Position numbers and translations under genes: made by a program
Shown here: one piece after another, positions 1 through 64,000 of the stretch
Position numbering within the stretch: the stretch's first letter is position 1
Layout of the letters: each line of letters starts with the position of its first letter
Assembly: GCF_023721715.1 (NCBI RefSeq)
Contig: NZ_JAMDLG010000017.1
Span: 124,001 to 188,000 of the forward strand
Origin: Parasegetibacter sp. NRK P23
GTDB taxonomy: Bacteria > Bacteroidota > Bacteroidia > Chitinophagales > Chitinophagaceae
Reading direction: 5' to 3'
DNA length: 64,000 bases
Notes under the pieces: generated by a model
Databases searched by the model: none
The model's input: the letters and a program-made list of their open reading frames with translations, nothing else
What the model was told of the DNA's origin: nothing

Positions 1-459
1 AAGTTTATGGATGCGGTCGGGTTCCATCAGCGCCCATTCCTGCGCCTGGTAGCCGCCCATGCTTCCCCCCATGAGCAGATGTATTTTCTGAATGCCGAGG
101 TATTCGCGGAGCAATATATGCGCCCGTACCATATCGCGGATGGAAGGAACAGGGAAATCGAGGTAGTACGGTGCTCCGGTTGCGGGATCAATACTGGTGG
201 GACCGGTAGAACCATAGCAGGAACCGAGAATATTGGCACAAACGATAAAATGTTCAGCGGGATCAATATAGCAACCTTTGCCTACCAGTCCGGGCCACCA
301 GGCCACCACATCGGAACTGGCCGTTAAAGCGTGGCATACCCATACCACATTGGAGCCATCGGCATTGAGGGTGCCGTAAGTGTGATACGCCACTTCAATC
401 TGCGCAAGCTGTGTACCGCTTTCCAGCGTAAAAGGGCCATCGGGCCTGAAAATAGTCAT
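1..459 (-). CDS. metX: Homoserine O-acetyltransferase MetX, N-terminal part (runs off the left edge)
   Basis: Read on the minus strand from an ATG at 457-459, this frame stays open for 153 codons to the window edge, so the C-terminus is missing. It is an alpha/beta-hydrolase-fold acyltransferase that activates the hydroxyl of L-homoserine with acetyl-CoA, the first committed step of methionine synthesis. The nucleophile elbow GGSMGG lies near residue 132 and is followed by YQAQEWA, the MetX pattern. The upstream VAYHTYGTLN and the segment ANILGSCYGSTGP are also typical of MetX. It is transcribed divergently from the OsmC and sulfhydrylase genes. A succinyltransferase role cannot be excluded without the C-terminal half, but the motif set favours MetX. 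Confidence 0.9.
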   Translation of the reverse strand, partial: MTIFRPDGPFTLESGTQLAQIEVAYHTYGTLNADGSNVVWVCHALTASSDVVAWWPGLVGKGCYIDPAEHFIVCANILGSCYGSTGPTSIDPATGAPYYLDFPVPSIRDMVRAHILLREYLGIQKIHLLMGGSMGGYQAQEWALMEPDRIHKL

Positions 460-598
460 ATCCCTGCTATCCGTTTGTAAAACAATATCAAGTTCCGCGT
501 TTTTCTTTCAGAAATGCTTCAAAAAAAATCCACGCCGGGTGCTATCAGCGTGCAAAGTAAGTACATACAACAATTACCTTTGTAAAAAAGGTGATTTT

Positions 599-1024
599 AT
601 GATAAAAATTGAGATCAACAGGGTTTCCGGTGAATTTGGATTTGAAGCGACCGATAGCATGGGCCATGTAGCGAAAATGGATACCAGCCCCGAAACCGGT
701 GGCGAAAACTTCGGCATCCGCCCCATGCAGATGCTGCTGATGGGGCTCGGCGGCTGCTCCGGCATTGATGTGGTGAATATCCTCAAGAAACAACGCCAGG
801 ACCTGCAGGATATTAAAATGACCATCGAAGCGGAAAGAGAACAGGGTAAGGAACCCTCCATCTGGATCAAAGCGAATATTCATTTCCACCTGAAAGGCGC
901 CATTGATCCCGATAAGGCCCAGCGCGCCGTTGAACTTTCCATGGACAAGTACTGCTCCGTAGCCGAAACACTGCGCCGCTCCGGTTGCGACATCCAATGG
1001 CAAGTGTCCCTGAACCAATCTTAA
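599..1024 (+). CDS. OsmC family peroxiredoxin-like protein
   Basis: 141 residues from the ATG at 599, preceded by an AAGGTGA Shine-Dalgarno-like stretch at 587-593; a GTG 60 bases upstream is open but lacks this signal. The OsmC fold is marked by GLGGCSGIDVVNIL with the first conserved cysteine and MDKYCSVAETLR with the second. OsmC/Ohr proteins use these two cysteines to reduce organic hydroperoxides, although many Bacteroidota members have no tested substrate. The gene ends 57 bases before the sulfhydrylase gene in the same direction and is divergent from metX, so it may be co-transcribed with methionine genes. Whether that means a link to sulfur metabolism is inference. Confidence 0.85.
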   Translation: MIKIEINRVSGEFGFEATDSMGHVAKMDTSPETGGENFGIRPMQMLLMGLGGCSGIDVVNILKKQRQDLQDIKMTIEAEREQGKEPSIWIKANIHFHLKGAIDPDKAQRAVELSMDKYCSVAETLRRSGCDIQWQVSLNQS

Positions 1025-1081
1025 AAAACTGTTGGATTTTCCTCTCTTCATCAAAATCTAACTTCCAAAATTCTACATTTC

Positions 1082-2239
1082 ATGCATCCTTCCTCCAAAG
1101 TTATCCGCACCCGCGTACCGCGTACCGATGAAATGGAACATTCCACCCCCATGTTCCTGACCAGCAGCTTCTGCTTCGACAACGCTGAAGATATGCGCGC
1201 CGCGTTCGCGGATGAGACCGATGATAATATCTATTCCCGCTTCAGCAATCCCAATGTGCAGGAATTCACCGACCGCATGTGCGCCCTCGAAGGCGCTGAA
1301 GCCGGCTTCGCCACCGCCTCCGGGATGAGCGCCATCTTCGGCTCTTTCATGGCACTCCTGAAACAGGGCGATCACCTGCTCGCGTGCAGTTCCATCTTCG
1401 GAAGTACCCATACCGTGATCTCCAAATTCCTCCCCAAATACGGGATCGAATACACCTATGTGGAAGTGGACAAGCCCGAAACCTGGGAAGCCGCCATCCG
1501 TCCCAATACCAAGATGCTCTACCTCGAAACGCCCACCAACCCGGGCCTGGACATCGTAGACCTGGAGCTGACCGGCAAACTGTGTAAAAAACACAATATC
1601 ATCCTCAACGTGGACAACTGTTTCGCCACGCCGGTGGCTCAAACGCCCATCAGCTTCGGCGCCGACATCGTCGTGCATTCCGCCACCAAATGGATCGACG
1701 GCCAGGGACGCGTACTGGGTGGCGTAGTGGTCGGCAGAAAAGACCTCGTAAAGGAAATCTATACTTTTTGCCGCAGCACCGGCCCCACTTTATCGGCCTT
1801 CAACGCCTGGGTACTCAGCAAAAGCCTGGAAACACTGGACGTGCGCATGGAACGCCACTCCGGCAACGCGCTCTTCCTCGCCAGGGAGCTGGAACAACAT
1901 CCCGCACTGTCCTGGGTGAAGTACCCCTTCCTCCCCTCGCACCCGCAGTATGCTATCGCCACGAAGCAAATGAGCAACGGTGGCGGCATCGTGTGCTTTG
2001 AACTGAAAGGTGGACTGGAAGCAGGTCGTGCGTTTCTTGATAAGTTGAAGATGCTTTCCCTTACCGCGAACCTGGGGGATAGCAGGAGCATCGCTTCGCA
2101 CCCGGCAAGTACCACACATGCTAAGTTGACTGAGGCGGAGCGGCTCGCAACCGGCATTACTCCGGGATTGATCAGGATTTCGGTGGGGCTGGAGAAGAAG
2201 GAAGATATACTGGAAGATATTTTGCAGGCGCTGGGATAG
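1082..2239 (+). CDS. metZ: O-acyl-homoserine sulfhydrylase (Cys/Met metabolism PLP enzyme)
   Basis: 385 residues, the usual length for the Cys/Met metabolism PLP-dependent family. The PLP lysine is in HSATKW at about residue 203, after the LETPTNPGLD and VDNCFATP motifs. WIDGQGRVLGGVVVG after the lysine and the short SRFSNPN motif near the N-terminus resemble O-succinyl/O-acetylhomoserine sulfhydrylases (MetZ) rather than cystathionine synthases, which have YLGGHSD there, as in the second family member at 48200. The enzyme would add sulfide directly to acylhomoserine to make homocysteine. With metX next door, O-acetylhomoserine is the likely substrate. The exact donor preference is inferred. 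Confidence 0.8.
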   Translation: MHPSSKVIRTRVPRTDEMEHSTPMFLTSSFCFDNAEDMRAAFADETDDNIYSRFSNPNVQEFTDRMCALEGAEAGFATASGMSAIFGSFMALLKQGDHLLACSSIFGSTHTVISKFLPKYGIEYTYVEVDKPETWEAAIRPNTKMLYLETPTNPGLDIVDLELTGKLCKKHNIILNVDNCFATPVAQTPISFGADIVVHSATKWIDGQGRVLGGVVVGRKDLVKEIYTFCRSTGPTLSAFNAWVLSKSLETLDVRMERHSGNALFLARELEQHPALSWVKYPFLPSHPQYAIATKQMSNGGGIVCFELKGGLEAGRAFLDKLKMLSLTANLGDSRSIASHPASTTHAKLTEAERLATGITPGLIRISVGLEKKEDILEDILQALG

Positions 2240-2256
2240 GTTTCATGCAAAGGCTA

Positions 2257-2536
2257 TGTTTTTCACGCGAAGACGCAAAGGAGCAAGGACGCAAGGAGCG
2301 GTTGAGGTGCTGGAGGAGAAGTGTTTTTTCTCGCAGCAACCAACGTAGAGGAAAGCCTATTCATCCACTCCTCTAACAACAGCCCGTAGCGTCGCCGCGC
2401 CGTTGCGAGAAATAAATAATTATCCTCCATCAGCAACCCGCCAAACAAACAAGGCCTTGCGTCCTTACTCCTTTGCGTTGCGAAGTGCGTAGCACGAAGC
2501 AATTGCGTGAAACGAATCACGAAGCAATTGCGTGAA
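2257..2536. repeat. Intergenic repeat element with inverted CGCAAAGGAG arms and a 19-bp direct repeat
   Basis: The left part (2257-2297) is a TTTTTCACGC-start tract built of CGCAAAG-like units. The right part (2453-2482) carries nearly the same unit inverted: GACGCAAAGGAGCAAGGACG on the left against AACGCAAAGGAGTAAGGACG on the right, about 150 bp apart. The right end also has a 19-bp direct repeat, CACGAAGCAATTGCGTGAA, at 2493-2511 and 2518-2536. The related 17-mer TCACGCAATTGCTTCGT recurs at 30174 and a related tract at 40791. No credible coding frame lies inside. Confidence 0.6.
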
Positions 2537-2801
2537 CAGCCCTCTTTCTTGAATTTCCACCCTAATACCTTAATTTCACCCCAACATCATTCTCCTCCTT
2601 CCCGAAAGGGCAAAAAAAAGCAGGTAGTAGAAACTACCCGCGGTCACATGAGAAAACTAATATTCGGCCTTTCAGCCGAACAGTTACAAAAGTACAGGCT
2701 TGGTTGCTTTATACAATGTTAAAATGACCAAACCCGTAAAATATTGTACTGAACGGCAAAATTAATCCACCACGGGTTGAAATGCCGGTTTCGTGTGACC
2801 A
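2537..2801. other. Gap before the histidine kinase with three small hairpins
   Basis: No gene is supported here. Three short stem-loops follow one another: CCC-GAAA-GGG at 2601-2610, GGTAGT-agaa-ACTACC at 2623-2638 and TTCGGC-ctttca-GCCGAA at 2663-2680. An A-rich run at 2612-2619 lies between the first two. They could form a structured 5' leader for the two-component genes or mark the end of the upstream transcript. I could not assign them to a known RNA family. Confidence 0.35.
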
Positions 2802-3845
2802 ATGCCAGGAACATCAAAACATATCGGCCCCCTGTTGGGCAAGGTGATCAGTATCCCCTTGCTGGGGCTGCTTATTCCCAATATTTCCGGGCTTATTCAC
2901 AACCGGCTTTATCCCTGGCCCGAGTTGCTTATCAGTTACGGCTGCTTCTTTCTTACCTCTTATTCCATCTGGAGAGGCAATGAGGTGATCCATATTCGTA
3001 TCCGGCGCTGGCTCCGGAGGATGCCCTCGATGGTGAACCGCATCATCGTGATGTTTATCGCCAATATCATTTATTCGGCGCTGGTGGCACTGCTGCTGCT
3101 CGGATTCTGGCAATACGAACTGAGCAGGGAAGGCAAAAGCAGTGACGCGCTCGCCATCGCGGTACTGCTTTCCACGAATGTGGCCGTCATCATTGCGAGT
3201 ATATACGAAATTGTGTACCTGAACGTGGAGCGGGAATCCGACCAGTTGATGATGGCCCGGCTCGATAAAGAGAAGATCGCCACCGAACTGTCTATCCTCA
3301 AAAGCCAGATCGATCCGCATTTCGTATTCAACTCCCTGAATACTTTATCGATGCTGATTGAACAGGACCCGGTGGCGGCCCGGCAGTTCAACGATAACCT
3401 GGCGCGGGTGTACCGCTATATTCTCGGCCACAAAAGCAGGAACCTCGTGCCATTACGGGAAGAAGTGGAGTTTGTGAAAAATTATTTCCACCTCCTCAAA
3501 CTCCGTTTCCGCGAAGGCATTGAGTTACATCTTTATATGGACGACCAGGATGCGAAGGGTTACATGATTCCACCTATATCGCTGCAATCGCTGGTGGAGA
3601 ACGCCATCAAACACAACGCGTTCAGTTCCGAAACACCGTTAAAGATTGATGTGCATTGCTCCAACCACCACCTGGAGATACGCAACAATATCCAGGAAAA
3701 AGCATACGCCGCGCCCGGTTCCGGAACCGGCCTGCAAAACCTGAACAGCCGGTACGTATTGCTTACCCGCAGTACCATACAGGTGTTCAGCAACAACAAC
3801 GAATTTCTTGTACGATTGCCCTTAATAAAAGCTTACGCATGTTAA
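2802..3845 (+). CDS. LytS-type sensor histidine kinase
   Basis: 347 residues. Four hydrophobic segments (about 14-33, 38-57, 82-103 and 117-140) are followed by a His_kinase domain (PF06580 type). The phospho-acceptor histidine is H173 in SQIDPHFVFNSLN, the N box is SLVENAIKHN near residue 265, and a short GSGTGLQNLNSRY glycine box completes the ATP site. This is the Bacteroidota membrane kinase class that pairs with LytTR response regulators. The stop codon overlaps the next start, so kinase and regulator are coupled. There is no periplasmic sensor domain, so the signal is probably sensed within or near the membrane. The ATG has no clear ribosome binding site. Confidence 0.92.
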   Translation: MPGTSKHIGPLLGKVISIPLLGLLIPNISGLIHNRLYPWPELLISYGCFFLTSYSIWRGNEVIHIRIRRWLRRMPSMVNRIIVMFIANIIYSALVALLLLGFWQYELSREGKSSDALAIAVLLSTNVAVIIASIYEIVYLNVERESDQLMMARLDKEKIATELSILKSQIDPHFVFNSLNTLSMLIEQDPVAARQFNDNLARVYRYILGHKSRNLVPLREEVEFVKNYFHLLKLRFREGIELHLYMDDQDAKGYMIPPISLQSLVENAIKHNAFSSETPLKIDVHCSNHHLEIRNNIQEKAYAAPGSGTGLQNLNSRYVLLTRSTIQVFSNNNEFLVRLPLIKAYAC

Positions 3846-4597
3846 AAGTACTGATCATAGAAGACGAACAGCCCGCCCGTGAACACCTGGTAAACAGTTG
3901 CTCCAGGCTCAATATTCCCGTGCAAATCATGGGTTCCACCTCCAGCGTAAGGGAAAGCATCGCTTGGCTGCAACAAAATCCTTCTCCCGACCTCATTTTT
4001 ATGGATGTGCAACTGAACGACGGACTTTCATTCCACATCTTCCTGCATTGCACCATCACGGCACCGGTTATCTTTGTGACCGCTTACGACCAATACATTA
4101 CCGAAGCACTTTCCAACAACGGCATCTACTACCTGTTGAAACCACTTGATGATGAAAAACTGCAGCAGGCCATTCACAAATACCAGACCTTCCGTTCCCA
4201 TTTTTTGCAGAATTACACGCAACTGCTCGAATTCTTCACGCAACAAATTTCGCAGCCGCGCAGCAGAATCGTGGTGAAGAAAGGCAACGAATACCTCGCG
4301 CTCCCTTTGGAAGATACCGCCTACTTCTTCACAGAAAGTAAACTGGTGTACATGGTGAACAGGGAGAATAAAAAGTTCATGGTCAACAAAACGCTCACGG
4401 AACTGGAGGCGGGCCTCGACAAAAGAAGGTTCTTCCGCGCCAACAGGCAATGCATCATCAATATTGATTTCATCGCCAAGTTCCGTCCCACCGAACGAAG
4501 CAAGATACAAATAGACCTTACGCTTCCTTCACATGAAGAGATCACGGTAAGCCAGGAGAACGCGGCGCAGTTCAGGGAATGGGTGGGGAGTATGTAA
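3839..4597 (+). CDS. LytTR family response regulator
   Basis: 252 residues from the ATG at 3839, which overlaps the kinase stop codon by seven bases. The receiver domain (1-120) has the acidic pair in IIEDEQ, the phospho-acceptor D56 in FMDVQL, and the KPLDDEKL lysine. The LytTR DNA-binding domain covers about 150-250, with the KGNEY, FTESKLVYMV, RRFFRANRQCIIN and LPSHEEITVSQE segments typical of the family. Phosphorylation by the upstream kinase would alter binding to imperfect direct repeats in target promoters. The target is not evident. An upstream in-frame extension over the kinase gene is open but is not needed for the domain. Confidence 0.93.
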   Translation: MLKVLIIEDEQPAREHLVNSCSRLNIPVQIMGSTSSVRESIAWLQQNPSPDLIFMDVQLNDGLSFHIFLHCTITAPVIFVTAYDQYITEALSNNGIYYLLKPLDDEKLQQAIHKYQTFRSHFLQNYTQLLEFFTQQISQPRSRIVVKKGNEYLALPLEDTAYFFTESKLVYMVNRENKKFMVNKTLTELEAGLDKRRFFRANRQCIINIDFIAKFRPTERSKIQIDLTLPSHEEITVSQENAAQFREWVGSM

Positions 4598-4603
4598 AAT
4601 AAA

Positions 4604-4633
4604 ACGGAGGCGGTCAGGGAAAACCACCTCCGT
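4604..4633. terminator. Bidirectional terminator between convergent operons
   Basis: An 11-bp stem, ACGGAGGCGGT (4604-4614) with ACCACCTCCGT (4623-4633), has one G-U pair and a short A-rich loop. It sits between the response regulator stop and the stop of the minus-strand lipoprotein gene. T-runs are poor on both sides. Confidence 0.6.
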
Positions 4634-4649
4634 TCACTATACCTGGTGC

Positions 4650-5657
4650 TCAGGGTTTCCTGACCAGGTCCACAAATTTGAAATTGATTTCATATTTACC
4701 CGGTACATATCCTCTGAAAACAAACCGCGGATTAGCCGAATACTTTCCATCAGGATAAGCCACCTGGTTGTCGTGTGAAAAATACTGTGTAGGTATTCTG
4801 TAATAAATATTAAACCCGTTTCCCAGCGAAGCGAGCGGGAAAGGTGTTACGCCATAAGAGAATTCCATCCGGTCGTTGAACAAGGTTGTTTTCAGGGAAT
4901 AATCCTGCAGTGTCTGAAGGAAGGGCGGTGTGGGGTTATTGCCCGTGTTGGGCCTTCTTTGTATTTCACCGGCCGAAGGATTAAAAGCAACGCCATTCTT
5001 ATCTACAAATTTCACGGCCACCACATTGGGTTCATCGGCAACCCTGGTAATGGTTACTATCGGGTTCAACAGGTTGGTACCCACTCCTTCGTTGCCCACC
5101 ACAATCATCCTGTTGTAAGGTGTGCCTATTTCAGGATGCGCTTCATACGGTTTCGCATCCACGATATTAAAGCGTCCGATCTTGTTGTATACGTTCCTGC
5201 CCGCGGCATTGGTGATTTCAAGGTCGAATTCGTATTCCCCCACAGGTAAATTGATCGTGGTAAAGTTGGCTTCGAGCTGGCCCGAAAAAGGATTCACGAT
5301 AATCGGGCTCAGTTCCTGCGTTTCCTGTTTGGCGGCGATCAGCTCCAGCGTGGTATCCGTTTTAGGATCATATAATCCTGTCCATACTTTCAACGGATAT
5401 TTCTTATTGAACAACGCATCCACATTTGCGCCGGTTTTCGCATCGTAAATATGAAGCAACTGAACATTGGCCGGCTTGGAAGAACCATCGAAATTCAACG
5501 CGGAGCTCACTTTCACCCTTCCCCTTTGTATGATAATGGGGTCCTCTTCGTACCGTACAATGGGACTTAAAAAACCATCGGGCAGTTTTTTACAGGAAGA
5601 GGTGGCGGCGATACCCGCTGCGATAACACATATATTTAGAATAGCACGAATTTTCAT
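4650..5657 (-). CDS. DUF5007-like lipoprotein, last gene of the SusCD operon
   Basis: 335 residues. The N-terminus is a lipoprotein signal ending in TSSCKK (lipid Cys about residue 22). The rest is beta-rich with no membrane segment. The opening of the mature part, with LPDGFLSPIVRYEEDPIIIQ, resembles my memory of the Bacteroidota DUF5007 family that accompanies SusC/SusD and fasciclin genes; that family name needs a profile search. It follows the fasciclin gene by 13 bases, so it is the distal gene of the operon. A surface-exposed glycan-binding or accessory role is plausible from position only. No catalytic motif is visible. Confidence 0.7.
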   Translation of the reverse strand: MKIRAILNICVIAAGIAATSSCKKLPDGFLSPIVRYEEDPIIIQRGRVKVSSALNFDGSSKPANVQLLHIYDAKTGANVDALFNKKYPLKVWTGLYDPKTDTTLELIAAKQETQELSPIIVNPFSGQLEANFTTINLPVGEYEFDLEITNAAGRNVYNKIGRFNIVDAKPYEAHPEIGTPYNRMIVVGNEGVGTNLLNPIVTITRVADEPNVVAVKFVDKNGVAFNPSAGEIQRRPNTGNNPTPPFLQTLQDYSLKTTLFNDRMEFSYGVTPFPLASLGNGFNIYYRIPTQYFSHDNQVAYPDGKYSANPRFVFRGYVPGKYEINFKFVDLVRKP

Positions 5658-5670
5658 ACGAATGTTTTTA

Positions 5671-6354
5671 CTATCTGAAGAATAAAGTGTGTCCGTTGTT
5701 CAGCACATGCACCATACCGGTATTGGTCTGGATACCTGCCGTTTGTACACGCACCCTTCTGGCATCGGTAGCGGTAAGTTCCGCTGAAACTATGGGCGGC
5801 GGCACGTCTCTCAGCAACAACGCGTAATACACGATGCGCGGGAAAGAACCCACGTTCGGGTTATACCCCAGGTTGGCGTCGTTGGTGAACTCCCAGGAAG
5901 TAACCGCATTGGCACCAGTTTTGAGGGTGGGTGTTACCAGACCATTCTCCGTGAGTTTATCGAAACTGAGGGGTTGGTTCACGAGGTAAACATTGATGGA
6001 ATCGGTGAACTTGGGCAATTCATACTTAATGAGTGAATCAATCGTCCATTTTCTGAACGGATCAATATTCTGTTCCTGCACTACCCTTCTGTTGAGGTAA
6101 TTGGTGATCGCGTAATCGGTCGGTGCGAAGAAAGTGGTATTGCTTTGGTTGATTTTATCCTTCAGGCCGGCCTTATCGATCAGCAGCAGTAACGTATCGA
6201 ATAATCCCTGCGGATGGGCTTTCAGGAAATCGTAGGTGGTCATCTCCACTTTGGCGTTATGGGTATCCTTGCCGCTGAAATAATCGTCTCGTTTGCATGA
6301 AGTGGCGCCTGCGGCCAGGGCAAGCACCAGCAATAATATGGGTGTGTATTTCAT
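5671..6354 (-). CDS. Fasciclin (FAS1) domain lipoprotein
   Basis: 227 residues from the ATG at 6352-6354; a longer frame would overlap susD. A lipoprotein signal ends at GATSCKRD. One FAS1 domain spans about residues 35-215, shown by TTYDFLKAHPQGLFDTLLLLIDKAGL, the FFAPTDYAI box (H1 region) and a C-terminal GMVHVLNNGHTLF (H2 region). FAS1 domains mediate adhesion or carbohydrate and protein binding. In Bacteroidota they recur beside SusC/SusD, probably as outer-membrane surface lipoproteins. The start lies 11 bases after the susD stop, indicating tight operon coupling. Confidence 0.85.
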   Translation of the reverse strand: MKYTPILLLVLALAAGATSCKRDDYFSGKDTHNAKVEMTTYDFLKAHPQGLFDTLLLLIDKAGLKDKINQSNTTFFAPTDYAITNYLNRRVVQEQNIDPFRKWTIDSLIKYELPKFTDSINVYLVNQPLSFDKLTENGLVTPTLKTGANAVTSWEFTNDANLGYNPNVGSFPRIVYYALLLRDVPPPIVSAELTATDARRVRVQTAGIQTNTGMVHVLNNGHTLFFR

Positions 6355-6365
6355 TTTAAGCGCTT

Positions 6366-7844
6366 TTAGTGATTTTTCCACCATTCGTTTTGGGTGAGCA
6401 ATACATTCTGCGGCAATAATTTCCGCATGGCGAGCGGCCAGTTGTAGCCTTTCTTATCCACCCTTTCAGTGGTATACGGTTCAGGCAGCGCGCTTCTTTT
6501 ATCGGGGTTGGTGATGAGCATTCTGATCTTATCGAAAGCGACCTGACCTTCTCCATACAATTCGCGTACGCGTTCATCGTAAATTTCATCGATGGTGAGG
6601 TCGGCGGGCACTGTAAGCGGGTCCAGACCTGCACGCTGGCGAATGACATTCATGTCGGAAAGCGCGGCGGTGGCGTTGCCTTCTTCAAATAGGGCCTCTG
6701 CACGCAGCAGGTGGATGTCGGACAAACGCAACAGCACCAGGTTATTGTCTACCACATAAGTATTGGGCCTGTTGGGATCGAAGTAATTCACGTTGGCGTA
6801 CTTGGTGAGCAGGCTTTCTCCCAAAACGGTGGTGAACACCTGCTGTGCTCTAAGATCGGCGGGATCGTACAACTGGTTGAAAAGGTCCTCGTTTACGCGC
6901 CAGGAAGTATTGATGCCTTTGTTGCGGATCAGTGGGTCGGCGAGGAAATCTCCAAAGAAGCCCGCGCTTGATTCCGATTGGTTGGCGGCATCATACTTCA
7001 TGAACAGTTCCAGTATGCTTTCTCCGGATGCGCCTTTCCAGATGTTCGCGTAACTGGACATGGGTTCCAGCGTATAACCACCTCTTTCAATCACACTGTC
7101 GCAATAAAGTTTGGCGGTGGCGAAATCTCTTTTCCACGCGTATACATGCGCCAGCATCGCCCATGCGGCCCCTTTATCGGCGCGGATCCGGGCGGAAGTG
7201 GTTCCCTTATTGAAGCCCAGCAAAGCCGCCGCTTTTTTCAGATCGCTGATACAATATTCCAGCGCTTCCTGGTCGGTGGAACGCGGTATGGGCTGAACAT
7301 CAGTAGGGTTTTTGAGTGATTCCCTGGTAATAACGGGCTCTCCCCAAACTTTGGTAAGGTAGAAGTAGGTATAGGCGCGGAGGAAATGCCCCTCCCCTAC
7401 GAACGCGTTCTTCTGTTCCTGTCCACCCTTGTATTTGGCTACCGGAATTTTTTCACCGTTTTCCACGATAAGATGGCATTGGTTAATAATACCGTAGAAG
7501 CGGGTCCAGTTGTGCAGCGCGTCCTCCAGGTAAGGCGCGTAGCTGTAATGGTATTGTTTGGTGGAGAGCAGGTCCTGGTAGTTCCAGAATGTACCGGCAT
7601 CGAGGAGAAACTCATCCGCGGGAAGATCACCGAGGGTAAAATAAGACCTGGTATCCCTGAATGCGGTTCTGATTAATCCATAAGCGCCCGAAATGGCTTT
7701 GTCAACGTTGTCTCCCGTGCTCCAGAACACCTGATCGTAGGTGGCGTCTTCCGGCGCGAGGTCAAGGTATTTCTTGCAGGAAACGAGTGAGGTGCCCAGC
7801 AGCAGCGCTCCCGCAAGGTATTTCAGTTTATTGTTCCGTTTCAT
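6366..7844 (-). CDS. SusD/RagB family outer-membrane glycan-binding lipoprotein
   Basis: 492 residues. The signal peptide ends at SLVSCKKYLD (lipid Cys23), the standard SusD start. LDLAPEDATYDQVFW and the repeated helical TPR-like segments (AYTYFYLTKVWGEP, WAMLAHVYAWKRDFATAKLYCD) identify the SusD/RagB family. The C-terminus has LLRLSDIHLLRAEALFEEG, AALSDMNVIRQRAGL and YDERVRELYGEG, all diagnostic. SusD lids the SusC barrel and captures oligosaccharide at the cell surface. It lies 20 bases after susC in the same operon. Confidence 0.96.
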   Translation of the reverse strand: MKRNNKLKYLAGALLLGTSLVSCKKYLDLAPEDATYDQVFWSTGDNVDKAISGAYGLIRTAFRDTRSYFTLGDLPADEFLLDAGTFWNYQDLLSTKQYHYSYAPYLEDALHNWTRFYGIINQCHLIVENGEKIPVAKYKGGQEQKNAFVGEGHFLRAYTYFYLTKVWGEPVITRESLKNPTDVQPIPRSTDQEALEYCISDLKKAAALLGFNKGTTSARIRADKGAAWAMLAHVYAWKRDFATAKLYCDSVIERGGYTLEPMSSYANIWKGASGESILELFMKYDAANQSESSAGFFGDFLADPLIRNKGINTSWRVNEDLFNQLYDPADLRAQQVFTTVLGESLLTKYANVNYFDPNRPNTYVVDNNLVLLRLSDIHLLRAEALFEEGNATAALSDMNVIRQRAGLDPLTVPADLTIDEIYDERVRELYGEGQVAFDKIRMLITNPDKRSALPEPYTTERVDKKGYNWPLAMRKLLPQNVLLTQNEWWKNH

Positions 7845-7864
7845 ATTGAATTCGGTTTGAACTT

Positions 7865-10800
7865 TTAAAATGTAACTTCTAATCCAAGTGTGTATTTCCG
7901 TGGCAGCGGGTATGCACCGCCCCTGTATTCGCCCTGCGGGCTCACCAGTTCGGCATCCGGAACATTAGAGCGCTGGAACGCGTAAATGTTATCGATGATG
8001 CTGTACACCCTGGCGTTCTTCAGTTTAAGCCGGTCAATAAAGCTCCGGGGAAGTGTATACCCCATGGAGATGTTCCTGATCTTCAGGTAGCTTCCGTCTT
8101 CGTTCCACATGGTGGAGAAAGGGAGAAACTCATAGAAGTGTCCGCCGTAAGGAGAGAGTGAGGGGAAATTGGCCGAATAAGCCGGGTCCTTCGCGGCGCC
8201 GGTTGGTGTCCAGTAATTCCTTCCGGTGAGGTCGGGCAGCCTGGTGTTGCCAAAATCAGCGAGTGTGTTTCCACTGTAGTTCCATACGTTCGCGAACTGG
8301 TTCGCGTCGAAGTTGTTGATGATATCACGGCCAAGGGTAAACGTACAAAGTACGCTGAAGTAAAAATTCTTGTACGTGAACTCGTTGGTAAAACCGCCTG
8401 TAAGTTTAGGATTTGGATTTCCTGTTGGTACCAGGTCGCCATATTGCTCCCCGCGGTCCTCGTCGCTCCACACATCCCAGTCCTTGTTCACATCCACCCA
8501 GATGGGGTAACCGGGCAATACGGGGTTATAGGTTTTGAAATAGGACAGTTTTTGTCCGGTAACGGGGTTCACCGGTATCTCATCGAGCCTGTTGTATACG
8601 CCTCTGTATAACATCTGCGCCCAGCCGTAAGTGGGGCCGCCAACGGAAAACACCAGCGATTGGTTGTACCCGTAGGAATCCAGGAAGAAACTCCTGTTGC
8701 CGTTGGGCAGTTCAGCGATGCGGTTCTCGTTGAGGTTGAGGTTCACAATCGTGTTCCACTGTACGGCGCTCTTCTTGTTGAGGTTCCTGCTGGTTAAACT
8801 GAGGTCAAGTCCTTCGTTCAGCAGCTTCACCGGCGCATTGTAGGTAACGCTGGTATATCCTGTAAAGAAGGGGAAAGGAAACTGCAGGATAGGATTGGAG
8901 GTGTACCTGCGGTAGATGTCCGCTGAGAAACTGATCCTGTTCTCGAGCAATGCGACGTCCACACCTATATTCGTTTGCTTGGATTTGTTCCAGGTGAGGT
9001 CGGGCTGCGTGATGGGTTTGGTGAAAGATGGTGTGGCGATGACGGTTCCATTGTAGGTGCCCTGCGAAAGGTTCCATACGTTGAAAGGCGCATAGAAATC
9101 GTCGGGCATGGTACCGGATAAACCATAGCTGCCGCGGAGTTTGAGCATATTGAGCCAGCTGATGTTCTGCATGAAAGATTCATCCGACAGAATATACGCG
9201 GCGGATACCGCGGGGAAATAGCCCCATTTGGTACTGGAGCCGAACCTGGACGAAGCGTCCGCTCTCCACGAAAGGTTCAGGATATATTTCTGATCATAAT
9301 CGTAGGAAACCTGTCCCATCGCTGAAAGCAGGCCCGCCTTCTGAATATAGGAAGAACCATACAAGTCCTGCTGCGGAATGCCCGACACCACCTGGATGTT
9401 GTCGTCGGGCACGTTATACCCTCCTACCGTACTTCCGGAGCGGGTATCAAACTGGAAACTCTGGGTGCCTACCAGTCCGAGGTTGTGTTTTTCCCCAAAT
9501 GTTTTGGCATAAGTAAGGACGTTGGCCAGGTAATAAGATTCGAAATTACCGTTGTTGCTTTCCGCGAAAGAACGGTCGCCGGTGATATAGGTAGGCTGGA
9601 ACCTGTCCCTGCGGTCCGTAGTTTTGGAAACGGAGCCCTGGAAGCTGTATTCAAAGCCTTTGGCGATATCATAGTTGCCCTGGAGATAGAGGGAAAGCAG
9701 GTCAGACTGGTTCTTATCTTTTATATCATCGAACTGTCCGTAGTAGAAGGCTTTCTGTTCTTCCGATACCATGTACAACGAAGAGGGCATTTGTCCGAGG
9801 TTGATGGGCAATACATCGTTCCTGCCTCTTCCCAATCCTCTTTTTCTATCCATGCGGGAAGCGGAAATATTCAGGTTCACATCCAGTTTGGGGCTCACCT
9901 TGAAATCGAAGTTTCCGCGTATGGAGAAGCGTTTGAACCCGGTGTTGCGTACGATACCGGCTTCATCGTAAAAGTTGACACCGAGCCTGTAGTTCACCTG
10001 GTCGTTGCCTGATGAAAGATTGAGGTCGGCATTGTTTACGTTACCGTTCTGGTAGAACATTTCCTGCCAGTCGGTAGCATTGTTGAAATAAGGATTTAAG
10101 CTGTCGCTCAATATCTGCGGGATGTTAGCCTGCTGCGCGAAAGTGCCGTATTCGTTGAACAGCGCCAGTTTTGCGCGGCGTTCATCCACGCCACCCAGTG
10201 TAGGCAGCAATTTTGGTTTCTGGGTAAGGCCGGTGTAATACGAAAAACGCAGTTGCGGTTTACCTGAGCGGCCCCTTTTTGTTTTGATGACGATCACCCC
10301 GTTGGCGCCCCTTGAGCCCCAAACGGCGGTGGCCGCGGCATCTTTCTGCACCACAACGCTTTCGATATCGTTGGTGTTTATCCCGGCGAGGAAGTTTGTT
10401 CCAGTGCTGCCGATTCCTTCCAGGTCAGTTACAGACATGGGAATTCCATCTATCACGTACAAGGGTGTACTCATTGTTCTGGCTTCATCCACGCCACTGT
10501 TCAGGTCCGTTACAATGGTCGTGTTCCCGCGAACGGTAAAGGTGTTCCGCACGCCTGGTTCACCGGTAAAGTTCTGAATGTTAACACCCGCGACGCGTCC
10601 CTGCAACATCTGATCGAAGCTGGGCGCGGGCATGTTTTCAATTTCCTTCCCGGACACCAGTTGCACGGCACTGGTTGTTTTACGCAGGGATTGTTTCTGG
10701 TAACCTACCACCACCACATCGCTCATCTGCGAAGAGCCCGCGTCTTCAAGTCGTACAGTAATGGTAGCTTCGCCCGCTTTCAGGGAGAAGGTCTGGGTTT

Positions 10801-11053
10801 TAAACCCCACGTAAGAGACCACGAGTTGATTTTTTCCTTCCGGAACATTCAGGGAAAAGCTCCCTCCTGATAAGGAAGTAGTACTTACCTCAGTTCCTTT
10901 CACCTGGATAGTGGCCCCTTCCAACGGGGCATTGGTTTTGCCGTCCTGTACAATACCACTGATCTTACGCGTTTGCGCCATCAGCGGATGAATACATGCC
11001 AACAGAAAAAACAGGCATGTCAGGGACACGACACCTCCTCTAACTTTTCGCAT
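7865..11053 (-). CDS. SusC/RagA family TonB-linked outer-membrane receptor
   Basis: 1062 residues from the ATG at 11051-11053, which gives a normal signal peptide ending LMAQ. An in-frame ATG at 11129-11131 would add 26 residues of basic leader and is a real alternative. Domain order is a carboxypeptidase-regulatory-like beta-sandwich (about 30-110, GIVQDGKTNAPLEGATI), a plug domain (about 125-250, with SFDQMLQGRVAGVNI and WGSRGANGVIVIKTK), and a 22-strand barrel ending in the aromatic tail YTLGLEVTF. It forms the TonB-powered channel that takes in the ligand held by SusD. Operator-like sites lie upstream, so it is probably controlled by the LacI regulator at 12851. Confidence 0.95.
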   Translation of the reverse strand: MRKVRGGVVSLTCLFFLLACIHPLMAQTRKISGIVQDGKTNAPLEGATIQVKGTEVSTTSLSGGSFSLNVPEGKNQLVVSYVGFKTQTFSLKAGEATITVRLEDAGSSQMSDVVVVGYQKQSLRKTTSAVQLVSGKEIENMPAPSFDQMLQGRVAGVNIQNFTGEPGVRNTFTVRGNTTIVTDLNSGVDEARTMSTPLYVIDGIPMSVTDLEGIGSTGTNFLAGINTNDIESVVVQKDAAATAVWGSRGANGVIVIKTKRGRSGKPQLRFSYYTGLTQKPKLLPTLGGVDERRAKLALFNEYGTFAQQANIPQILSDSLNPYFNNATDWQEMFYQNGNVNNADLNLSSGNDQVNYRLGVNFYDEAGIVRNTGFKRFSIRGNFDFKVSPKLDVNLNISASRMDRKRGLGRGRNDVLPINLGQMPSSLYMVSEEQKAFYYGQFDDIKDKNQSDLLSLYLQGNYDIAKGFEYSFQGSVSKTTDRRDRFQPTYITGDRSFAESNNGNFESYYLANVLTYAKTFGEKHNLGLVGTQSFQFDTRSGSTVGGYNVPDDNIQVVSGIPQQDLYGSSYIQKAGLLSAMGQVSYDYDQKYILNLSWRADASSRFGSSTKWGYFPAVSAAYILSDESFMQNISWLNMLKLRGSYGLSGTMPDDFYAPFNVWNLSQGTYNGTVIATPSFTKPITQPDLTWNKSKQTNIGVDVALLENRISFSADIYRRYTSNPILQFPFPFFTGYTSVTYNAPVKLLNEGLDLSLTSRNLNKKSAVQWNTIVNLNLNENRIAELPNGNRSFFLDSYGYNQSLVFSVGGPTYGWAQMLYRGVYNRLDEIPVNPVTGQKLSYFKTYNPVLPGYPIWVDVNKDWDVWSDEDRGEQYGDLVPTGNPNPKLTGGFTNEFTYKNFYFSVLCTFTLGRDIINNFDANQFANVWNYSGNTLADFGNTRLPDLTGRNYWTPTGAAKDPAYSANFPSLSPYGGHFYEFLPFSTMWNEDGSYLKIRNISMGYTLPRSFIDRLKLKNARVYSIIDNIYAFQRSNVPDAELVSPQGEYRGGAYPLPRKYTLGLEVTF

Positions 11054-11215
11054 TAGTTTTGGTTTTTTGAGTAATGAATAAACGGTAGGGTTGGTTATTT
11101 GCAGTAAGGCATACAGGGGTCTGGCTTTCATCACAGTTCTGTTCCAACTGTGTATTGTGAAGTTGGCATTTTTTTAACAAAACCAGTACTGGCAGGCATT
11201 ACAGCGCCTTAAAAG

Positions 11216-11265
11216 AAAAATACGCAAACGATTGAAATAGTTGTTTCAACCGTTTGCGTATTTTT
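11216..11265. promoter_or_regulatory. Long hairpin containing two LacI-type half operators, between sulfatase and susC
   Basis: Arms 11216-11237 and 11244-11265 pair over 22 bases with one mismatch around a 6-base loop, and T-runs follow on both strands. Each arm holds an operator-like word, GCAAACGATTG at 11224-11234 and CAACCGTTTGC at 11247-11257. The structure could terminate the sulfatase transcript, bind the LacI-type regulator as two sites, or do both. Confidence 0.6.
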
Positions 11266-11292
11266 TTTATCACGATAACCGAAGACAGACAC

Positions 11293-11304
11293 GCAATCGT
11301 TTGC
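11293..11304. promoter_or_regulatory. LacI-type operator upstream of susC
   Basis: GCAATCGTTTGC is a 12-mer that is palindromic apart from one base pair around the central CG. It matches the operator-like words at 11224 and 12782. It lies just beyond the sulfatase stop codon. Confidence 0.5.
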
Positions 11305-11320
11305 CGATCGCGAAAACCAA

Positions 11321-12706
11321 TTATATACCCAGGTGAAAGTTGTTGCTTTCCGGTTTAGAATGTTCTTTGTTCATGAGTTGTTCCAACTCCTTTACTTTGG
11401 AAGGATAGCTTGTGGAGATATCATTCTTTTCCCCGGGATCGGTTCCGAGGTCGTACAGCTCGGTACGCAGTGGCGCATTGTTATTATTATAAAAACGAAT
11501 AGCCTTCCAGTTGCCGAACCGTACGGCCTGTTTAAAACCACCTTCATAAAATTCCCAATACAACACGCCATGCGGGCGTTGGTGTTCTCCTTTCAGTGAT
11601 GGAAGAATAGAAAGGCCGCTTTTAGCAACTGGTTTGCCGCCCGCCACTTCAGTGAACGTAGGCAATATATCCCAGAAGGCGGCCTGAAAGTCCGAACTGG
11701 AACCTGCTTTCACCGCGGCTGGCCATTTTAATATAAACGGCACGCGAATACCGCCTTCATACATATCTCTTTTTCTGCCCCGGAACGGACCGCTGCTCTG
11801 GAAGCAATCAAATACATCCCCTGCGGTTCTGCCTCCTTCCGTATGTGTGCCGTTATCGCTGGTAAAGATGACGATGGTGTTGTCGTCCATTTTCAGTTGC
11901 TTCAGCAACGCGTTGATCTTTCCCACATAATCGTCCATACTGCTCACCATTGCCGCGTAAGCCGCTTTGGGATTGGGTTGTCCCCGGTAGTGCTGTCCTT
12001 CTTTCCAGGGTGTTTCCGGTTGAAAAATACTTTTGCCCTGTGCATCCAGGTATGGTTCCAGGTACCTTTCGGGCACACGGAGTTCCGCATGGGGAAGGGT
12101 GAAAGAAAGGTAGAGAAAGAAAGGCTGATGGCGCTGCCGCGCGATGAAGGCCATGGCAGAATCGGTGAACATTTCGTTGTAGAAAATATCCTTATTCAAA
12201 CGAAGCAGATCGGTTGTACCGTTGTGCATGTACCAGATGGAATCACCATGCTGGAAATGCGCCTCTTTGTTTTCGAGGTGTCCCACAAAATAATCCCAGC
12301 CTTTTTTGTGCGGAACGCCGGTGGTGTGTTGAAGCCCAAGTCCCCACTTCCCTACCATCGCTGTTTCATAACCGCGTTGTTGCAGGTACTGCGGAAGAAT
12401 GGTATCCTGTGGCCGGAGGTAGATGGGTGCGTTGCCCCTTATATAAGTCTTGCCTGTATGCTCACCGGTCATCAACGCTGCGCGGGATGGGGAACACACC
12501 GTACTGCCCGCATAGAAATCGGTGAACTTCATGCCCAGTTGCGCCATCTGGTCGAGTTGTGGTGTTTTGATCTTTTGCTGGCCATAACAACCAAGATCGC
12601 CATAACCCATATCATCGGCAAGGATAAAAATAATATTAGGCTGTTTTTGTTGCTGCGCCATGGCGTGGCAGGAAACGAGCAGTAAGGCAAGCAGGAATGG
12701 CTTCAT
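11321..12706 (-). CDS. Sulfatase (formylglycine-type arylsulfatase)
   Basis: 461 residues with a signal peptide ending CHAMAQ. The sulfatase signature CSPSR starts at C71, the cysteine converted to formylglycine by an anaerobic or FGE-type maturase, followed by AALMTGEHTGKTYIRGN. Metal ligands are the DD pair in LADDMGYGDLGCYG (31-32) and DNGTHTEGG further on. The enzyme hydrolyses sulfate esters, probably on carbohydrate in the periplasm. It is transcribed toward susC but separated from it by a long hairpin, so it may be its own unit. It shares its promoter region with the divergent LacI regulator. It resembles the arylsulfatase A-like group, but the substrate cannot be read from sequence. 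Confidence 0.93.
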   Translation of the reverse strand: MKPFLLALLLVSCHAMAQQQKQPNIIFILADDMGYGDLGCYGQQKIKTPQLDQMAQLGMKFTDFYAGSTVCSPSRAALMTGEHTGKTYIRGNAPIYLRPQDTILPQYLQQRGYETAMVGKWGLGLQHTTGVPHKKGWDYFVGHLENKEAHFQHGDSIWYMHNGTTDLLRLNKDIFYNEMFTDSAMAFIARQRHQPFFLYLSFTLPHAELRVPERYLEPYLDAQGKSIFQPETPWKEGQHYRGQPNPKAAYAAMVSSMDDYVGKINALLKQLKMDDNTIVIFTSDNGTHTEGGRTAGDVFDCFQSSGPFRGRKRDMYEGGIRVPFILKWPAAVKAGSSSDFQAAFWDILPTFTEVAGGKPVAKSGLSILPSLKGEHQRPHGVLYWEFYEGGFKQAVRFGNWKAIRFYNNNNAPLRTELYDLGTDPGEKNDISTSYPSKVKELEQLMNKEHSKPESNNFHLGI

Positions 12707-12781
12707 AATAAGCGGTTTGGTGGAAAGAATCGTTGTCGAAAATACAATTCGCGCCGGGCTTTACAACCGGTTTTTACAACA

Positions 12782-12791
12782 CAAACGTTTG
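12782..12791. promoter_or_regulatory. LacI-type operator between sulfatase and lacI-family gene
   Basis: CAAACGTTTG is a perfect 10-bp palindrome with the central CG of LacI/PurR-class operators. It continues as GC on the right side, giving ACAAACGTTTGC. It is in the 144-bp divergent gap and could control both the sulfatase and the regulator. Confidence 0.6.
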
Positions 12792-12850
12792 CGCATCTTT
12801 TACGCAAATTCATGCAAATTCAATAGCTTCACCATGCAAAACTAACGCAA

Positions 12851-13873
12851 ATGGAAAAGAAGGCGCCCACCATCAAGGAGATCGCGAAGCGGTTGAACAT
12901 CTCGGTATCCACGGTTTCCCGTGCATTGCACAACCATCCCAGCATCGGGCTCAGGACCAAGACGCAGGTACAGCAACTGGCCAAAGAACTGAACTATGAG
13001 CCCAACCAAACAGCCATCTTTTTCAAGCAGGGCAAGACTTTCACACTGGGTGTGATCCTGCCCAACCTCGGGGAGGAATTCTTTTCCCAGGCCATCAGCG
13101 GGATTGAAGACGCCGCCACAAGGAACAACTACAACGTTCTTGTAGGGCAATCGCACGATGATGTGGAACGCGAGAAACAGATCGTGGAAACCATGCGCAA
13201 ACACCGGGTGGACGGCATCCTGGTTTCTGTGTCGAAGAACACTTATACCTACGAACATTTTGAGCAACTCACGAATTACAATATACCAGTCGTATTTTTC
13301 GACCGGGTACCCCGCGAACCACACTACTACAAGGTGAACTGCTCTATGTTGCAAAGCACCACCGAAGCGGTATTGTTCCTGCTGAAAAGCGGCCACAAAC
13401 GCATCGGCTTCCTGAAAGGACCGGAAAGCATCGGCATTACCGACGAGCGCCAGGAAGGTTACGAGGCAGCCCTGAAGAAGAACCGTTTAAAGATAGATCC
13501 CGCGCTGATCGCGGATACCGACCTCACCAAAGAAAGCACGCACAAAGCCATGCAGCAGTTGCTTTCGCTGAAGAACCGGCCCACGGCTATTGTAGCTTTC
13601 AACGACTATGTAGCGCTGGATGCCATCCAGTACGCGAAGAAAATGAAGATGAAAGTAAACAAAGACATCTGCTTCGTGAGCTACGCGAACCTGCCCATCG
13701 TGCATTACCTCGACCATCCGCCCATGGCTTCGGTGGAACAGTTCCCCTACCAACAGGGTGAAGAGGCCACCAATATGCTGATGCAATTGCTGAACAAAGA
13801 AGTGAACGGCGGAGAACCTGAAAAGAAACACGTGATACTCGAAAGCCTGCTCGTGTTCCAGGAAGAGCAGTAA
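12851..13873 (+). CDS. LacI family transcriptional regulator
   Basis: 340 residues, the full family length. The N-terminal helix-turn-helix and hinge (about 5-60) read TIKEIAKRLNISVSTVSRALHNHPSIG. The periplasmic-binding-like effector domain (about 62-335) includes FTLGVILPNLGEEFFSQAISGIEDAA, VDGILVSVSKNT and the GHKRIGFLKGP box. Such proteins normally repress sugar-use genes and release DNA when a sugar binds. Operator-like palindromes in its own divergent promoter and upstream of susC suggest it controls the sulfatase and SusCD units. Its stop codon abuts the convergent porin stop with no gap. Confidence 0.95.
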   Translation: MEKKAPTIKEIAKRLNISVSTVSRALHNHPSIGLRTKTQVQQLAKELNYEPNQTAIFFKQGKTFTLGVILPNLGEEFFSQAISGIEDAATRNNYNVLVGQSHDDVEREKQIVETMRKHRVDGILVSVSKNTYTYEHFEQLTNYNIPVVFFDRVPREPHYYKVNCSMLQSTTEAVLFLLKSGHKRIGFLKGPESIGITDERQEGYEAALKKNRLKIDPALIADTDLTKESTHKAMQQLLSLKNRPTAIVAFNDYVALDAIQYAKKMKMKVNKDICFVSYANLPIVHYLDHPPMASVEQFPYQQGEEATNMLMQLLNKEVNGGEPEKKHVILESLLVFQEEQ

Positions 13874-15184
13874 TCAGAATTTATATTGTACACGCACGGT
13901 GAACACATTGTCTTCGATGTCTTCCGTATAACCGGGTAATGCGGTTTCTTCGTTCTTCACCATATCGTACCAGGTGGTCACCTTAAAGTGATCATTCAGG
14001 TAATACACATAACCCATGCCCAATGTATTGTAGCGGACATCGGCTTCCGAGAGGTTCATGCCGGGTTTTATTTCCATCCCTTTCACGTGAATGTTGGGAT
14101 CGTACCAATCATATTTCATCACGAACTGGTGCTTGTTGTTCACGATGTTCTGTAAATAATAGAAGAAGCCGCCGTTGAAATCACGGATATAACGCGGAAG
14201 TGCAGCCTCCGTTTGAGATGGGAAACTTACCGTGGTGAGTTCGCTGCCGGGCTGTGTGCCCTGCCAGTATTCGGCCCTGAACTCCGACAAACCGAAGCTG
14301 TTCTTTATTTTCAACTGCGCGTCGGCACTGTAATACTGTCGGCGGGAATATTCACCAATATTCGTTAAACTGGAATCCACGGCCATTGTCGGTTCTCCCA
14401 GCCTGTTCTTCGCATGTTCGTATACGTATTTTGAAAACTGTTGCGTACCGCCATGGTAATAGGATACACTTCCCGACAAATTCACTTTGTGCACCAGCTT
14501 TACAGGGCGCATACTCACCCTTGCGATCATGTCTTTTCTGCTGTCGAAATCCGCTCTTCCCGGGAGGCCCTGTCCATTGAATAAGCCGAGGTCTATCTTT
14601 AAGGGACGAAGTTTATGGCTATTGCGTTGTGGTTCGAATGACAACATCGCACCGAGATCGCGTTCCGTTTGCAACAATATCTGCGACATCCGCCCCCGTT
14701 CCGGCGCTTCGCGCACCACCGACGACCAGTTGATCTCGTAACCGAAAGGTCTGGCGAAAACACCTGTAGTGAGGGAAAACACATTGAATTTATTCTCATA
14801 CACCTTTCCCCAGAAATCACGGATATTGACCCCGCGCTCCGTTCCATCAAACTGGAACACGAAAAACACGCGGGGCAGATTTTCTTCACTCAGCAAAAGA
14901 TAATCTAGCCTGATCCTGCCCCTCCGCATCATGAACCTGCTATTGCTGGCGGGCTGAAAGTCGCCGCCATTATAGGTTTTGGTGCCATCATTTTTGGTAA
15001 GCTGGAACTGTGTTTGCATGTACCCGGAAAACCTGACGTTGCCGAACTTCTGCAACAGCGGCCTGAGCGTATCCATCACAAACAGGGAGGAATCGATCTG
15101 TGTAAGTGTATTCTGCGCAAATATGCCTGCGGATAACCCCAGACCAATCAATAGCAGGTACAGTCGCGTACGGAACGGCGTCAT
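13874..15184 (-). CDS. Phosphate-selective porin O/P-like outer-membrane protein
   Basis: 436 residues with a signal peptide ending SAGIFAQ. The barrel begins with FGNVRFSGYMQTQFQL and SRFMMRRGRIRLDY, then FVFQFDGTERGVNIRDFWGKVYENKFNVFSLTTGVFARPFGYE, matching the OprO/OprP porin family (PF07396 type). It ends VFTVRVQYKF, a normal barrel-terminating aromatic. The family forms anion or general solute channels; in Bacteroidota it is widespread and phosphate selectivity is not established. The stop codon touches the lacI-family stop from the other strand, so the transcripts converge without a terminator. Confidence 0.85.
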   Translation of the reverse strand: MTPFRTRLYLLLIGLGLSAGIFAQNTLTQIDSSLFVMDTLRPLLQKFGNVRFSGYMQTQFQLTKNDGTKTYNGGDFQPASNSRFMMRRGRIRLDYLLLSEENLPRVFFVFQFDGTERGVNIRDFWGKVYENKFNVFSLTTGVFARPFGYEINWSSVVREAPERGRMSQILLQTERDLGAMLSFEPQRNSHKLRPLKIDLGLFNGQGLPGRADFDSRKDMIARVSMRPVKLVHKVNLSGSVSYYHGGTQQFSKYVYEHAKNRLGEPTMAVDSSLTNIGEYSRRQYYSADAQLKIKNSFGLSEFRAEYWQGTQPGSELTTVSFPSQTEAALPRYIRDFNGGFFYYLQNIVNNKHQFVMKYDWYDPNIHVKGMEIKPGMNLSEADVRYNTLGMGYVYYLNDHFKVTTWYDMVKNEETALPGYTEDIEDNVFTVRVQYKF

Positions 15185-15224
15185 AACAATATCGAGATTG
15201 GTTCAAGCCTGCAAATATAGGCCA

Positions 15225-16628
15225 TTATCCGAGGCCGAACACCTGGTGCATTTCAGGTATCTCCACGTCCCAGAAGCCTTTGCGCAGGAGTCGCTCCTTA
15301 AAGTCTTCCTGCACGGGCAATTCACCGTGTACCAGGAAAATTTTCTTTACCTGGCGCGGGTCCTGGCGGGCGATGAACTGGCAAAGGTCCTCATAATCGC
15401 CGTGGGCGCTTAAACTGCGGATAGAACCTATCTCCGCGTGTACTTCGTGTTGTATGCCGAAAATGCCCACTTCTTTCTGCCCTGCCATCAGCCTGCCGCC
15501 CAGGGAGCGCGGCTCACAGTAACCCACCATCAGAATCGCGTTCCGGCTGTTTTCAATATTGTTAGAGATATGGTGTTTCACCCTGCCCGCTTCCGCCATA
15601 CCGCTCGCCGAGATGATCACACAAGGCTCGTTGCGGAAGTTAAGCAGTTTGGATTCGTCTACAGACTTCACATAACGCAGTCCTTTGAAACGGAACGGAT
15701 CATCATCGCTTTCCAGTATTTTCTGGATGGTTTTGTTGAAGTATTTCGGATGCCTTTTTACGAGTTCGGTGGCTTCAATACTCAATGGACTGTCCACAAA
15801 ATAATCGAGGTCGGGCAGCCTTCGTTCCAGTTCAAGCTGGTTCAGCGCGAAAAGCAGTTCCTGCGTACGTCCCACACTGAAAGAGGGGATAATGAGTTTA
15901 CCTTTTTTCCGGATACATGTTTTTTCGATCCATTCCAGGAGCAGGTCGGGCGTGGCTTCGTGGAGGTCGTGCAAACTATTGCCGTAAGTGGATTCGAGGA
16001 GGAGGAAATCCGTTTGGGGAAAATCTTCGGGGGAACGAAGGATCACGTCCCTGTACCGGCCCACGTCTCCGCTGAAGGTGAGCCGTGTTTCCTGTCCGTT
16101 TTCCCTGATCTTCAGGTGAACGGCCGCGCTGCCGATGATGTGGCCGGCATCGGTAAAAAGAACGTCTACATCTTCATCAATGGAGAACCAGCCGCCGTAT
16201 TCCCTTTGTTCGAACAACAACATCGCGGCGGCGGCATCTTCTTTGGTGTACAGTGGCCTGAGGTAGGGCTGCCCTTCTGATGCGCGCTTCTTGTTCGCAT
16301 ACTTCACATCATCTTCCTGTATCTGGGCGGAATCTTCCAGGAGAATACCGCACAGGTCGCGGGTGGCGGGGGTACAGTAAATCTTTCCTTTAAACCCTTC
16401 TTTCACCAGTTTTGGGATCAGCCCGCTGTGGTCTATGTGCGCATGGGACAAAACGAGTATGTCCACTTTTTCCGCGTCAAAACCGAAGCTGCGGTTCAAT
16501 ACATCTGTTTGTTTGCCCATGCCCTGGAACATGCCGCAATCGAGGAGTATTTGTTTGCCGTTGGCCAGTGTAAGGAGGTGTTTGCTACCTGTAACTGTTC
16601 TTGCGGCGCCGTGGAATGCTATTTTCAT
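15225..16628 (-). CDS. MBL-fold beta-CASP RNA-processing exonuclease
   Basis: 467 residues. The metallo-beta-lactamase motif HAHIDHSG starts at H62 and is preceded by LLDCGMFQG. FTDAGHIIGSAAVHL supplies the third metal-ligand motif, FSGDVGR the fourth. The beta-CASP insert and C-terminus contain SFSVGRTQELLFALN, SASGMAEAGRVKHH and the C-terminal LSAHGDYEDL plus FLVHGE, as in mRNA 3'-end processing factor/Ysh1-like hydrolases. It probably acts as a cytoplasmic ribonuclease that binds two zinc ions. It ends 40 bases before the porin start region on the same strand. Confidence 0.9.
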   Translation of the reverse strand: MKIAFHGAARTVTGSKHLLTLANGKQILLDCGMFQGMGKQTDVLNRSFGFDAEKVDILVLSHAHIDHSGLIPKLVKEGFKGKIYCTPATRDLCGILLEDSAQIQEDDVKYANKKRASEGQPYLRPLYTKEDAAAAMLLFEQREYGGWFSIDEDVDVLFTDAGHIIGSAAVHLKIRENGQETRLTFSGDVGRYRDVILRSPEDFPQTDFLLLESTYGNSLHDLHEATPDLLLEWIEKTCIRKKGKLIIPSFSVGRTQELLFALNQLELERRLPDLDYFVDSPLSIEATELVKRHPKYFNKTIQKILESDDDPFRFKGLRYVKSVDESKLLNFRNEPCVIISASGMAEAGRVKHHISNNIENSRNAILMVGYCEPRSLGGRLMAGQKEVGIFGIQHEVHAEIGSIRSLSAHGDYEDLCQFIARQDPRQVKKIFLVHGELPVQEDFKERLLRKGFWDVEIPEMHQVFGLG

Positions 16629-16698
16629 GATTTTATTTTTTGGAGGGATGGATTGATTGGTTATAGTTCTCTTGATTTGTAGAAACGCCTCACCCCAA

Positions 16699-16720
16699 CC
16701 CCTCTCCGGCCGGAGAGGGG
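16699..16720. repeat. 22-bp perfect palindrome (CCCCTCTCCGG mirrored)
   Basis: An 11-base arm, CCCCTCTCCGG, is followed directly by its exact reverse complement. It lies between the beta-CASP and DUF4442 genes and could act as a terminator or be a dispersed palindromic repeat; the surrounding CACCCCAACCCCTCTCC word is common in bacterial intergenic repeats. Confidence 0.55.
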
Positions 16721-16765
16721 CAGGAACAACACGAGAGGATTCGTTTATTCGAGTATTGATAGCTG

Positions 16766-17245
16766 TTATGTTTGTGTTTTTTGTTTGAAGGACCAGGTGA
16801 AATGGAATACGGCCACGGTTTCGCCTGCTGTGTTTTTCCCGGTAGCGGTGGCGGTAAATTGGGTGCTTTCTCCGGAGGAACAGGCCAATTCCACCGCTTG
16901 CGCTATTTCATGGCCATCTGTACATTCAAAAAAAGTGTGGCTGATGGCCTTTTTAAAATATTCGGCTTCCATTTTCACCACGAGCATGGAAACTGCTGGC
17001 TTTCTTCCAAATATGGCATTCATGGCCAGCAATCCGGTGCTCATTTCAGCCGCCATGGCAAGACAGGCAAAATAAGTAGACCGGAATGGGTTGGTGGAGA
17101 ACCATTTGTAAGGAACCGAAACGTTTGCCCTTTCCCCATCGAAATAACGCACACGCACACCTGCAAAATAGGCCGATGGCAATTTTGTGACCAGGAAGAG
17201 CCGCAGCTTGAGCGGGTTCGCAACAATATCACGGAAAGATGACAT
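16766..17245 (-). CDS. DUF4442 hotdog-fold thioesterase-like protein
   Basis: 159 residues from the ATG at 17243-17245 (a TTG two codons upstream is open but weaker). VRVRYFDGERANVSVPYKWFSTNPFRSTYFACLAMAAEMSTGLLAM resembles the DUF4442 group of the hotdog superfamily, which includes acyl-CoA thioesterases. NPFRSTYFA is the region where the catalytic or substrate-contact residues usually lie. The protein has no signal peptide and should be cytoplasmic. The gene follows the protease gene by 25 bases on the same strand. Function is inferred from fold only. Confidence 0.75.
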   Translation of the reverse strand: MSSFRDIVANPLKLRLFLVTKLPSAYFAGVRVRYFDGERANVSVPYKWFSTNPFRSTYFACLAMAAEMSTGLLAMNAIFGRKPAVSMLVVKMEAEYFKKAISHTFFECTDGHEIAQAVELACSSGESTQFTATATGKNTAGETVAVFHFTWSFKQKTQT

Positions 17246-17270
17246 AGGCAACCGTTATTTTATAAGTGAA

Positions 17271-18869
17271 CTAGTTGTTCTTCCCAATCTGCACCAAACA
17301 GCCCATTGCGCCATCCGCAGCGTTGGAACGCAATGCTACCATTCCGTTTGAAGTGGTGGAAACGGTTGCGCTTCCGGCATTCACCGAACGGAGCGCGGAA
17401 TTCAGTTTCGCCGCATAGTCGCCGGATGCATTGTTGAGTTGCGCATTAAACGCGAACTGATCAATGGGTTCTTTGCTGACCACCACAGCCATAAAATCGC
17501 GCGTACCCAGACTATCTGCCATCAATGACTGGTTCTTCGGAAACAACCGGTATCCCGTGATGCCACAATAAGGTGTATGCTTCGATTGTTTGGGATCGTC
17601 TTCAGAAGGATAGGGAAACAGGATATAACCTGAGCCATCCGTTTCCTGCCCGAAAACATAAATATAACAGGGAACATTGTTCTTCACTTCAATTTTAAAA
17701 CGTGTTCCCGCTTCAATGTTACGGGTAGTCTCCAGGCCATTTCCTCCCGTTGACCTCAACGCGATGTATGATTTATCTTCATTTTTCACCAAACCCACCG
17801 ACACTTCAAGCGGCGTTCGCTGTATTGTTTCCGTGGCGGGCATGGTATTCACCCCATAAGCTTCCCGCACGAACCGTTTAAAATCGCCGTACCGCACCCA
17901 TGCGGTGCCGTTGTTGCCCCATTCCGGCCCCCAGCTGTTGTAGAGCAGGAAAGCGCCGCCGTATTTACGGTCGTCATAACCCACCACACACATGGCGTGA
18001 CCACCGAAGCCCATCATGGATTCATCTCCCGGAGCAGGCTCCCAGAGGGCTTGCCCCATCATGGGTTGCATGAAACTTTGTCCCACCATCATGCCGATCA
18101 CAACCGGGGCATCCGTGGACAAGTGTTCCTTAATACTTCTGATCGAAATGTCCCGGGTACTTTCAGTGGCCGTAAGCCGGTTGAAGCCGTGCATCCGGTA
18201 CTGCGCCGCTTCCTGTACGAGGGATGGCGGCGGCTGGCGGGTACAATTGTTTTCATCGTAAGGGAAAGCGTCGTAAGGAACAGCGCCCTTTCCCTGCATA
18301 TATTCCATGGCACGGATGATGTAGGAACCCTGGCAACCTTCCAGTCCGATCTGGTTGTAAAGGAATGCCGGAGAGAAAGCGATGTTATCGGGATTTTCAC
18401 CGGTGCGGGCAGCTTCCAGGATGGTGCGGGCCGCATAAGCGCTGCTCCAGGCCACACAACTGCCCTGTGCGCCCTGGTTTTGTGCCGAGGGTGCAAAACG
18501 CAGCAGGGATACGGCTTCCGGCAGGGGATTCTTGCCCTGGTCATCTTCCAGTCCTTCATACACTTCGGCTTTCGCGAACTGCTTTGGATCGAGTACGCCA
18601 CCCGTGGCCAGCTTAGACAACTGATCGAACATGCCGCTGCCGGTAGCGCAACCGCCACCACGACCCATCAGGAAATACGCGCCTATTCCGATCACGAGCA
18701 GGAAGAGGATGCCTTTGCCGCGAAAAAGACCCAACAAAAGCGGCAATAGATTGAATAGGCCTCCGCCGCCGGAGAAGCCGCCACCACCGCGGGAACCACC
18801 GCCGCCGGAATCGTTGTTGTCGTTGTATTCGTTAGGATCCTGGGGATCATCTACCATTCGGATGGGCAT
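17271..18869 (-). CDS. Membrane-anchored papain-like (C1) cysteine protease with DUF4384-like tail
   Basis: 532 residues. An acidic, Asn-rich opening is followed by a glycine-rich linker (about 21-37), one membrane segment (about 53-68, GILFLLVIGIGAYFLM), then the protease domain. The C1 triad is visible: C138 in GAQGSCVAWSS, H291 in GFGGHAMCVVGYDD and N311 in LYNSWGPEWGNNG. From about residue 380, VKNNVPCYIYVFGQ and GYILFPYPSEDD resemble a DUF4384 domain. The family degrades peptides, but a membrane-tethered form with this tail suggests a specialised envelope role. No propeptide motif of the cathepsin type is obvious. It lacks a cleavable signal peptide. Confidence 0.85.
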   Translation of the reverse strand: MPIRMVDDPQDPNEYNDNNDSGGGGSRGGGGFSGGGGLFNLLPLLLGLFRGKGILFLLVIGIGAYFLMGRGGGCATGSGMFDQLSKLATGGVLDPKQFAKAEVYEGLEDDQGKNPLPEAVSLLRFAPSAQNQGAQGSCVAWSSAYAARTILEAARTGENPDNIAFSPAFLYNQIGLEGCQGSYIIRAMEYMQGKGAVPYDAFPYDENNCTRQPPPSLVQEAAQYRMHGFNRLTATESTRDISIRSIKEHLSTDAPVVIGMMVGQSFMQPMMGQALWEPAPGDESMMGFGGHAMCVVGYDDRKYGGAFLLYNSWGPEWGNNGTAWVRYGDFKRFVREAYGVNTMPATETIQRTPLEVSVGLVKNEDKSYIALRSTGGNGLETTRNIEAGTRFKIEVKNNVPCYIYVFGQETDGSGYILFPYPSEDDPKQSKHTPYCGITGYRLFPKNQSLMADSLGTRDFMAVVVSKEPIDQFAFNAQLNNASGDYAAKLNSALRSVNAGSATVSTTSNGMVALRSNAADGAMGCLVQIGKNN

Positions 18870-19050
18870 GGGTCAAATGATTTTGGGAAACTAAATGTAA
18901 GGTTTTCAGGGAAGATTTCCATTGAAGGGGTTTGCCGTTGGGTTAAAATACCGATTGCGGGAGGAGATAATCACGGTGTGTTGAATGGTGTTTTGGCCGG
19001 GTGGATTTTTATTGGGTACAGGTGCGGAACTTTGTTGAAAATGGTGTGGG

Positions 19051-19356
19051 ATGAGAAGAGGTGCGGTGTATTTAATTACGAATAGTTATCATAATGTGTT
19101 GTATGTGGGGTCTACGGTTAGTTTGAGGCGGAGGTTGCTGGAGCATCAGTCGGGGTTTTACGGGAAGAGTTTTAGCAGGAGGTATAATGTGGATAAGCTG
19201 GTGTATTATCGGTGGTTCGGGACTTTGAGAGAGGCGCGGGAGGAGGAGCAGAGGATAAAGGGCGGGAACAGGAGGGCGAAGGAGAAGTTGGTGGAGGGGA
19301 TGAATAAGGGATGGAAGGATTTGTGGGGCGAGGCGGGGGATGGGGAGGAGGAATGA
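19051..19356 (+). CDS. GIY-YIG nuclease family protein
   Basis: 101 residues. The domain opens with AVYLITNSYHNVLYVGST (GIY and YIG-equivalent strands, here VYL and YVG), then LRRRLLEHQSG with the conserved arginine, and NVDKLVYYRWF plus AREEEQRIKGGNRRAKEKLV with the metal-binding glutamate. This is the small UPF0213-like class common in Bacteroidota, possibly a repair or mobile-element-related nuclease. Codon use is strongly shifted to AGG, GGG and GTG compared with neighbours, and the G-rich bias continues past the stop to about 19470. This suggests recent acquisition or a repeat-linked gene. Confidence 0.8.
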   Translation: MRRGAVYLITNSYHNVLYVGSTVSLRRRLLEHQSGFYGKSFSRRYNVDKLVYYRWFGTLREAREEEQRIKGGNRRAKEKLVEGMNKGWKDLWGEAGDGEEE

Positions 19357-19501
19357 GTTGGGGAGGGGTTGGTTTGCTGGTTGGGTGCGGGGGGGTTGGT
19401 TGGAGTGGGGAGCTTGTTTTGAGTGGGGAGCTTGTTGAGGTGCGGGGGGATTGGGTGGGTGGCGAGGGGAGATTGCTTCGGCACCTGCGGTGCCTCGCAA
19501 T
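19357..19501 (+). repeat. G-rich tract with direct repeat, ending in a GC hairpin
   Basis: The plus strand is extremely G-rich and C-poor from the gene end to about 19470, with many G3-G7 runs that could form quadruplexes. GAGTGGGGAGCTTGTT occurs twice in tandem near 19402-19436. At 19472-19501 a hairpin joins ATTGC...GGCACC to GGTGCC...GCAAT, a common Bacteroidota intergenic repeat form. No coding frame is convincing. Confidence 0.6.
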
Positions 19502-19635
19502 GGGGGGCCCCGGAACTACTTCAAAAAAATCTTTTTGTTTCAAAGGTACACTCAAAAATAGGGAACGGATCAGGCTGTTATTCAACCGGGATATCAGATT
19601 CTTAAGAGCGCTCCGGGGCAATAAGTTAATGGCGG

Positions 19636-20364
19636 TTATCTTACGATAAGCTGGCCGCTGTCTATTCTTTCATCATTTTTAAATATCTCGAAAAGGTAGG
19701 TTCCTTTACTGAGTTGTTGCAGGATGGTGGTCTGGTTGGATTGAATCAGTTTTTGCCGCACCAGTTTTCCGTCCAGGTCAAATACATACAGTTGATACTG
19801 CGCGGAACGGGAGGATGTTGTAGAGAAATATACAATGCCATTTGCCGAAGGATTGGGGAAAACAACCGCTTCCTTTTTATCCTTTTCATCCGTGGAGTAT
19901 TGTATTGGGACGATAACAGACTGCTCAGCGCTGCGGTTAAGGTACACCGTTTTTATGCGGTAGTAATTCTTTCCGGAAACCGGTTGTGTATGCAGGAAAG
20001 TATAAGCCGCTTTGGAAGCCTCGGTATTGAGTTTGAATTTAACGATGCCTACCGCGCTGAAACTTCTTCCGTTGGTGGAATGCTGAATTTCGAAATGAAG
20101 AATGTTCTTCTCATCGGACAATTCCCATTGCAACTGAACTTCTTTGTTGTTTACCAGAGAAGCAGTTAGTCCGCTCACCGGCTGAAAACTGATACTGGCC
20201 GGAGCATAAAGCGGGGCTCGGAAAAATGGCCCGCATGCGTATAAAGAAACGCTTCGTTCCAGTTGGAAGACGCCTGCATACAATTGGAGTCCGGCAAAAC
20301 TCAAACATACCGGAAGCAACAACTTACAGGAACGAATAAACGAAACAGAGTAGCATTTTCTCAT
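19636..20364 (-). CDS. Secreted T9SS type A sorting-domain protein
   Basis: 242 residues from the ATG at 20362-20364. The signal peptide is followed by a fibronectin-like segment, with VNNKEVQLQWELSDEKNILHFEIQHSTNGRSFSAVG (about 70-110), seen in many T9SS cargo proteins. The C-terminal 75 residues have VVFPNPSANGIVYFSTT, YQLYVFDLDGKLVRQKLI and LSKGTYLFEIF, the type A sorting domain that directs export through the type IX system and attachment at the cell surface. No catalytic domain is present. It may be a small surface adhesin or structural piece. Confidence 0.82.
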   Translation of the reverse strand: MRKCYSVSFIRSCKLLLPVCLSFAGLQLYAGVFQLERSVSLYACGPFFRAPLYAPASISFQPVSGLTASLVNNKEVQLQWELSDEKNILHFEIQHSTNGRSFSAVGIVKFKLNTEASKAAYTFLHTQPVSGKNYYRIKTVYLNRSAEQSVIVPIQYSTDEKDKKEAVVFPNPSANGIVYFSTTSSRSAQYQLYVFDLDGKLVRQKLIQSNQTTILQQLSKGTYLFEIFKNDERIDSGQLIVR

Positions 20365-20450
20365 ACGCACACGGGCACGGGGGTTAGGGATAAAACAAAA
20401 ATCAGGGTACGGATCTAAATACGGGCCTTATTGCTAATTGAATTTGTTGT

Positions 20451-21434
20451 TTACCATACCGGGCAACGGGTCTGGCGGAGCGATGCTTTATCAAGCAGGC
20501 TTCCTACTCTCCAACCCAGTTTGATGCCGGCCGAAAAGAAAGAGTCGTTCTGCTTGGGGTTACCACGCTGATCACCTTCGCGACGGGTGAAACCAGGACG
20601 GGTATTGCTCTGGAAAAAGTTTTGTCTGTCCGACATCTGGTAGGCCACCGCTACCTGATTCGCTGGCAGGTAATTGGCGAATAATGCGGGATCAATGTAG
20701 TTGGTGCTTACATCATCAATGTAATCGGTGAAGGTAACGCGGTGCATCACTTCGAATCCTACATGGAAACGTTCGTTCACATAGTATTTGAATCCAATGC
20801 CAACGGGGATGAGTGTTTCAGTGAGTTTATATTCCTTCCTGTCGGGATATTCGGCCATGCCCTGTCCTTCGGTACGCAAGGGTTTAAGGTCAACCCATGT
20901 TTTTGCTTTGGTGGCAGGATTGATGTATTCCGCCTGGGGATTGAATTTGAAGATACCCGCGCCAATCACACCGTAGGGGCGGAACTTGTGCCATACATCA
21001 GAAGGATCGTCTTCAAAAAATACGGTGGGGTAAAATTCAATGGCGCCATACGCCTCGAGGAGGTTAGACCTAAAGCCGAGATCACGTGCACGACGGGCTT
21101 CTTCAAGGCCGCCTTTGCCATTGATCACACTATCGTGTCCTTCAAGCCGACCAACGTTCACGGCTACACGAATACCAAACGCGGGAGAAAGGTGCGCGGT
21201 GGCATATACGCCTTTCATTAACCGGAAAAATTCGAAATTGTTGTCTTTGAGGAATCGTTTGCCTTCTCCGTAGTTTCCGCCCACATCCCCCAGGAAGTTC
21301 ATCGGGGCGACGTTCAGCCCTATTTCAAGGCCGGGGTTTCCAAAAGAGAGCGATTGCGAGAAGGATGTTTGCCAGGATAAGAGCAACCCTACGAATACAC
21401 CCGTTCCCAAAAAAGAGTGTAACTTCTTCTTCAT
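20451..21434 (-). CDS. DUF6089-type outer-membrane beta-barrel protein
   Basis: 327 residues with signal peptide ending TSFSQS. LEIGLNVAPMNFLGDVGGNYG, FRPYGVIGAGIFKFNPQAEY, WVDLKPLRTEGQG, KLTETLIPVGIGFKYYVNE and EVMHRVTFTDYIDDVSTNYID resemble the DUF6089 outer-membrane family of Bacteroidota. The barrel is small and has no plug. Function is unknown. The C-terminus SLRQTRCPVW is unusual for a barrel and carries a late cysteine. It is separated from its neighbours by about 80 bases and looks monocistronic. Confidence 0.8.
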   Translation of the reverse strand: MKKKLHSFLGTGVFVGLLLSWQTSFSQSLSFGNPGLEIGLNVAPMNFLGDVGGNYGEGKRFLKDNNFEFFRLMKGVYATAHLSPAFGIRVAVNVGRLEGHDSVINGKGGLEEARRARDLGFRSNLLEAYGAIEFYPTVFFEDDPSDVWHKFRPYGVIGAGIFKFNPQAEYINPATKAKTWVDLKPLRTEGQGMAEYPDRKEYKLTETLIPVGIGFKYYVNERFHVGFEVMHRVTFTDYIDDVSTNYIDPALFANYLPANQVAVAYQMSDRQNFFQSNTRPGFTRREGDQRGNPKQNDSFFSAGIKLGWRVGSLLDKASLRQTRCPVW

Positions 21435-21509
21435 GAATATTAGATTTTAGTTTTCAAATAGTATTGGATCAACCTGCTGCCGTTCCGTTCTCCGGCACGA
21501 TCTTTGAAC

Positions 21510-22001
21510 TTAGACCGGCAGCCTCATAGCCACGTGCTCAATGCCATCTTCCAGGTAAACATCACCTTCGGAAATAAATCCCAGAGATGTGTAAAATTTG
21601 TTAAGGTAGCATTGTGCTCCTATCTTAATCGGGATTTTTCCGTATTTATTGTGTACCAGCGCGATTGATTTTTCCATCAATATTCTCCCGATACCTGTTC
21701 TCCGCACCAATGGGGAAGTAACCACCCTTCCGATAGATGGTTCTTCGTAAGAAACACCCGGTGGCACCAGCCTGGTGTATGCGACCAGCTTCCCTTCCTG
21801 CCAGGCCATCAGGTGGTCGCAAACCCGGTCCTTATTGTCCAGGTCCTGGAAAACGCACTGCTGCTCCACGATAAATACTTCGATCCGCAATTGAACGATC
21901 TGGTACAACGCTTCAGTATTCAATTCAGAAAAATGTTTACAAATCCACTCTACCCGTGGAAAACTACCCTGCTTTTGCATACACATATTTTTAATACCCA
22001 T
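21510..22001 (-). CDS. ElaA-like GNAT N-acetyltransferase
   Basis: 163 residues from the ATG at 21999-22001, which has an AGGA sequence upstream and overlaps the rarA stop by 11 bases; ATGs at 21986 and 21980 are alternatives. LYQIVQLRIEVFIVEQQCVFQDLDNKD is the ElaA signature, and VVTSPLVRRTGIGRILMEKSI is the acetyl-CoA pyrophosphate loop. YLNKFYTSLGFISEGDVYLEDGIEHVAM closes the fold. Substrate is unknown. Overlap with rarA implies co-transcription. Confidence 0.86.
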   Translation of the reverse strand: MGIKNMCMQKQGSFPRVEWICKHFSELNTEALYQIVQLRIEVFIVEQQCVFQDLDNKDRVCDHLMAWQEGKLVAYTRLVPPGVSYEEPSIGRVVTSPLVRRTGIGRILMEKSIALVHNKYGKIPIKIGAQCYLNKFYTSLGFISEGDVYLEDGIEHVAMRLPV

Positions 22002-23256
22002 ATTTTTCCTGCCACAAACTTCTCAGGTGTTTGCGCAGTTCTTCTTCCCTGGCGTTTTTCCCGGGATCATAAAACTTTGTTCCGGCGATTTTTTCAGGAA
22101 GGTATTCCTGTGGGGAGAAATTTTTATTGTAATCGTGGGAATACTGGTAGCCTTGTTTGTAGCCCAGTTCCTTCATCAGTTTGGTGGGCGCGTTGCGGAG
22201 GTGCATGGGAACCGGGAGGTCCCCTTCCCTGCTTACCATTGCCATCGCTTCGTTGATGGCCATATAAGAGGCGTTACTTTTGGCGGATGCCGCCAGGTAG
22301 GTGGCGCATTGCGACAGAATGATCCGTGCTTCGGGGTTACCGATCTTGTTCACGGCCTCAAAAGTGGCATTGGCCAGCAACAGCGCATTAGGATTCGCGT
22401 TGCCGATATCTTCACTGGCCAGGATTACCAGCCTGCGGGCGATGAACTTAATATCCTCTCCTCCCGCCAGCATCCTCGCGAGCCAGTACACCGCGGCATT
22501 GGGATCGCTTCCGCGGATGGATTTAATGAAAGCGGAAATAATATCGTAATGCTGCTCGCCTTGTTTATCATACATCGCCACTTTTTGCTGGGCGATCTCC
22601 ATCACGGCATCATCGGTAATTACGCCGTTCTTTCCCAAGGTGGTGACCACCAGTTCCAAAAGGTTAAGCAATTTTCTGCCATCCCCGCCGGATATGCGCA
22701 AGAGGGCTTCTGTTTCTTTCACCTGGACTTCAATTTCCCGCAGGTAATCATCGCGCCGGAAAGCGTCTTCTATCAGTCGCAGGAGATCATCTTTATCTAA
22801 TGCCTTCAATACATATACCTGGCACCTGCTCAACAAGGCGCTGTTCACTTCGAAAGATGGGTTTTCGGTGGTGGCGCCGATCAGTGTTACGGTACCTTTC
22901 TCCACTGCGCCCAATAAGGCGTCCTGCTGCCCTTTGTTGAACCGGTGTATCTCGTCTATGAAGAGGATCGACTGGCTATCCAGTTTGGCCTTTTCAATCA
23001 CTTCACGTACTTCTTTCACGCCGGAAGAAATTGCGCTTAACGTGTAGAACGGCACTTCAAGGGTATGGGCTATAATATGGGCCATCGTAGTCTTTCCCAC
23101 GCCCGGTGGCCCCCACAGGATCATGGAAGGAATTTTGCCCTGGGCGATAGCTTTGCGTAGAATGCTGCCTGGCCCGGTAAGGTGCTGCTGCCCGGCAAGA
23201 TCGTCCAGTTGTTGTGGACGAAGCCGTTCCGCAAGCGGTATATTGGGTACTAACAT
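21991..23256 (-). CDS. rarA: Replication-associated recombination protein A (RarA/MgsA), AAA+ ATPase
   Basis: 421 residues, normal for the family. Walker A is GPPGVGKTT near residue 50, Walker B is ILFIDEIHRFNK, and sensor 1 lies in GATTENPSFEVNSALLSRC. The C-terminal tetramerisation part has YDIISAFIKSIRGSDPNAAVYWLARMLAGGED and ARRLVILASEDIGNANP. RarA acts at stalled replication forks with clamp-loader-like activity. The start follows directly after a gap with the divergent PadR gene, and it overlaps the ElaA gene downstream. Confidence 0.96.
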   Translation of the reverse strand: MLVPNIPLAERLRPQQLDDLAGQQHLTGPGSILRKAIAQGKIPSMILWGPPGVGKTTMAHIIAHTLEVPFYTLSAISSGVKEVREVIEKAKLDSQSILFIDEIHRFNKGQQDALLGAVEKGTVTLIGATTENPSFEVNSALLSRCQVYVLKALDKDDLLRLIEDAFRRDDYLREIEVQVKETEALLRISGGDGRKLLNLLELVVTTLGKNGVITDDAVMEIAQQKVAMYDKQGEQHYDIISAFIKSIRGSDPNAAVYWLARMLAGGEDIKFIARRLVILASEDIGNANPNALLLANATFEAVNKIGNPEARIILSQCATYLAASAKSNASYMAINEAMAMVSREGDLPVPMHLRNAPTKLMKELGYKQGYQYSHDYNKNFSPQEYLPEKIAGTKFYDPGKNAREEELRKHLRSLWQEKYGY

Positions 23257-23318
23257 GCGCTTAGTTTGAAAGACTGCTAAGGTAAAATTTAATGAGGGGT
23301 GGGAAAAGAAAAAGATGG

Positions 23319-23343
23319 ATATACATAAGAAAGTTATGTATAT
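23319..23343. promoter_or_regulatory. PadR-type operator, 10-bp perfect inverted repeat
   Basis: ATATACATAA (23319-23328) and TTATGTATAT (23334-23343) form a perfect inverted repeat around a 5-base spacer, 6 bases before the padR start. ATGTAT/ATACAT half sites are characteristic of PadR autoregulation. Confidence 0.65.
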
Positions 23344-23349
23344 TCGTGT

Positions 23350-23682
23350 ATGAACAATTCAGGTTTATACCGGGGATGCCTGGAGCCGATCGTGCTTCAA
23401 CTTTTAAAAGAGCGGAAGCGCATGTATGGATATGAAATTACACAAGAGGTCAAACAGCGGAGTAATGGGGCGCTACATATTACCGAAGGCGCTTTATACC
23501 CCTTGCTCCACAGACTTGAAGCTGACGGCGCACTGGAAGTGGAGACCGCAAGAGAAGGGAACCGCATCCGAAAATATTACAAGTTAACGGAAGCCGGGAA
23601 AAAAGCATCCGCCAAAGCGATGGATGAGTTGAAATCATTCCTTGAAACAATGCACACCATCATAAAACCTCAATTCACCTGA
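23350..23682 (+). CDS. PadR family transcriptional regulator
   Basis: 110 residues. A winged helix-turn-helix of the PadR type: LEPIVLQLLKERKRMYGYEITQEVKQRSNGALHITEGALYPLLHRLEADGALE, then the wing with NRIRKYYKLTEAGKKA and a C-terminal dimerisation helix. A palindrome next to the start suggests autorepression. The stop codon TGA at 23680-23682 and the next ATG at 23684 lie only one base apart, so the regulator is co-translated with a membrane protein. In related units the regulator controls the membrane or transporter gene behind it in response to a small hydrophobic compound or envelope stress; that is family knowledge and not shown here. Confidence 0.93.
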   Translation: MNNSGLYRGCLEPIVLQLLKERKRMYGYEITQEVKQRSNGALHITEGALYPLLHRLEADGALEVETAREGNRIRKYYKLTEAGKKASAKAMDELKSFLETMHTIIKPQFT

Positions 23683-23683
23683 A

Positions 23684-24367
23684 ATGGATCCTATGCAACA
23701 GGAAGCGATACGCTTTTGCGAGAAAAAAGGAATTAAAGAATATGATGTTCAGTTAGAGCTTGCTGACCACATCTGTTCTCTCCTGGAAGAGAAAGGGTAC
23801 AATGCCACTGAAATGCAGGTCGCATTTAAAAACGAAACCCGTTTTCGCGAGTTTGTAAGCGATTGGAGTATGATTCTGAACACAAAGAAGCGGGAGATCG
23901 CCCGTACCGTTAAACAATCCTACTTTAAGGAGCTCAGGGCAAATTTCACACTTCCAAGATTAATACTGATCTTATTAATATTTGCAGGCGCAATCTGGAC
24001 CGTTAAAGCGGGGTATTCAAAAGAAACATTACCAGTGCTGCTGCACATTTTCAACATCATCAATTTAGGGGTATTAATAGTATCAGGGAACAATATTCTA
24101 TACAGGAACCGTAGTGAACGTAAGCTCCCGTTATTAAGCATAGCTGTCCTCCGTAAGATGGAATACCTGTATTGTTTACCTGCCGCGTTATTCCTGGCAC
24201 TTGTAGCGCTTGGCAGCATCTATGCACCGGAATATTTTACGCCGCAACGTTCGGACGTTATTGTGCTCATTTATCCTATTGTGGTAACGGTACAACTAGC
24301 CTGGAGTTTTGCGCTAATAAAAATGCATAAGAAAATCAGAAAGATGTATAGCGAGGCTTTTGCATAA
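23684..24367 (+). CDS. PadR-linked membrane protein of unknown function
   Basis: 227 residues. The N-terminal 85 residues are soluble and helical (QQEAIRFCEKKGIKEYDVQLELADHICSLLEEKG). Four hydrophobic stretches follow, at about 87-105, 112-130, 150-175 and 185-205. I do not recognise a named family; small PadR-coupled membrane proteins with a helical N-terminus are common in Bacteroidota. It follows padR by one base and is likely its main target. No catalytic motif is seen. Confidence 0.7.
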   Translation: MDPMQQEAIRFCEKKGIKEYDVQLELADHICSLLEEKGYNATEMQVAFKNETRFREFVSDWSMILNTKKREIARTVKQSYFKELRANFTLPRLILILLIFAGAIWTVKAGYSKETLPVLLHIFNIINLGVLIVSGNNILYRNRSERKLPLLSIAVLRKMEYLYCLPAALFLALVALGSIYAPEYFTPQRSDVIVLIYPIVVTVQLAWSFALIKMHKKIRKMYSEAFA

Positions 24368-24375
24368 TCTTTCTC

Positions 24376-24852
24376 TTATCCCTGCTCCCGCTGCCTGTAC
24401 CACTTCAACAAAGAAATGTTCAGCAAGACATTTATAGCTACAGACAAACCGAACACCAGCACAAAATACCCTACGCCGCGGAACATCTTCTCCACGTTAA
24501 TTTCTTTGGGCATTTCAGGCAGTTCAACCTGGTCTATAAGTTCTTTTGTATTGCCGATCACTTGTACACCCTGAAACACACAACCCACCCCAAGCATCAG
24601 GGCAAGAAACCCGATAAAACGAATACCGGTGGGCGTTTTGCTGTCCAAAGGAAATTCAGGGTTTACAATACTCTTCCTCAGTTGGAGCGCCGCATAACTG
24701 TGCAGTACAACTGATCCTATCAGCAGCAGTTGCAATATGGCTACAATGCCACCGCCCATCAATGCCTGGATCAGTCCGAAAAGCGTAATCAACCCGCCGA
24801 TGATCAGGTTGATCCAGGAAAGTACACCTGTTATATTCGTGAATTTCTTCAT
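24376..24852 (-). CDS. Small four-helix membrane protein, unknown function
   Basis: 158 residues with four hydrophobic segments: about 10-30 (LSWINLIIGGLITLFGLIQAL), 34-52 (GIVAILQLLLIGSVVLHSY), 76-96 and 128-148. The stop is 8 bases from the convergent stop of the PadR-linked gene. It is probably not in the aspS operon, although it lies 24 bases behind aspS on the same strand. No family was recognised and no catalytic residues stand out. A short periplasmic or cytoplasmic loop with acidic residues joins the last two helices. Confidence 0.6.
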   Translation of the reverse strand: MKKFTNITGVLSWINLIIGGLITLFGLIQALMGGGIVAILQLLLIGSVVLHSYAALQLRKSIVNPEFPLDSKTPTGIRFIGFLALMLGVGCVFQGVQVIGNTKELIDQVELPEMPKEINVEKMFRGVGYFVLVFGLSVAINVLLNISLLKWYRQREQG

Positions 24853-24876
24853 AAAGGATATTGCGGAGGCTGAAAC

Positions 24877-26688
24877 TTAGTTCAGTCCCAGTTCTTTCTT
24901 TTGTTTCGCGTCAATTTCGGAAGGTGCATCCAGCATCACATCCCGGCCACTGTTGTTTTTGGGGAAGGCGATAAAATCCCGGATGCTTTCGCTGCCCCCC
25001 ATGATGGAGCAGAGCCTGTCGAAGCCAAAGGCTATGCCGCCGTGTGGTGGCGCGCCGTATTCGAAGGCGCCGAGCAGGAACCCGAATTTGTGGCGTGCTT
25101 CTTCGTCGCTCATGCCCAGGGCCGCGAACATTTTCTCTTGGAGTTCACGCTGGAAGATCCGGATGGAACCACCGCCAATTTCGTTGCCGTTCAGCACCAT
25201 ATCGTAGGCGTTGGCCTTGATGCCCGCGTAAGGATGCGACAGGTAGTTGGCCTGGTCCTCGATCACCGGATTATTATTGATCATGATACTGATATGATCC
25301 GGTTTCGGAGAGGTGAACGGATGGTGGCGCGCCACCCATCTGCCGGGTTCATCGCCATCCGCCTCCGCGTATTCGAAAAGCGGGAAATCGAGTACCCATA
25401 ACAGTTTGAACTCATCTTTTTTCCGCATACCAAGGCGTTCACCCATTTCAAGGCGCAGTTCACTCGTGGCTTTGCGGGTTCTTTCTTCCAGACCGGCAAG
25501 GATCAGGATCAGATCGCCGGGTTGCGCCTTACAATCAGCGGCCAGTTGCTTTAATTTATCGGCATCGAAGAATTTATCGACACTGCTTTTGAAGCTGCCA
25601 TCTGTATTGCATTTGATGAACACCAGCCCGTTCATGCCGATCTGCGGGCGTTTTACCCAGTCGGTGAGTTCATCGGTTTGTTTGCGGGTGTATTCGCTGC
25701 AACCGGGCACAGAGATGGCGAGCACGGTTTGCGCGTCATCAAATACTTTGAAGCCTGCGGCCGCGATGGTAGCGTTGTCGTCTCCGGTGAAAGGAGATTT
25801 CAGGTTAGTGATTTCCATGCCGAAGCGGATATCGGGCTTATCGTTGCCGTAGCGGGTCATGGCTTCATCCCAGCTCATGCGCTGCACTTTTTCGGTGATG
25901 TCCACATTTTTTACTTCTCTGAAAATATGTTTGATCATGCCTTCGAACATGGTGAGGATATCTTCCTGTTCCACGAAAGCCATTTCACAATCGATCTGGG
26001 TAAATTCAGGTTGGCGGTCAGCACGCAGGTCCTCGTCACGGAAACATTTCACTACCTGGTAATAACGGTCGTAGCCGCTCACCATCAGCAATTGCTTGAA
26101 GGTTTGCGGCGATTGCGGGAGCGCATAGAACTGTCCCTGGTTCATGCGGGAAGGCACCACGAAATCGCGCGCGCCTTCGGGTGTGGATTTGATCAGGAAC
26201 GGCGTTTCGATATCCATAAAATGGTTTTCATGGAGGTAGTTCCTGGCGGCCCGGTTCACAGCGTAACGCAGTTCCAGGTTCTTTTTCACGGCGTTCCTGC
26301 GGAGGTCAAGGTAACGGAACTTCATCCGGAGGTCATCTCCCCCATCGGTATCATCCTGGATGGTGAAGGGTGGAACGGCGGATTTATTCAGAATTTTATA
26401 AGAAGTAACATTGATCTCTATATCACCCGTGGGGATATTCGGGTTCTTATTGGTCCTTTCCACCACGGCGCCTGTGGCCTGGAGTACAAATTCCCTGCCC
26501 AGCGGCTGCTCATCCAATTGTTGGTTGAGCGATTCGCTGAATACGAGCTGCGTGATGCCGTAGCGGTCGCGGAGGTCCACAAAAGTGATGCTGCCGAATT
26601 TCCTGACGGTCTGCACCCAGCCGGCCAGGGTTGTTTCCGTTCCGGTATGGGCCGCTCTCAGTTCGCCGCAGGTATGGGTTCTGTACAT
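24877..26688 (-). CDS. aspS: Aspartyl-tRNA synthetase
   Basis: 603 residues from the ATG at 26686-26688; a 12-codon upstream extension is open but starts in the gap. The OB-fold anticodon domain begins [43 protein letters not shown]. Class II motif 2 is [18 protein letters not shown], motif 3 is [15 protein letters not shown], and the GAD insertion domain lies between about 300 and 420. The enzyme charges tRNA-Asp with aspartate. A TACCTTTG promoter -7 element lies upstream on the minus strand at 26722-26729, with no clear -33 partner. Confidence 0.97.
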
Positions 26689-26774
26689 ATAGAAAGTTAT
26701 TAAAATGCTTAAAATGAGGTGCAAAGGTAGGCGAAAAGAAAATAAGGACGATATTTGAAACGTTTCCTATTGGA

Positions 26775-27692
26775 ATGCCGAACGATACCCTCTATACCAA
26801 GATTGACTCAACGGGAAAGCTCCTCCTTGCCCCCGGAAATAATCCCCGTCTACCGGCGGAAACCCTGACGGATACCGCTACCTCCCCTTCCCTCCGCCCC
26901 GACCTCGACAACCCGATCGTGATCGCCACCCTTTTACTGGTGATCCTGGCCCCGTTCCTGGCAAAATTGTTCCAGGCCATGCTCCGGCGTAAAAAATGGC
27001 GCAAAGACCTGAAAACGAATTCCCGTTCCTACCATGAGCATCTCCTGGAACACAACCACTACTACCGGCAACTTCCAGTCGAAGAACAGGTGCGTTTCCT
27101 GAAACGCGTTACTGTATTTATGCATGCCCGCGAATTCAGGTACATGAACATTGAGCCGCAGGAAAGGATGCCCATTCTGATCAGTGCGGCAGCCGTACAA
27201 CTCACTTTCGGCCTCAACGAATTCCTCCTCGATCATTTCAAAGTGATCTATGTATTGAAGGAAGACTACCGCTATGGCCACTACAACATGCCTTTCATGG
27301 GACATGTGGACCATTCCGGTATTTACCTCTCCTGGAACAATTTCCTCCGCGGATTTCAGAATTACAACGACGCCCACAACGTAGGCATCCACGAAATGGC
27401 GCACGCGCTGGCTTATGTGAACTTTATGAGCGATTCCGGCCACGACCCCCATTTCCGCGGGCAGTTCAGGGATTTCTCTAAAATAGCCCGGCCCATATTT
27501 AACCGGATGCAGCGCGGCGAACAATTCCTGCTGGATTCTTATGCCGCCACCAACTACAACGAGTTCTGGGCCGTAAGCGTGGAGACTTTTTTTGAGAAAC
27601 CCATGCAAATGCGCAGTGAGATGCCCGATCTTTATGAAGCCATGTGCCAGCTCCTGAACCAGGACCCGCTCGCCTGGAAAGCACTCTCCTAA
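26775..27692 (+). CDS. MtfA-like zinc metallopeptidase, copy 1
   Basis: 305 residues. A hydrophobic anchor (about 48-68) follows a 45-residue soluble leader, so this copy is membrane-tethered with the catalytic domain on one side. The zincin motif HEMAHAL starts at H206, and a third acidic ligand could be E263 or E270 in NYNEFWAVSVETFFE. The family (peptidase M90, MtfA) includes the E. coli protein that binds Mlc and has aminopeptidase activity. PILISAAAVQLTFGL is the conserved region before the active site. A paralogue lies 192 bases downstream on the same strand. No Mlc homologue is visible nearby, so the E. coli role should not be transferred. Confidence 0.85.
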   Translation: MPNDTLYTKIDSTGKLLLAPGNNPRLPAETLTDTATSPSLRPDLDNPIVIATLLLVILAPFLAKLFQAMLRRKKWRKDLKTNSRSYHEHLLEHNHYYRQLPVEEQVRFLKRVTVFMHAREFRYMNIEPQERMPILISAAAVQLTFGLNEFLLDHFKVIYVLKEDYRYGHYNMPFMGHVDHSGIYLSWNNFLRGFQNYNDAHNVGIHEMAHALAYVNFMSDSGHDPHFRGQFRDFSKIARPIFNRMQRGEQFLLDSYAATNYNEFWAVSVETFFEKPMQMRSEMPDLYEAMCQLLNQDPLAWKALS

Positions 27693-27884
27693 CAAGTATA
27701 TATGTATAAAAATGTCTTTCAATAACTTATAACAGGCATTTCCATTTTCCAGCTATTCTTTCTATTTTTCCGGCACCCTCATTCCCCTACCTGGAATCCC
27801 ATCCCCCGAAAGACCGTTTTCCGTATTTAATCCATTCCTGAATGGCCTTTTACACGTTTTTACCGAACCTCAAAAGGAGCCCTT

Positions 27885-28664
27885 ATGGAAATGATCTACA
27901 CTATTCTGATCGCGCTATTGATCGCAGGAGTCGTCTTCTTATGCAGGAAGGCGGGAGAAAAATGGTTCTTCAAACGCCATCTTCGGCGCTTCGCGCAGCA
28001 TGCCCCGCATTACCACCAGGTGATCTCGGCCAATTTCATGTATTACAACAGACTTCCCACAGAGGAGCAGCAAAAGTTTCTATTCCGGACCTTTCTTTTC
28101 CGCCACTCCCACCGCTTCCATTATGTGGAAATCGAGGAGCACGATGAAATGCCCATCCTCATCAGCGCCGTAGCCGTGCAACTCACATTGGGCCTGGATC
28201 ATTTTTTACTGAATTACTTCCGCAACATCTATGTGCTCCGTGAAGACTACCAATATGGTTATTACTCCATGCCCTTCATGGGCCACGTGGACCACAGCGG
28301 CATCTACCTCTCCTGGGACAACTTCAGGAAAGGCATCCGCCAGATGACCACGAACTCCAACCTCGGTTTACACGAAATGGCACACGCCCTCGCGTACGTG
28401 AATTTCGTTTCAGAAACGGAGGAGGATAAGCACTTCAAAAAAGAGTTCCACCAGTTCTCTAAAGTGGCACGTCCTATTTTTAACGAGATGCAGAAAGGAA
28501 AGAGCACTTTGCTGGGTGAATACGCGGCATCGAATTACAACGAATTCTGGGCGGTGAGCGTGGAGGTATTTTTTGAGAACCCGGTTAGTTTACGAAGGGA
28601 GTTGCCGGATTTGTATGAGGCGATGCGGAAATTGTTGCGGCAGGATCCGCTGTGTGCGGCATAG
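27885..28664 (+). CDS. MtfA-like zinc metallopeptidase, copy 2
   Basis: 259 residues, aligning along its length with the preceding gene and sharing clearly more than half of residues by eye. A hydrophobic stretch at about 4-20 serves as the membrane anchor, and the active site HEMAHAL starts at H163. It also keeps the NYNEFWAVSVEVFFE segment. Compared with copy 1 the N-terminal leader is about 45 residues shorter. The stop codon is 2 bases from the convergent stop of the next gene. The pair is a tandem duplication that kept both active sites. Confidence 0.85.
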   Translation: MEMIYTILIALLIAGVVFLCRKAGEKWFFKRHLRRFAQHAPHYHQVISANFMYYNRLPTEEQQKFLFRTFLFRHSHRFHYVEIEEHDEMPILISAVAVQLTLGLDHFLLNYFRNIYVLREDYQYGYYSMPFMGHVDHSGIYLSWDNFRKGIRQMTTNSNLGLHEMAHALAYVNFVSETEEDKHFKKEFHQFSKVARPIFNEMQKGKSTLLGEYAASNYNEFWAVSVEVFFENPVSLRRELPDLYEAMRKLLRQDPLCAA

Positions 28665-28666
28665 AT

Positions 28667-29071
28667 TCACCCCAACCGCTCCTCCGTTTCTACCACCACA
28701 TCCTTTCCTTTCTTCTGAATCATCTTATAAACAATATAATAATACAGCAACAACGCCAACCCCAGCGAAAAAGGAATCACGCAATACGGCTTCACCTGCT
28801 CATCCACCTCATAAAATTCAGCGATCATCCAGATGCTATTGGCCACGATCCACAGCGAGATGGCCAGGTTGTGCATCAATTCTGAAAATATCCTCCGGTT
28901 CCGCCAGGTGATGAACAGGGCAACGGAAATGGTGGGGAGAATCATGAATATGCCCAATGGTTTAAACAAAAGGCACCAGCAAAGGTCTTTGATGAGCCAG
29001 AAAAGGATGTGCAGGTTCTCAAGTTGACGAAAACGCGCGGGAATGGTATAAGCAGGCTTCTTTTCTTCCAT
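28667..29071 (-). CDS. Small membrane protein, unknown function
   Basis: 134 residues with three to four hydrophobic segments (about 22-36, 39-56, 66-85 and 95-115). The start follows the FAD oxidoreductase stop region by about 7 bases on the same strand, so the two may share a transcript. The sequence is rich in Trp, Leu and Tyr. I recognise no family and no active-site motif. The basic/acidic C-terminus KKGKDVVVETEER is likely cytoplasmic. Confidence 0.6.
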   Translation of the reverse strand: MEEKKPAYTIPARFRQLENLHILFWLIKDLCWCLLFKPLGIFMILPTISVALFITWRNRRIFSELMHNLAISLWIVANSIWMIAEFYEVDEQVKPYCVIPFSLGLALLLYYYIVYKMIQKKGKDVVVETEERLG

Positions 29072-29078
29072 ATTGGTA

Positions 29079-30146
29079 TCAGCTGATTTGTTTGGTGAGC
29101 AGGCCCCGGAAACGGTCTACCGCCGCCTGCGGTGTAATGGGCGTGTTGTCTGTAATATGTGCTGTTAGCTCTTTTGCGAACCAGGGCGCAAGCGAGCAGC
29201 CTTTGGTGCCCATCCCATTGAGTATCCCTACCCTTGGAAACACAGGATGAAATCCCACAAAAGGCCTTCGTTCCACCGTGGCAGGACGCACCGCCGCCCA
29301 ATGATCGATCACTTCAAAAGGCAGTTTCAGAAAATTTTTCAGTTGCAACAACGTGTTCGTTCTGAATTGCTCGGTCGGACCAGGATCAGTGAACCGCAGT
29401 TCATAAGTGGACCCCGCCCAGAATACACCCGGCTCATCCCAGGGCACCAGCGTGATCCCCTTTTTGTAAATATTTCCGCCGGGCAATCCCGGTATGGAAA
29501 GCAACAGCGCCTCTCCCTTATTCGGGGCAAAGGGCAGCCGGGAAAAATACGGGTTATCCAGGGCCGCCACCCCATCACAACAAACGATGTATTCCGCCTC
29601 AATGTCTTTGTAATGAACAATATTTTGTTCCACCGACACTTCACTCCATTCAAAAATATCTTCCACCAACTTATTGGTGGCGACCAGTTTTTTCCGCCAC
29701 GCATCCAGCATGGTCCGGAGCCTGATCCAATAGGCCGGGGCAATTTCGCCGGCCCCAAACATAAATTCGAAATAAGAACTCCATTCAGCGCCATCACTCC
29801 AGGGATTCACATAATGCGGGTCCTCTTCCGCCACTTTACGGTAAGCCTCCTGCATCTGGAAGGTGGGAAAAAAATTACGGATCGTGGTGGCCGAAATAAG
29901 TTCCTCGTTCAGCAATGCGCCCATCGCTTTGTAGTGCGTTTCCGCGAAAGGCAGCAATTGTTCGGCCATCCAGGTTTTTTGAAGCCTGCGCCCGGTTACC
30001 GGGTTGATTACGCCCGAAGCAACACGGGAAGATGTGATGCCTGGAGCTTTGTCCAAAACAATATAGCTGATTCCTGCCTGCTCGAGAAAATAACTCAGCC
30101 AGGTGCCGCAGAGGCCCTGGCCGAGGATCAATACCTTAGTGCGCAT
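29079..30146 (-). CDS. FAD-dependent oxidoreductase (DAO family)
   Basis: 355 residues. The dinucleotide-binding motif GQGLCGTW lies at the N-terminus after KVLILG, followed by the acidic ribose ligand in YIVLDKAPG and SSRVASGVINPVTGRR. PFVGFHPVFPRVGILNGMGTKGCSLAPWFAKELT closes the FAD site. This is the glycine oxidase/D-amino acid dehydrogenase-like DAO fold; the GVINPVTGRRLQKTWM pattern also resembles the FAD part of MnmC-like proteins. Substrate is unknown. An upstream repeat tract begins 28 bases before the start. Confidence 0.88.
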   Translation of the reverse strand: MRTKVLILGQGLCGTWLSYFLEQAGISYIVLDKAPGITSSRVASGVINPVTGRRLQKTWMAEQLLPFAETHYKAMGALLNEELISATTIRNFFPTFQMQEAYRKVAEEDPHYVNPWSDGAEWSSYFEFMFGAGEIAPAYWIRLRTMLDAWRKKLVATNKLVEDIFEWSEVSVEQNIVHYKDIEAEYIVCCDGVAALDNPYFSRLPFAPNKGEALLLSIPGLPGGNIYKKGITLVPWDEPGVFWAGSTYELRFTDPGPTEQFRTNTLLQLKNFLKLPFEVIDHWAAVRPATVERRPFVGFHPVFPRVGILNGMGTKGCSLAPWFAKELTAHITDNTPITPQAAVDRFRGLLTKQIS

Positions 30147-30173
30147 GGGCGCAAATATAAGAAAGCGGCGGGG

Positions 30174-30310
30174 TCACGCAATTGCTTCGTTCCTCGCAAC
30201 GCAAAGTATTGTTTAAGTTGCGGCGATCACAGTTAAGAAAAGCAACATGCTCCCAAAAGACTTTAGCCAACAAATTAAGGCGTTGCGTCATTGCGTCGTT
30301 GCGTGAAAAA
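30174..30310. repeat. Intergenic repeat of CACGCAA type
   Basis: The left end has TCACGCAATTGCTTCGT followed by CCTCGCAACGCAAAG, and the right end has the inverted CGTTGCGTCATTGCGTCGTTGCGTG. The first 17-mer is identical to a word in the inverse orientation at 2493-2536, and the GCAAAG-TTGTTTA run is close to the one at 40820-40838. The region between the two ends has no gene. Confidence 0.6.
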
Positions 30311-30332
30311 AAAAACACCCGCGTGAAAAAAA

Positions 30333-33300
30333 CTATTCCTCTACCCGCAGCACACTTCCCTCACTATGCCCTGCAAACTCAGGCGCATACAGACTCTGCA
30401 CCGTTCCGATGCCCGTACTGAAAACACCGGTATGCGTAATAAACAGCGGGTATTCCAACACGTGCGTTCCTTTCGGAAGCCAGTCGAAGAAGAATTGAAC
30501 AGATGCGTCTTTCACCGTCTGGTAATACCCCAGTCCGTTCTTCCACTGGTAGCGGCTCAACACCTGCACAGGCTCCAGGGAAGCGGCACGTTGGTCCTTC
30601 AGGTGGACAAATTCCATGTTCCTTCCTGTGGTTACCACCATCCTCACCACGAGTTTATCGCCTGGTTTTAAAGGTGTGAGGTTGTTGATTTCCTCCAGCA
30701 CCGTACCTGCATCGGTTTCTTTCTGCTTGTAATACACTCTCTTTATAGAAAGCGTGGAATCGGCTCCGGCACTTGTGATGCGATCGAGTTGCTCAAAATA
30801 CTGCCAGTATACCGCACCCCAGGCTGGAAGGGCTGCACTACCTGTTCCAGCGCCGGTAATTTTAATGGAAATATCTCCCGAAGCGGCACTGATCTTATCC
30901 TGCTGCACCTGCTTTTTAAAATAGCCGGTTCCCGCTTCAATGGAATCGGCGGTCAGGTTTTGCCCGCCGATGTTTACGGAAACCACGGGCGTTTTATTCA
31001 ACCAGTCGGCACCATTCATGAGCAACGCATAACAGGCATTGGCTGTGGCCACGCTGTTACCCCAATCCGTGGTTTGTTTGAGGCGCAGCAGCCAGGTCTT
31101 CATGTCGTTTACTTCGGAAGCGAAGCCGCCTTTCTCCGCAAAAGCTTCTATCAGCAGAGATTGCACTTCTACCGGAGACTGGTACCAATAGTAGCCGCCG
31201 CGGTTCTCTTTCCAGTACATGCCCTCACCCGGTGTTCTTACCGCGTATTGCCTGACGGAATTCAGCACCTGGGCCGCGCGGGAAGGTTCATTATTGCGGA
31301 GAAGCACCTGCGTGATAAGTCCCTGAACATACCGAGTTTGTTTTTGCCAGAAAGTAGCGGACTGCTTACGGTAATAAGTAAGCGCCGTCTGAACAGCTTT
31401 ATCCACCGATAGATCCGGGAAGAAACTGCGCATGTACAAATGATACACCTGCTCAGCGCCCAATTGCTGGGCATCCATTTTCACCTTCTTTTTCAGGAGC
31501 AGGTTGTAATCTTCCAGGAAGCGGAGATCAAGATAAACCACTGCTTTGGCGGCCATTTCCTCCAGTTCGCCTTGCAGGGAAGCAGGTAACATGCCGTTCT
31601 TTTTCAAGCGGCCAATCCCGGTGGTAATATACTGCGTGATATACCTGTTGTCGGGACCATTCGGGAACCAACTGAATCCACCGTTGGGCGTTTGTAACGC
31701 TTTCAGTTCAGTTAATGCCTGTTGCATATCGTCTTCCACCGCGGCCATGTTCAGTAAAAACCGGAGCCTGCGCATTCTTTCCTGCTGATCGCCAGATTCA
31801 AGGACCCAGGGGGTTTCTTCCAACAGAATATTTTTCAGTTCAGGATTTTTTTCCAACGGACTTATCAATGCGGCCGAATCTCCTTTCAGCCAGGTATCGA
31901 TCACCACTTTCAGGCGGGGAGATTTTTTGAAAATTGCCGCGCCAATAGCCTGCGCATATAATTTATTGAACCAGCTATCCGCCGAAGGATAAGCAGGGGT
32001 ATGCAAGGAAGGCAGCGCCTGTACCACATACCAGGTGGGATTAGAAGTAAATTCCACGGTGAGCCGCTGGTGTTGCAAGGTTTCGCTTTCCCCGCTCTTT
32101 TTCAGCTTATCCCAACTGATTTTTTTCACGCCATCACCCTGTAGGAACACGGGCAATGTTTCGGTTACCAATATTTTATTCGCCAATACGGGCAGTATGG
32201 TTTCCTCTCCATCGTTGTGGTCTCCGGATCTGGCGATCATCCTTACCACCAAAGGCTTCGCGTATTGATAAGGTATCTGGATGCTAAAACGAATGGCGGC
32301 CGAACCTTTGGCTTTTGCCGTGAAATACTGGTTGGGCATCACATTCTGGAACCAGCCATCCACCGGCTTGCGCGTATCCGCGTCCAGTAACTGGAGTTCC
32401 ACCTGGCCGGTCATTTCCTTATCGGTGAGGTTGGCGATTTTAGTACTGAGATCGATCCTGTCACCTTCCCGGAGGAAACGGGGAAGATTGGGTTGCAACA
32501 TCAAATCCTTTTGTGTAACGACCGTTCTTTCCAGGTAGCCCGATGCCATTTCAGTGGTATGCGCAAAGCCCATAAATTTCCACCTGGTAAGGGATTCAGG
32601 GATCGTGAAGCTGAAGGATAAAGCGCCATTAGCACCCGTGGTGAGTTGCGGGAAGAAGAAAGCGGTTTCGGAGAAATTGGCGCGGATAGCGGGCTTGCTG
32701 GTATTTGGAGCGGGCGGTGGCGCTGTTTCAAAGTCTGGGACAACTTCCGGAGCGGTAAATTGTTTTCCTTCAACTTTGGATATTGCTGCAGAAGCGACTA
32801 CCTCTTTTGTAACTCTATCACCTTGAACATACAACTCATCCGAGCGCATAAAATACCTGATCCGATCATTATCAAATATATTCCAAGTTTCTGGCGTAAA
32901 CAATCCATCATAACTTTTCACCAGATACACCGGAGGAGCCACTTCAATCTCCTTCACCTGCGCTTCCGTTGCGCCAAAATTTCCATTCCCCTGCCAGGTC
33001 GCACCGCTGTAATTATTGGGCCAGTACGGCCTGTTCCATTGGTGCGGCTTCAGGTCATCCAGTGAGGCATCGTACATGGCGGCCAGCACTTCGGCCGTAT
33101 CCAGCGTACCTTCAGAAGGCTTCACGGTAAAACTCCAGGTTTCCTTCGCGCCTGGCAATAACTTATCACGGAAAGTGGTGGTTTCTATCTTTAACAGTTT
33201 GTTGTTCCAAAAAATATTCGCCATAGTGCTGGTGGTATAAACCCGGTTGTACTTCACCGTGGTGAGCATCACATTCAGTCCGCCACGATCGGATTCATTT

Positions 33301-36300
33301 GTATTGATATCGAAAGCACCGTTTGTTTTATTCCCTGTAATGTGTTCGGTTACCGTATTTTTTGACCGAAAGACATCTTTCAGCAACACAGGTTTGGGAA
33401 GGTTGGTCTGCCATTGGGCAGTGAGTTTTTGACCCGGAACAGTGGGTTCAGGAATGGTCTCCAGGTGAATGCCATACATCACACCGGTTTTCTGCGCTCC
33501 GGTAAGGTGCATGTACCATTTCGTGGTTACCTGTTCTCCAAAAGCGTCCACCACACTGGCTTCCAGCATATACCAACCTGGTTTAAATGCGGGCAGCTTT
33601 TGTTCCCATTCGCCATAGGTAGTGGTGTGATAACTGGATGAATACACCGCTTCTCCTTGTTTGGGCCAGGCCATCACTTCATTTTCATTGCTGTAAATAT
33701 CATGCGGAAAAGCGGCGTAATATGCTTCTTTTGACAGCACAAACTGATCCGGCCTTTCCCATAATCTTTCCCGGAAATTTCGGTCCGGCGTTTTCAACTG
33801 ATGGATATGAATGGTTGCGGGTAAGGATTGTGCTGAATCGCTGCTGTTCCGGGCGAAGAGATAGAGTTGTTTCAAACTATCCGCGGGCATTTCAGCGGGC
33901 AGCGAGAAAGCAAGCGTAACCGATTTGTAACCAATACGCACGCTGGTTTGCGCCGACCTTGTTTCCCCGTTCACATCTGTTACATCGGCTTCAACCTGGT
34001 ACAGGAAAACATCATTGGGATCAGCCTTCCGGTCCATATCAGCCATCGCTTTAAACGAAATGGAGAAATTCCCCTGATCGTCCGTTCTTGCGGTACCATT
34101 CAATATCACCGCGTCATTACCGGGCCGCTGTGGAGGCCATACGCTTCTTCCAAACCAGGGATAATACACGATCCAGCGTGTTCTTGTTACTTTGTAGGCA
34201 ACTTCCGCATCTGAAATATTGTTCCCTGCAAACGCAAGTGCATTTCCGGAAATATACACGGAATCGTTCAGCCTGAACATCCCCGATGGCTGTTTCAATT
34301 CAACTGAAAACTTAGGGCGCTTGTATTCTTCCACACTAAAAGACGCATAGCCTTGCTGCTTCGCATCGCGCAACTGGAAGTTCCCGTTCAGCTTGTTTTC
34401 AGGCAGCCTGAAACTGGCGGCGTAGGAACCAAAACGGTTGGTGGTCACTTTCACCGAATCGATCGCCTTATAATTCGCGTCATACAAATAAAGCGTGGTG
34501 GTAATCCCGGGCTGCACCGCCTTGTAGGCGCGTGCTTCCGCAACAATCAATCCTTTCACCTGTACCGTTTGCCCCGGCCTGTAAATGCTTCTGTCGGTAA
34601 AAAGATAGGTACGGTTGGTCCTCTTTTCTTCTACCTCCTCATTATTGTTCCAGTATACCACGTATTGCGCGTCATCCAGTTGTAACCTTTCCTTCCCCCA
34701 TTGCACCGCAAAGCGCATATTGTACACCTCTTTTTCCTGCGTGGTGAAAGCGGCCAATCCGTTCTTATTGGTGGTAACTGTTTCTATTTTACGCTCCGTG
34801 GATTTACGGGTATTGTAATCGTATTGGTTCATCCAGAGTTCCACCGAAGCACCGGCCAGCGGCACACCGGAATCCCTGTTCACCACATATACCTGTCTTC
34901 CTTTCTGCACAAAACCAATATTGGAAACATGGAATTGCTGCAAGGCAAGCAGGGAGGAATTGGGGGAAAAATCCGCATCGTTGGCAACCAGTAAAAGGTA
35001 GTCTCCAACGGGCAGCGCCTCATGTGCGATTTCAGTTTTATGGGTTTGGTAGTCATCGTTTACGGGCAATGACTGCATTGCGTTCCGGAAAGCCGGAAGC
35101 CCAACGATTCTTTTCCAGAAATCTTTGTTGAAATTATTATTTTTCAACTCCGTTTTTAATGCGCTGGTCATTCGTATATACCTGATATGGATACCCGAAA
35201 TATTCCGGAAAGAAACGAGTGAGCGGAATGGCTGTCCGGGAACGTTCACCTGCTCTGTATGCAGTTGTATTTCTTTCGAGCGAATATCCCTTGCCAACAC
35301 GGCACAGTTTGTTTTCCCTTCTGAAGAATCGGGCTGGGTAAGCACTTTGTCGCATATCGCCAACGCTTCTTTGTACGCATAGCGGTGGGTGGTATCTTCA
35401 AACGGCTGATAAGATGCTGCCTTTTCAGCAAGGTCCTCCGCGAGCAGGTACCAGGCCTGGGCCGCAGCGGGAGTTTGTCCGTACTGGGTGGTCAGGTGCC
35501 GCACACTCATCCGCCACAATTCATCTTTGTCGGACTGAACGGCATGGTCGCGAACGAAGGAAAGTCGTTTAATATCCGCGTCCAGCAAAGCATCCGGTGT
35601 TTTATCATACAAATGAAAACGGATGATGTCCTGGAACAACAACAATGCTTTATGGTACAGGGAACCGGAATCGGAGCTGGGAAATTTCACTTTAACGAAC
35701 TGATCCGCCGGATCAAAAGCCGCGTTCATATTGATACGGAAAGGATCTTTCGGTTGAATGATCGTTCTTTCTTCATTTGTATAATACTCCAATGCACGAA
35801 AAGCAAGCAGGTCGTACATCGTAGGACGCAGGTGCCGCATATTACCTTTCCGGATCAATGGTTCATAAGCAGACAATTGCACCGACTGAAGTTGTTCCGG
35901 TGTTTGCAGGGAAGCCTGGTACAGTGCGCTGATCTTTTGGTGAAGATCAGCCGCGGTCCAGGTATTGATGTTATCATTTTTTTGAGCAGCCACATTTGTT
36001 CTGTCGTAAAGCCGGAACCTGTTGTTCTGGAGGTACCGCCAGTATTGTTCCGCAAGCATGTTCTGAAGAATGGCACGGGATACGCCTGCGGCGCCAGACA
36101 TTTCCTTTTCCAGCATGGAGATGGATACGGGAACAGGTGCATCCTGCACGGGTTCCGTAAGAATGATCCGGTACACCAGGGCTTTCAACCTTTGCGGCTC
36201 ATTCTTTTCCTGGGTGGCGCGGGCGCTGAGTTTTTCAACTTCCGCGAGCGCGTCTTTGGGTAGCCCTTTCTTATTAATCAGCGAATCAATCTTCTTCCAA

Positions 36301-36389
36301 TGTGCCGCATACATCTTATCCGAGGTTTGTGCTTTTCCCATAAAAGGGATTAACAGCAAAAGCAAAACAAATCCGTGCCTCAAATACAT
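30333..36389 (-). CDS. Alpha-2-macroglobulin family protein, lacking the thioester motif
   Basis: 2018 residues from the ATG at 36387-36389, giving the signal peptide MYLRHGFVLLLLLIPFMGKAQ; ATGs farther upstream at 36416 are alternatives. The MG2-type domain is near residues 590-700, with YLFTDRSIYRPGQTVQVKG. The A2M bait and complement-like region is around 1240-1370 (FFFPQLTTGANGALSFSFTIPESLTRWKFMGFAHTT). The toroid-like region, near 1600, has LQTPNGGFSWFPNGPDNRYIT. At the place where thioester-bearing relatives have a CxEQ motif, this protein reads HTPAYPSADSWFNKLYAQAIG, so no Cys-Gln thioester is possible. It would act as a large periplasmic or surface protease trap or envelope scaffold without covalent capture. 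No penicillin-binding partner gene adjoins. Confidence 0.9.
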   Translation of the reverse strand: MYLRHGFVLLLLLIPFMGKAQTSDKMYAAHWKKIDSLINKKGLPKDALAEVEKLSARATQEKNEPQRLKALVYRIILTEPVQDAPVPVSISMLEKEMSGAAGVSRAILQNMLAEQYWRYLQNNRFRLYDRTNVAAQKNDNINTWTAADLHQKISALYQASLQTPEQLQSVQLSAYEPLIRKGNMRHLRPTMYDLLAFRALEYYTNEERTIIQPKDPFRINMNAAFDPADQFVKVKFPSSDSGSLYHKALLLFQDIIRFHLYDKTPDALLDADIKRLSFVRDHAVQSDKDELWRMSVRHLTTQYGQTPAAAQAWYLLAEDLAEKAASYQPFEDTTHRYAYKEALAICDKVLTQPDSSEGKTNCAVLARDIRSKEIQLHTEQVNVPGQPFRSLVSFRNISGIHIRYIRMTSALKTELKNNNFNKDFWKRIVGLPAFRNAMQSLPVNDDYQTHKTEIAHEALPVGDYLLLVANDADFSPNSSLLALQQFHVSNIGFVQKGRQVYVVNRDSGVPLAGASVELWMNQYDYNTRKSTERKIETVTTNKNGLAAFTTQEKEVYNMRFAVQWGKERLQLDDAQYVVYWNNNEEVEEKRTNRTYLFTDRSIYRPGQTVQVKGLIVAEARAYKAVQPGITTTLYLYDANYKAIDSVKVTTNRFGSYAASFRLPENKLNGNFQLRDAKQQGYASFSVEEYKRPKFSVELKQPSGMFRLNDSVYISGNALAFAGNNISDAEVAYKVTRTRWIVYYPWFGRSVWPPQRPGNDAVILNGTARTDDQGNFSISFKAMADMDRKADPNDVFLYQVEADVTDVNGETRSAQTSVRIGYKSVTLAFSLPAEMPADSLKQLYLFARNSSDSAQSLPATIHIHQLKTPDRNFRERLWERPDQFVLSKEAYYAAFPHDIYSNENEVMAWPKQGEAVYSSSYHTTTYGEWEQKLPAFKPGWYMLEASVVDAFGEQVTTKWYMHLTGAQKTGVMYGIHLETIPEPTVPGQKLTAQWQTNLPKPVLLKDVFRSKNTVTEHITGNKTNGAFDINTNESDRGGLNVMLTTVKYNRVYTTSTMANIFWNNKLLKIETTTFRDKLLPGAKETWSFTVKPSEGTLDTAEVLAAMYDASLDDLKPHQWNRPYWPNNYSGATWQGNGNFGATEAQVKEIEVAPPVYLVKSYDGLFTPETWNIFDNDRIRYFMRSDELYVQGDRVTKEVVASAAISKVEGKQFTAPEVVPDFETAPPPAPNTSKPAIRANFSETAFFFPQLTTGANGALSFSFTIPESLTRWKFMGFAHTTEMASGYLERTVVTQKDLMLQPNLPRFLREGDRIDLSTKIANLTDKEMTGQVELQLLDADTRKPVDGWFQNVMPNQYFTAKAKGSAAIRFSIQIPYQYAKPLVVRMIARSGDHNDGEETILPVLANKILVTETLPVFLQGDGVKKISWDKLKKSGESETLQHQRLTVEFTSNPTWYVVQALPSLHTPAYPSADSWFNKLYAQAIGAAIFKKSPRLKVVIDTWLKGDSAALISPLEKNPELKNILLEETPWVLESGDQQERMRRLRFLLNMAAVEDDMQQALTELKALQTPNGGFSWFPNGPDNRYITQYITTGIGRLKKNGMLPASLQGELEEMAAKAVVYLDLRFLEDYNLLLKKKVKMDAQQLGAEQVYHLYMRSFFPDLSVDKAVQTALTYYRKQSATFWQKQTRYVQGLITQVLLRNNEPSRAAQVLNSVRQYAVRTPGEGMYWKENRGGYYWYQSPVEVQSLLIEAFAEKGGFASEVNDMKTWLLRLKQTTDWGNSVATANACYALLMNGADWLNKTPVVSVNIGGQNLTADSIEAGTGYFKKQVQQDKISAASGDISIKITGAGTGSAALPAWGAVYWQYFEQLDRITSAGADSTLSIKRVYYKQKETDAGTVLEEINNLTPLKPGDKLVVRMVVTTGRNMEFVHLKDQRAASLEPVQVLSRYQWKNGLGYYQTVKDASVQFFFDWLPKGTHVLEYPLFITHTGVFSTGIGTVQSLYAPEFAGHSEGSVLRVEE

Positions 36390-36546
36390 ACAAAACTTAC
36401 TACCATACTGAACCATGCTGCAAATTTTACTACAAGTTATCAAAACAAATACCAGGTTGACTACCCTGAAGCGGGTATAGTTGCATGTAGAATGCAAAAC
36501 CACAAAGTATTACATAAGCGTGTAGAAAAAACAGTGTTAAAACGGA

Positions 36547-36577
36547 TTGACTGGTGTTGTAAGAAGTCCTACATTTG
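36547..36577 (+). promoter_or_regulatory. Bacteroidota-type promoter for the toxin-antitoxin pair
   Basis: TTG at 36547-36549 is separated by 20 bases from TACATTTG at 36570-36577, matching the TTTG/TAnnTTTG consensus for the Bacteroidota primary sigma factor. Transcription would begin a few bases later, shortly before the ATG at 36597. Confidence 0.6.
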
Positions 36578-36596
36578 ATTTTTAAAACCAGTTTTT

Positions 36597-36827
36597 ATGC
36601 ATGAAGTGAAACTGCGGACGCAGGTCCGTTATGAAGAAGATGATGAAGGGGAAGAACAATCCCTATTACGTGATGGCGGAAGGAGCCGTTATCCCCAACG
36701 CGTATGGGATGATATTGAGGCGGCTTTGGCGGAAGAGGGACCGGGAACACCTCATGAAGTAGTAAAGAAAGAAATGGAGGAATGGTTAATCGCATTAAGG
36801 GCATCAAGATCAACTGGAAGGATGTAG
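36597..36827 (+). CDS. Antitoxin-like partner of the ParE-type toxin
   Basis: 76 residues, hydrophilic and acidic. It begins MHEVKLRTQVRYEEDDEGE and contains RYPQRVWDDIEAALAEEGPGTPHEVVKKEMEEWL, where the last part is a helix of the sort that wraps a toxin. It overlaps the following toxin frame by 46 bases, the usual antitoxin-first arrangement. I do not recognise a DNA-binding fold with confidence; a ribbon-helix-helix could lie at the N-terminus, but the first 30 residues are too charged to be sure. It would neutralise the toxin and probably autorepress. Confidence 0.7.
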   Translation: MHEVKLRTQVRYEEDDEGEEQSLLRDGGRSRYPQRVWDDIEAALAEEGPGTPHEVVKKEMEEWLIALRASRSTGRM

Positions 36828-37102
36828 CAAAAGAAAGATTCAGGGAAATAACAGCTTACCTGGATGAAAAATGGCCGCCTTATGTTTCAGAGAAGTTCTT
36901 TTCCAGAACCTGGTTTGCAATAGGATGTATTGAGAAGAATCCGGGACGATACAGGCCATCAGAAAGAACAGGCATCAGGGAAGCTATTCTTCATGGAAGG
37001 TGTATGCTCCTTTATGCAGTAAGGAATGAAACTGAAATTGAAATCATTACTTTTTTTGAAACCAGGCAGCACCCGTCTAAGAAGTTCAGCGGCTATCAAT
37101 AA
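36782..37102 (+). CDS. RelE/ParE-family toxin
   Basis: 106 residues. The ParE/RelE fold is seen in INWKDVAKERFREITAYLDEKWPPYVSEKFFSRTWFAIGCIEKNPGRYRPSERTGIREAILHGRCMLLYAVRNETEIEIITFFETRQHPSK, with the IEKNPGRY turn, the IRE strand and the LLYAV and IEIITFFETRQHP strands. ParE proteins poison gyrase and RelE proteins cut mRNA; the lack of clear RelE catalytic residues and the TRQHP tail favour ParE-like, but this is not certain. Overlap with the antitoxin ensures coupled translation. Confidence 0.82.
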   Translation: MVNRIKGIKINWKDVAKERFREITAYLDEKWPPYVSEKFFSRTWFAIGCIEKNPGRYRPSERTGIREAILHGRCMLLYAVRNETEIEIITFFETRQHPSKKFSGYQ

Positions 37103-37138
37103 CCTGAAATCGCTTTTCTCACAGTACCGCAAACAAAA

Positions 37139-37162
37139 AACGGCGAACTTTCGTTCACCGTT
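37139..37162 (-). terminator. Terminator downstream of sucD
   Basis: AACGGCGAAC (37139-37148), loop TTTC and GTTCACCGTT (37153-37162) form a 10-bp stem with one G-U pair. Read on the minus strand, a T-rich run follows, giving an intrinsic terminator for sucD. Confidence 0.75.
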
Positions 37163-37185
37163 TTAAATATGATGTTGCTGTAAAA

Positions 37186-38058
37186 TTATTTTTTCAGCAC
37201 TTCAGCCATTGTTTTGCCGATATCAGCGGGGCTGTCCACCACGTGGATGCCACATTCGCGCATGATCTTCATTTTTGCGGCTGCTGTATCATCTGCTCCA
37301 CCAACGATAGCACCCGCATGGCCCATACGGCGACCGGGAGGCGCTGTTTGTCCGGCGATGAAACCAACCACGGGCTTGGTGCCATGTTCCTTGATCCAGC
37401 GGGCGGCCTCTGCTTCCATGCCCCCACCGATCTCACCGATCATTACGATACCGTGGGTATTGGGATCGTTCATGAGCAGTTCCACGGCTTCTTTAGTAGG
37501 TGTTCCGATGATGGGATCGCCTCCGATGCCGATGGCGGTTGTTATGCCCAGTCCGGCCTTGGCTACCTGGTCGGCGGCTTCGTAAGTGAGGGTACCGGAT
37601 TTAGAAACGATACCAACATTGCCTTTTTTGAAGATAAAGCCGGGCATGATGCCAACTTTGGCTTCATCGGCAGTGATCACACCGGGGCAGTTTGGTCCGA
37701 TCAGGCGGGTGTTTTTACCCTGGAGGTAGTTTTTCACCTTCACCATATCCTGTACGGGAATGCCTTCGGTGATGCAAACCACCAGTTCGATACCCGCGTC
37801 AGCGGCTTCCATGATGGCGTCGGCAGCGAAGGCAGGGGGAACGAAAATAATAGATACGTTTGCATTGGTTTGCTGCACAGCGTCCAGTACGGTGTTAAAA
37901 ACGGGCCTGTCGAGGTGTTTGGTGCCGCCCTTACCCGGGGTTACACCGCCTACCACCTGTGTGCCGTATTCAATCATTTGGGTAGCATGGAAAGTTCCTT
38001 CCGTACCTGTAAATCCCTGTACGATGATCTTACTGTTCTTATTAACTAATACAGACAT
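37186..38058 (-). CDS. sucD: Succinyl-CoA ligase (ADP-forming) subunit alpha
   Basis: 290 residues, full length. The CoA-binding domain opens [23 protein letters not shown] and has [13 protein letters not shown]-like text, IGPNCPGVI and [11 protein letters not shown]. The active-site histidine is in GHAGAIVGG, which is phosphorylated during the reaction succinyl-CoA to succinate plus ATP. It is a citric-acid-cycle enzyme and needs a beta subunit (SucC), which is not in this window. It is followed by a clear terminator and preceded at about 50 bases by the MlaF gene on the same strand. Confidence 0.96.
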
Positions 38059-38109
38059 ATCTGCTATTTTGGTGATTATAACTTATTGGGCGGGGCAAAG
38101 GTAAGGGTT

Positions 38110-38892
38110 TTAGCCTTTATTTTTCCTGTTCATCTCCATCATCCGGAGCTCCTTGGCATCCTGCAGGAACTCGGAGGCGAAAATGAAGTTGTTCAGGCGC
38201 TCATTTTTCGAGAAAATGATCTCCTGGTTGGAGCCCTCCCACTCTTTCAGGCCTTCGTACAGGTAAATGATGTGGTCGCCAATCTCCATTACACTGTTCA
38301 TATCGTGCGTAACGATCACGGTGGTGGTATTGTATTCCCGGGTGATCTCCTGGATGAGTTTATCAATTACGAGCGAAGTCTGTGGATCAAGGCCGGAGTT
38401 CGGCTCGTCACAGAAAAGATAATGCGGATTTAACACGATGGCCCGGGCGATGCCCACACGCTTCTTCATCCCGCCGGATATTTCCGCGGGGAACTTCCGG
38501 TTGGCTTCATTGAGTTGAACCCGGTTGAGGACCTCGTTTACCCGTTTTCTTTTCTGTTTGTAGGAATCAGTGGTGAACATATCAAGTGGAAACATGATAT
38601 TCTGCTCCACGGTCATGCTATCGAAAAGCGCTGATCCCTGGAACAGCATGCCGATTTGTTTCCGGATGTCCTTTTTTTCCTTGAAATCCATGGTGGTGAA
38701 ATTCTGTCCATCGTACAGCACTTCGCCTTCTTCCGGGGTGAAAAGCCCCACCATGCATTTTGTAAAAACTGTTTTACCACTTCCACTGGAACCGATGATC
38801 AGGTTGCATTTCCCCGGCTCCATGTTCACGCTCACGCCTTTGATCACCTGCTTCTCGCCGAAATTCTTCTTGATATTGTTTACCTGGATCAT
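38110..38892 (-). CDS. MlaF-like ABC transporter ATP-binding protein
   Basis: 260 residues. Walker A is GSSGSGKT near residue 35, the Q-loop is MLFQGSALFD, the signature is ISGGMKKRV, and Walker B is YLFCDEPNSGLDP followed by the H-loop VIVTHDM. FQGSALFDSMTVEQNIMFPL is the pattern of MlaF/Ttg2A-type ATPases, which move phospholipids between outer and inner membrane. It lies 25 bases downstream of the MlaE-type permease on the same strand. The MlaD substrate-binding protein is not adjacent. Confidence 0.9.
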   Translation of the reverse strand: MIQVNNIKKNFGEKQVIKGVSVNMEPGKCNLIIGSSGSGKTVFTKCMVGLFTPEEGEVLYDGQNFTTMDFKEKKDIRKQIGMLFQGSALFDSMTVEQNIMFPLDMFTTDSYKQKRKRVNEVLNRVQLNEANRKFPAEISGGMKKRVGIARAIVLNPHYLFCDEPNSGLDPQTSLVIDKLIQEITREYNTTTVIVTHDMNSVMEIGDHIIYLYEGLKEWEGSNQEIIFSKNERLNNFIFASEFLQDAKELRMMEMNRKNKG

Positions 38893-38917
38893 CTGGTTTC
38901 TTTTGGGTTAAATTTTA

Positions 38918-39655
38918 TCAGAGCAGCAATGCCGCCAGTATATAATCAGCGAAAAGGATGAGGATACAGCTTACCACCACCGATTTTGTGCTGGAACGGC
39001 CTATTTCCAGGGCACCACCTTTCACGTAGTAGCCGAAATAAGCCGGAACAGAAGATATGATGAAAGCGAAAGTATACGCTTTGATGAGCGCGAAGGTTAC
39101 GTTGAAAGGCATGAAATTCTGCAAAAGGCCTTTATCAAAATCGGCGGTGGACACAATGCCGGACGCCTGGCCCGCAAACCTTCCTCCCCAGATGCCGAGA
39201 GCGGCGGAAAGTGTGACCAGCATCGGGATCATCAATAAAGCGCCGATTATTTTAGGCAGAACAAGGTAGGTTTTGGTGTTGATGCCCATGATCTCCAGCG
39301 CATCAATCTGTTCGCTTACCCGCATGTTACCGAGTTCACTCGCGATTTTACTGCCCACGACCCCTGCCAGTACAATACATACCAGGGTGGGTGCGAACTC
39401 CAGGATGACGGTATCCCGTACAATCTGGGCGATGGTGGATTTCGGAATGATCGGACTAACCAGTTGGTAGGCCGTCTGCAACGTGGATACCGCTCCCATG
39501 AAAATGGAAATGATGACCACGATTCCCAAAGAACCCACGCCTATCTCCGAACACTGGTGCATGAATTCCTTCCAGTACATCTTAAAATTCTCCGGCTTCG
39601 AGAACATGCCTTTCAACATCAGCAGGTACCTGCCGAACTCCGTAAAAAATGTCAT
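38918..39655 (-). CDS. MlaE-like ABC transporter permease
   Basis: 245 residues with five hydrophobic segments. IVVIISIFMGAVSTLQTAYQL, DTVILEFAPTLVCIVLAGVVGSKIASELGNMRVSEQIDALEIMGINTKTYLVLPKIIGALLMIPMLVTLSAALG is diagnostic of the MlaE/Ttg2B family, including the EQIDALEIMG coupling segment. It functions with the ATPase gene directly downstream to maintain outer-membrane lipid asymmetry. Start at 39653-39655, about 39 bases after the preceding unknown gene's stop on the same strand. Confidence 0.92.
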   Translation of the reverse strand: MTFFTEFGRYLLMLKGMFSKPENFKMYWKEFMHQCSEIGVGSLGIVVIISIFMGAVSTLQTAYQLVSPIIPKSTIAQIVRDTVILEFAPTLVCIVLAGVVGSKIASELGNMRVSEQIDALEIMGINTKTYLVLPKIIGALLMIPMLVTLSAALGIWGGRFAGQASGIVSTADFDKGLLQNFMPFNVTFALIKAYTFAFIISSVPAYFGYYVKGGALEIGRSSTKSVVVSCILILFADYILAALLL

Positions 39656-39694
39656 GGGCCTGTTTTAGTAAAACAAAAATAACGGAAACGGATG

Positions 39695-40642
39695 TCACTT
39701 TTTCATCCCTGCCAGTATCAGTACTTTCATGTGGGCCTTAATGAGTTCTCCCATGGTACGGCAGTGCTTCATTTCAGGAACCTGGTGGTACTCACTCAAT
39801 TCCTGTGCCAGCGAAGCGGTTTTTTCGGGCGTGGACAGTTCATCCAGCACAACGGCATCGTGCAAATCCTTGAGGCGGTGGCGCTGGGAGCGGATGCGCC
39901 GGATGATCTGGGAACGTTCTTCCACCTGGTATTGCTGGATCACATCAGGATGGCAGTGCTGAATGGCGAGGTCAACGAATACCTTGTTCTCTTTGAAGAA
40001 CTGGGGCAGGTACATGTTCTTTCTGCCCTCATAACATTGCTGGTCGAAATCCATGGCGCGCATCCGGAAATGAATGTCATCAAAATCCTGGGTGATGTCG
40101 AACACAAAATTGTAACTGCGCATATCCCCCAGCAGTCGGAAGAAGCAGCGTTCATTGAATTTTACGAATTCTTTCGCGATGCGTTTAGGGTTAAATTCAG
40201 GCCTGCCGAGGTACTGTTTGATAAAGGTGTCGCCGGGCACCCCGATGATGTGTTCTTCCACCAGCGTACCGTTATCCACGAGATAGTTGATCCAGTAAGG
40301 TGAAACGATATGCTCCAGTTCCAGGCCCAGTACCCGCGAGGCATCCGCCTGTTTGATATAGAAATAGTCGTACACCTCGTTGTAGTTGTTCACGATCTTG
40401 ATGCGGAAAGGATGTGAGTTGCCGAACAAACAGTAATCGATCCTTTCGATATGGAGGTGTTCTTCCGCTTCCGTTTGTCCCCCGGATTTCAGCAGGGAGT
40501 AGACGTGCTTCAGGCTTTTATTGATCTCTTCCTGTAAGGTGGGATGGTACCATACCGATTCCCATAAGGTGTCTTTCCCCGCCGAATCGTATACGGGTCG
40601 GCAGGAATCAAAATGCCGGAGAAACTCGTAAGAGATGGGCAA
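39695..40642 (-). CDS. Conserved protein of unknown function, start uncertain
   Basis: 315 residues from a TTG at 40640-40642, the first start codon I can find. The frame stays open a further 31 codons upstream (to 40735) and reads like protein (KKKISYPVSKHFRKFLKRYG), but contains no ATG, GTG or TTG; a CTG at 40727-40729 is the only other candidate. The protein is soluble, with repeated aromatic and charged blocks (RIDYCLFGNSHPFRIKIVNNYNEVYDYFYIKQADASRV, FFRLLGDMRSYNFVFDI, MDFDQQCYEGRKNMYLPQFFKEN). I do not recognise a family. It precedes the MlaE/MlaF genes and may be in their operon. Confidence 0.55.
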   Translation of the reverse strand: MPISYEFLRHFDSCRPVYDSAGKDTLWESVWYHPTLQEEINKSLKHVYSLLKSGGQTEAEEHLHIERIDYCLFGNSHPFRIKIVNNYNEVYDYFYIKQADASRVLGLELEHIVSPYWINYLVDNGTLVEEHIIGVPGDTFIKQYLGRPEFNPKRIAKEFVKFNERCFFRLLGDMRSYNFVFDITQDFDDIHFRMRAMDFDQQCYEGRKNMYLPQFFKENKVFVDLAIQHCHPDVIQQYQVEERSQIIRRIRSQRHRLKDLHDAVVLDELSTPEKTASLAQELSEYHQVPEMKHCRTMGELIKAHMKVLILAGMKK

Positions 40643-40737
40643 CGGGGCTTCCCGCCCGTATCGTTTCAGGAACTTCCTGAAGTGTTTGCTGACGGGATAG
40701 GAGATTTTCTTTTTTGAGATGGTTTCCAGGGAATTTT

Positions 40738-40934
40738 AAATTTTGAATGATGAATTTTGGATGATGAATTGAGGTGGTAAGTTATTGCTTTTTTTCACGC
40801 AAAGGCGCAAAGGAGCAGAGACGCAAAGCGTTGTTTAGTTTACTACTTTCCGAATATACAGCGAAGTAATGCACTACCCTTAATAAATTCGAGTTTCCGT
40901 CTATTCAAAATTCAATATCCAGCATTCAAAATTT
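40738..40934. repeat. Intergenic element bounded by AAATTTTGAATG inverted repeats
   Basis: AAATTTTGAATG at 40738-40749 and its exact reverse complement at 40923-40934 flank about 170 bases. Inside, at 40791-40832, is a CACGCAAAGGCGCAAAGGAG tract like the one at 2257. Adjacent TGATGAATTTTGGATGATGAAT text is of a type seen repeatedly in Bacteroidota intergenic regions. The element ends one base before the malic enzyme stop. Confidence 0.6.
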
Positions 40935-40935
40935 C

Positions 40936-43284
40936 CTACATATCCTTACTCACCTTTCTGAAACTCTTCCACCAGGGCGATTTCCGCACTTCTTCTTCCG
41001 TAGATATTTTACATTTCTGTTGTGCGTCTATTACAGCGATCAGGGTCATGTTTACGATGCTGCGCACGGAGCTGCCGAGTTGCAACACGTGCACCGGTTT
41101 TTTCAACCCGAGCAGGATGGGACCGATGGCATCGGCGCCACCCACCTCTTTGAGCAGGTTGTAAGCCACGTTGCCTGCGGTAAGATTGGGGAAGATGAGT
41201 GTGTTTACGTCCTGGTCGGCGAGTTCGCTGAACGGGTAGTTGTCGCGGAGGATTTCTTTGTTGAAAGCCACGCTGGCCTGCATTTCACCATCTACGATGA
41301 GCGAAGGATTCCTTTGCTTCACAATTTTCCGGGCATTGGCCACCAGCTTGGCTTCCGGCGAGTTGCTGCTGCCGAAATTAGAATAGCTGAGCATGGCGAT
41401 GCGCGGCACCAGGTTGAAATGTTTTACTTCTTTGGCCACCATCAGGGTGATATCCGCCAGTTCTTCGGCCGTGGGATTGAAATTCACGGTGGTATCTGCC
41501 AGGAAAAGCGGGCCTCGCTTGGTGAGCAACAGGTACATGCCCGCAATCTTCTTCACGTTTTCTTCCGTGCCGATGATCTGGATAGCGGGCAGCAGTGTTT
41601 CCTGGTAGTTTTTAGTCAGCCCCGAGATCATGGCATCGGCATCTCCGCATTCCACCATCATACAGCCGAAATAATTCCGGTCGCGCATGGCTTTTTTGGA
41701 TTCATAGTAATTGAATCCTTTGCGTTGCCTTTTCTGGAAGAATATTTCTCCGTAGAGCTGGCGTTTTTCTTCCATTTCATCGCTCCGGGGATCGAGAATG
41801 GGCATATCGGAGAGGTCTATGCCGTTTTCTTCGGCGATCTTTCTGATGCGCACCTCTCCCCCCAACAGGATCGGGTAGGCGATACCGTCTTCATAAACGA
41901 TCTGCGCGGCTTTTAGCACCTTCACATTATCCGCATCGGCGAACACCACACGCTTGGGCGCACGACGTGCTTTGTTGCCAATCACGCGCATTACCTGATT
42001 GTCAATACCGAGCCTGCGGTTCAGTTCTTCTCTGTACTTGTCCCAGTTTTTGATGGGCGCCTGAGCCACCCCACTTTCCATGGCGGCTTTCGCCACGGCG
42101 GGAGCAACGGTTTCCAGTAAGCGCGGATCAAGCGGTTTGGGGATAATATAATTGGGCCCGAAAGAAATGTGTTTTTCGTTGTAGGCCAGGGTAACAATCT
42201 CCGGAACGGGTGTGCGTGTGAGTTCGGCCAAGGCCTTTACCGCGGCCTGTTTCATCGCCTCATTGATCTGGGTGGCCCGCACATCCAGCGCACCACGAAA
42301 TATGTAGGGGAATCCGAGTACGTTGTTTACCTGGTTGGGAAAATCGGAACGACCGGTGGCCATGATGATGTCTTTCCTCACCTCGGTGGCCTTTTCGTAA
42401 CTGATCTCCGGTTCGGGATTCGCCAGTGCGAATACCACAGGGTTTTTCGCCATGCTTTTGATCATTTCACCGGATACCACGTTGCCAACGGACAATCCCA
42501 GGAACACGTCGGCATCTTTCAGCGCGTCCGCCAGCACGATATTACTTTTCTTCGCGTCTATGGCGAATCTCAGTTTTAGTTCATCCAGGTCGGGACGGCC
42601 TTTGTGGAGCACGCCGTCCTTGTCGAACATAATAAAGTTTTCATATTTCGCGCCCAGCGACACATACATCTGCACACAGGCCATGGCCGCCGCGCCAGCG
42701 CCGTTCACCACGATCTTTACTTTTTCGATCTTTTTCTTTTGTATTTCCAATGCGTTTAGCAACCCGCATCCGCTGATGATGGCGGTACCGTGCTGGTCGT
42801 CGTGCATAACGGGTATTTTGAGCTGCTCCTTTAGCTTCTGCTCAATATAAAAGCACTCAGGCGCCTTGATGTCTTCCAGGTTAATGCCACCGAAAGTTGG
42901 TTCCAAAGCCTTAACGATCTGTACGAATTTTTCGGGGTCCTTCTCGTTGATTTCTATATCGAAAACATCAATATCTGCGAATATTTTGAAAAGTACGCCT
43001 TTCCCTTCCATAACGGGTTTGCCGGCTTCAGGGCCGATATCGCCCAAACCGAGTACGGCGGTACCATTGCTGATCACGCCCACAAGATTTCCTTTCGCGG
43101 TGTATTTATAAACGGTTTCCGGGTTGGCATGAATTTCCTTGCAGGGTTCGGCCACGCCGGGAGAATAGGCGAGTGAGAGATCGCGTTGGGTTTTCGCCTC
43201 TTTCGTGGGCACTACTTCAATTTTCCCCGGACGACCCTTCGCGTGGTATTCCAGCGCGTCTTCTTTTCTAAGCTGCTTCTTCAT
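40936..43284 (-). CDS. maeB: NADP-dependent malic enzyme with phosphotransacetylase-like C-terminal domain
   Basis: 782 residues. The malic enzyme part (about 1-430) has [38 protein letters not shown], the catalytic lysine region and [15 protein letters not shown] for the dinucleotide. The C-terminal half (about 440-780) resembles phosphate acetyltransferase, with [50 protein letters not shown] and LEVGG-like [27 protein letters not shown]. It makes pyruvate and NADPH from malate; the C-terminal part is usually regulatory (acetyl-CoA). A minus-strand TACCTTTG promoter element lies about 135 bases upstream at 43417-43424. Confidence 0.95.
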
Positions 43285-43416
43285 AGATTGAATGCATCAT
43301 GTTTTCGGCGACCGTACAATTTTACGGAGAGCGGGCAGATTGGCGGGAGTATGTGCTCCCATAAGTTAGCTTTTTACGCAATCATGCCTGAGAAACGCCA
43401 TTAATGTGAAACGCCA

Positions 43417-43446
43417 CAAAGGTAATCATTCAGTCCTCACAGCAAA
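43417..43446 (-). promoter_or_regulatory. Bacteroidota-type promoter upstream of malic enzyme
   Basis: On the minus strand TTTG (43446-43443) is followed after 18 bases by TACCTTTG (43424-43417). This matches the -33/-7 consensus except for a spacer one base short. It leaves a leader of about 120 bases before the malic enzyme start. Confidence 0.45.
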
Positions 43447-43491
43447 GTTTCTGACCATATTTGATAAGGATCGGTGAAAATACCGTTCCAT

Positions 43492-46338
43492 TTATAGTTC
43501 CATTTTCAGGAACTGCCCCGTGAAACTGCCTTTCACTTTCACGAGTTCTTCAGGTGTGCCTTCAAACAAAATCTGCCCACCGCCAGCACCGCCTTCCGGC
43601 CCGAGGTCAATGACATGATCCGCTACTTTCACCACATCCAGGTTGTGTTCTATCACGAGGACCGAATTGCCCCGCTCCACCAATTTGTTGAGCACATCCA
43701 GCAAATGGTTGATGTCTTCAAAATGCAGCCCGGTAGTGGGCTCGTCCAGTATATAAAAAGTTTTTCCGGTATCCTTTTTAGAAAGTTCCGTGGCTAGTTT
43801 CACCCGTTGCGCCTCTCCTCCGCTCAATGTTACCGCCGATTGCCCCAAAGTGATGTAGCCCAAACCCACTTCCTGCAACACTTTGATCTTCCGGTAGAGA
43901 TAGGGCACGTTGGTAAAGAATTCAACGGCTTCATCCACCGTCATTTCAAGCACATCGGAGATGGATTTTCCTTTGTAACGGATTTCAAGGGTTTCACGGT
44001 TGTACCGCTTGCCATTGCACTTTTCACAATGCACATACACATCGGGGAGAAAGTTCATTTCGATCACCCGCATACCACCTCCTTCACACATATCGCAACG
44101 GCCTCCTTTCACATTGAAAGAAAAACGCCCTGCGTTGTACCCGCGTATTTTCGCTTCTGGCACCGAGGAAAAAAGCGTCCTGATCTCGGTGAAAAAACCG
44201 CAGTAAGTCGCCGGGTTGCTTCTTGGTGTTCTCCCGATCGGGGACTGGTCTATTTCAATCACCTTGTCTACATGGTCCAGCCCTTTGATGGATTTGAAAG
44301 GCATCGGAGTCACCCTGGAACCATAACAATGTTTGCTGAGTATAGGGTACAACGTTTCATTGATGAGGGTGGATTTCCCACTGCCGCTTACGCCGGAAAC
44401 TACGATAAACTTTCCCAGCGGAAACTTCACACTTACATCTTTCAGGTTATTGCCTGAAGCGCCTTTCAGTTCAAGCGTTTTCCCGTTTCCTTTTCTGCGG
44501 GTATCCGGTACCGGTATAGACTTATGCCCGTTCAGGTAGGAAGAGGTAAGCGTATCCAGTTTCAGCAAATCCTTCGGCTTTCCTTCCGCGACAATTCTTC
44601 CGCCGTGTTTACCAGCTTTCGGCCCGATATCGATCAGGTGATCGGCGGCCATCATAATATCTTTATCGTGCTCCACCACCAATACGGAGTTCCCGATATC
44701 CCGGAGGTTCTTCAACGCCTCGATCAACCGGTGGTTATCGCGCTGGTGCAATCCAATGGAAGGCTCATCCAGGATGTAAGTGATGCCCTGCAATTGAGAA
44801 CCGATCTGCGTGGCCAGTCTTATCCTTTGCGACTCGCCACCACTCAGTGTTTTGGAGGAACGGTTCAGGGACAGGTATGTTAAACCCACATCCAGCAGGA
44901 ACTGCAGCCGTTCGCGTATTTCTTTCAATACATCACGGGCAATCACATTCTGTTTATCCGACAATCTTTTCTCCACCCCTTCAAACCAAATCATCAGGTT
45001 ATCGAGGTTCAGTTCACTGAGTTCGGAGATATTCTTTCCATCCACCTTAAACCAGAGACTTTCTTTCTTCAAACGTGCACCGTTACACGAAGGACAAGTA
45101 TGCAGTTTCATATACCCTTCGGCCCATTCACGGATGGCATCACTGCCCGTAGCAAAGAACCAGCGCCGGATCATATTCACCACGCCTTCAAATTCTCCTT
45201 CGTAAGCGCCAGCGTTTTCAAAATCCACCGTATCGTCTGAAGCGCCTTCTTCATTGCCGTATAATAATAAGTTCTTCGCTTTTTCAGGTAATTCGGCCAC
45301 TGATTTTACCAGACTGAACTTATACCTTTTAGACAATTGCTCTACCTGTTTGTACACGTGCGCTTCCCGCTCCTCGCCTATCGGCGCGATGCCACCTTCC
45401 TTAATGCTTTTGGCCGGGTCAGGAATCACTTCATCCATGTTGATCTGGTACACAGAACCCAATCCTTTACAAGTTGGGCACGCGCCATATGGGGAGTTAA
45501 AGGAAAAACTATTGGGAGAAGGCTCTTCGTAGCTGATGCCGGTATCCGCGCACATCAATTGCTTACTGTATTGCACCAGTTTATCGTCATCATTCACCAG
45601 CACAAACATCAGTTCCTTACCTACCTGTAAACTTTTCTGCACGCTCTGGCTCAGGCGCAGCTTCATTTCGGGCGTAGCCTGTAAACGGTCGATAACCAGT
45701 TCGATATCGTGAATTTTATAGCGGTCCACCTGCATCTTCGGAACAAGGTCCATCACTTCGCCATCCACGCGCACTTTCAGGTATCCTTTCTTCCGCATGT
45801 CTTCAAACAACTCGCGGTAATGCCCTTTCCGGCCCCGCACCAGTGGTGCCAGGAGCGTTATTTTCTTGTTTTTTAATTTTTGTAGAACATTCTCCACTAT
45901 CTCTTCTTCGCTGAATTTCGTCATCTTTTTCCCGGTCTCGTAGCTGAAAGCCTCGCCGATACGCGCGAACAGCAAACGGAGGAAATCGTAGACCTCTGTA
46001 ATGGTCCCTACCGTGGAGCGTGGATTTTTATTGGTGGTCTTCTGTTCGATGGAAATAACGGGAGAAAGGCCAGATATCTTATCTACATCGGGCCGTTCCA
46101 TATCACCGATGAACTGCCTTGCGTACGCGCTGAAACTTTCCATATAACGGCGCTGCCCTTCCGCATAAATGGTATCGAAAGCGAGCGAAGATTTTCCGCT
46201 GCCACTGATACCGGTAATCACCACCAGTTTATTCTTGGGAATATTGATATCGAGGTTCTTCAAATTATGCGCCTTTGCGCCTATCACTTCAATCTGTTCC
46301 TGCACCGGTTGCTGAACCGGCTTCTTTGATGCTGCCAT
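43492..46338 (-). CDS. uvrA: Excinuclease ABC subunit UvrA
   Basis: 948 residues from the ATG at 46336-46338; the upstream open frame is an artefact of a long gap-free stretch. Walker A is GISGSGKSSLAFDTIYAEGQRRYMESFSAYARQF, a second one is GVSGSGKSTLINETLYP, and signature motifs are LSGGESQRIRLA and LSGGEAQRVKLA. Zinc fingers are CPTCKGLG, CPSCNGARL and CDMCEGGG with CEKCNGKRY. UvrA recognises bulky DNA lesions in nucleotide excision repair together with UvrB and UvrC, which are not in this window. Confidence 0.98.
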   Translation of the reverse strand: MAASKKPVQQPVQEQIEVIGAKAHNLKNLDINIPKNKLVVITGISGSGKSSLAFDTIYAEGQRRYMESFSAYARQFIGDMERPDVDKISGLSPVISIEQKTTNKNPRSTVGTITEVYDFLRLLFARIGEAFSYETGKKMTKFSEEEIVENVLQKLKNKKITLLAPLVRGRKGHYRELFEDMRKKGYLKVRVDGEVMDLVPKMQVDRYKIHDIELVIDRLQATPEMKLRLSQSVQKSLQVGKELMFVLVNDDDKLVQYSKQLMCADTGISYEEPSPNSFSFNSPYGACPTCKGLGSVYQINMDEVIPDPAKSIKEGGIAPIGEEREAHVYKQVEQLSKRYKFSLVKSVAELPEKAKNLLLYGNEEGASDDTVDFENAGAYEGEFEGVVNMIRRWFFATGSDAIREWAEGYMKLHTCPSCNGARLKKESLWFKVDGKNISELSELNLDNLMIWFEGVEKRLSDKQNVIARDVLKEIRERLQFLLDVGLTYLSLNRSSKTLSGGESQRIRLATQIGSQLQGITYILDEPSIGLHQRDNHRLIEALKNLRDIGNSVLVVEHDKDIMMAADHLIDIGPKAGKHGGRIVAEGKPKDLLKLDTLTSSYLNGHKSIPVPDTRRKGNGKTLELKGASGNNLKDVSVKFPLGKFIVVSGVSGSGKSTLINETLYPILSKHCYGSRVTPMPFKSIKGLDHVDKVIEIDQSPIGRTPRSNPATYCGFFTEIRTLFSSVPEAKIRGYNAGRFSFNVKGGRCDMCEGGGMRVIEMNFLPDVYVHCEKCNGKRYNRETLEIRYKGKSISDVLEMTVDEAVEFFTNVPYLYRKIKVLQEVGLGYITLGQSAVTLSGGEAQRVKLATELSKKDTGKTFYILDEPTTGLHFEDINHLLDVLNKLVERGNSVLVIEHNLDVVKVADHVIDLGPEGGAGGGQILFEGTPEELVKVKGSFTGQFLKMEL

Positions 46339-46502
46339 ACTTATTGTTCGAGGATTGAAGGTACAAACAAAAAGAATCAGAAAAAGTTTCTCCCGTATAC
46401 TTATATGACAATACAACCAATACGCATTAAGAATAAATACTATGGCACAAGATTTGGCTATATGGGGCAAAACCAGTCTTGAACCACTTAAAAATAAGCA
46501 CT

Positions 46503-47174
46503 ATGACTACAGTTAGACAAATGCTCGCCGGAATCACCCTGATCGCCATGATGGCGGCAGCCTGCGGGCCCATGAACAAAACAAAGAAAGGCGCCGTAAT
46601 TGGAACAGCAGGTGGAGGCGCTGTTGGGGCCGTAATCGGAAAAGCTGCAGGTAATACCGCCATGGGCGCCATCATTGGTGCTACTGTTGGTGGCGTGACC
46701 GGCGCAGTGATTGGCAGGAAAATGGACAAACAGGCAGAAGAGATCAAAAACAAAGTTCCGGATGCAAAAGTGGAGCGCGTAGGAGAAGGGATTGTAGTAG
46801 AATTCAGCAGCAACGTGCTGTTTGGTTTTAATAAGGCCGATGTTACGCTGGAAGCCTCCCAAACACTGGACAAACTGATCACGGTACTGAATACTTATCC
46901 CGATACCAACCTGGAAGTTCAGGGCCATACTGATAACGCCGGAACAGATGAATACAACCAGGGATTATCGGAAAGAAGGGCAGGAAGTGCCGCAAGCTAC
47001 CTGAGGTCGCATGGTATCGCATCTTCCCGCATCACCACCAAAGGTTTTGGTGAAGGTTCTCCCAAATACACCAACGACACGGAAGCCGGGCGTGCACAAA
47101 ACCGTCGTGTGGAATTCCTGATTACCGCGAACGAAAAAATGAAAGCTGAAGCTGAAAAAGAAGCGAAGCAATAA
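46503..47174 (+). CDS. OmpA-family glycine-zipper lipoprotein
   Basis: 223 residues from the ATG at 46503. The lipoprotein signal ends at AAACGPMN (Cys about 21). A glycine-rich zipper (about 30-65: GAVIGTAGGGAVGAVIGKAAGN) precedes the OmpA C-terminal domain (about 105-215) with NKADVTLEASQTLDKLITVL, LEVQGHTDNAGTDEYNQGLSERRA, ITTKGFGEGSP and RRVEFLI, the peptidoglycan-binding fold. Such proteins tether the outer membrane to peptidoglycan. The next gene starts 48 bases downstream. Confidence 0.9.
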   Translation: MTTVRQMLAGITLIAMMAAACGPMNKTKKGAVIGTAGGGAVGAVIGKAAGNTAMGAIIGATVGGVTGAVIGRKMDKQAEEIKNKVPDAKVERVGEGIVVEFSSNVLFGFNKADVTLEASQTLDKLITVLNTYPDTNLEVQGHTDNAGTDEYNQGLSERRAGSAASYLRSHGIASSRITTKGFGEGSPKYTNDTEAGRAQNRRVEFLITANEKMKAEAEKEAKQ

Positions 47175-47222
47175 GTTCATCCTATCATCAAAACTTCATA
47201 GCTCACAATTAAAACTACTACG

Positions 47223-47864
47223 ATGAAAAAAAGAATCATCACAGCACTCACTGTATTGGCAGGTTTTGCCGGACTGCAACAAGTAAACGCACAAACAACT
47301 TTTGGAATCAGGGCTGGCGTGAATTTTCAGAACATTACCGGAGATGCGAGCAATGGCAGTAAAATGGAAAATAAACTGAAGACTGGTTTTAACGTAGGCC
47401 TGAATGCTGAAATTCCTGTTGCACCGGATTATTTTGTTCAACCTGGTGTTTTGCTTTCCACTAAAGGTGCAAAGCTGGAAAACGACAGCAAAATAAATCT
47501 ATCGTACGTGGAAATTCCTGTGAACTTCCTCTATAAACCAGCACTGGGTGCAGGTAAGATGTTGCTTGGCTTTGGACCGTATGTAGGATTCGGCGTAGGG
47601 GGTAAAGTGGAATTGCCTAACGGAAATGATGTTGATATTGAGTTTGAAAATGAAATTTCAGGCTTAAGCACTACGCCAACTTTCAAAAGAATGGATGCCG
47701 GTGCAAATTTCTTGGCGGGTTATGAGTTCTCCAACAAACTCTCTTTCCAATTAAATGCGCAACTAGGCCTCGCGAAAATCAATCCTAAATATACTGGGCC
47801 TGGAACCGACGAGTCTTCCTATAAAAACACCGGTTTCGGCGTTTCCCTGGGCTACCGTTTCTAG
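47223..47864 (+). CDS. Outer-membrane beta-barrel (PorT-like) protein
   Basis: 213 residues. The signal peptide ends NAQTTFG. FGIRAGVNFQNITGD, GFNVGLNAEIPVAPDYFVQPGVLLSTKGAKL, YVEIPVNFLYKP and a C-terminal FGVSLGYRF belong to the PorT/OMP_b-brl family (PF13568 type). It is a small barrel without a plug. PorT itself works in T9SS assembly, but this family is broad and the match is to fold only. It follows the OmpA-type gene and ends before the methionine riboswitch. Confidence 0.82.
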   Translation: MKKRIITALTVLAGFAGLQQVNAQTTFGIRAGVNFQNITGDASNGSKMENKLKTGFNVGLNAEIPVAPDYFVQPGVLLSTKGAKLENDSKINLSYVEIPVNFLYKPALGAGKMLLGFGPYVGFGVGGKVELPNGNDVDIEFENEISGLSTTPTFKRMDAGANFLAGYEFSNKLSFQLNAQLGLAKINPKYTGPGTDESSYKNTGFGVSLGYRF

Positions 47865-47878
47865 TTCAAAAAATAAAA

Positions 47879-47911
47879 TTTGGTAAATCCGGGATTCCGG
47901 ATTTACCTTTG
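47879..47911 (+). promoter_or_regulatory. Promoter of the SAM riboswitch operon, embedded in an inverted repeat
   Basis: TTTG (47879-47882), 21 bases and TACCTTTG (47904-47911) fit the Bacteroidota promoter consensus. The same stretch forms the inverted repeat GGTAAATCCG (47882-47891) / CGGATTTACC (47898-47907), which could also act as a terminator for the upstream gene. Confidence 0.7.
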
Positions 47912-47930
47912 CACCAGTTCTTTTCAACAT

Positions 47931-48041
47931 CGCTTATCAAGAAAGGCAGAGGGATATGGCCCGATGAAGCCTTGACAACCTATTGTGCAGCAATGCGCAA
48001 CAAGGTGCCAATTCCATCCCGCGTACAGCGGGTCAGATAAG
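47931..48041 (+). ncRNA. SAM-I (S-box) riboswitch
   Basis: P1 strands CTTATC (47933-47938) and GATAAG (48036-48041) pair. Between them lie the conserved AAGAAAGGCAGAGGGA, GGCCCGATGAAGCC, GACAACC and AAGGTGCCAATTCC segments of the SAM-I aptamer. SAM binding closes this fold and should cut expression. It lies 159 bases before the cystathionine synthase/lyase gene and is followed by an intrinsic terminator. Confidence 0.93.
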
Positions 48042-48078
48042 TCAGCGTCCGCTTGATTATTCAAAACAAAATATATCC

Positions 48079-48111
48079 AAGCTCTCCTGACTTTCCGGGA
48101 GAGCTTTTTTT
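48079..48111 (+). terminator. Terminator of the SAM riboswitch expression platform
   Basis: AAGCTCTCC (48079-48087) pairs with GGAGAGCTT (48098-48106), followed by a T-run to 48111. It sits 38 bases after the aptamer and 89 bases before the ATG, so it is likely the SAM-controlled stop. Confidence 0.8.
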
Positions 48112-48199
48112 ATGCCCTGAAGAAAGCCCCCTGAAAAAAATTCTTGCTGAGTGGTGTCGCTCGAACAACTGTTTTTCAATTACTTAAAACTGTTTAACA

Positions 48200-49381
48200 A
48201 TGAAAGCGACCACACAACTGATTCACAGCATTCCCGTAGATGAACAGACCGGCGCCATCGCTGTGCCCATCTACCAGACCTCTACTTTTGTACAGGAAGC
48301 CCCGGGCATCAACAAAGGATTCGATTATTCGCGCAGCAACAACCCCACCCGTGCCACCCTCGAAAAAATCGTGGCTGAACTGGAAGGCGGCAGCACGGGA
48401 CTCGCTTTCGCGAGCGGTCTCGCGGCCATCGACAACGTGATCAAACTGCTCCGCAGCGGCGACGAAGTGGTTGCCGTTGACGACATCTACGGCGGAGCCT
48501 TTCGCCTGTTCGATAAAGTATATTCCCAATACGGCATCAAAGTAACCTATGTAGATACCGCTGACCTGCGGGAAATCAAAAGGGCCATAACGCCCGCCAC
48601 CAGGCTCATCTGGCTGGAAACACCCACCAACCCGACACTCAAAATTTCAGATATAGCAGCCATCGCGGAACTGGCGCACGCCCACCGTGCATTGCTTTGC
48701 GTAGACAATACCTTCGCTACGCCGGCACTACAACAACCACTAAAACTGGGCGCCGACATCGTGGTACACAGCGCCACCAAATACCTCGGCGGACACAGCG
48801 ACATTATAGCGGGCGTTGTGGTAACCGCTGAACCGGAATTGGGCGCAAGACTGAAATTCTTTCAAAACGCCACCGGGAACATTCTTGGACCATTCGATAG
48901 CTTCCTGCTGATCCGCGGACTGGAAACGCTCCACCTCCGTGTACGCGAACATTGCCGGAATGCACTGGCCATTGCGAAGTACCTCGAACAACATCCGGCC
49001 GTAGACAAAGTATTTTATCCCGGGCTCAGTTCCCACCCCAACCATTTGCTGGCGGCTAAACAACAATCGGCATTCGGTGGTGTGGTATCTTTTACTTTGA
49101 AAGACGATACCGAAGCAGCGGCAAATGCATTCGTTATGTCAACAGAGTTGTTCAAACTGGCGGAAAGTCTGGGTGGCATCAAAAGCCTGCTCTGCCATCC
49201 CGCGCAGATGACACACAAATCTATTCCCGCGGATATCCGTCGCGCCAACGGTGTGGCCGATAGCCTGATCCGACTGAGCATCGGACTCGAAGACAGCGAA
49301 GACCTGATCAACGACCTGGAACAAACCTTCAAAAGCATCTATCAATCAGTTATAAAAAAACACGCGCCGGCTTTTGCCTGA
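48200..49381 (+). CDS. Cystathionine gamma-synthase/lyase-type PLP enzyme
   Basis: 393 residues. YDYSRSNNPTRATLEKIVAELEGG, FASGLAAIDNVIKLLRSGD, ETPTNPTL, VDNTFATPALQQPLKLGADIVVHSATKYLGGHSD with the PLP lysine near residue 194, and the final SIGLEDSEDLINDLEQT are typical of cystathionine gamma-synthase and gamma-lyase. The YLGGHSD motif separates it from the metZ-like gene at 1082. With acylhomoserine and cysteine it would make cystathionine; gamma-lyase activity is also possible in Bacteroidota members. The riboswitch upstream points to methionine control. The next gene starts 40 bases downstream. Confidence 0.9.
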   Translation: MKATTQLIHSIPVDEQTGAIAVPIYQTSTFVQEAPGINKGFDYSRSNNPTRATLEKIVAELEGGSTGLAFASGLAAIDNVIKLLRSGDEVVAVDDIYGGAFRLFDKVYSQYGIKVTYVDTADLREIKRAITPATRLIWLETPTNPTLKISDIAAIAELAHAHRALLCVDNTFATPALQQPLKLGADIVVHSATKYLGGHSDIIAGVVVTAEPELGARLKFFQNATGNILGPFDSFLLIRGLETLHLRVREHCRNALAIAKYLEQHPAVDKVFYPGLSSHPNHLLAAKQQSAFGGVVSFTLKDDTEAAANAFVMSTELFKLAESLGGIKSLLCHPAQMTHKSIPADIRRANGVADSLIRLSIGLEDSEDLINDLEQTFKSIYQSVIKKHAPAFA

Positions 49382-49421
49382 GCGCGACTTATTCATCAAT
49401 AAAAATCTGAACACGATAACC

Positions 49422-50678
49422 ATGGAGGCACACAAACAATTAACGATCGGACTTTTCGGTTTTGGCGTAGTAGGCGAAGGATTGTACAAAGTTTTGCAGA
49501 AAACGCCTTCACTGAAAGCATCCATCAAAAAGGTCTGTATAAAAGATGCGGCTAAAAAAAGGAACGCTCCGGCAGAACTATTCACCACAGATGCAAACGA
49601 ACTGTTGAACGATGCGGAAATCAATGTGATCGTGGAAGTGATCAACGAAAGCGAACCCGCTTTCCAGATCGTGAAAACCGCGTTGAACAACGGAAAAGAC
49701 GTGGTGAGCGCCAGCAAAAAAATGATCGCCGAACACCTCACTGAATTGCTGGAACTACAGGAAAAAACCGGGCACTCCATGCTGTACGAATCCGCAGCCT
49801 GCGCATCCATCCCGGTGATCCGTAACCTGGAAGAATACTACGACAACGACCTGCTGCATTCCATCAAAGCCATCGTGAACGGGTCCACCAACTATATCCT
49901 CACCAAAATGTTCGAGGACAAACTGGAATTCAAACAGGCGCTGGTACAGGCGCAGCAACTGGGCTTCGCCGAAGCCGATCCCAAACTGGACGTGGAAGGT
50001 TTCGACGCTGCCAACAAATGGACCTTCCTCCTTACCCATGCCTACGGCATCATCACGCGCACGGAAGGCATCGTATTCAACGGTATCCAGAACATCCAAG
50101 CCACAGACGCCAATGTTGCACGGGAAAAGAATTACGAGATCAAACTCGTGGCCCAGGCACAGAAACTGGAGAACGGAAAAGTAGCCGCCTTCGTGCTGCC
50201 GCAATTCGTGAAACACGACGACCACCTTGCCTTCGTTAAGAACGAATACAATGGCGTAGTGATAGAAAGCGGTTTCGCCGACAAGCAATTCTTCTACGGT
50301 AAAGGAGCAGGCAGTTTCCCTACCGCCTCCGCTGTACTGAGTGATATCGCCGCACTCCGCTACCAATACAAATACGAATACAAAAAACTGTATCACCATA
50401 CACCGCACCAACTCGGCAACGAATTCTACATGCGCGTGTACGTGAGCTTCACCGACTGGAAGCATATCCCCCGCGAAAAGTTCGAATGGATCGAAGAATG
50501 GCACGCCCATGAAGAAAGGAACTACCTCGTTGGTGTGATCGCGTTCAAAGAGCTGGAACAAAACAACTGGTGGAAAGAAAACGCCACCTCGCTGATTGTT
50601 ACCCCCGACGCGGTGATCGAAGACGTGGAGATTAGGAAGCTGAAGAAGAAGAGCCTGGAACTGGCCGGTATCATCTAG
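49422..50678 (+). CDS. hom: Homoserine dehydrogenase
   Basis: 418 residues from the ATG at 49422. The NAD(P)-binding motif GLFGFGVVGEGL is at the N-terminus. The catalytic segment is IVNGSTNYILTKM and GFAEADPKLDVEGFDAANKW, with the conserved Asp and Lys. SAACASIPVIRNLEEYYD precedes it. The enzyme reduces aspartate semialdehyde to homoserine, the branch point to threonine and methionine. There is no aspartokinase fusion, and an ACT domain is not evident, so feedback control may rest on the riboswitch in the same transcript. The gene ends at a strong palindromic terminator. Confidence 0.93.
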   Translation: MEAHKQLTIGLFGFGVVGEGLYKVLQKTPSLKASIKKVCIKDAAKKRNAPAELFTTDANELLNDAEINVIVEVINESEPAFQIVKTALNNGKDVVSASKKMIAEHLTELLELQEKTGHSMLYESAACASIPVIRNLEEYYDNDLLHSIKAIVNGSTNYILTKMFEDKLEFKQALVQAQQLGFAEADPKLDVEGFDAANKWTFLLTHAYGIITRTEGIVFNGIQNIQATDANVAREKNYEIKLVAQAQKLENGKVAAFVLPQFVKHDDHLAFVKNEYNGVVIESGFADKQFFYGKGAGSFPTASAVLSDIAALRYQYKYEYKKLYHHTPHQLGNEFYMRVYVSFTDWKHIPREKFEWIEEWHAHEERNYLVGVIAFKELEQNNWWKENATSLIVTPDAVIEDVEIRKLKKKSLELAGII

Positions 50679-50687
50679 TTGCCGATT

Positions 50688-50748
50688 AAAACACGGTACC
50701 CGGTGGCACCGCTATAGCGGTGCCACCGGGTACCGTGTTTTTCTTTTA
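50688..50748 (+). terminator. Terminator built from a 54-bp perfect palindrome
   Basis: Positions 50688-50741 are an exact palindrome with arms of 27 bases meeting at TATA and no loop needed. Fold-back gives a very long stem, followed by TTTTTCTTTT. It lies 9 bases after the homoserine dehydrogenase stop. Confidence 0.8.
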
Positions 50749-50783
50749 ACCTACTCAGTGATTTCCTTTTTGCTGAAATGAAC

Positions 50784-50846
50784 GTTTTCCCCGGTTTTGG
50801 GGAAAACCGGTGCCACCGACGTTGTTTTCTCACCCCGCAAGGGGTG
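50784..50846. repeat. Two further hairpins after the palindromic terminator
   Basis: GTTTTCCCC (50784-50792) pairs with GGGGAAAAC (50799-50807). CACCCC-GCAA-GGGGTG (50831-50846) is a GNRA-capped hairpin. Between them CCGGTGCCACCG repeats a word of the preceding palindrome. They stand in the 246-base gap before the ABC ATPase gene, which otherwise shows no gene. Confidence 0.55.
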
Positions 50847-50924
50847 TTTCCACGTTGTCATTTTCGGTGATTTTCTCCTAAGCCCCCACCCTCACACTTT
50901 CAGCTTTGTTCCTATCTTGCAGGC

Positions 50925-52322
50925 ATGAGCAGTTCATTCACGATTTCGCATTTAACGCATACTCTTTCAGGAAAGAAAATTTTAGATGATGTTTCTTTTT
51001 CTATTCAACCGCAGGAACACTGGCTGATCACCGGGGCATCGGGCAGCGGAAAAACCACACTCGTTGAAATGCTGGCCCATTACAGGTTTCACGAAGGTTT
51101 TATTCATGCCGAAGGCAAACCACGCATGGCATACCTTCCACAACAACACCAGTTCAAAACACGGTCGAATACCAACGATTTCTACTACCAGCAACGTTTC
51201 CAGTCGATGGATTCCGAAGACAGCGCCACGGTTACCGAATACCTCGGGGAAGAACACCTGCAGCAAACCGCTATCAGGCAATGGATACATGCATTTCAGC
51301 TCGACACCTTGCTGAAACGCCCGCTGATCCAGCTTTCCAACGGTGAAAACAAACGGGTGCAACTTGTGAAAGCGCTGACCACCGAACCCGAAGTGCTTAT
51401 TATGGACAATCCGTTCCTGGGCCTGGATGTGCAGGGGCGCGCCATCCTGCACCGTGGCATGGAAGAACTTGCCGAACATGGCATTCAATTTATCATTACG
51501 GGACCATCCAAAGAAATTCCGATATTCATCACAGATGTACTGGTGCTGGAGAAGGGCAAAGTTCACTTCTCGGGCAAACGAAAGGAATATCATCCCGAAA
51601 AAGAACCAGAGCACACCACAGTTTTGCCCGACCTTCCCGAAGGCATGCCTGCCCTGAAGGCCTCCTTCTCCACGGCAGTGGCCCTCCGCAACGTCACAGT
51701 GCGCTACGGGGAAAAATATATTCTGCAACAACTGAACTGGACCGTCAACAAAGGAGAGAAATGGCTGCTTTCGGGTGCGAACGGGAGTGGGAAATCCACC
51801 CTGCTCAGTCTGATCACCGGAGATAATCCGCAGGCTTATGCGAACGATATTACTCTTTTCGACCGGAAGCGCGGTTCGGGAGAAAGCATCTGGGACATTA
51901 AAAAGAATACCGGTTACGTTTCCCCCGAACTGCACCTCAGTTTTAACTCCTTCTCTCCCGCCTCCGATGTGATCGGCTCAGGTATCTTTGATACGATTGG
52001 CTTATTCCGGCCACTCAGCGCCGCTCAGGAAAAACTGATCCGCGGTTGGTTACGCATCCTGAACATTGAGCAGTTGTATGAGCACGCTTTGGTAAGACTT
52101 CCACTCGGCACCCAACGGTTGCTCCTGGTTATCAGAGCGTTCATCAAAAACCCGCCGCTGCTGGTACTGGATGAACCCTGCCAGGGGCTGGACGACATGC
52201 AACGCGATCAGGTGCTCTGGCTCACCGATATGATCTGCGCCCAGCCGGAAACCACGCTCATTTACGTGAGCCATTATGCCGATGAAGTGCCATCCTGCAT
52301 CACCCACCGGTTTCAACTGTAA
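50925..52322 (+). CDS. ABC ATPase with two nucleotide-binding domains (ModF-like)
   Basis: 465 residues, two ABC domains and no membrane segment. Domain 1 has Walker A GASGSGKTT, signature LSNGENKRV and Walker B VLIMDNPFLGLD, where DN replaces the usual DE. Domain 2 has Walker A GANGSGKST, a degenerate signature (LPLGTQRLLLVI) and Walker B LLVLDEPCQGLD, then the VSHYADE H-loop. The order and length fit ModF-type ATPases described for molybdate-related systems, but no molybdate gene is nearby. Another reading is a translation or uptake ATPase of unknown target. The next gene begins 33 bases later. Confidence 0.82.
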   Translation: MSSSFTISHLTHTLSGKKILDDVSFSIQPQEHWLITGASGSGKTTLVEMLAHYRFHEGFIHAEGKPRMAYLPQQHQFKTRSNTNDFYYQQRFQSMDSEDSATVTEYLGEEHLQQTAIRQWIHAFQLDTLLKRPLIQLSNGENKRVQLVKALTTEPEVLIMDNPFLGLDVQGRAILHRGMEELAEHGIQFIITGPSKEIPIFITDVLVLEKGKVHFSGKRKEYHPEKEPEHTTVLPDLPEGMPALKASFSTAVALRNVTVRYGEKYILQQLNWTVNKGEKWLLSGANGSGKSTLLSLITGDNPQAYANDITLFDRKRGSGESIWDIKKNTGYVSPELHLSFNSFSPASDVIGSGIFDTIGLFRPLSAAQEKLIRGWLRILNIEQLYEHALVRLPLGTQRLLLVIRAFIKNPPLLVLDEPCQGLDDMQRDQVLWLTDMICAQPETTLIYVSHYADEVPSCITHRFQL

Positions 52323-52355
52323 GATGTATCTTTGGCCTTCCTAAATACACATCAG

Positions 52356-52829
52356 ATGAAAAAGATTGCATTCGTCCTGGCACTACTTGCCACCGCTCAT
52401 TTCTCCAACGCGCAGCCACCGGAAGGTCCTGCAAAGCCCGGCGATGTTTACGGTGCGCCCGTAAATGAAAAAGGCGCCGTGAACATCACGAAGATCCCGG
52501 CACAACTTGAAAAGAAGGATAGCTTTGCTACAAAGATCGTAGCCACAGTGATTGATGTCTGCCCTAAAAAAGGCTGCTGGATCAACCTGAAAATCGACGA
52601 CAACACTACCGCCTTCGTAAAAATGAAAGACTATGCATTCTTCGTTCCCACCGACCTGAAAGGGAAAACGGTAGTGCTGGAAGGAGACGCGTTCCTGTCT
52701 ACCACATCCGTAGATGAATTGAAGCATTACGCCAAGGATGCCAAAAAATCAAAAGAGGAAATTGACGCCATTACGGAACCAAAAAAAGAGATCAGGTTCC
52801 TGGCGAGCGGCATTAAGGTAGTGAAATAA
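52356..52829 (+). CDS. DUF4920 secreted protein
   Basis: 157 residues from the ATG at 52356, with signal peptide ending HFSNAQ. IVATVIDVCPKKGCWINLKID and VKMKDYAFFVPTDLKGKTVVLEGDAF match the DUF4920 pattern with a conserved cysteine pair. A TATCTTTG promoter element lies at 52327-52334, without a good -33 partner. A terminator follows. Function is unknown. The CxxxxC pair may bind metal or form a disulfide in the periplasm. Confidence 0.82.
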   Translation: MKKIAFVLALLATAHFSNAQPPEGPAKPGDVYGAPVNEKGAVNITKIPAQLEKKDSFATKIVATVIDVCPKKGCWINLKIDDNTTAFVKMKDYAFFVPTDLKGKTVVLEGDAFLSTTSVDELKHYAKDAKKSKEEIDAITEPKKEIRFLASGIKVVK

Positions 52830-52853
52830 TCACACCTGAAATAAACTCCCCTG

Positions 52854-52883
52854 GCCCTGTGTGCAAGCACGGGGCTTTTTTTC
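52854..52883 (+). terminator. Intrinsic terminator after the DUF4920 gene
   Basis: GCCCTGTG (52854-52861) pairs with CACGGGGC (52868-52875) around a 6-base loop, with one G-U pair, then a T-run. Confidence 0.85.
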
Positions 52884-53000
52884 TTTTGTTAATCGGTGGT
52901 TAAACACGCTTTAAAAATATTATTCATCTCCAAAAAGTGTTCTTTTTACACAGTGAACAATGATTAGCGGATTGTTTTTCAATTTTAAAATTCATTTCCT

Positions 53001-56000
53001 GTGACCCAACCACTACCCACACCCGTTCGTAGAGTGGCTATGCCTTTCTCTTTATTCCTTTCCGGAATATTTCTGTTTTTTTTCACCTCAAATACTATGG
53101 CCCAATCGCCGGGGCAGATCATCCGTCCGGTCGGAGGCGCCGGGGTTACCGTGCTCAACCCGAATGGTGATGCTTACAGTTCCGCTACGGTAACCGGTTT
53201 CACCACAAGTGACATTACGCAAAGTGAGATCGCTTTCAAAGTAGTCCCCCCCGCAGTTGTTGAGCCTACAGGCGATGTAGCCACAGGGCCCAATGGCGGC
53301 TTTACGGATATCGTAAAAACATTCGACGGAAGCGGCTTCTATATATATACTGATGGCACGAACCTCATGTTCAGGCTCCGCATCGGAAACGTGATCAGCG
53401 GTTCCAAAGGATACAGTATCCTGGTGGATACCGATGGCAAAATCGGGAATACCGGTCCTTATGCCGATCCGAATTATGTTGCAGGCACCAATACTTCAAG
53501 CGGGAACCCCGGTTTTGAATATGAAGTGGTGCTGGAAACAAACTTTCGGGTAGCCGTTTACCATGTGGACGGTTCAGCTTCCCCAGGCGCTCCCGTGGCC
53601 ACTTATCCCCTCAATACACATTCACAGATATCTCGCGCGCTTACGACCGATGGCAATACACCGGACTATTTTTACGACTGGTATGTTCCCTTAACCGCTA
53701 TCGGCAACCCTGCGTCGTTCAGACTGGTGGCCACCACCGTTACTTCGCCTTCCTCTGCACTCCAGGGAAGCCGTTCCGATATTTACGGGATAGATGATGC
53801 CGCCAACGCGAATGTTTCAGCTGCCTGGCAATCCGTTACCAACGCGCAACCAACCATTACCGTTTCCGGCTTCAATGGTGTAAGCGCTGTATGCACCGCG
53901 GCACCTGTTTTGTCAAGCCCCATAGCCACGGGCAGCAATATCTCCGTAACAGGCACCTGGAGCAGGATGGATGCTACTAAACCCGGTTCAGCCACCATCA
54001 CGCTCTACAAAAACGGAAGTTCCGTGGGCACTACAGCGGTAAACAGCGGAAATACCTGGAGCATAAGCGTGTCCAGCATTGCAAACGGAGATGTGTTTTA
54101 CGCCAGGGCGCAGGCCAGTGGAGAAACGCAATGCCTGCAATCCAATAATGTTACGGCTTCGGGTTGTATTACGCCACCGGCCTCTCCAGTACTTTCCTGT
54201 GGATCTTTGAAAGGAATTTCAGGCACCATGCCTTCTACCGCATCGGGCAATACCGTTGCAGTATACCTCGTGCCCACCACTTCGTCTTCTCCTACGTCAA
54301 ATATGGTAAGTAACGGTACGAACCTTACTTACCCTTCCACTACAAGCTTCGCTTATTATACCAACGGATGCTCCGGCGGCACCAACTATGTTGCCACTGG
54401 CGTTTATATGATCGTTACCAACAATGGCAGCTGCAGCTCCTCTCCGGTATTCGTTTGTATCAATAGTGGCAGCAGCGGCACACCTTCACCATTAGCCACC
54501 AATGCACTCAGCATAACACAGCCCGTTTATGCCTCCCATACTTCCATATCAGGAACCGGCGCCGCAACCGGAGATGTACTGCGTTTGTTCATTAACGGAC
54601 AATACAAACAGAGCATTACAACCACCGGTACCGGGTTTACGTTCTCAGGCCTAGCTCTGCAAACCGGCGATCAATTAAAGTTATATTCTCAAACCGGATC
54701 GTCTTGCATGACCCAGTCGGCTACCTTTACCGTAAGTTGTTTCAGCCAGCCGCCATCCATTACCACCAATGCTACCGGCAACCTGCTTCATGGTGCCACC
54801 ACCATTTCCGGCACCTCTGCCTACCCCGGTGCAAGCGTACAAGTGTACAAAGGTACCAGTCCGTCCGGAACGGCCACAGGTTCCGCGGTTACTGTGAACA
54901 GTAGCGGAGCATGGAGCGTTTCAGTTCCAGCCATGACCAACGGCGAAACCTATTATGCGCAACAAACAATCAGCGGATGCACCAGCTCGGCATCTTCCCC
55001 AGCTACCGTATTAACACCCGCCAGCTGTCCTACAATTACAGGGAGCTACACCGGCAGCAGTACCAGTGTTTCAGGCACCATGCCTTCCTCCTTTACCGGT
55101 ATCATAAGGCTGTACCAGGATGGAGCACAGATTGGTTCAGTGAGCATTAGCGGCAGCAGTTGGAACATTACACTTTCCGCCAATACTTTATATTACAACG
55201 GGGTATTGCATGCCACCGCACAAGCCAGTGGTGGAGCGGAAAGCAATGGATGCGGTACCGTCACAGTGGGTTGCAGTGCACCTGCAACACCATCCATTAC
55301 GCCCGGAAGCGCCATCATTACCGAAGGACAAGACTTGCTGTTGAACATCAGCAATGTATCATCGAACAACTGGTATGCTCTAATGGATAATACCGGCGCG
55401 AGTTTCGCCACTTCCATGTATACTACCACCAGCAGTAACTTTTCACTTACTTCCAATACATTTACAACGGCAGGCACCTACAACCTCTATCTGAGCGCTG
55501 ATGCCCTTACCGGTTGCCCCAACAGTTCAACCCCACTTACCGTAACCGTAAACAGCGCCACACTTCCCGTGAAATTCGTGAGCGTAGCAGCGAAGCGTAA
55601 CGGAGAAAGCGCCGTTATCAGCTGGAAAGTTGCGGAAGAACAGCAGGTGGCGCATTATGAAGTGCAACAGTCCACCGACTGTAACCGCTTCGAAACAATA
55701 GGCACCGTGGCTTTCAACGCCGGTTTAAATGGCAATTACCAGTTCACGCCTTCCTCGCTCCCGGAAGCTGAAAAAGTATGCTTCCGCATTAAACAAGTGG
55801 ATAAAAGCGGAACATTCATGTACAGCGCGGTATTTCCCCTGAACAACGCGGATGTATTGCGCTGGCAGGTAACACCGAACCCGGTTCAAACCGTAGCGAA
55901 GCTCTCTGTTTCAGTTCCGGCCCACAAAACGGGGACCATTTATGTGATGGATATGCACGGGAAAACAATGTTCTCCAGGAAATGCACCTTCACAAAGGGG

Positions 56001-56108
56001 CAGAGCAATATCGCGTTGCCGGAAGTGGGCCAGCTGGCCCAGGGCACCTACCTGGTATGCCTTTCCATTGAAAATACAGTTGAATTCAGGAAAATCATCA
56101 AGCAGTAA
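53001..56108 (+). CDS. Large secreted T9SS type A sorting-domain protein with repeats
   Basis: 1035 residues from a GTG at 53001; the ATG at 53040 gives a shorter but equally good signal peptide ending TMAQ. An N-terminal beta-rich region (about 35-300) with FDGSGFYIYTDGTNLMFRLRIGN and FEYEVVLE is followed by at least three similar Ig-like repeats recognisable by the motif SWSISV/GETYYAQ...SG near residues 351, 636 and 718. The C-terminal T9SS sorting domain (about 950-1035) has WQVTPNPVQTVAKLSV, GTIYVMDMHGKTM and LAQGTYLVCLSI. It is likely a cell-surface or released adhesive protein. Thr, Ser and Gly are abundant. No enzyme motif is seen. Confidence 0.85.
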   Translation: MTQPLPTPVRRVAMPFSLFLSGIFLFFFTSNTMAQSPGQIIRPVGGAGVTVLNPNGDAYSSATVTGFTTSDITQSEIAFKVVPPAVVEPTGDVATGPNGGFTDIVKTFDGSGFYIYTDGTNLMFRLRIGNVISGSKGYSILVDTDGKIGNTGPYADPNYVAGTNTSSGNPGFEYEVVLETNFRVAVYHVDGSASPGAPVATYPLNTHSQISRALTTDGNTPDYFYDWYVPLTAIGNPASFRLVATTVTSPSSALQGSRSDIYGIDDAANANVSAAWQSVTNAQPTITVSGFNGVSAVCTAAPVLSSPIATGSNISVTGTWSRMDATKPGSATITLYKNGSSVGTTAVNSGNTWSISVSSIANGDVFYARAQASGETQCLQSNNVTASGCITPPASPVLSCGSLKGISGTMPSTASGNTVAVYLVPTTSSSPTSNMVSNGTNLTYPSTTSFAYYTNGCSGGTNYVATGVYMIVTNNGSCSSSPVFVCINSGSSGTPSPLATNALSITQPVYASHTSISGTGAATGDVLRLFINGQYKQSITTTGTGFTFSGLALQTGDQLKLYSQTGSSCMTQSATFTVSCFSQPPSITTNATGNLLHGATTISGTSAYPGASVQVYKGTSPSGTATGSAVTVNSSGAWSVSVPAMTNGETYYAQQTISGCTSSASSPATVLTPASCPTITGSYTGSSTSVSGTMPSSFTGIIRLYQDGAQIGSVSISGSSWNITLSANTLYYNGVLHATAQASGGAESNGCGTVTVGCSAPATPSITPGSAIITEGQDLLLNISNVSSNNWYALMDNTGASFATSMYTTTSSNFSLTSNTFTTAGTYNLYLSADALTGCPNSSTPLTVTVNSATLPVKFVSVAAKRNGESAVISWKVAEEQQVAHYEVQQSTDCNRFETIGTVAFNAGLNGNYQFTPSSLPEAEKVCFRIKQVDKSGTFMYSAVFPLNNADVLRWQVTPNPVQTVAKLSVSVPAHKTGTIYVMDMHGKTMFSRKCTFTKGQSNIALPEVGQLAQGTYLVCLSIENTVEFRKIIKQ

Positions 56109-56139
56109 CTATCCGTTAAAACACTGTCCTTAGAACTCA

Positions 56140-56184
56140 GTAAGGTGTCCTATATTTACGGAACATTTACTCAAAACACCTTAC
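56140..56184 (+). promoter_or_regulatory. Inverted repeat flanking the start region of the PQQ dehydrogenase gene
   Basis: GTAAGGTGT (56140-56148) and ACACCTTAC (56176-56184) are exact inverted copies, 27 bases apart. The right arm ends directly at the ATG. A promoter-like TATATTTA lies between them. This looks like a regulator site or a hairpin over the ribosome binding region. Confidence 0.45.
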
Positions 56185-57321
56185 ATGCTGAAGTTAAATT
56201 TAAAATGGTCCCTGCTGGTAGCGGTATCCTGTTCCGCCATCGCCTGTGTAATGTCCGGCTTTTCGGAGCAGGACCCGATTAAATCGGAGAAACTTACGTT
56301 CAACATGGAGATCATTGAAACCGGCATCAATGTACCCTGGGGAATGGAGTTCCTGCCGAACGGTGATATCCTGGTAACGGAGAAATCCGGGCAGATCAAA
56401 GTGATCAGGAACGGAAAAGTGCAGGAGCAGGAGATCACCGGCGTACCGAAAGTGTATGCCCGTGGACAGGGCGGGTTATTCGACCTGCAACTGCATCCGA
56501 AATACGCGGAGAACGGCTGGATATATATTTCCTATTCCGCGCCCAACCCCGACGGAAACGGCGGCATGACACATATTATGCGGGCGAAACTGAAAGGCAA
56601 TGCGCTCACCGATCAGGAAGTACTCTTCAAAGGTTCGCCGTACACCACTTCAGGCGTTCACTTCGGAGGAAGAATGGAATTTGGCAAAGATGGCTACCTG
56701 TATTTCTCTATCGGGGAAAGAGGGGAAAAAGAAAAAGCCCAGTCGCTGGAAACCTATAATGGAAAAGTGTACCGGATAAAAGACGATGGTACCATTCCCA
56801 CCGATAATCCTTTTTACAATACACCCGGGGCCATCAAAGCCATCTACTCTTACGGACACCGGAACCCACAGGGCTTAAGGCTGCACCCGCAAACCGGAGA
56901 ACTCTGGGAAACGGAACATGGTCCCATGGGTGGAGATGAACTGAACATTGTGCGGAAGGGAAAAAATTACGGGTGGCCGAAAGTAACTTTCGGGATCGAT
57001 TACAACGGAGCAATCATTTCAAAAGACACCACGCTCCCGGGTATAGAAGCGCCCGTTTTCTATTGGAAACCATCCATCGCCACCAGCAACCTCGTTTTCG
57101 TGACCGGCAACAAATATCCTTCCTGGAAAGGAAACGTATTGGTGTGCGGCATGGTATTACAAAGACTGGAAAGGCTGGAGCTTAACGGCAACAAAGTAAC
57201 GCACCGGGAAATACTGCTGGACAAGATAGGAAGGGTGCGCAATGTAGAGCAGGGCCCCGATGGGTTTATTTATGTATCCGTAGAAGGAGGAAAAATTATT
57301 AAGATTGTACCCGCTGCCTGA
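56185..57321 (+). CDS. PQQ-dependent sugar dehydrogenase (glucose/sorbosone type)
   Basis: 378 residues with an N-terminal signal that is lipoprotein-like (SAIACVMSG). The beta-propeller signature includes VPWGMEFLPNGDILVTEKSGQIKVI, GQGGLFDLQLHPKYAENGWIYISYS, GRMEFGKDGYLYFSIGERG, YSYGHRNPQGLRLHPQTGELWETEHGPMGGDELN and NYGWP, the soluble PQQ sugar dehydrogenase/Hhip-like fold. The H in GHRNPQG is the usual catalytic residue. It would oxidise aldose sugars in the periplasm. A cytochrome c gene follows 26 bases later and is a likely electron acceptor. PQQ genes are not in this window. Confidence 0.9.
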   Translation: MLKLNLKWSLLVAVSCSAIACVMSGFSEQDPIKSEKLTFNMEIIETGINVPWGMEFLPNGDILVTEKSGQIKVIRNGKVQEQEITGVPKVYARGQGGLFDLQLHPKYAENGWIYISYSAPNPDGNGGMTHIMRAKLKGNALTDQEVLFKGSPYTTSGVHFGGRMEFGKDGYLYFSIGERGEKEKAQSLETYNGKVYRIKDDGTIPTDNPFYNTPGAIKAIYSYGHRNPQGLRLHPQTGELWETEHGPMGGDELNIVRKGKNYGWPKVTFGIDYNGAIISKDTTLPGIEAPVFYWKPSIATSNLVFVTGNKYPSWKGNVLVCGMVLQRLERLELNGNKVTHREILLDKIGRVRNVEQGPDGFIYVSVEGGKIIKIVPAA

Positions 57322-57347
57322 AGAGGGCCGGACACCATATCAGAGAC

Positions 57348-57755
57348 ATGAAACAAAAAAAGATAGCAGCAGTGTTGGTAAGCTGTTTGCCGCTCCTCGC
57401 ATTTCTTCCAAACCAGGATAAAGAACTGGAAAAAAGTAAGGCAAGAGGGAAAGCATTGTATGAAGAACTGTGCATCACCTGCCACCTGGGTAACGGCAAA
57501 GGCACACCAGGAGCCATTCCTCCGCTTGCCGGTGCGGATTATATATTGAAGAATCCGAACAACGCTATATACGCGGCGAAATATGGTTTGAGCGGCGCCA
57601 TTACCGTGAACGGGCAGAAATACAGTACAGCGATGCCTAACCCGGGTATCAGCAATGAGGAAGTCGCGGATGTCACGAATTACATCCTCAACAGTTGGGG
57701 AAACAAAGGGAAGATGGTTACGGTGAAACAAGTGGAGGGCGTGAAGAAAAAATAA
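57348..57755 (+). CDS. Class I cytochrome c
   Basis: 135 residues. A signal peptide (KIAAVLVSCLPLLAFLP) is followed by one heme c motif, CITCH at about residues 42-46, with GNGKGTPGAIPPLAGADY typical of the axial region and a distal methionine in STAMPNPGISNEEVADVTNYIL. The protein is small and periplasmic, with a lysine-rich tail. It shares a transcript with the PQQ dehydrogenase and probably receives electrons from it. Confidence 0.92.
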   Translation: MKQKKIAAVLVSCLPLLAFLPNQDKELEKSKARGKALYEELCITCHLGNGKGTPGAIPPLAGADYILKNPNNAIYAAKYGLSGAITVNGQKYSTAMPNPGISNEEVADVTNYILNSWGNKGKMVTVKQVEGVKKK

Positions 57756-57848
57756 TTTCTCCAGAGAATAGTTTGGGGTAAAGGGTTAGTGTTGAAAGGA
57801 GTTGTGCTGATGAATTTTATATTGAATATGCTCTTGTATTGAAGCGCG

Positions 57849-60800
57849 CTAGTACAAGGGGATATTCAATGTAGACATAGTAGTTCTGGTAGTGCTGTCA
57901 TTACTGATTTTTGCATACAGCCGGTATTTTGATGGCGCGTGCGGTATGGTGAGCCGGAGCTGTGCGCCGTTCCCAACCGGAGCCATGCTCAGGTAAGTGC
58001 CATACCCATCTGTTTTGATGAGGTACCATTCGATTTTAAAAGACCGGACCGAATCGGGTATAAACCGCCAGTCCTGCTGCTTTTCGTTACGGGACAAAAG
58101 GTTGTACGTAAGCACTTCTTTTTCCAGCACCACCTTAGCAGGTTTGAGGATTTTTATTTCAGGAAGAACAGCTTTGGCCGGCATTGAACCGGGGCGCCAG
58201 TATTTCACCATGGAATCATAACTCTCCTTTCTGTTACCATTCAGGTCCATCACACCATCCAATTCCAGGTGGTTGTTGCTTTGCATATCCTGCCAGGCTG
58301 GAAGAACCAGCGGCGAATGATTCTTTTTTTCTAATACACCCCACCAGTTTGCCGGAACACTACCCCACACCGCCCTATCGGGAAGCGACGCATTGAGTGC
58401 CGTCTTATTCATGCTGTCCGCAGTTAAGAGAAAAACATCCGCAGAAGGTACATGCCTTTTTAACATTTTCAAACGCGACTCTCCTCTTTCATCCCAACGC
58501 ACATCTATACATACGGGCCTGGCGGTATCAACTTCGTGGATGAGGTGGCAAAGCTTTTCCAGCCAGCCGAGGTATTGGGTGCGCAAAGCAAAGCCTCCAG
58601 GAGCCGGATAACGTTGTTCTATCGCCTCAAGCATATCTCCGCTGATATTCCAGGCGATGATATTCTTTTCACTACCCAGTTTTTTAACCAATTGAATGAT
58701 CCTTTCTTTCTCCCTCTTTAAAGCTTTTTCATCGTTCAGACCGGCTATATCAAAATACGGCCATAACCTCGATACCAACATCATGCCGGATGCTTGCGTT
58801 ACCCGCATCATATTCTGGTCGTATATACCTGGCATGGAACGGAACACCGTGTTGATACCGGCTTTTTTCATTTCCCAGAAATCCTTTTCCAAAGCCTTTC
58901 TGCTGGGTTCGTGCTTATTCCTGAACCAATGAAACCCTTTGTCGTAAACAACACCCCGGAGGGAATCCGGAAGATGGCGCTTCTTCCATACGACAAAACT
59001 GCCGGTTGCTTTCAAACCACTTTTTACCAACAACGTTTGATCGACGCCTGAGTGCAATTTATCTTTCCAGTGCTGCTGCAACGAATCCGCCTGCAGGGAA
59101 GTTCCTTCATCAGATTCTACAAAAGCCCCCATCACTTCAGGAAACTTTTTCTGTATTGTTTCAATGGCGGTATTCCACCAGGCAAAATTGAAACCGCCAT
59201 CTGAATGGAAAGGAGCCCTGAACATAATTGGCACTCCCGCATGAAATACAGGCAGTTCGTGCCACTTCTTGTAAAGCACATCAAAAGAAGGTACGGTCGT
59301 TGCTCCCGGAATAGAATCTGGAATACTCATGTTTACCATCAGCCAGTCAACGAACCTTCTTCCGGGATATACTTCGGGTAAAACCGAAGCATCCTCAACA
59401 TCCCACACCCATACAAATTGACTAGCCCCGGCGTTTTCAAAAATACCGTGTATCCGTTCCCATATCTTTCTGAACAAAAACCGTGAAGTACCTTCTTCCA
59501 AGCCCAATGACAAACTAATGAATACCGGATGATCCACTTTTGCCAGCGCTTCCGCTGACGCCATCCACGCAGTATCGTATGCGCCATTCGCCAACTGGTA
59601 TAATTCCTCCTTATTCTTAACACTAAACGTACACCTTATAAATGGGATGGCCCCTTTCGACACAATACGTTTCATCTCCGGCAATAGTTCCCTTTCATCC
59701 AATTGGCGCACATGGAATGCAAGCATACTTGTAAGGCCGCTCACTTTTCCATGCTCAATACCATTGTCCACCCTTCCCCAATAAAACCTATCAAACTTGT
59801 ACTGTACTCCGGATGATTCACCGAATGATGGTTCCGCATCGCCCGACAAGTATCCCCATACAGCAACTCCCAGTACCATCAGGGCGCAGATGACCGCATA
59901 TTTTCTCATAAAAGCGTACACCCCGTGGCGCCATTTCCAAAAACCCATTTTTACCTTTCTCGTGCGGGAAGGCACCCCATCCCAATTACGTTGCTGATTT
60001 TTTGAAATCAGCAATACCACCACCATGATACATACGTTCACCAGCGCCAACGCCGCCATAAACAATGAATAGGGATTGAGGTCGTAATCGAGTCCCAGCA
60101 CGATGGCCACCAAAGACGCAGTGATCACAAAAAGGTTAGGAAGGTTCAGCGCAAGGGGCGTATGATCGTTCCCGTGCTTGGGTGTTGGGATATAAGGAAC
60201 TTTTTTCCGGATCAGGGTATAATACATCCCCAGGAGGTGTATCCACCAAGTGCCGATCTGCAGAAAGCCCCCCACCACATGGATGCCCCGTTCGGTTTCT
60301 TCGGCTACCCAGTGCTGCACATAATGCCTGATCAGCAGGATCATGGTGAATAAAGGAAAGCCGGCCAGCGCAAACTCGGCGATATCTATATCAAGGGGCA
60401 TCGCGCCTGTCAGCAAACTTAAAATGGGGATAAGAAAATTGAGCAGGAATATAAGTCCACCGGCATAATGAAACGGCAAAGTGAAATAATGGAGCCGCTG
60501 CCGCCACGTGAAATGTTTGAATAACCGCGGAAAGGCCGTCACCAGCAATTCGAAAGTACCCCTCGACCATTTCAGCTGTTGTTTGTAATACGCGGAGAGT
60601 GTGGAGGGCACGAGCCCGCGTGAAAGCACTGCCGGAAGATAAGTTGATCTCCATCCTTTGGCGTGAAGTTGCATGGCCGTGTGCATGTCTTCCGCAAGAC
60701 CAGCGGCATGTCCGCCAATGGAGTCAAGCGCGGAGCGCCGGAAGGTACAATTCGCGCCGATGGCCTGCACCGTACCATAAGTGTTCATGCACATCATCAT

Positions 60801-61472
60801 CGGGCCGTAAAACTGGTAGGTTTGCTGAGCTGCACCTTTGGCCACAAGACTTTCCGGGTGGTTGTAATAAGCCTGTACCACCTGCACAAAGCCAATACCG
60901 GGATCATCAAAAAAAGGCACAACGGCTTTCAGGAAGCCCGGGGCCGGCACATGGTCGGGATCCAGCACAACACACAATTCCCCATGGGCAAGTTTTAACG
61001 CGTTGTTGATGTTGCCCGCCTTCGCGTCCTTTTTATCTGTCCTGGTTACATGTCTAACGCCTAATTCCAGGCATATGCTCCGCACGAATGGGTCGTCCGC
61101 CTCATCGCAACACCACACCACCGAAGACGGATATTCCATTTCCACTGCCGCCTGAAGTGTTTGCCGCAGCATATCGTATGGTTCTCCGGCACAAAAAGTA
61201 GTGAATACATCAACCGTGTACGACTTGTCGGTATGCCTTGGCGAAGGCGCCGATAGGGAAAAATAATGGTACCATTCGTGCAGGGCCTTCAAACAGAAAT
61301 AGGACAGGGTAATCATTAGAAGCAGGTAAAGCAGGAAATTGTCCCTTTCTGAGGCTACGGCTATCGCATGAATGAAAAAGCAAAGCGCTATTACGCCCAT
61401 TACAATGAGCACACGGAGCTTTATGAGCTCTTTCCGCGATGGTCCGCCAACAAAACTTTCCTTTACTTTCAT
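57849..61472 (-). CDS. GT2 membrane polysaccharide synthase fused to two glycosidase-like TIM-barrel domains
   Basis: 1207 residues. Two N-terminal membrane helices (about 18-40, 45-63) precede a cytosolic GT2 domain with DPD (171-173), AED (260-262) and QQLKW (298-302, in place of QxxRW), the cellulose-synthase-like set. Further helices lie at about 335-356, 366-384, 400-421, 445-460, 467-489 and 524-541. From 560 to about 800 follows a domain like family GH26, with VDHPVFIS, IFENAGASQFVWVWDVED and YPGRRFVDW. From about 835 to 1095 follows a GH2/GH5-like barrel, and the last 100 residues form a beta-module. Both barrels lack the expected glutamates. The start overlaps the upstream GH gene by 4 bases. 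It probably exports a beta-glycan; no PilZ domain is visible. Confidence 0.85.
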   Translation of the reverse strand: MKVKESFVGGPSRKELIKLRVLIVMGVIALCFFIHAIAVASERDNFLLYLLLMITLSYFCLKALHEWYHYFSLSAPSPRHTDKSYTVDVFTTFCAGEPYDMLRQTLQAAVEMEYPSSVVWCCDEADDPFVRSICLELGVRHVTRTDKKDAKAGNINNALKLAHGELCVVLDPDHVPAPGFLKAVVPFFDDPGIGFVQVVQAYYNHPESLVAKGAAQQTYQFYGPMMMCMNTYGTVQAIGANCTFRRSALDSIGGHAAGLAEDMHTAMQLHAKGWRSTYLPAVLSRGLVPSTLSAYYKQQLKWSRGTFELLVTAFPRLFKHFTWRQRLHYFTLPFHYAGGLIFLLNFLIPILSLLTGAMPLDIDIAEFALAGFPLFTMILLIRHYVQHWVAEETERGIHVVGGFLQIGTWWIHLLGMYYTLIRKKVPYIPTPKHGNDHTPLALNLPNLFVITASLVAIVLGLDYDLNPYSLFMAALALVNVCIMVVVLLISKNQQRNWDGVPSRTRKVKMGFWKWRHGVYAFMRKYAVICALMVLGVAVWGYLSGDAEPSFGESSGVQYKFDRFYWGRVDNGIEHGKVSGLTSMLAFHVRQLDERELLPEMKRIVSKGAIPFIRCTFSVKNKEELYQLANGAYDTAWMASAEALAKVDHPVFISLSLGLEEGTSRFLFRKIWERIHGIFENAGASQFVWVWDVEDASVLPEVYPGRRFVDWLMVNMSIPDSIPGATTVPSFDVLYKKWHELPVFHAGVPIMFRAPFHSDGGFNFAWWNTAIETIQKKFPEVMGAFVESDEGTSLQADSLQQHWKDKLHSGVDQTLLVKSGLKATGSFVVWKKRHLPDSLRGVVYDKGFHWFRNKHEPSRKALEKDFWEMKKAGINTVFRSMPGIYDQNMMRVTQASGMMLVSRLWPYFDIAGLNDEKALKREKERIIQLVKKLGSEKNIIAWNISGDMLEAIEQRYPAPGGFALRTQYLGWLEKLCHLIHEVDTARPVCIDVRWDERGESRLKMLKRHVPSADVFLLTADSMNKTALNASLPDRAVWGSVPANWWGVLEKKNHSPLVLPAWQDMQSNNHLELDGVMDLNGNRKESYDSMVKYWRPGSMPAKAVLPEIKILKPAKVVLEKEVLTYNLLSRNEKQQDWRFIPDSVRSFKIEWYLIKTDGYGTYLSMAPVGNGAQLRLTIPHAPSKYRLYAKISNDSTTRTTMSTLNIPLY

Positions 61473-62785
61473 TCTCCTACTACATAAAATGGGGTATTGG
61501 CCGTAGCGGCATACCCATTATTATTTTTAACGGTAACAAATATGCGATAAGGGCCTTCCTGCCGCGGGGCCTTAAAAACCACCTCGGCACTTGTACTATC
61601 CATCCATAAATTTGTTTCGGGTAGTGGTTTGATCCACTTACCGGTGTACTGCCCCCACCAGTCGTCGCGTATGATTTCCCAGGCATAACTTACCGATCCT
61701 TTAGTGTTGTTCATCAAAATTTCAGCGGCGTGTATGGTTCCCGGCGCGAATAACAACTGATCCCTGGCGCCTTTCTTATCGACCAGCATATATTTAATAT
61801 CTGGTGAAACGTGTGTTGTTATAGTATCGTTCCAGCAATCCTTCAGGGCTTCTACTGTTTCGACAGGCTCTCCATTGTAGGTGAAAAAACTGAACCAGGT
61901 ATGGGTATATTCCTGCTTGTTGCCCCAGAAAAAAACCAGCGATCCGAGAAAGCGGGGATCATCATGCGGTATGGCCGTTTTATACAGTTCACGCAACTGT
62001 TCAGCGTTTTTAGTACTGGTGTTTTCGATGGAAGATTGCCATTGGGTAGTTTCTGATTCCCATCCACCGGGCACGCCCCATTCGGTGAGCAGAAAGGGGC
62101 CATCCCAGAACCAGTTGAAAGAACGGAGGTCCTCTTTCAACTGGTTCATCCGTCCAAAAGTATTGATGGAGATAAAGTCAAGTCCATTGATCCTGGCCTG
62201 AATATTAATGATTTCCCGTTTTTCGAAATTAGCGAGTGGCGTGGTAACAGGGTGATTCGGATCTTCCCGTTTAATCAGACGCAACATTTTATTGTAGGCA
62301 TCGTAAAAAGGAATATGCCGCACATGGAAGGGAAACCTGAGTTCATTGCCGAGGCACCAGACCAGCAGGGCGGGGTGGTTTTTGTATTTTTTCACACACA
62401 CTTCAAGGCTGTTCATCAACGCATTCACCTTAGCGGTATCCTTATAAAAAGTGGATGCCTGGTGGCTTCCCGGCAGGTCAAAACCAGCCACCACCGCCAA
62501 ACCCAGGCTATCGGCCTTATCCAGGATTTCTCCCAGGTTGGTGGTATCCCAGGTTCTTATCGTATTTCCACCAATCCCTGCCAGTTCCCCGAGATAAGTA
62601 TAACCCGCCCCTCCCTTCACCAGGAAGGGTTGCCCATTCCTGTATAGCATCCAGCGACCGTCTACCTTTTTTAATTCAACCGCTTTTCCCTCTGTTTGTC
62701 GGGTCGCGTTGTTGTTATCCCCCGGACTACAAGTACACAGGAAACAGGTCAAAAAAAACATACAGATTGGTTCCAGGATGCGCAT
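61469..62785 (-). CDS. Lipoprotein glycoside hydrolase (GH2/GH5-type TIM barrel) partner of the synthase
   Basis: 438 residues from the ATG at 62783-62785 (an upstream TTG adds eight residues). A lipoprotein signal ends FLCTCSPGD. The TIM barrel has TIRTWDTTNLGEILDKADSLGLAVVAGFDLPG, the acid/base glutamate in LLVWCLGNELRFPF and the nucleophile in PFLLTEWGVPGG. A C-terminal beta-module (about 330-438) with the EGPYRIFVTVKNNNGYAATANTPFYV strand pattern resembles the C-terminus of the synthase. The stop ATGA overlaps the synthase start, so the two are coupled. It is likely exported to the outer membrane or periplasm to trim or release the polymer. Confidence 0.85.
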   Translation of the reverse strand: MRILEPICMFFLTCFLCTCSPGDNNNATRQTEGKAVELKKVDGRWMLYRNGQPFLVKGGAGYTYLGELAGIGGNTIRTWDTTNLGEILDKADSLGLAVVAGFDLPGSHQASTFYKDTAKVNALMNSLEVCVKKYKNHPALLVWCLGNELRFPFHVRHIPFYDAYNKMLRLIKREDPNHPVTTPLANFEKREIINIQARINGLDFISINTFGRMNQLKEDLRSFNWFWDGPFLLTEWGVPGGWESETTQWQSSIENTSTKNAEQLRELYKTAIPHDDPRFLGSLVFFWGNKQEYTHTWFSFFTYNGEPVETVEALKDCWNDTITTHVSPDIKYMLVDKKGARDQLLFAPGTIHAAEILMNNTKGSVSYAWEIIRDDWWGQYTGKWIKPLPETNLWMDSTSAEVVFKAPRQEGPYRIFVTVKNNNGYAATANTPFYVVGE

Positions 62786-62943
62786 ACATTTGATTTTCAA
62801 CACTTTCAAAGGATGCTGGTTCTACCGAGGCTGGGGCTAAGGTAGGGAACAACGCCTGAAAAACGTCGTTTCTTTTCGCATAATTCTCCTGGTTCTACAC
62901 AAAATTCTATTTCGCAATACCCTACCCTGGTTATCTTCGTAAG

Positions 62944-63927
62944 ATGAATTACAGAACATTTCAATCGGAAAAAATAGCAGAGATCGGGCTCGGCACCTGG
63001 CAGCTGGGCAGCGCCGACTGGGGCGTGGTGGATGAAAACGAAGCTTTCTCCATTCTGCAACAATTTGTTGACCTCGGTGGAAATTTTATTGATACCGCGG
63101 ATGTTTACGGTATGGGCATCAGTGAAAAAACGATCGGGGCCTTCCTGAAAAAAACAGATACCTCTTTGTTCGTAGCCACCAAGCTGGGCAGAAGACATGA
63201 CGCACCAAACGGATGGCCCCAGAATTTCACGTTGGAGTCTATGCGAAAACAAGTACTCGACTCACTGGAGCATCTCGGGGTACAGCAGCTTTTCCTGGAG
63301 CAACTGCATTGCATACCTACCGAAACCATGAAAGAAGGAACCGTATTTGAACATTTACGCACCCTCCGCAACGAGGGGCTGATCCGGTACTGGGGCGCCA
63401 GCGTGGAAACTTCTGAAGAAGCATTGCTTTGCCTGGAGCAGGAAGGCATAGCGTCCTTGCAAATCATTTTTAACCTGTTCCGTCAGCATGTAGCGGAGGA
63501 AGTATTTCAGAAAGCAGCGGAGAAAAATGTGGCGCTGATTATAAGGGTACCACTGGCCAGCGGACTGCTCACGGGGAAATTTAATACGAACACCACATTC
63601 AGCGAAAAAGACCACCGGCAATACAATGCGAACGGAGAGGCCTTTAACGCGGGAGAAACTTTTTCGGGTATGCCTTTTACCGCGGGGGTAAAACTTGCCG
63701 CGGAAATGGCCGCCATGCTGCCCGATAACCGCACGGCACAATGGGCGCTGCGCTGGATACTTGATCATCCCGAAGTAACCACCATCATCCCGGGCGCGAG
63801 CAGACCATCGCAGGTGGAAACGAATATGAACGCCGCAATGCTTCCTCCATTAAATGAGGAAACACATCAGCAACTGCGTTCATTTTACAACCTGAATGTA
63901 AAGCCGCTCATCAGGGGCCATTATTAA
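62944..63927 (+). CDS. Aldo/keto reductase
   Basis: 327 residues of the AKR TIM-barrel superfamily. The tetrad is visible: D50 and Y55 in FIDTADVYG, K80 in VATKLG and H122 in EQLHCIP. GLIRYWGASVET and LASGLLTGKF plus WALRWILDHPEVTTIIPGASRPSQVETN bind NADPH. It reduces aldehydes or ketones using NADPH in the cytoplasm; the substrate is not determined. It is divergent from the GH lipoprotein gene, and the 134-base gap has no obvious operator. Confidence 0.93.
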   Translation: MNYRTFQSEKIAEIGLGTWQLGSADWGVVDENEAFSILQQFVDLGGNFIDTADVYGMGISEKTIGAFLKKTDTSLFVATKLGRRHDAPNGWPQNFTLESMRKQVLDSLEHLGVQQLFLEQLHCIPTETMKEGTVFEHLRTLRNEGLIRYWGASVETSEEALLCLEQEGIASLQIIFNLFRQHVAEEVFQKAAEKNVALIIRVPLASGLLTGKFNTNTTFSEKDHRQYNANGEAFNAGETFSGMPFTAGVKLAAEMAAMLPDNRTAQWALRWILDHPEVTTIIPGASRPSQVETNMNAAMLPPLNEETHQQLRSFYNLNVKPLIRGHY

Positions 63928-63946
63928 AGCCCGATATACAACTTTG

Positions 63947-63990
63947 AGCTGGTTGTTAAAGGAGGAAAAAGCCGCCTTTGACAACCAGCT
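63947..63990 (+). terminator. Stem-loop after the aldo/keto reductase
   Basis: AGCTGGTTGTTAAAGG (63947-63962) pairs with CCTTTGACAACCAGCT (63975-63990) over 16 bases with one T-G pair and an A-rich loop. The T-run after it is weak, but the position fits a terminator. Confidence 0.65.
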
Positions 63991-64000
63991 TATCTGCCTG

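Follow-up and report, generated by a model that had tools for sequence, protein, structure and literature searches.

A gene on the reverse strand of the 64,000-nucleotide stretch of DNA analysed here (the window) encodes a 1207-residue protein in which a BcsA-like GT2 glycosyltransferase is followed by a seventh membrane helix, a barrel of the GH26 lichenase type (CtLic26A) and a GH158-like unit. On balance we favour the view that it is a BcsA-like, processive synthase of beta-glucan that carries its own glycan-handling arm in the periplasm. The fusion gene overlaps a separate GH158 gene, and the recurrence of this gene pair across Bacteroidota points to a candidate beta-glucan-making system that is as yet undescribed.

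The reading frame runs uninterrupted from its ATG to the stop codon. A preliminary description of this DNA, which gave no strand, had already called the frame continuous, and the single minus-strand frame together with the full-length homologues rules out an annotation join or frameshift. The genome carries one copy each of the fusion gene and the GH158 gene. No Pfam or NCBIfam match to the window protein alone extends past residue ~390, so none lies after residue 545, and the GH assignments rest on profiles of relatives (56-60 sequences) and on structural models. The Pfam check proposed earlier thus gave its GT2 match and nothing for the C-terminal half.

Table 1. Features of the fusion gene and its upstream partner (window coordinates)
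Feature	Residues	Position	Strand	Basis or remark
Fused GT2 - GH26-like - GH158-like protein	1-1207	57849..61472	-	1207 aa, ATG start, full-length homologues known
GH158 endo-glucanase (predicted), probable lipoprotein	446 aa	61469..62809	-	PDB GH158 match
TM1	21-39	61356..61412	-	hydropathy; N-terminus basic, cytosolic
TM2	46-64	61281..61337	-	hydropathy
BcsA-like GT2 catalytic domain and first channel helices	74-376	60345..61253	-	phmmer, Pfam
DPD motif	171-173	60954..60962	-	invariant in alignment with five relatives
AED motif (TED equivalent)	260-262	60687..60695	-	invariant in alignment with five relatives
QQLKW motif (Q..RW equivalent)	298-302	60567..60581	-	invariant in alignment with five relatives
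Basic cytosolic loop TM6-TM7	490-519	59916..60005	-	8 K/R here, family mean 7.6
TM7	~520-540	59853..59915	-	hydropathy; takes C-terminal half to periplasm
GH26 lichenase-type barrel	552-832	58977..59819	-	AlphaFold2, Foldseek, profile; catalytic residues lost
Gly at GH26 acid/base Glu of relatives	657	59502..59504	-	family alignment
Ala at GH26 nucleophile Glu of relatives	753	59214..59216	-	family alignment
GH158-like barrel	830-1100	58173..58985	-	AlphaFold2, Foldseek, profiles, conservation; catalytic residues lost
Asp at GH158 acid/base Glu position	946	58635..58637	-	family alignment
Ser at GH158 nucleophile Glu position	1038	58359..58361	-	family alignment
C-terminal beta-sandwich	1101-1207	57852..58172	-	GH158 Ig-like equivalent; secondary structure, Foldseek, hhalign

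The synthase core

The N-terminal part is, as first described, a BcsA-like GT2. BcsA structures match residues 73-376 (phmmer, E 1e-36 to 1e-34), PF13641 and PF13632 match the window protein with 94 and 85.8 bits respectively, and the GT2 matches in Pfam and NCBIfam span residues ~51-384. The D, DxD, TED and Q(Q/R)xRW motifs and channel helices of a BcsA-like synthase are present, and DPD, AED and QQLKW lie exactly where the preliminary description had placed them; in QQLKW, Lys replaces the Arg of the canonical last GT2 motif. The UDP-forming cellulose synthase equivalog TIGR03030 scores 166.7 bits against a cut-off of 699.1. Neither Pfam nor NCBIfam finds a PilZ domain in the window protein, again as described, and the C-terminus is occupied instead by two barrels and a sandwich. 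Assignment of a product from the GT domain was attempted and dropped, since its identity to rhizobial GT2 synthases (~24-28%) is too low to read linkage.

Membrane topology

Beyond TM1 and TM2, hydropathy places helices at about residues 340-358, 362-385, 440-458, 471-489 and 520-540. An interface helix, additional to the seven transmembrane helices, precedes the VPYIPTPK segment; its position and that of the gating loop are presumed by analogy with BcsA. Averaged over the family, the predicted cytosolic segments contain 4.9, 1.9, 3.9 and 7.6 Lys plus Arg, the outer loops 0.4-0.5, and the hydrophobicity of TM7 is above threshold in 73 of 77 members, with the remaining four slightly under it. 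Seven helices with this positive-inside pattern (N-in, C-out) rule out a cytoplasmic C-terminus, and the predicted topology they show makes the GH26-like and GH158-like units periplasmic, on the exported side where they had been proposed to lie.

Two barrels without catalytic glutamates

Residues 552-832 are modelled by AlphaFold2 as a TIM barrel with a mean pLDDT of 81.5, exceeding 90 in the core and falling below 50 in the last 23 C-terminal residues. The best match to this model among solved structures is the GH26 lichenase CtLic26A (Foldseek, E 1.2e-11, TM 0.62-0.65), which is also the PDB entry nearest to the profile of the relatives (E 3.5e-43); the GH26 enzymes that follow reach just ~1e-12. 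Pfam GH26 matches 52 of 56 fusion-family members, and it is through these relatives that the window protein, which has no Pfam GH26 match alone, belongs to the GH26 fold and profile, as the preliminary description had recognised. It has neither residue of the GH26 catalytic Glu pair (G657, A753), and barrel 1 is on this alignment a pseudoenzyme, not an active GH26.

Of the 77 members of the fused family, 44 have an intact GH26 site, 25 a degenerate one and 8 have lost it by deletion, a pattern that requires nine or more changes on the family tree. These counts are motif-based; the 44 intact sites replaced a residue-only count of 48/77, in which lone E matches in eroded motifs were misleading. 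Pairs were also compared at equal GT identity (71-79%). Barrel 1 of the window protein is then only 25% identical to its nearest clade, against 41-53% for intact-site relatives, an excess divergence that indicates relaxed constraint on barrel 1 in the window lineage. By this comparison it has diverged much faster there than the rest of the fusion protein. In barrel 2 the corresponding identity is 36%, with 28-39% for other pairs, and as judged from these values barrel 2 is not under relaxed constraint in the window lineage.

The region following barrel 1 (residues 830-1207) is modelled with a pLDDT of 92.9 and was previously described as a GH2/GH5-like barrel and a separate beta-module. This identity was rejected in favour of GH158, the better match by profile and by structure. 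The GH158 matches span the barrel and Ig-like domain jointly (Foldseek, E 1.4e-14, TM up to 0.70), and BuGH158 and GH158(Pro) rank high among them; the relatives' profile of these residues finds GH158 entry 9oro in the PDB (E 6.8e-13), and hhalign aligns the fused unit, sandwich included, with the GH158 partner proteins (99.7%, E 2.2e-25). Barrel and beta-module are therefore a single GH158-type unit, the one correction required to domain borders that were otherwise nearly right. The Pfam GH2_C model matches 31 of 60 family members despite the better fit of GH158, and a distant relative (L109) combines GT2 and GH26 Pfam matches with weak GH72/GH2_C matches below cut-off in one protein.

The catalytic pair of BuGH158 is E137/E220 (PMC7157763), for which the fused unit has D946 and S1038. 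Residues W849, D864, W1060 and D1062 are kept in 99-100% of relatives. An intact site is found in six early-branching members only, all of them without an adjacent co-directional upstream GH158 gene, and its loss is one change on the tree. A Fisher test linking the intact barrel-2 site to absence of an operonic GH158 (4.6e-9) was discarded as pseudoreplication: as the loss arose once, the link is one event, not 76.

The preliminary description had staked its reading on a GH-like fold at residues 560-1100 and on a C-terminal half outside the cytoplasm; structure prediction returned two GH-fold units, and neither contrary outcome was seen. It had missed the loss of the catalytic Glu from both barrels and the fast divergence of barrel 1.

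An intact GH158 partner

Directly upstream, overlapping the fusion gene by 4 bp, is the gene for a GH158 protein that matches 9oro with E 4e-63 (PDB) and keeps both catalytic Glu (E156, E243), as expected of this family. In 71 of 78 Bacteroidota loci a co-directional GH158 gene occupies this place, and all 78 complete sequences carry the Glu pair. At most loci the partner resembles a lipoprotein whose Cys is not followed by a strongly acidic stretch; elsewhere it has a TM anchor. No further neighbour gene is as strongly conserved in the loci of the fused family, and these neighbourhoods share no conserved outer-membrane exporter.

Distribution of the family and its split relatives

A genome scan found 79 loci, all Bacteroidota by record title or lineage. 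Most match the fusion protein over its full length (32-44% identity), so the fusion architecture is not a chance occurrence. Catalytic positions were read from an alignment of 77 members. Defined as an open frame of >1000 aa with a strong GH26-profile match, the fusion was found in 8 genomes of a Bacteroidota sample of 395, and about 8 of 296 genomes from the window organism's own family carry it.

At ten related loci the components are split, in the order TPR/outer-membrane-type gene, GT2 (~535 aa) and membrane-anchored GH26 (~388 aa). The first gene encodes ~470-640 aa, with TPR Pfam matches in both genes tested, and we infer that its product is an outer-membrane barrel. The free GH26 has an N-terminal membrane anchor, with HEMN in all cases and a clear xEFG in most, and is apparently active. 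The GT2-GH26 order is identical in the fused protein and the split loci, and TM7 of the fusion corresponds to the anchor that the free GH26 has at its N-terminus. Comparison shows the fusion to be, in its predicted architecture, a GT2 and a membrane-anchored GH26 that are separate neighbours elsewhere, extended by a GH158-like unit.

In all eight members without a fused GH26, a membrane-anchored tandem-GH26 gene, with an intact second domain (HEMEIP, TEFG), adjoins the fusion gene on either strand. We considered whether this gene compensates for every loss of the fused GH26, and rejected this as a general rule: a query that found positive controls in other genomes found no homologue in the window genome, and the gene is also absent from several Ferruginibacter relatives. 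One relative (G074) has neither barrel and retains the GT, the end module and the GH158 gene. The preliminary description had remarked neither on the conserved intact GH158 partner nor on the relatives with split genes, nor on the recurrent loss of GH26 sites in the family.

Proposed function and alternatives

In the mechanism that we favour, the GT2 core, with its complete catalytic motifs and BcsA-like helix order, would build the chain from a nucleotide sugar (UDP-glucose) and extrude it, and the seventh helix puts both GH-like units in the periplasm. The two fused barrels lack the catalytic Glu pair here and the overlapping upstream GH158 retains it. The fused GH158-like barrel and sandwich may serve as a non-cleaving arm to which the emerging chain or the GH158 partner binds or docks, while the free GH158 would cut or trim the chain in trans; barrel 1, apparently in advanced decay in the window genome, would be a spacer at most. 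The earlier suggestion that the product is held or modified as it emerges fares unevenly: modification by the fused barrels does not stand, their catalytic Glu being lost, and holding is plausible for the better-conserved second barrel only. The product would be a beta-glucan with beta-1,3 bonds, possibly of mixed beta-1,3/1,4 linkage, a reading taken from the substrates of remote GH relatives. The lichenase-type GH26 and GH158 relatives do make a beta-glucan plausible, as had been surmised before. BuGH158 is an endo-beta-1,3-glucanase (PMC7157763), and the structure entries of GH158(Pro) include crystals with laminaritetraose and with mixed-linkage G4G3G, of which 9p2f is a crystal soaked with the mixed-linkage trisaccharide.

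It is quite possible, if short of probable, that the protein makes a mixed-linkage exopolysaccharide and that its fused GH26 lichenase formerly determined chain length or freed the chain, a role lost in the window genome or assumed by the GH158. This is partly compatible with the glycan-handling arm, from which it differs by centring on mixed linkage and ancestral trimming. The GH26 profile is far nearer to lichenase than to mannanase or xylanase, and the tandem-GH26 genes with one intact site beside the eight members that lack a fused GH26 are consistent with such a role; yet three of these eight genes are on the opposite strand to the fusion, the window genome has no homologue, and tandem-GH26 genes also occur beside some fusions with an intact GH26 and near only 6 of 24 degenerate relatives. 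Rather unlikely, in our judgement, is a maker of cyclic or short glucans of the NdvB/Orphan kind, with a product that stays in the periplasm for the GH158 partner to cut or cyclise to oligosaccharides. NdvB offers a precedent (PMC10237404), the split loci have a TPR/outer-membrane-type gene by the GT2 where the fused loci have no conserved exporter, and the anchoring of the GH158 partner described above fits a periplasmic site. However, an exporter gene may lie at another site in the genome, the known activity of GH158 is hydrolytic and not cyclising, and the fused GH26 of most members would be expected to cut 1,3/1,4 glucan.

That the fused C-terminal half is an evolutionary residue without a role we regard as improbable. 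Decay or deletion has affected barrel 1 in 33 of 77 members and G074 has dispensed with both barrels, but barrel 2 is still open and structured across several orders after the loss of its active site, its four near-invariant residues are retained and its rate is not raised in the window lineage. A beta-mannan or other non-glucan polymer is very unlikely: there are many mannanases within GH26, and GT2 synthases produce many polymers, but no other GH26 comes within about 30 orders of magnitude of the lichenase E-value, and the partner gene is a GH158.

More tentatively, the family might represent an undescribed class of Bacteroidota beta-glucan synthases in which trimming enzymes were fused and then made into non-cutting polymer handlers, once for the GH158-like unit and repeatedly for GH26, with cutting moved to or kept in the free partner; it would add a source of beta-1,3 or mixed-linkage glucan to those of this phylum. 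The family forms a natural series (split genes, fused active, one barrel dead, both dead, barrel deleted) that lets the part of each periplasmic domain in chain length and release be tested, and cultured strains of Chitinophaga, Pedobacter, Dyadobacter and Mucilaginibacter are possible makers of beta-1,3 or mixed-linkage glucan. A GT2 with a fused glycan-active barrel is known from the Pseudomonas GT2-GH17 proteins; searches of the open literature turned up neither the GT2-GH26-GH158 build nor any other fusion of GT2 with GH26 or GH158, which is weak evidence as subscription papers and CAZy were outside the search.

Comparison with known systems

Synthase-linked glycoside hydrolases are well known, for example PgaB (PMC5933820) and PelA (PMC12022489), going by the accessible part of each source. 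The closest precedent is provided by the Pseudomonas GT2-GH17 proteins NdvB and Orphan (PMC10237404), which are likewise membrane proteins that combine a BcsA-like GT2 with a periplasmic TIM barrel active on beta-glucan, and which have no PilZ-type c-di-GMP motif. Their single GH17 barrel is N-terminal to the membrane region and enzymatically active, whereas the window protein has no GH17 domain; its GH26 and GH158 barrels are C-terminal, both without catalytic Glu, and its gene overlaps a separate GH158 gene.

BcsA shares the GT2 core, motifs and channel helices, and its partners BcsC and BcsZ are paralleled in the split relatives by an accessory glucanase and a TPR/outer-membrane-type protein. 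The window fusion differs in the missing PilZ, in having two N-terminal helices instead of four, in GH domains that are fused rather than separate and come from other families, and in its CelA model score (167 bits, cut-off 699). BgsA of S. meliloti (PMC5567048) and RiGT2 of Romboutsia (PMC10374906) are GT2 synthases with a lichenase-cleavable product. Unlike the window fusion, RiGT2 has a terminal PilZ domain, the accessible parts of these sources mention no fused GH domains in either protein, and the pSymB GT2 match (candidate BgsA) is only ~24% identical to the window GT.

Among the hydrolases, CtLic26A (2bv9, 2cip) shares its fold and profile with barrel 1, which lacks the catalytic Glu pair. 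The barrel and Ig-like domain of GH158 (BuGH158, 6pal; GH158(Pro), 9oro) recur in residues 830-1207, with Asp/Ser in the fused copy, and the upstream partner is, like BuGH158 and GH158(Pro), a full GH158 member with both Glu.

Copy number, deletion and interruption among relatives of the fusion gene

In Chitinophaga japonensis the GT2-GH26-GH158 fusion is duplicated in tandem, each copy having its own separate upstream GH158 gene. A relative in genome G074 (locus L003) is a natural deletion: it has neither barrel, but its GT remains, together with the final helix and the beta-module at the C-terminus, and the GH158 gene still adjoins it. A further relative (locus L152), with 45% identity over its full length, is interrupted by one in-frame TAG, which may be a sequencing error or mark a pseudogene.

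Coordinates of features in the window and at relatives' loci (L, locus; G, genome)
Feature	Location	Strand
Repetitive secreted protein, 1035 aa	window 53001-56108	+
Glucose/sorbosone dehydrogenase, then small cytochrome c gene	window 56185-57755	+
Tandem-GH26 gene	L095:13004-14689	
Two fusion copies, C. japonensis	L042:9974-13660 and 15017-18865	
Barrel-less relative	L003 (G074) 1015-3312	
Interrupted relative	L152 (G554:C147:2009-5473)	

Neighbouring genes and other GT2-GH26 pairings

Within the window, the dehydrogenase and cytochrome c genes converge on the 3' end of the fusion gene and are not conserved as fusion neighbours. In the repetitive protein, the PF18962 model for type IX secretion sorting tails matches weakly, scoring under the Pfam cut-off.

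Near about 20 fusion genes (L095 and 19 further loci) lies a gene for a membrane-anchored protein of ~565 aa with two GH26-like domains, the first degenerate and the second with HEMEIP and TEFG intact. It stands beside each of the eight fusion genes that have lost their fused GH26, and at locus L061 is split over two separate frames.

Three loci (L119, L122 and L129) encode synthases of the same GT type as the fusion, but shorter (open frames of 858-879 aa), with only a partial GH26 profile match; L119 and L122 also have a separate gene of ~440-450 aa on the opposite strand. At locus L127 (G224), a GH26 gene, whose product has an intact HEMD motif and an N-terminal helix, directly follows a GT2-type gene different from that of the fusion family, which suggests that the GT2-GH26 pairing may have more than one origin.

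Follow-up and report, generated by a model that had tools for sequence, protein, structure and literature searches.

Receipt and trimming of a nascent polysaccharide outside the membrane are known mainly from the cellulose, alginate, PNAG and cyclic glucan systems. The nearest described relatives of the protein analyzed here are the NdvB-like 'Orphan' GT2-GH17 cyclic beta-1,3-glucan synthases of Pseudomonas, in which, as presented in PMC10237404, a membrane GT2 is fused to a periplasmic barrel that meets the nascent beta-glucan; that GH17 barrel precedes the GT2 and is proposed to be active. A further likeness is to the C-terminal domain of PgaB (GH153, PNAG), also a periplasmic glycosidase-like domain belonging to a synthase system, which binds the polymer and matters for its export (PMC5933820). 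PgaB is a separate protein of another family, and its C-terminal barrel, which lacks canonical residues and had at first been taken for inactive, was found to hydrolyse the polymer, with D474 as the probable catalytic acid (as described in PMC5933820). RiGT2, a mixed-linkage glucan synthase, resembles the present protein in its GT2 of cellulose synthase type and possibly in product class, but is described in PMC10374906 as having a PilZ tail and no fused barrels.

We analyzed a 64,000-nucleotide stretch of the genome of Parasegetibacter sp. NRK P23 (contig NZ_JAMDLG010000017.1, positions 124,001 to 188,000), referred to here as the window, in which a GT2 synthase carries two glycosidase-like barrels C-terminal to its catalytic domain. 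These barrels match GH26 and GH158 rather than GH17, and unlike the GH17 barrel of the 'Orphan' synthases they have lost their catalytic residues. Searches of the open-licence PMC literature listed no paper whose title or abstract concerned this architecture or the control of bacterial glucan synthases by a dead barrel.

Layout of the synthase and its lipoprotein neighbour

The synthase is encoded on the minus strand by a single unbroken reading frame of 1207 aa with an ATG start (57849..61472). Profile searches placed residues 51-384 among cellulose synthase-type GT2 domains (PF13641, 1.8e-26; BcsA structures, 9.5e-36); the catalytic part, approximately residues 74-384 (60321..61253, minus strand), contains DPDH at 171, AED at 260 and QQLKW at 298. 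The protein scores 166.7 bits against TIGR03030, the BcsA equivalog model, which is under the cut-off of 699.1, and no PilZ domain is among its Pfam matches, so that a BcsA-type tail is lacking. A GH17 barrel N-terminal to the GT2 is likewise absent, as the first membrane stretch begins after only some 20 residues. PADLOC gave no match to the locus, and a defence-system reading is therefore unsupported. QxxRW, with Arg, is named as a GT2 motif in PMC10374906; at this position the synthase and its relatives have Lys for Arg (QQLKW, 60567-60581 in the window).

Hydropathy analysis indicated two membrane stretches before the GT2 domain and approximately four after it (peaks merged by eye). These are followed by a loop rich in K/R, residues 490-517 (8 K+R, 1 D+E), and by one further and last hydrophobic stretch at residues 518-544 (59841..59921, minus strand). 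This order of loop and hydrophobic stretch would place residues 545-1207, including both barrels, on the periplasmic side. Pfam gave no match in residues 545-1207 of the window synthase. An AlphaFold model of the barrel region, built from 16 sequences and with a mean pLDDT of 72, shows two TIM barrels followed by an Ig-like domain; this model was searched for fold neighbours with Foldseek and VIA-align.

Immediately upstream of the synthase, with a 4-nt overlap, lies a lipoprotein-like gene of 446 aa (61469..62809, minus strand). Its product belongs to GH158 by profile (5.9e-110 to 9oro, 2.1e-91 to BuGH158), and the fold search concurs. N155, E156 and E243 are all present, the acid/base E156 (62342..62344) and the nucleophile E243 (62081..62083) aligning with E137 and E220 of BuGH158, so that GH158 activity is predicted. 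A previous reading of this DNA, made from sequence only, had also found the neighbour to keep its catalytic Glu residues. The lipobox was judged by eye, and a pattern scan detects one in some family members but not in all. The window's genome contains no other full-length GH158 protein; six weak partial matches are all to larger proteins. Here and below, the codons of the putative catalytic positions were checked.

The two glycosidase-like barrels

The first barrel (approximately residues 560-790; 59103..59795, minus strand) has the fold of the GH26 lichenase CtLic26A (2bv9, Z 21.4, 243 aligned, rmsd 3.3). A profile of the window clade matches CtLic26A at 1e-16 and stand-alone GH26 proteins at 99.9% (hhalign), so that the barrel is of GH26 type by fold and by sequence similarity at the level of the clade; the window sequence alone gave no Pfam GH26 match. 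Both catalytic Glu residues are gone: the HE position reads L656-G657, with G657 at the acid/base position (59502..59504), and A753 occupies the nucleophile position (59214..59216). This placement is consistent among a MAFFT alignment with 10 stand-alone GH26 proteins, the full-length alignment, hhalign and the AlphaFold strands, in which beta-4 is 650-656 and beta-7 is 749-752. HE and EFG/ELG are intact in 10/10 of these stand-alone GH26 proteins, whose genes adjoin that of a 540-aa GT2. E659/E660, which had been raised as possible substitute catalytic residues, are not favoured, since they align 2-3 residues past the catalytic Glu, at the D-N of live relatives. Elsewhere in this genome, no lichenase-type GH26 was found.

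The second barrel (approximately residues 830-1096; 58185..58985, minus strand) is followed by an Ig-like C-terminal domain like that of GH158 enzymes (approximately residues 1105-1207; 57852..58160, minus strand), found in the AlphaFold model and the fold search. Together they have the fold of GH158, a family of endo-beta-1,3-glucanases: model residues 286-663 match 9p26 with Z 22.6 (330 aligned, rmsd 4.7) and BuGH158 (6pal) with Z 22.5, and GH158(Pro) (9oro) has this fold too. These enzymes are closely related to the neighbour lipoprotein. In sequence, the relation to GH158 runs through the live fused copies, whose profile the barrel matches at 99.8% and which in turn match GH158 at 100% and GH158 structures at 7e-33; the window-clade profile by itself matched no GH158 structure, the link depending on these intermediates or on the fold. 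Since GH158 ranks first by sequence as well as by fold, the GH2/GH5 label originally given to this barrel does not apply.

Replacement of N136, E137 or E220 by Ala in each case abolished the activity of BuGH158, according to PMC7157763. The window residues at these positions are G945, D946 (acid/base; 58635..58637) and S1038 (nucleophile, at the end of beta-7; 58359..58361), so that in contrast to GH158 enzymes neither the Asn-Glu pair nor a nucleophile Glu is present; the GNE turn, as had been proposed, reads S944-G945-D946. The nucleophile aligns with S1038 by MAFFT and in the full-length alignment, or with V1035 by hhalign; beta-7 is A1034-S1038 (model 490-494), and around it no acid occurs between D1032 and E1048. 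The string LVLPAWQD (1055-1062), which the sequence-only reading had taken for the nucleophile strand, is rejected in that role, as it forms beta-8 in the AlphaFold model (1055-1059; model 511-515); its W1060 is the beta-8 Trp common to 65/65 lipoproteins and 46/47 dead barrels. The other three of the four strand placements are correct, and all the quoted strings lie at the residues given, except that PIMFRAPFHSD spans 748-758, not 748-757. The misplaced strand leaves intact the conclusion that both domains are without the catalytic Glu pair (G657/A753 and D946/S1038), which alignments and model alike uphold. Judging from these residues, we infer that neither barrel would be able to hydrolyse glucan by the GH26 or the GH158 mechanism. 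By analogy, PgaB may be regarded as the main warning against calling the barrels inactive; position 946 is Asp in 17 of the 47 dead copies of the second barrel.

Family sample and history of the catalytic losses

Relatives were gathered by a first search, which gave 15 loci, and by further searches of genomes; the counts given here cover 69 related Bacteroidota synthases with their surroundings. Loci L001, L017-L021 and L028-L043 were dropped beforehand as duplicates of larger stretches, and synthases shorter than 750 aa were also dropped, including that of L044 (736 aa, stopped by a TAG within its frame). The GH26 part was scored as absent, by manual assignment, in eight synthases (L051, L052, L071-L074, L076 and L093, of which L076 has a weak partial match). 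The total of 57 GH158-like copies consists of 54 scored ones plus L012 and L013, which keep the catalytic residues, and L052, which reads GNT; L047 keeps the acid/base Glu, its contig ending before the nucleophile. In a GT2 tree of 74 rows, the window synthase has eight Ferruginibacter-type proteins as its sister group, together a clade of nine rows supported at 100/99, and its nearest relative is 69% identical in the GT2 part.

The two barrels have different histories. The acid/base Glu of the GH158-like barrel changed once on the GT2 tree (7 scored rows with, 47 without), and 48 of the 57 copies lack it; it was lost once, long ago, and the active-site face has been conserved since. The 46 other dead copies have 56 columns conserved at 80% or more, 50 of which the window keeps; they include Y843, K845, W849, Y884, W904, W941, W1060, Q1061 and D1062, which in the model sit at the ends of strands 1-4 and 8 or close by. 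Many of the conserved residues are aromatic or polar and lie at the C-terminal ends of these strands, the face on which such barrels hold substrate. The GH26-like barrel, on the other hand, decayed repeatedly in the family: both Glu residues are present in 31 of 61 copies and one or both missing in 30, with at least 6 changes of state on the GT2 tree, and the part is absent altogether from 8 of the 69 synthases. Within the window clade, the residues at the two GH26 Glu positions vary by species (G/A, Q/E, S/A, E/G, G/G, A/A, N/K), and one member (L007) retains Glu at both.

A GH158 lipoprotein was found in the stretch surrounding 65 of the 69 synthases, in 60 cases at most 600 bp away; two of the four synthases without one sit on contigs shorter than 3.5 kb. 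Both catalytic Glu residues are present in 65 of 66 lipoproteins, and the 66th is truncated, so that all 65 complete ones have them.

Estimates of selection were drawn from relatives because the nearest relative of the window synthase is so distant. Fourteen close pairs were tried, with omega values obtained from 11 for GT2 and GH26 and from 10 for GH158, the rest being saturated. Omega was 0.03-0.07 for GT2 (11 pairs), 0.07-0.20 for the dead GH158-like barrels (10 pairs), and for the GH26-like part 0.05-0.16 where both Glu are kept (7 pairs) and 0.18-0.31 where Glu is lost (4 pairs). The dead barrels of these relatives are therefore still under purifying selection, the GH26 ones more loosely; values below 1 are also compatible with constraint for folding alone. 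At a GT identity of 0.70-0.80, dead GH26 parts have an identity of 0.376 (32 pairs) and live ones of 0.515 (66 pairs), so that the dead ones diverge faster; the dead class includes five loci (L007, L048, L064, L065 and L066) in which both Glu remain and other residues are gone.

Proposed role of the barrels, and variant loci

The best explanation of the locus as a whole, to which we assign a probability of roughly 0.6, combines a GT2 beta-glucan synthase, a receptor-like dead GH158 barrel, a live trimming lipoprotein and a GH26-like barrel serving as spacer. The membrane GT2 would extrude beta-glucan, and the nascent chain, on leaving the membrane channel, would meet the GH158-like barrel, an old pseudo-enzyme that may hold, guide or gauge the chain but not cleave it. 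The presumably active GH158 lipoprotein of the same operon would do the cutting or end-trimming. The GH26-like barrel would derive from an active lichenase-type barrel of the fused ancestor; with its cleft dismantled in the window, it would be at most a spacer or scaffold between the membrane and the receptor barrel. Judging from the families to which the domains belong, the product would be mixed-linkage or beta-1,3-glucan. The conserved face of the second barrel and the pairing with a live lipoprotein fit the role of a non-cleaving glucan receptor, although binding of glucan by this barrel and hand-over of the chain to the lipoprotein are presumed.

The first barrel of the window retains none of 17 active-site-like residues (0/17, our own choice among columns invariant in stand-alone GH26 and not taken from a ligand complex), the lowest value among 61 copies. 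Of the 87 columns that 25 live fused copies conserve, it keeps 27; when live fused copies were scored against the others, the values were 71/74 and 68/79. The loss of all 17 residues, unlike CtLic26A, suggests that this barrel is probably a spacer or remnant. The proposal that both domains are non-cleaving glycan binders or guides may thus hold for the second barrel, with its 50 of 56 columns, but appears not to extend to the first. The state of the first barrel, the faster divergence of dead GH26 parts and the complete absence of that part from some synthases also suit the view that both barrels are remnants without a glycan role, kept through their fusion to the synthase and the need to fold, for spacing or stability. 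We consider this unlikely for the pair, as the second barrel has retained the columns of the dead copies, many of them polar or aromatic at strand C-terminal ends, and as most synthases that keep this barrel lost its catalytic Glu and not the domain.

It is more doubtful still that one barrel remains enzymatic with a rearranged catalytic set, for example with D946 alone or by a substrate-assisted route, perhaps as a transglycosylase. PgaB offers a precedent, as described in PMC5933820; D946 is invariant across the 7 sequences of the window clade, and 9 of 47 acid/base-dead relatives retain the nucleophile Glu. The acid/base column, however, is free to vary among the 47 dead copies, which have 17 D, 8 N, 8 A and others, and in the window the Asn and both Glu are replaced, with no acid at beta-7. 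That the losses are sequencing or assembly errors is hardly conceivable, given the unbroken frame, an assembly 99.87% complete and 0.03% contaminated, and related species with their own replacements at the same positions; no evidence pointing to such errors was found.

If the second barrel is indeed a receptor, this would help to explain how beta-1,3 or mixed-linkage glucan is received and trimmed outside the membrane of a Gram-negative bacterium, and the locus would offer a testable case of a polysaccharide synthase that has incorporated a pseudo-glycosidase, of which naturally occurring live and dead forms could be compared. We suggest tentatively, at odds somewhat short of even, that in a Bacteroidota-wide family of GT2-GH26-GH158 synthases the old dead GH158 barrel is a fixed chain receptor beside a live GH158 lipoprotein and sets hand-over or length. 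The product of the family flagged here could be a new bacterial beta-glucan.

Several loci depart from the arrangement in the window. Five (L061, L100-L103) have a 540-aa GT2 gene beside a separate live lichenase-type GH26 gene, an unfused arrangement that was used as outgroup. A shorter class of synthases (823-891 aa; L055, L057-L060, L078, L080-L083) has nothing beyond the GH26-like part; in 10/10 one or both GH26 Glu are missing, and a GH158 lipoprotein lies near each, often on the other strand. In one genome (G121) an in-frame TAG breaks the synthase after the GH26-like part and before the GH158-like one (L018:2784-2788; same gene in L044), giving a piece of 639 aa, truncated where the locus ends, and one of 429 aa. 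Two genomes, G953 (L084/L085) and G987 (L086/L087), each encode two distinct synthases, and a separate lipoprotein accompanies each copy.

A tandem GH26 protein of 559-623 aa is encoded near 12 synthase loci (e.g. L051:9991-11676, L002:2493-4226; as two frames in L069) and occurs in 18 of 51 genomes searched. Its use as a stand-in for the lost fused GH26 is unsupported, as it is carried by 9 of 28 genomes with both Glu and by 9 of 23 with lost Glu or domain, in a tally made by eye with G121 counted as lost and two-copy genomes counted by their scored GH26 state. The C-terminal barrel of this protein keeps HE and TEFG, whereas the N-terminal barrel is without the nucleophile Glu in 11/11 cases and without the acid/base Glu in 7/11. 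The pairing of a dead with a live barrel thus recurs, between the fused GH158-like barrel and the lipoprotein and between the N- and C-terminal barrels of the tandem GH26 protein.
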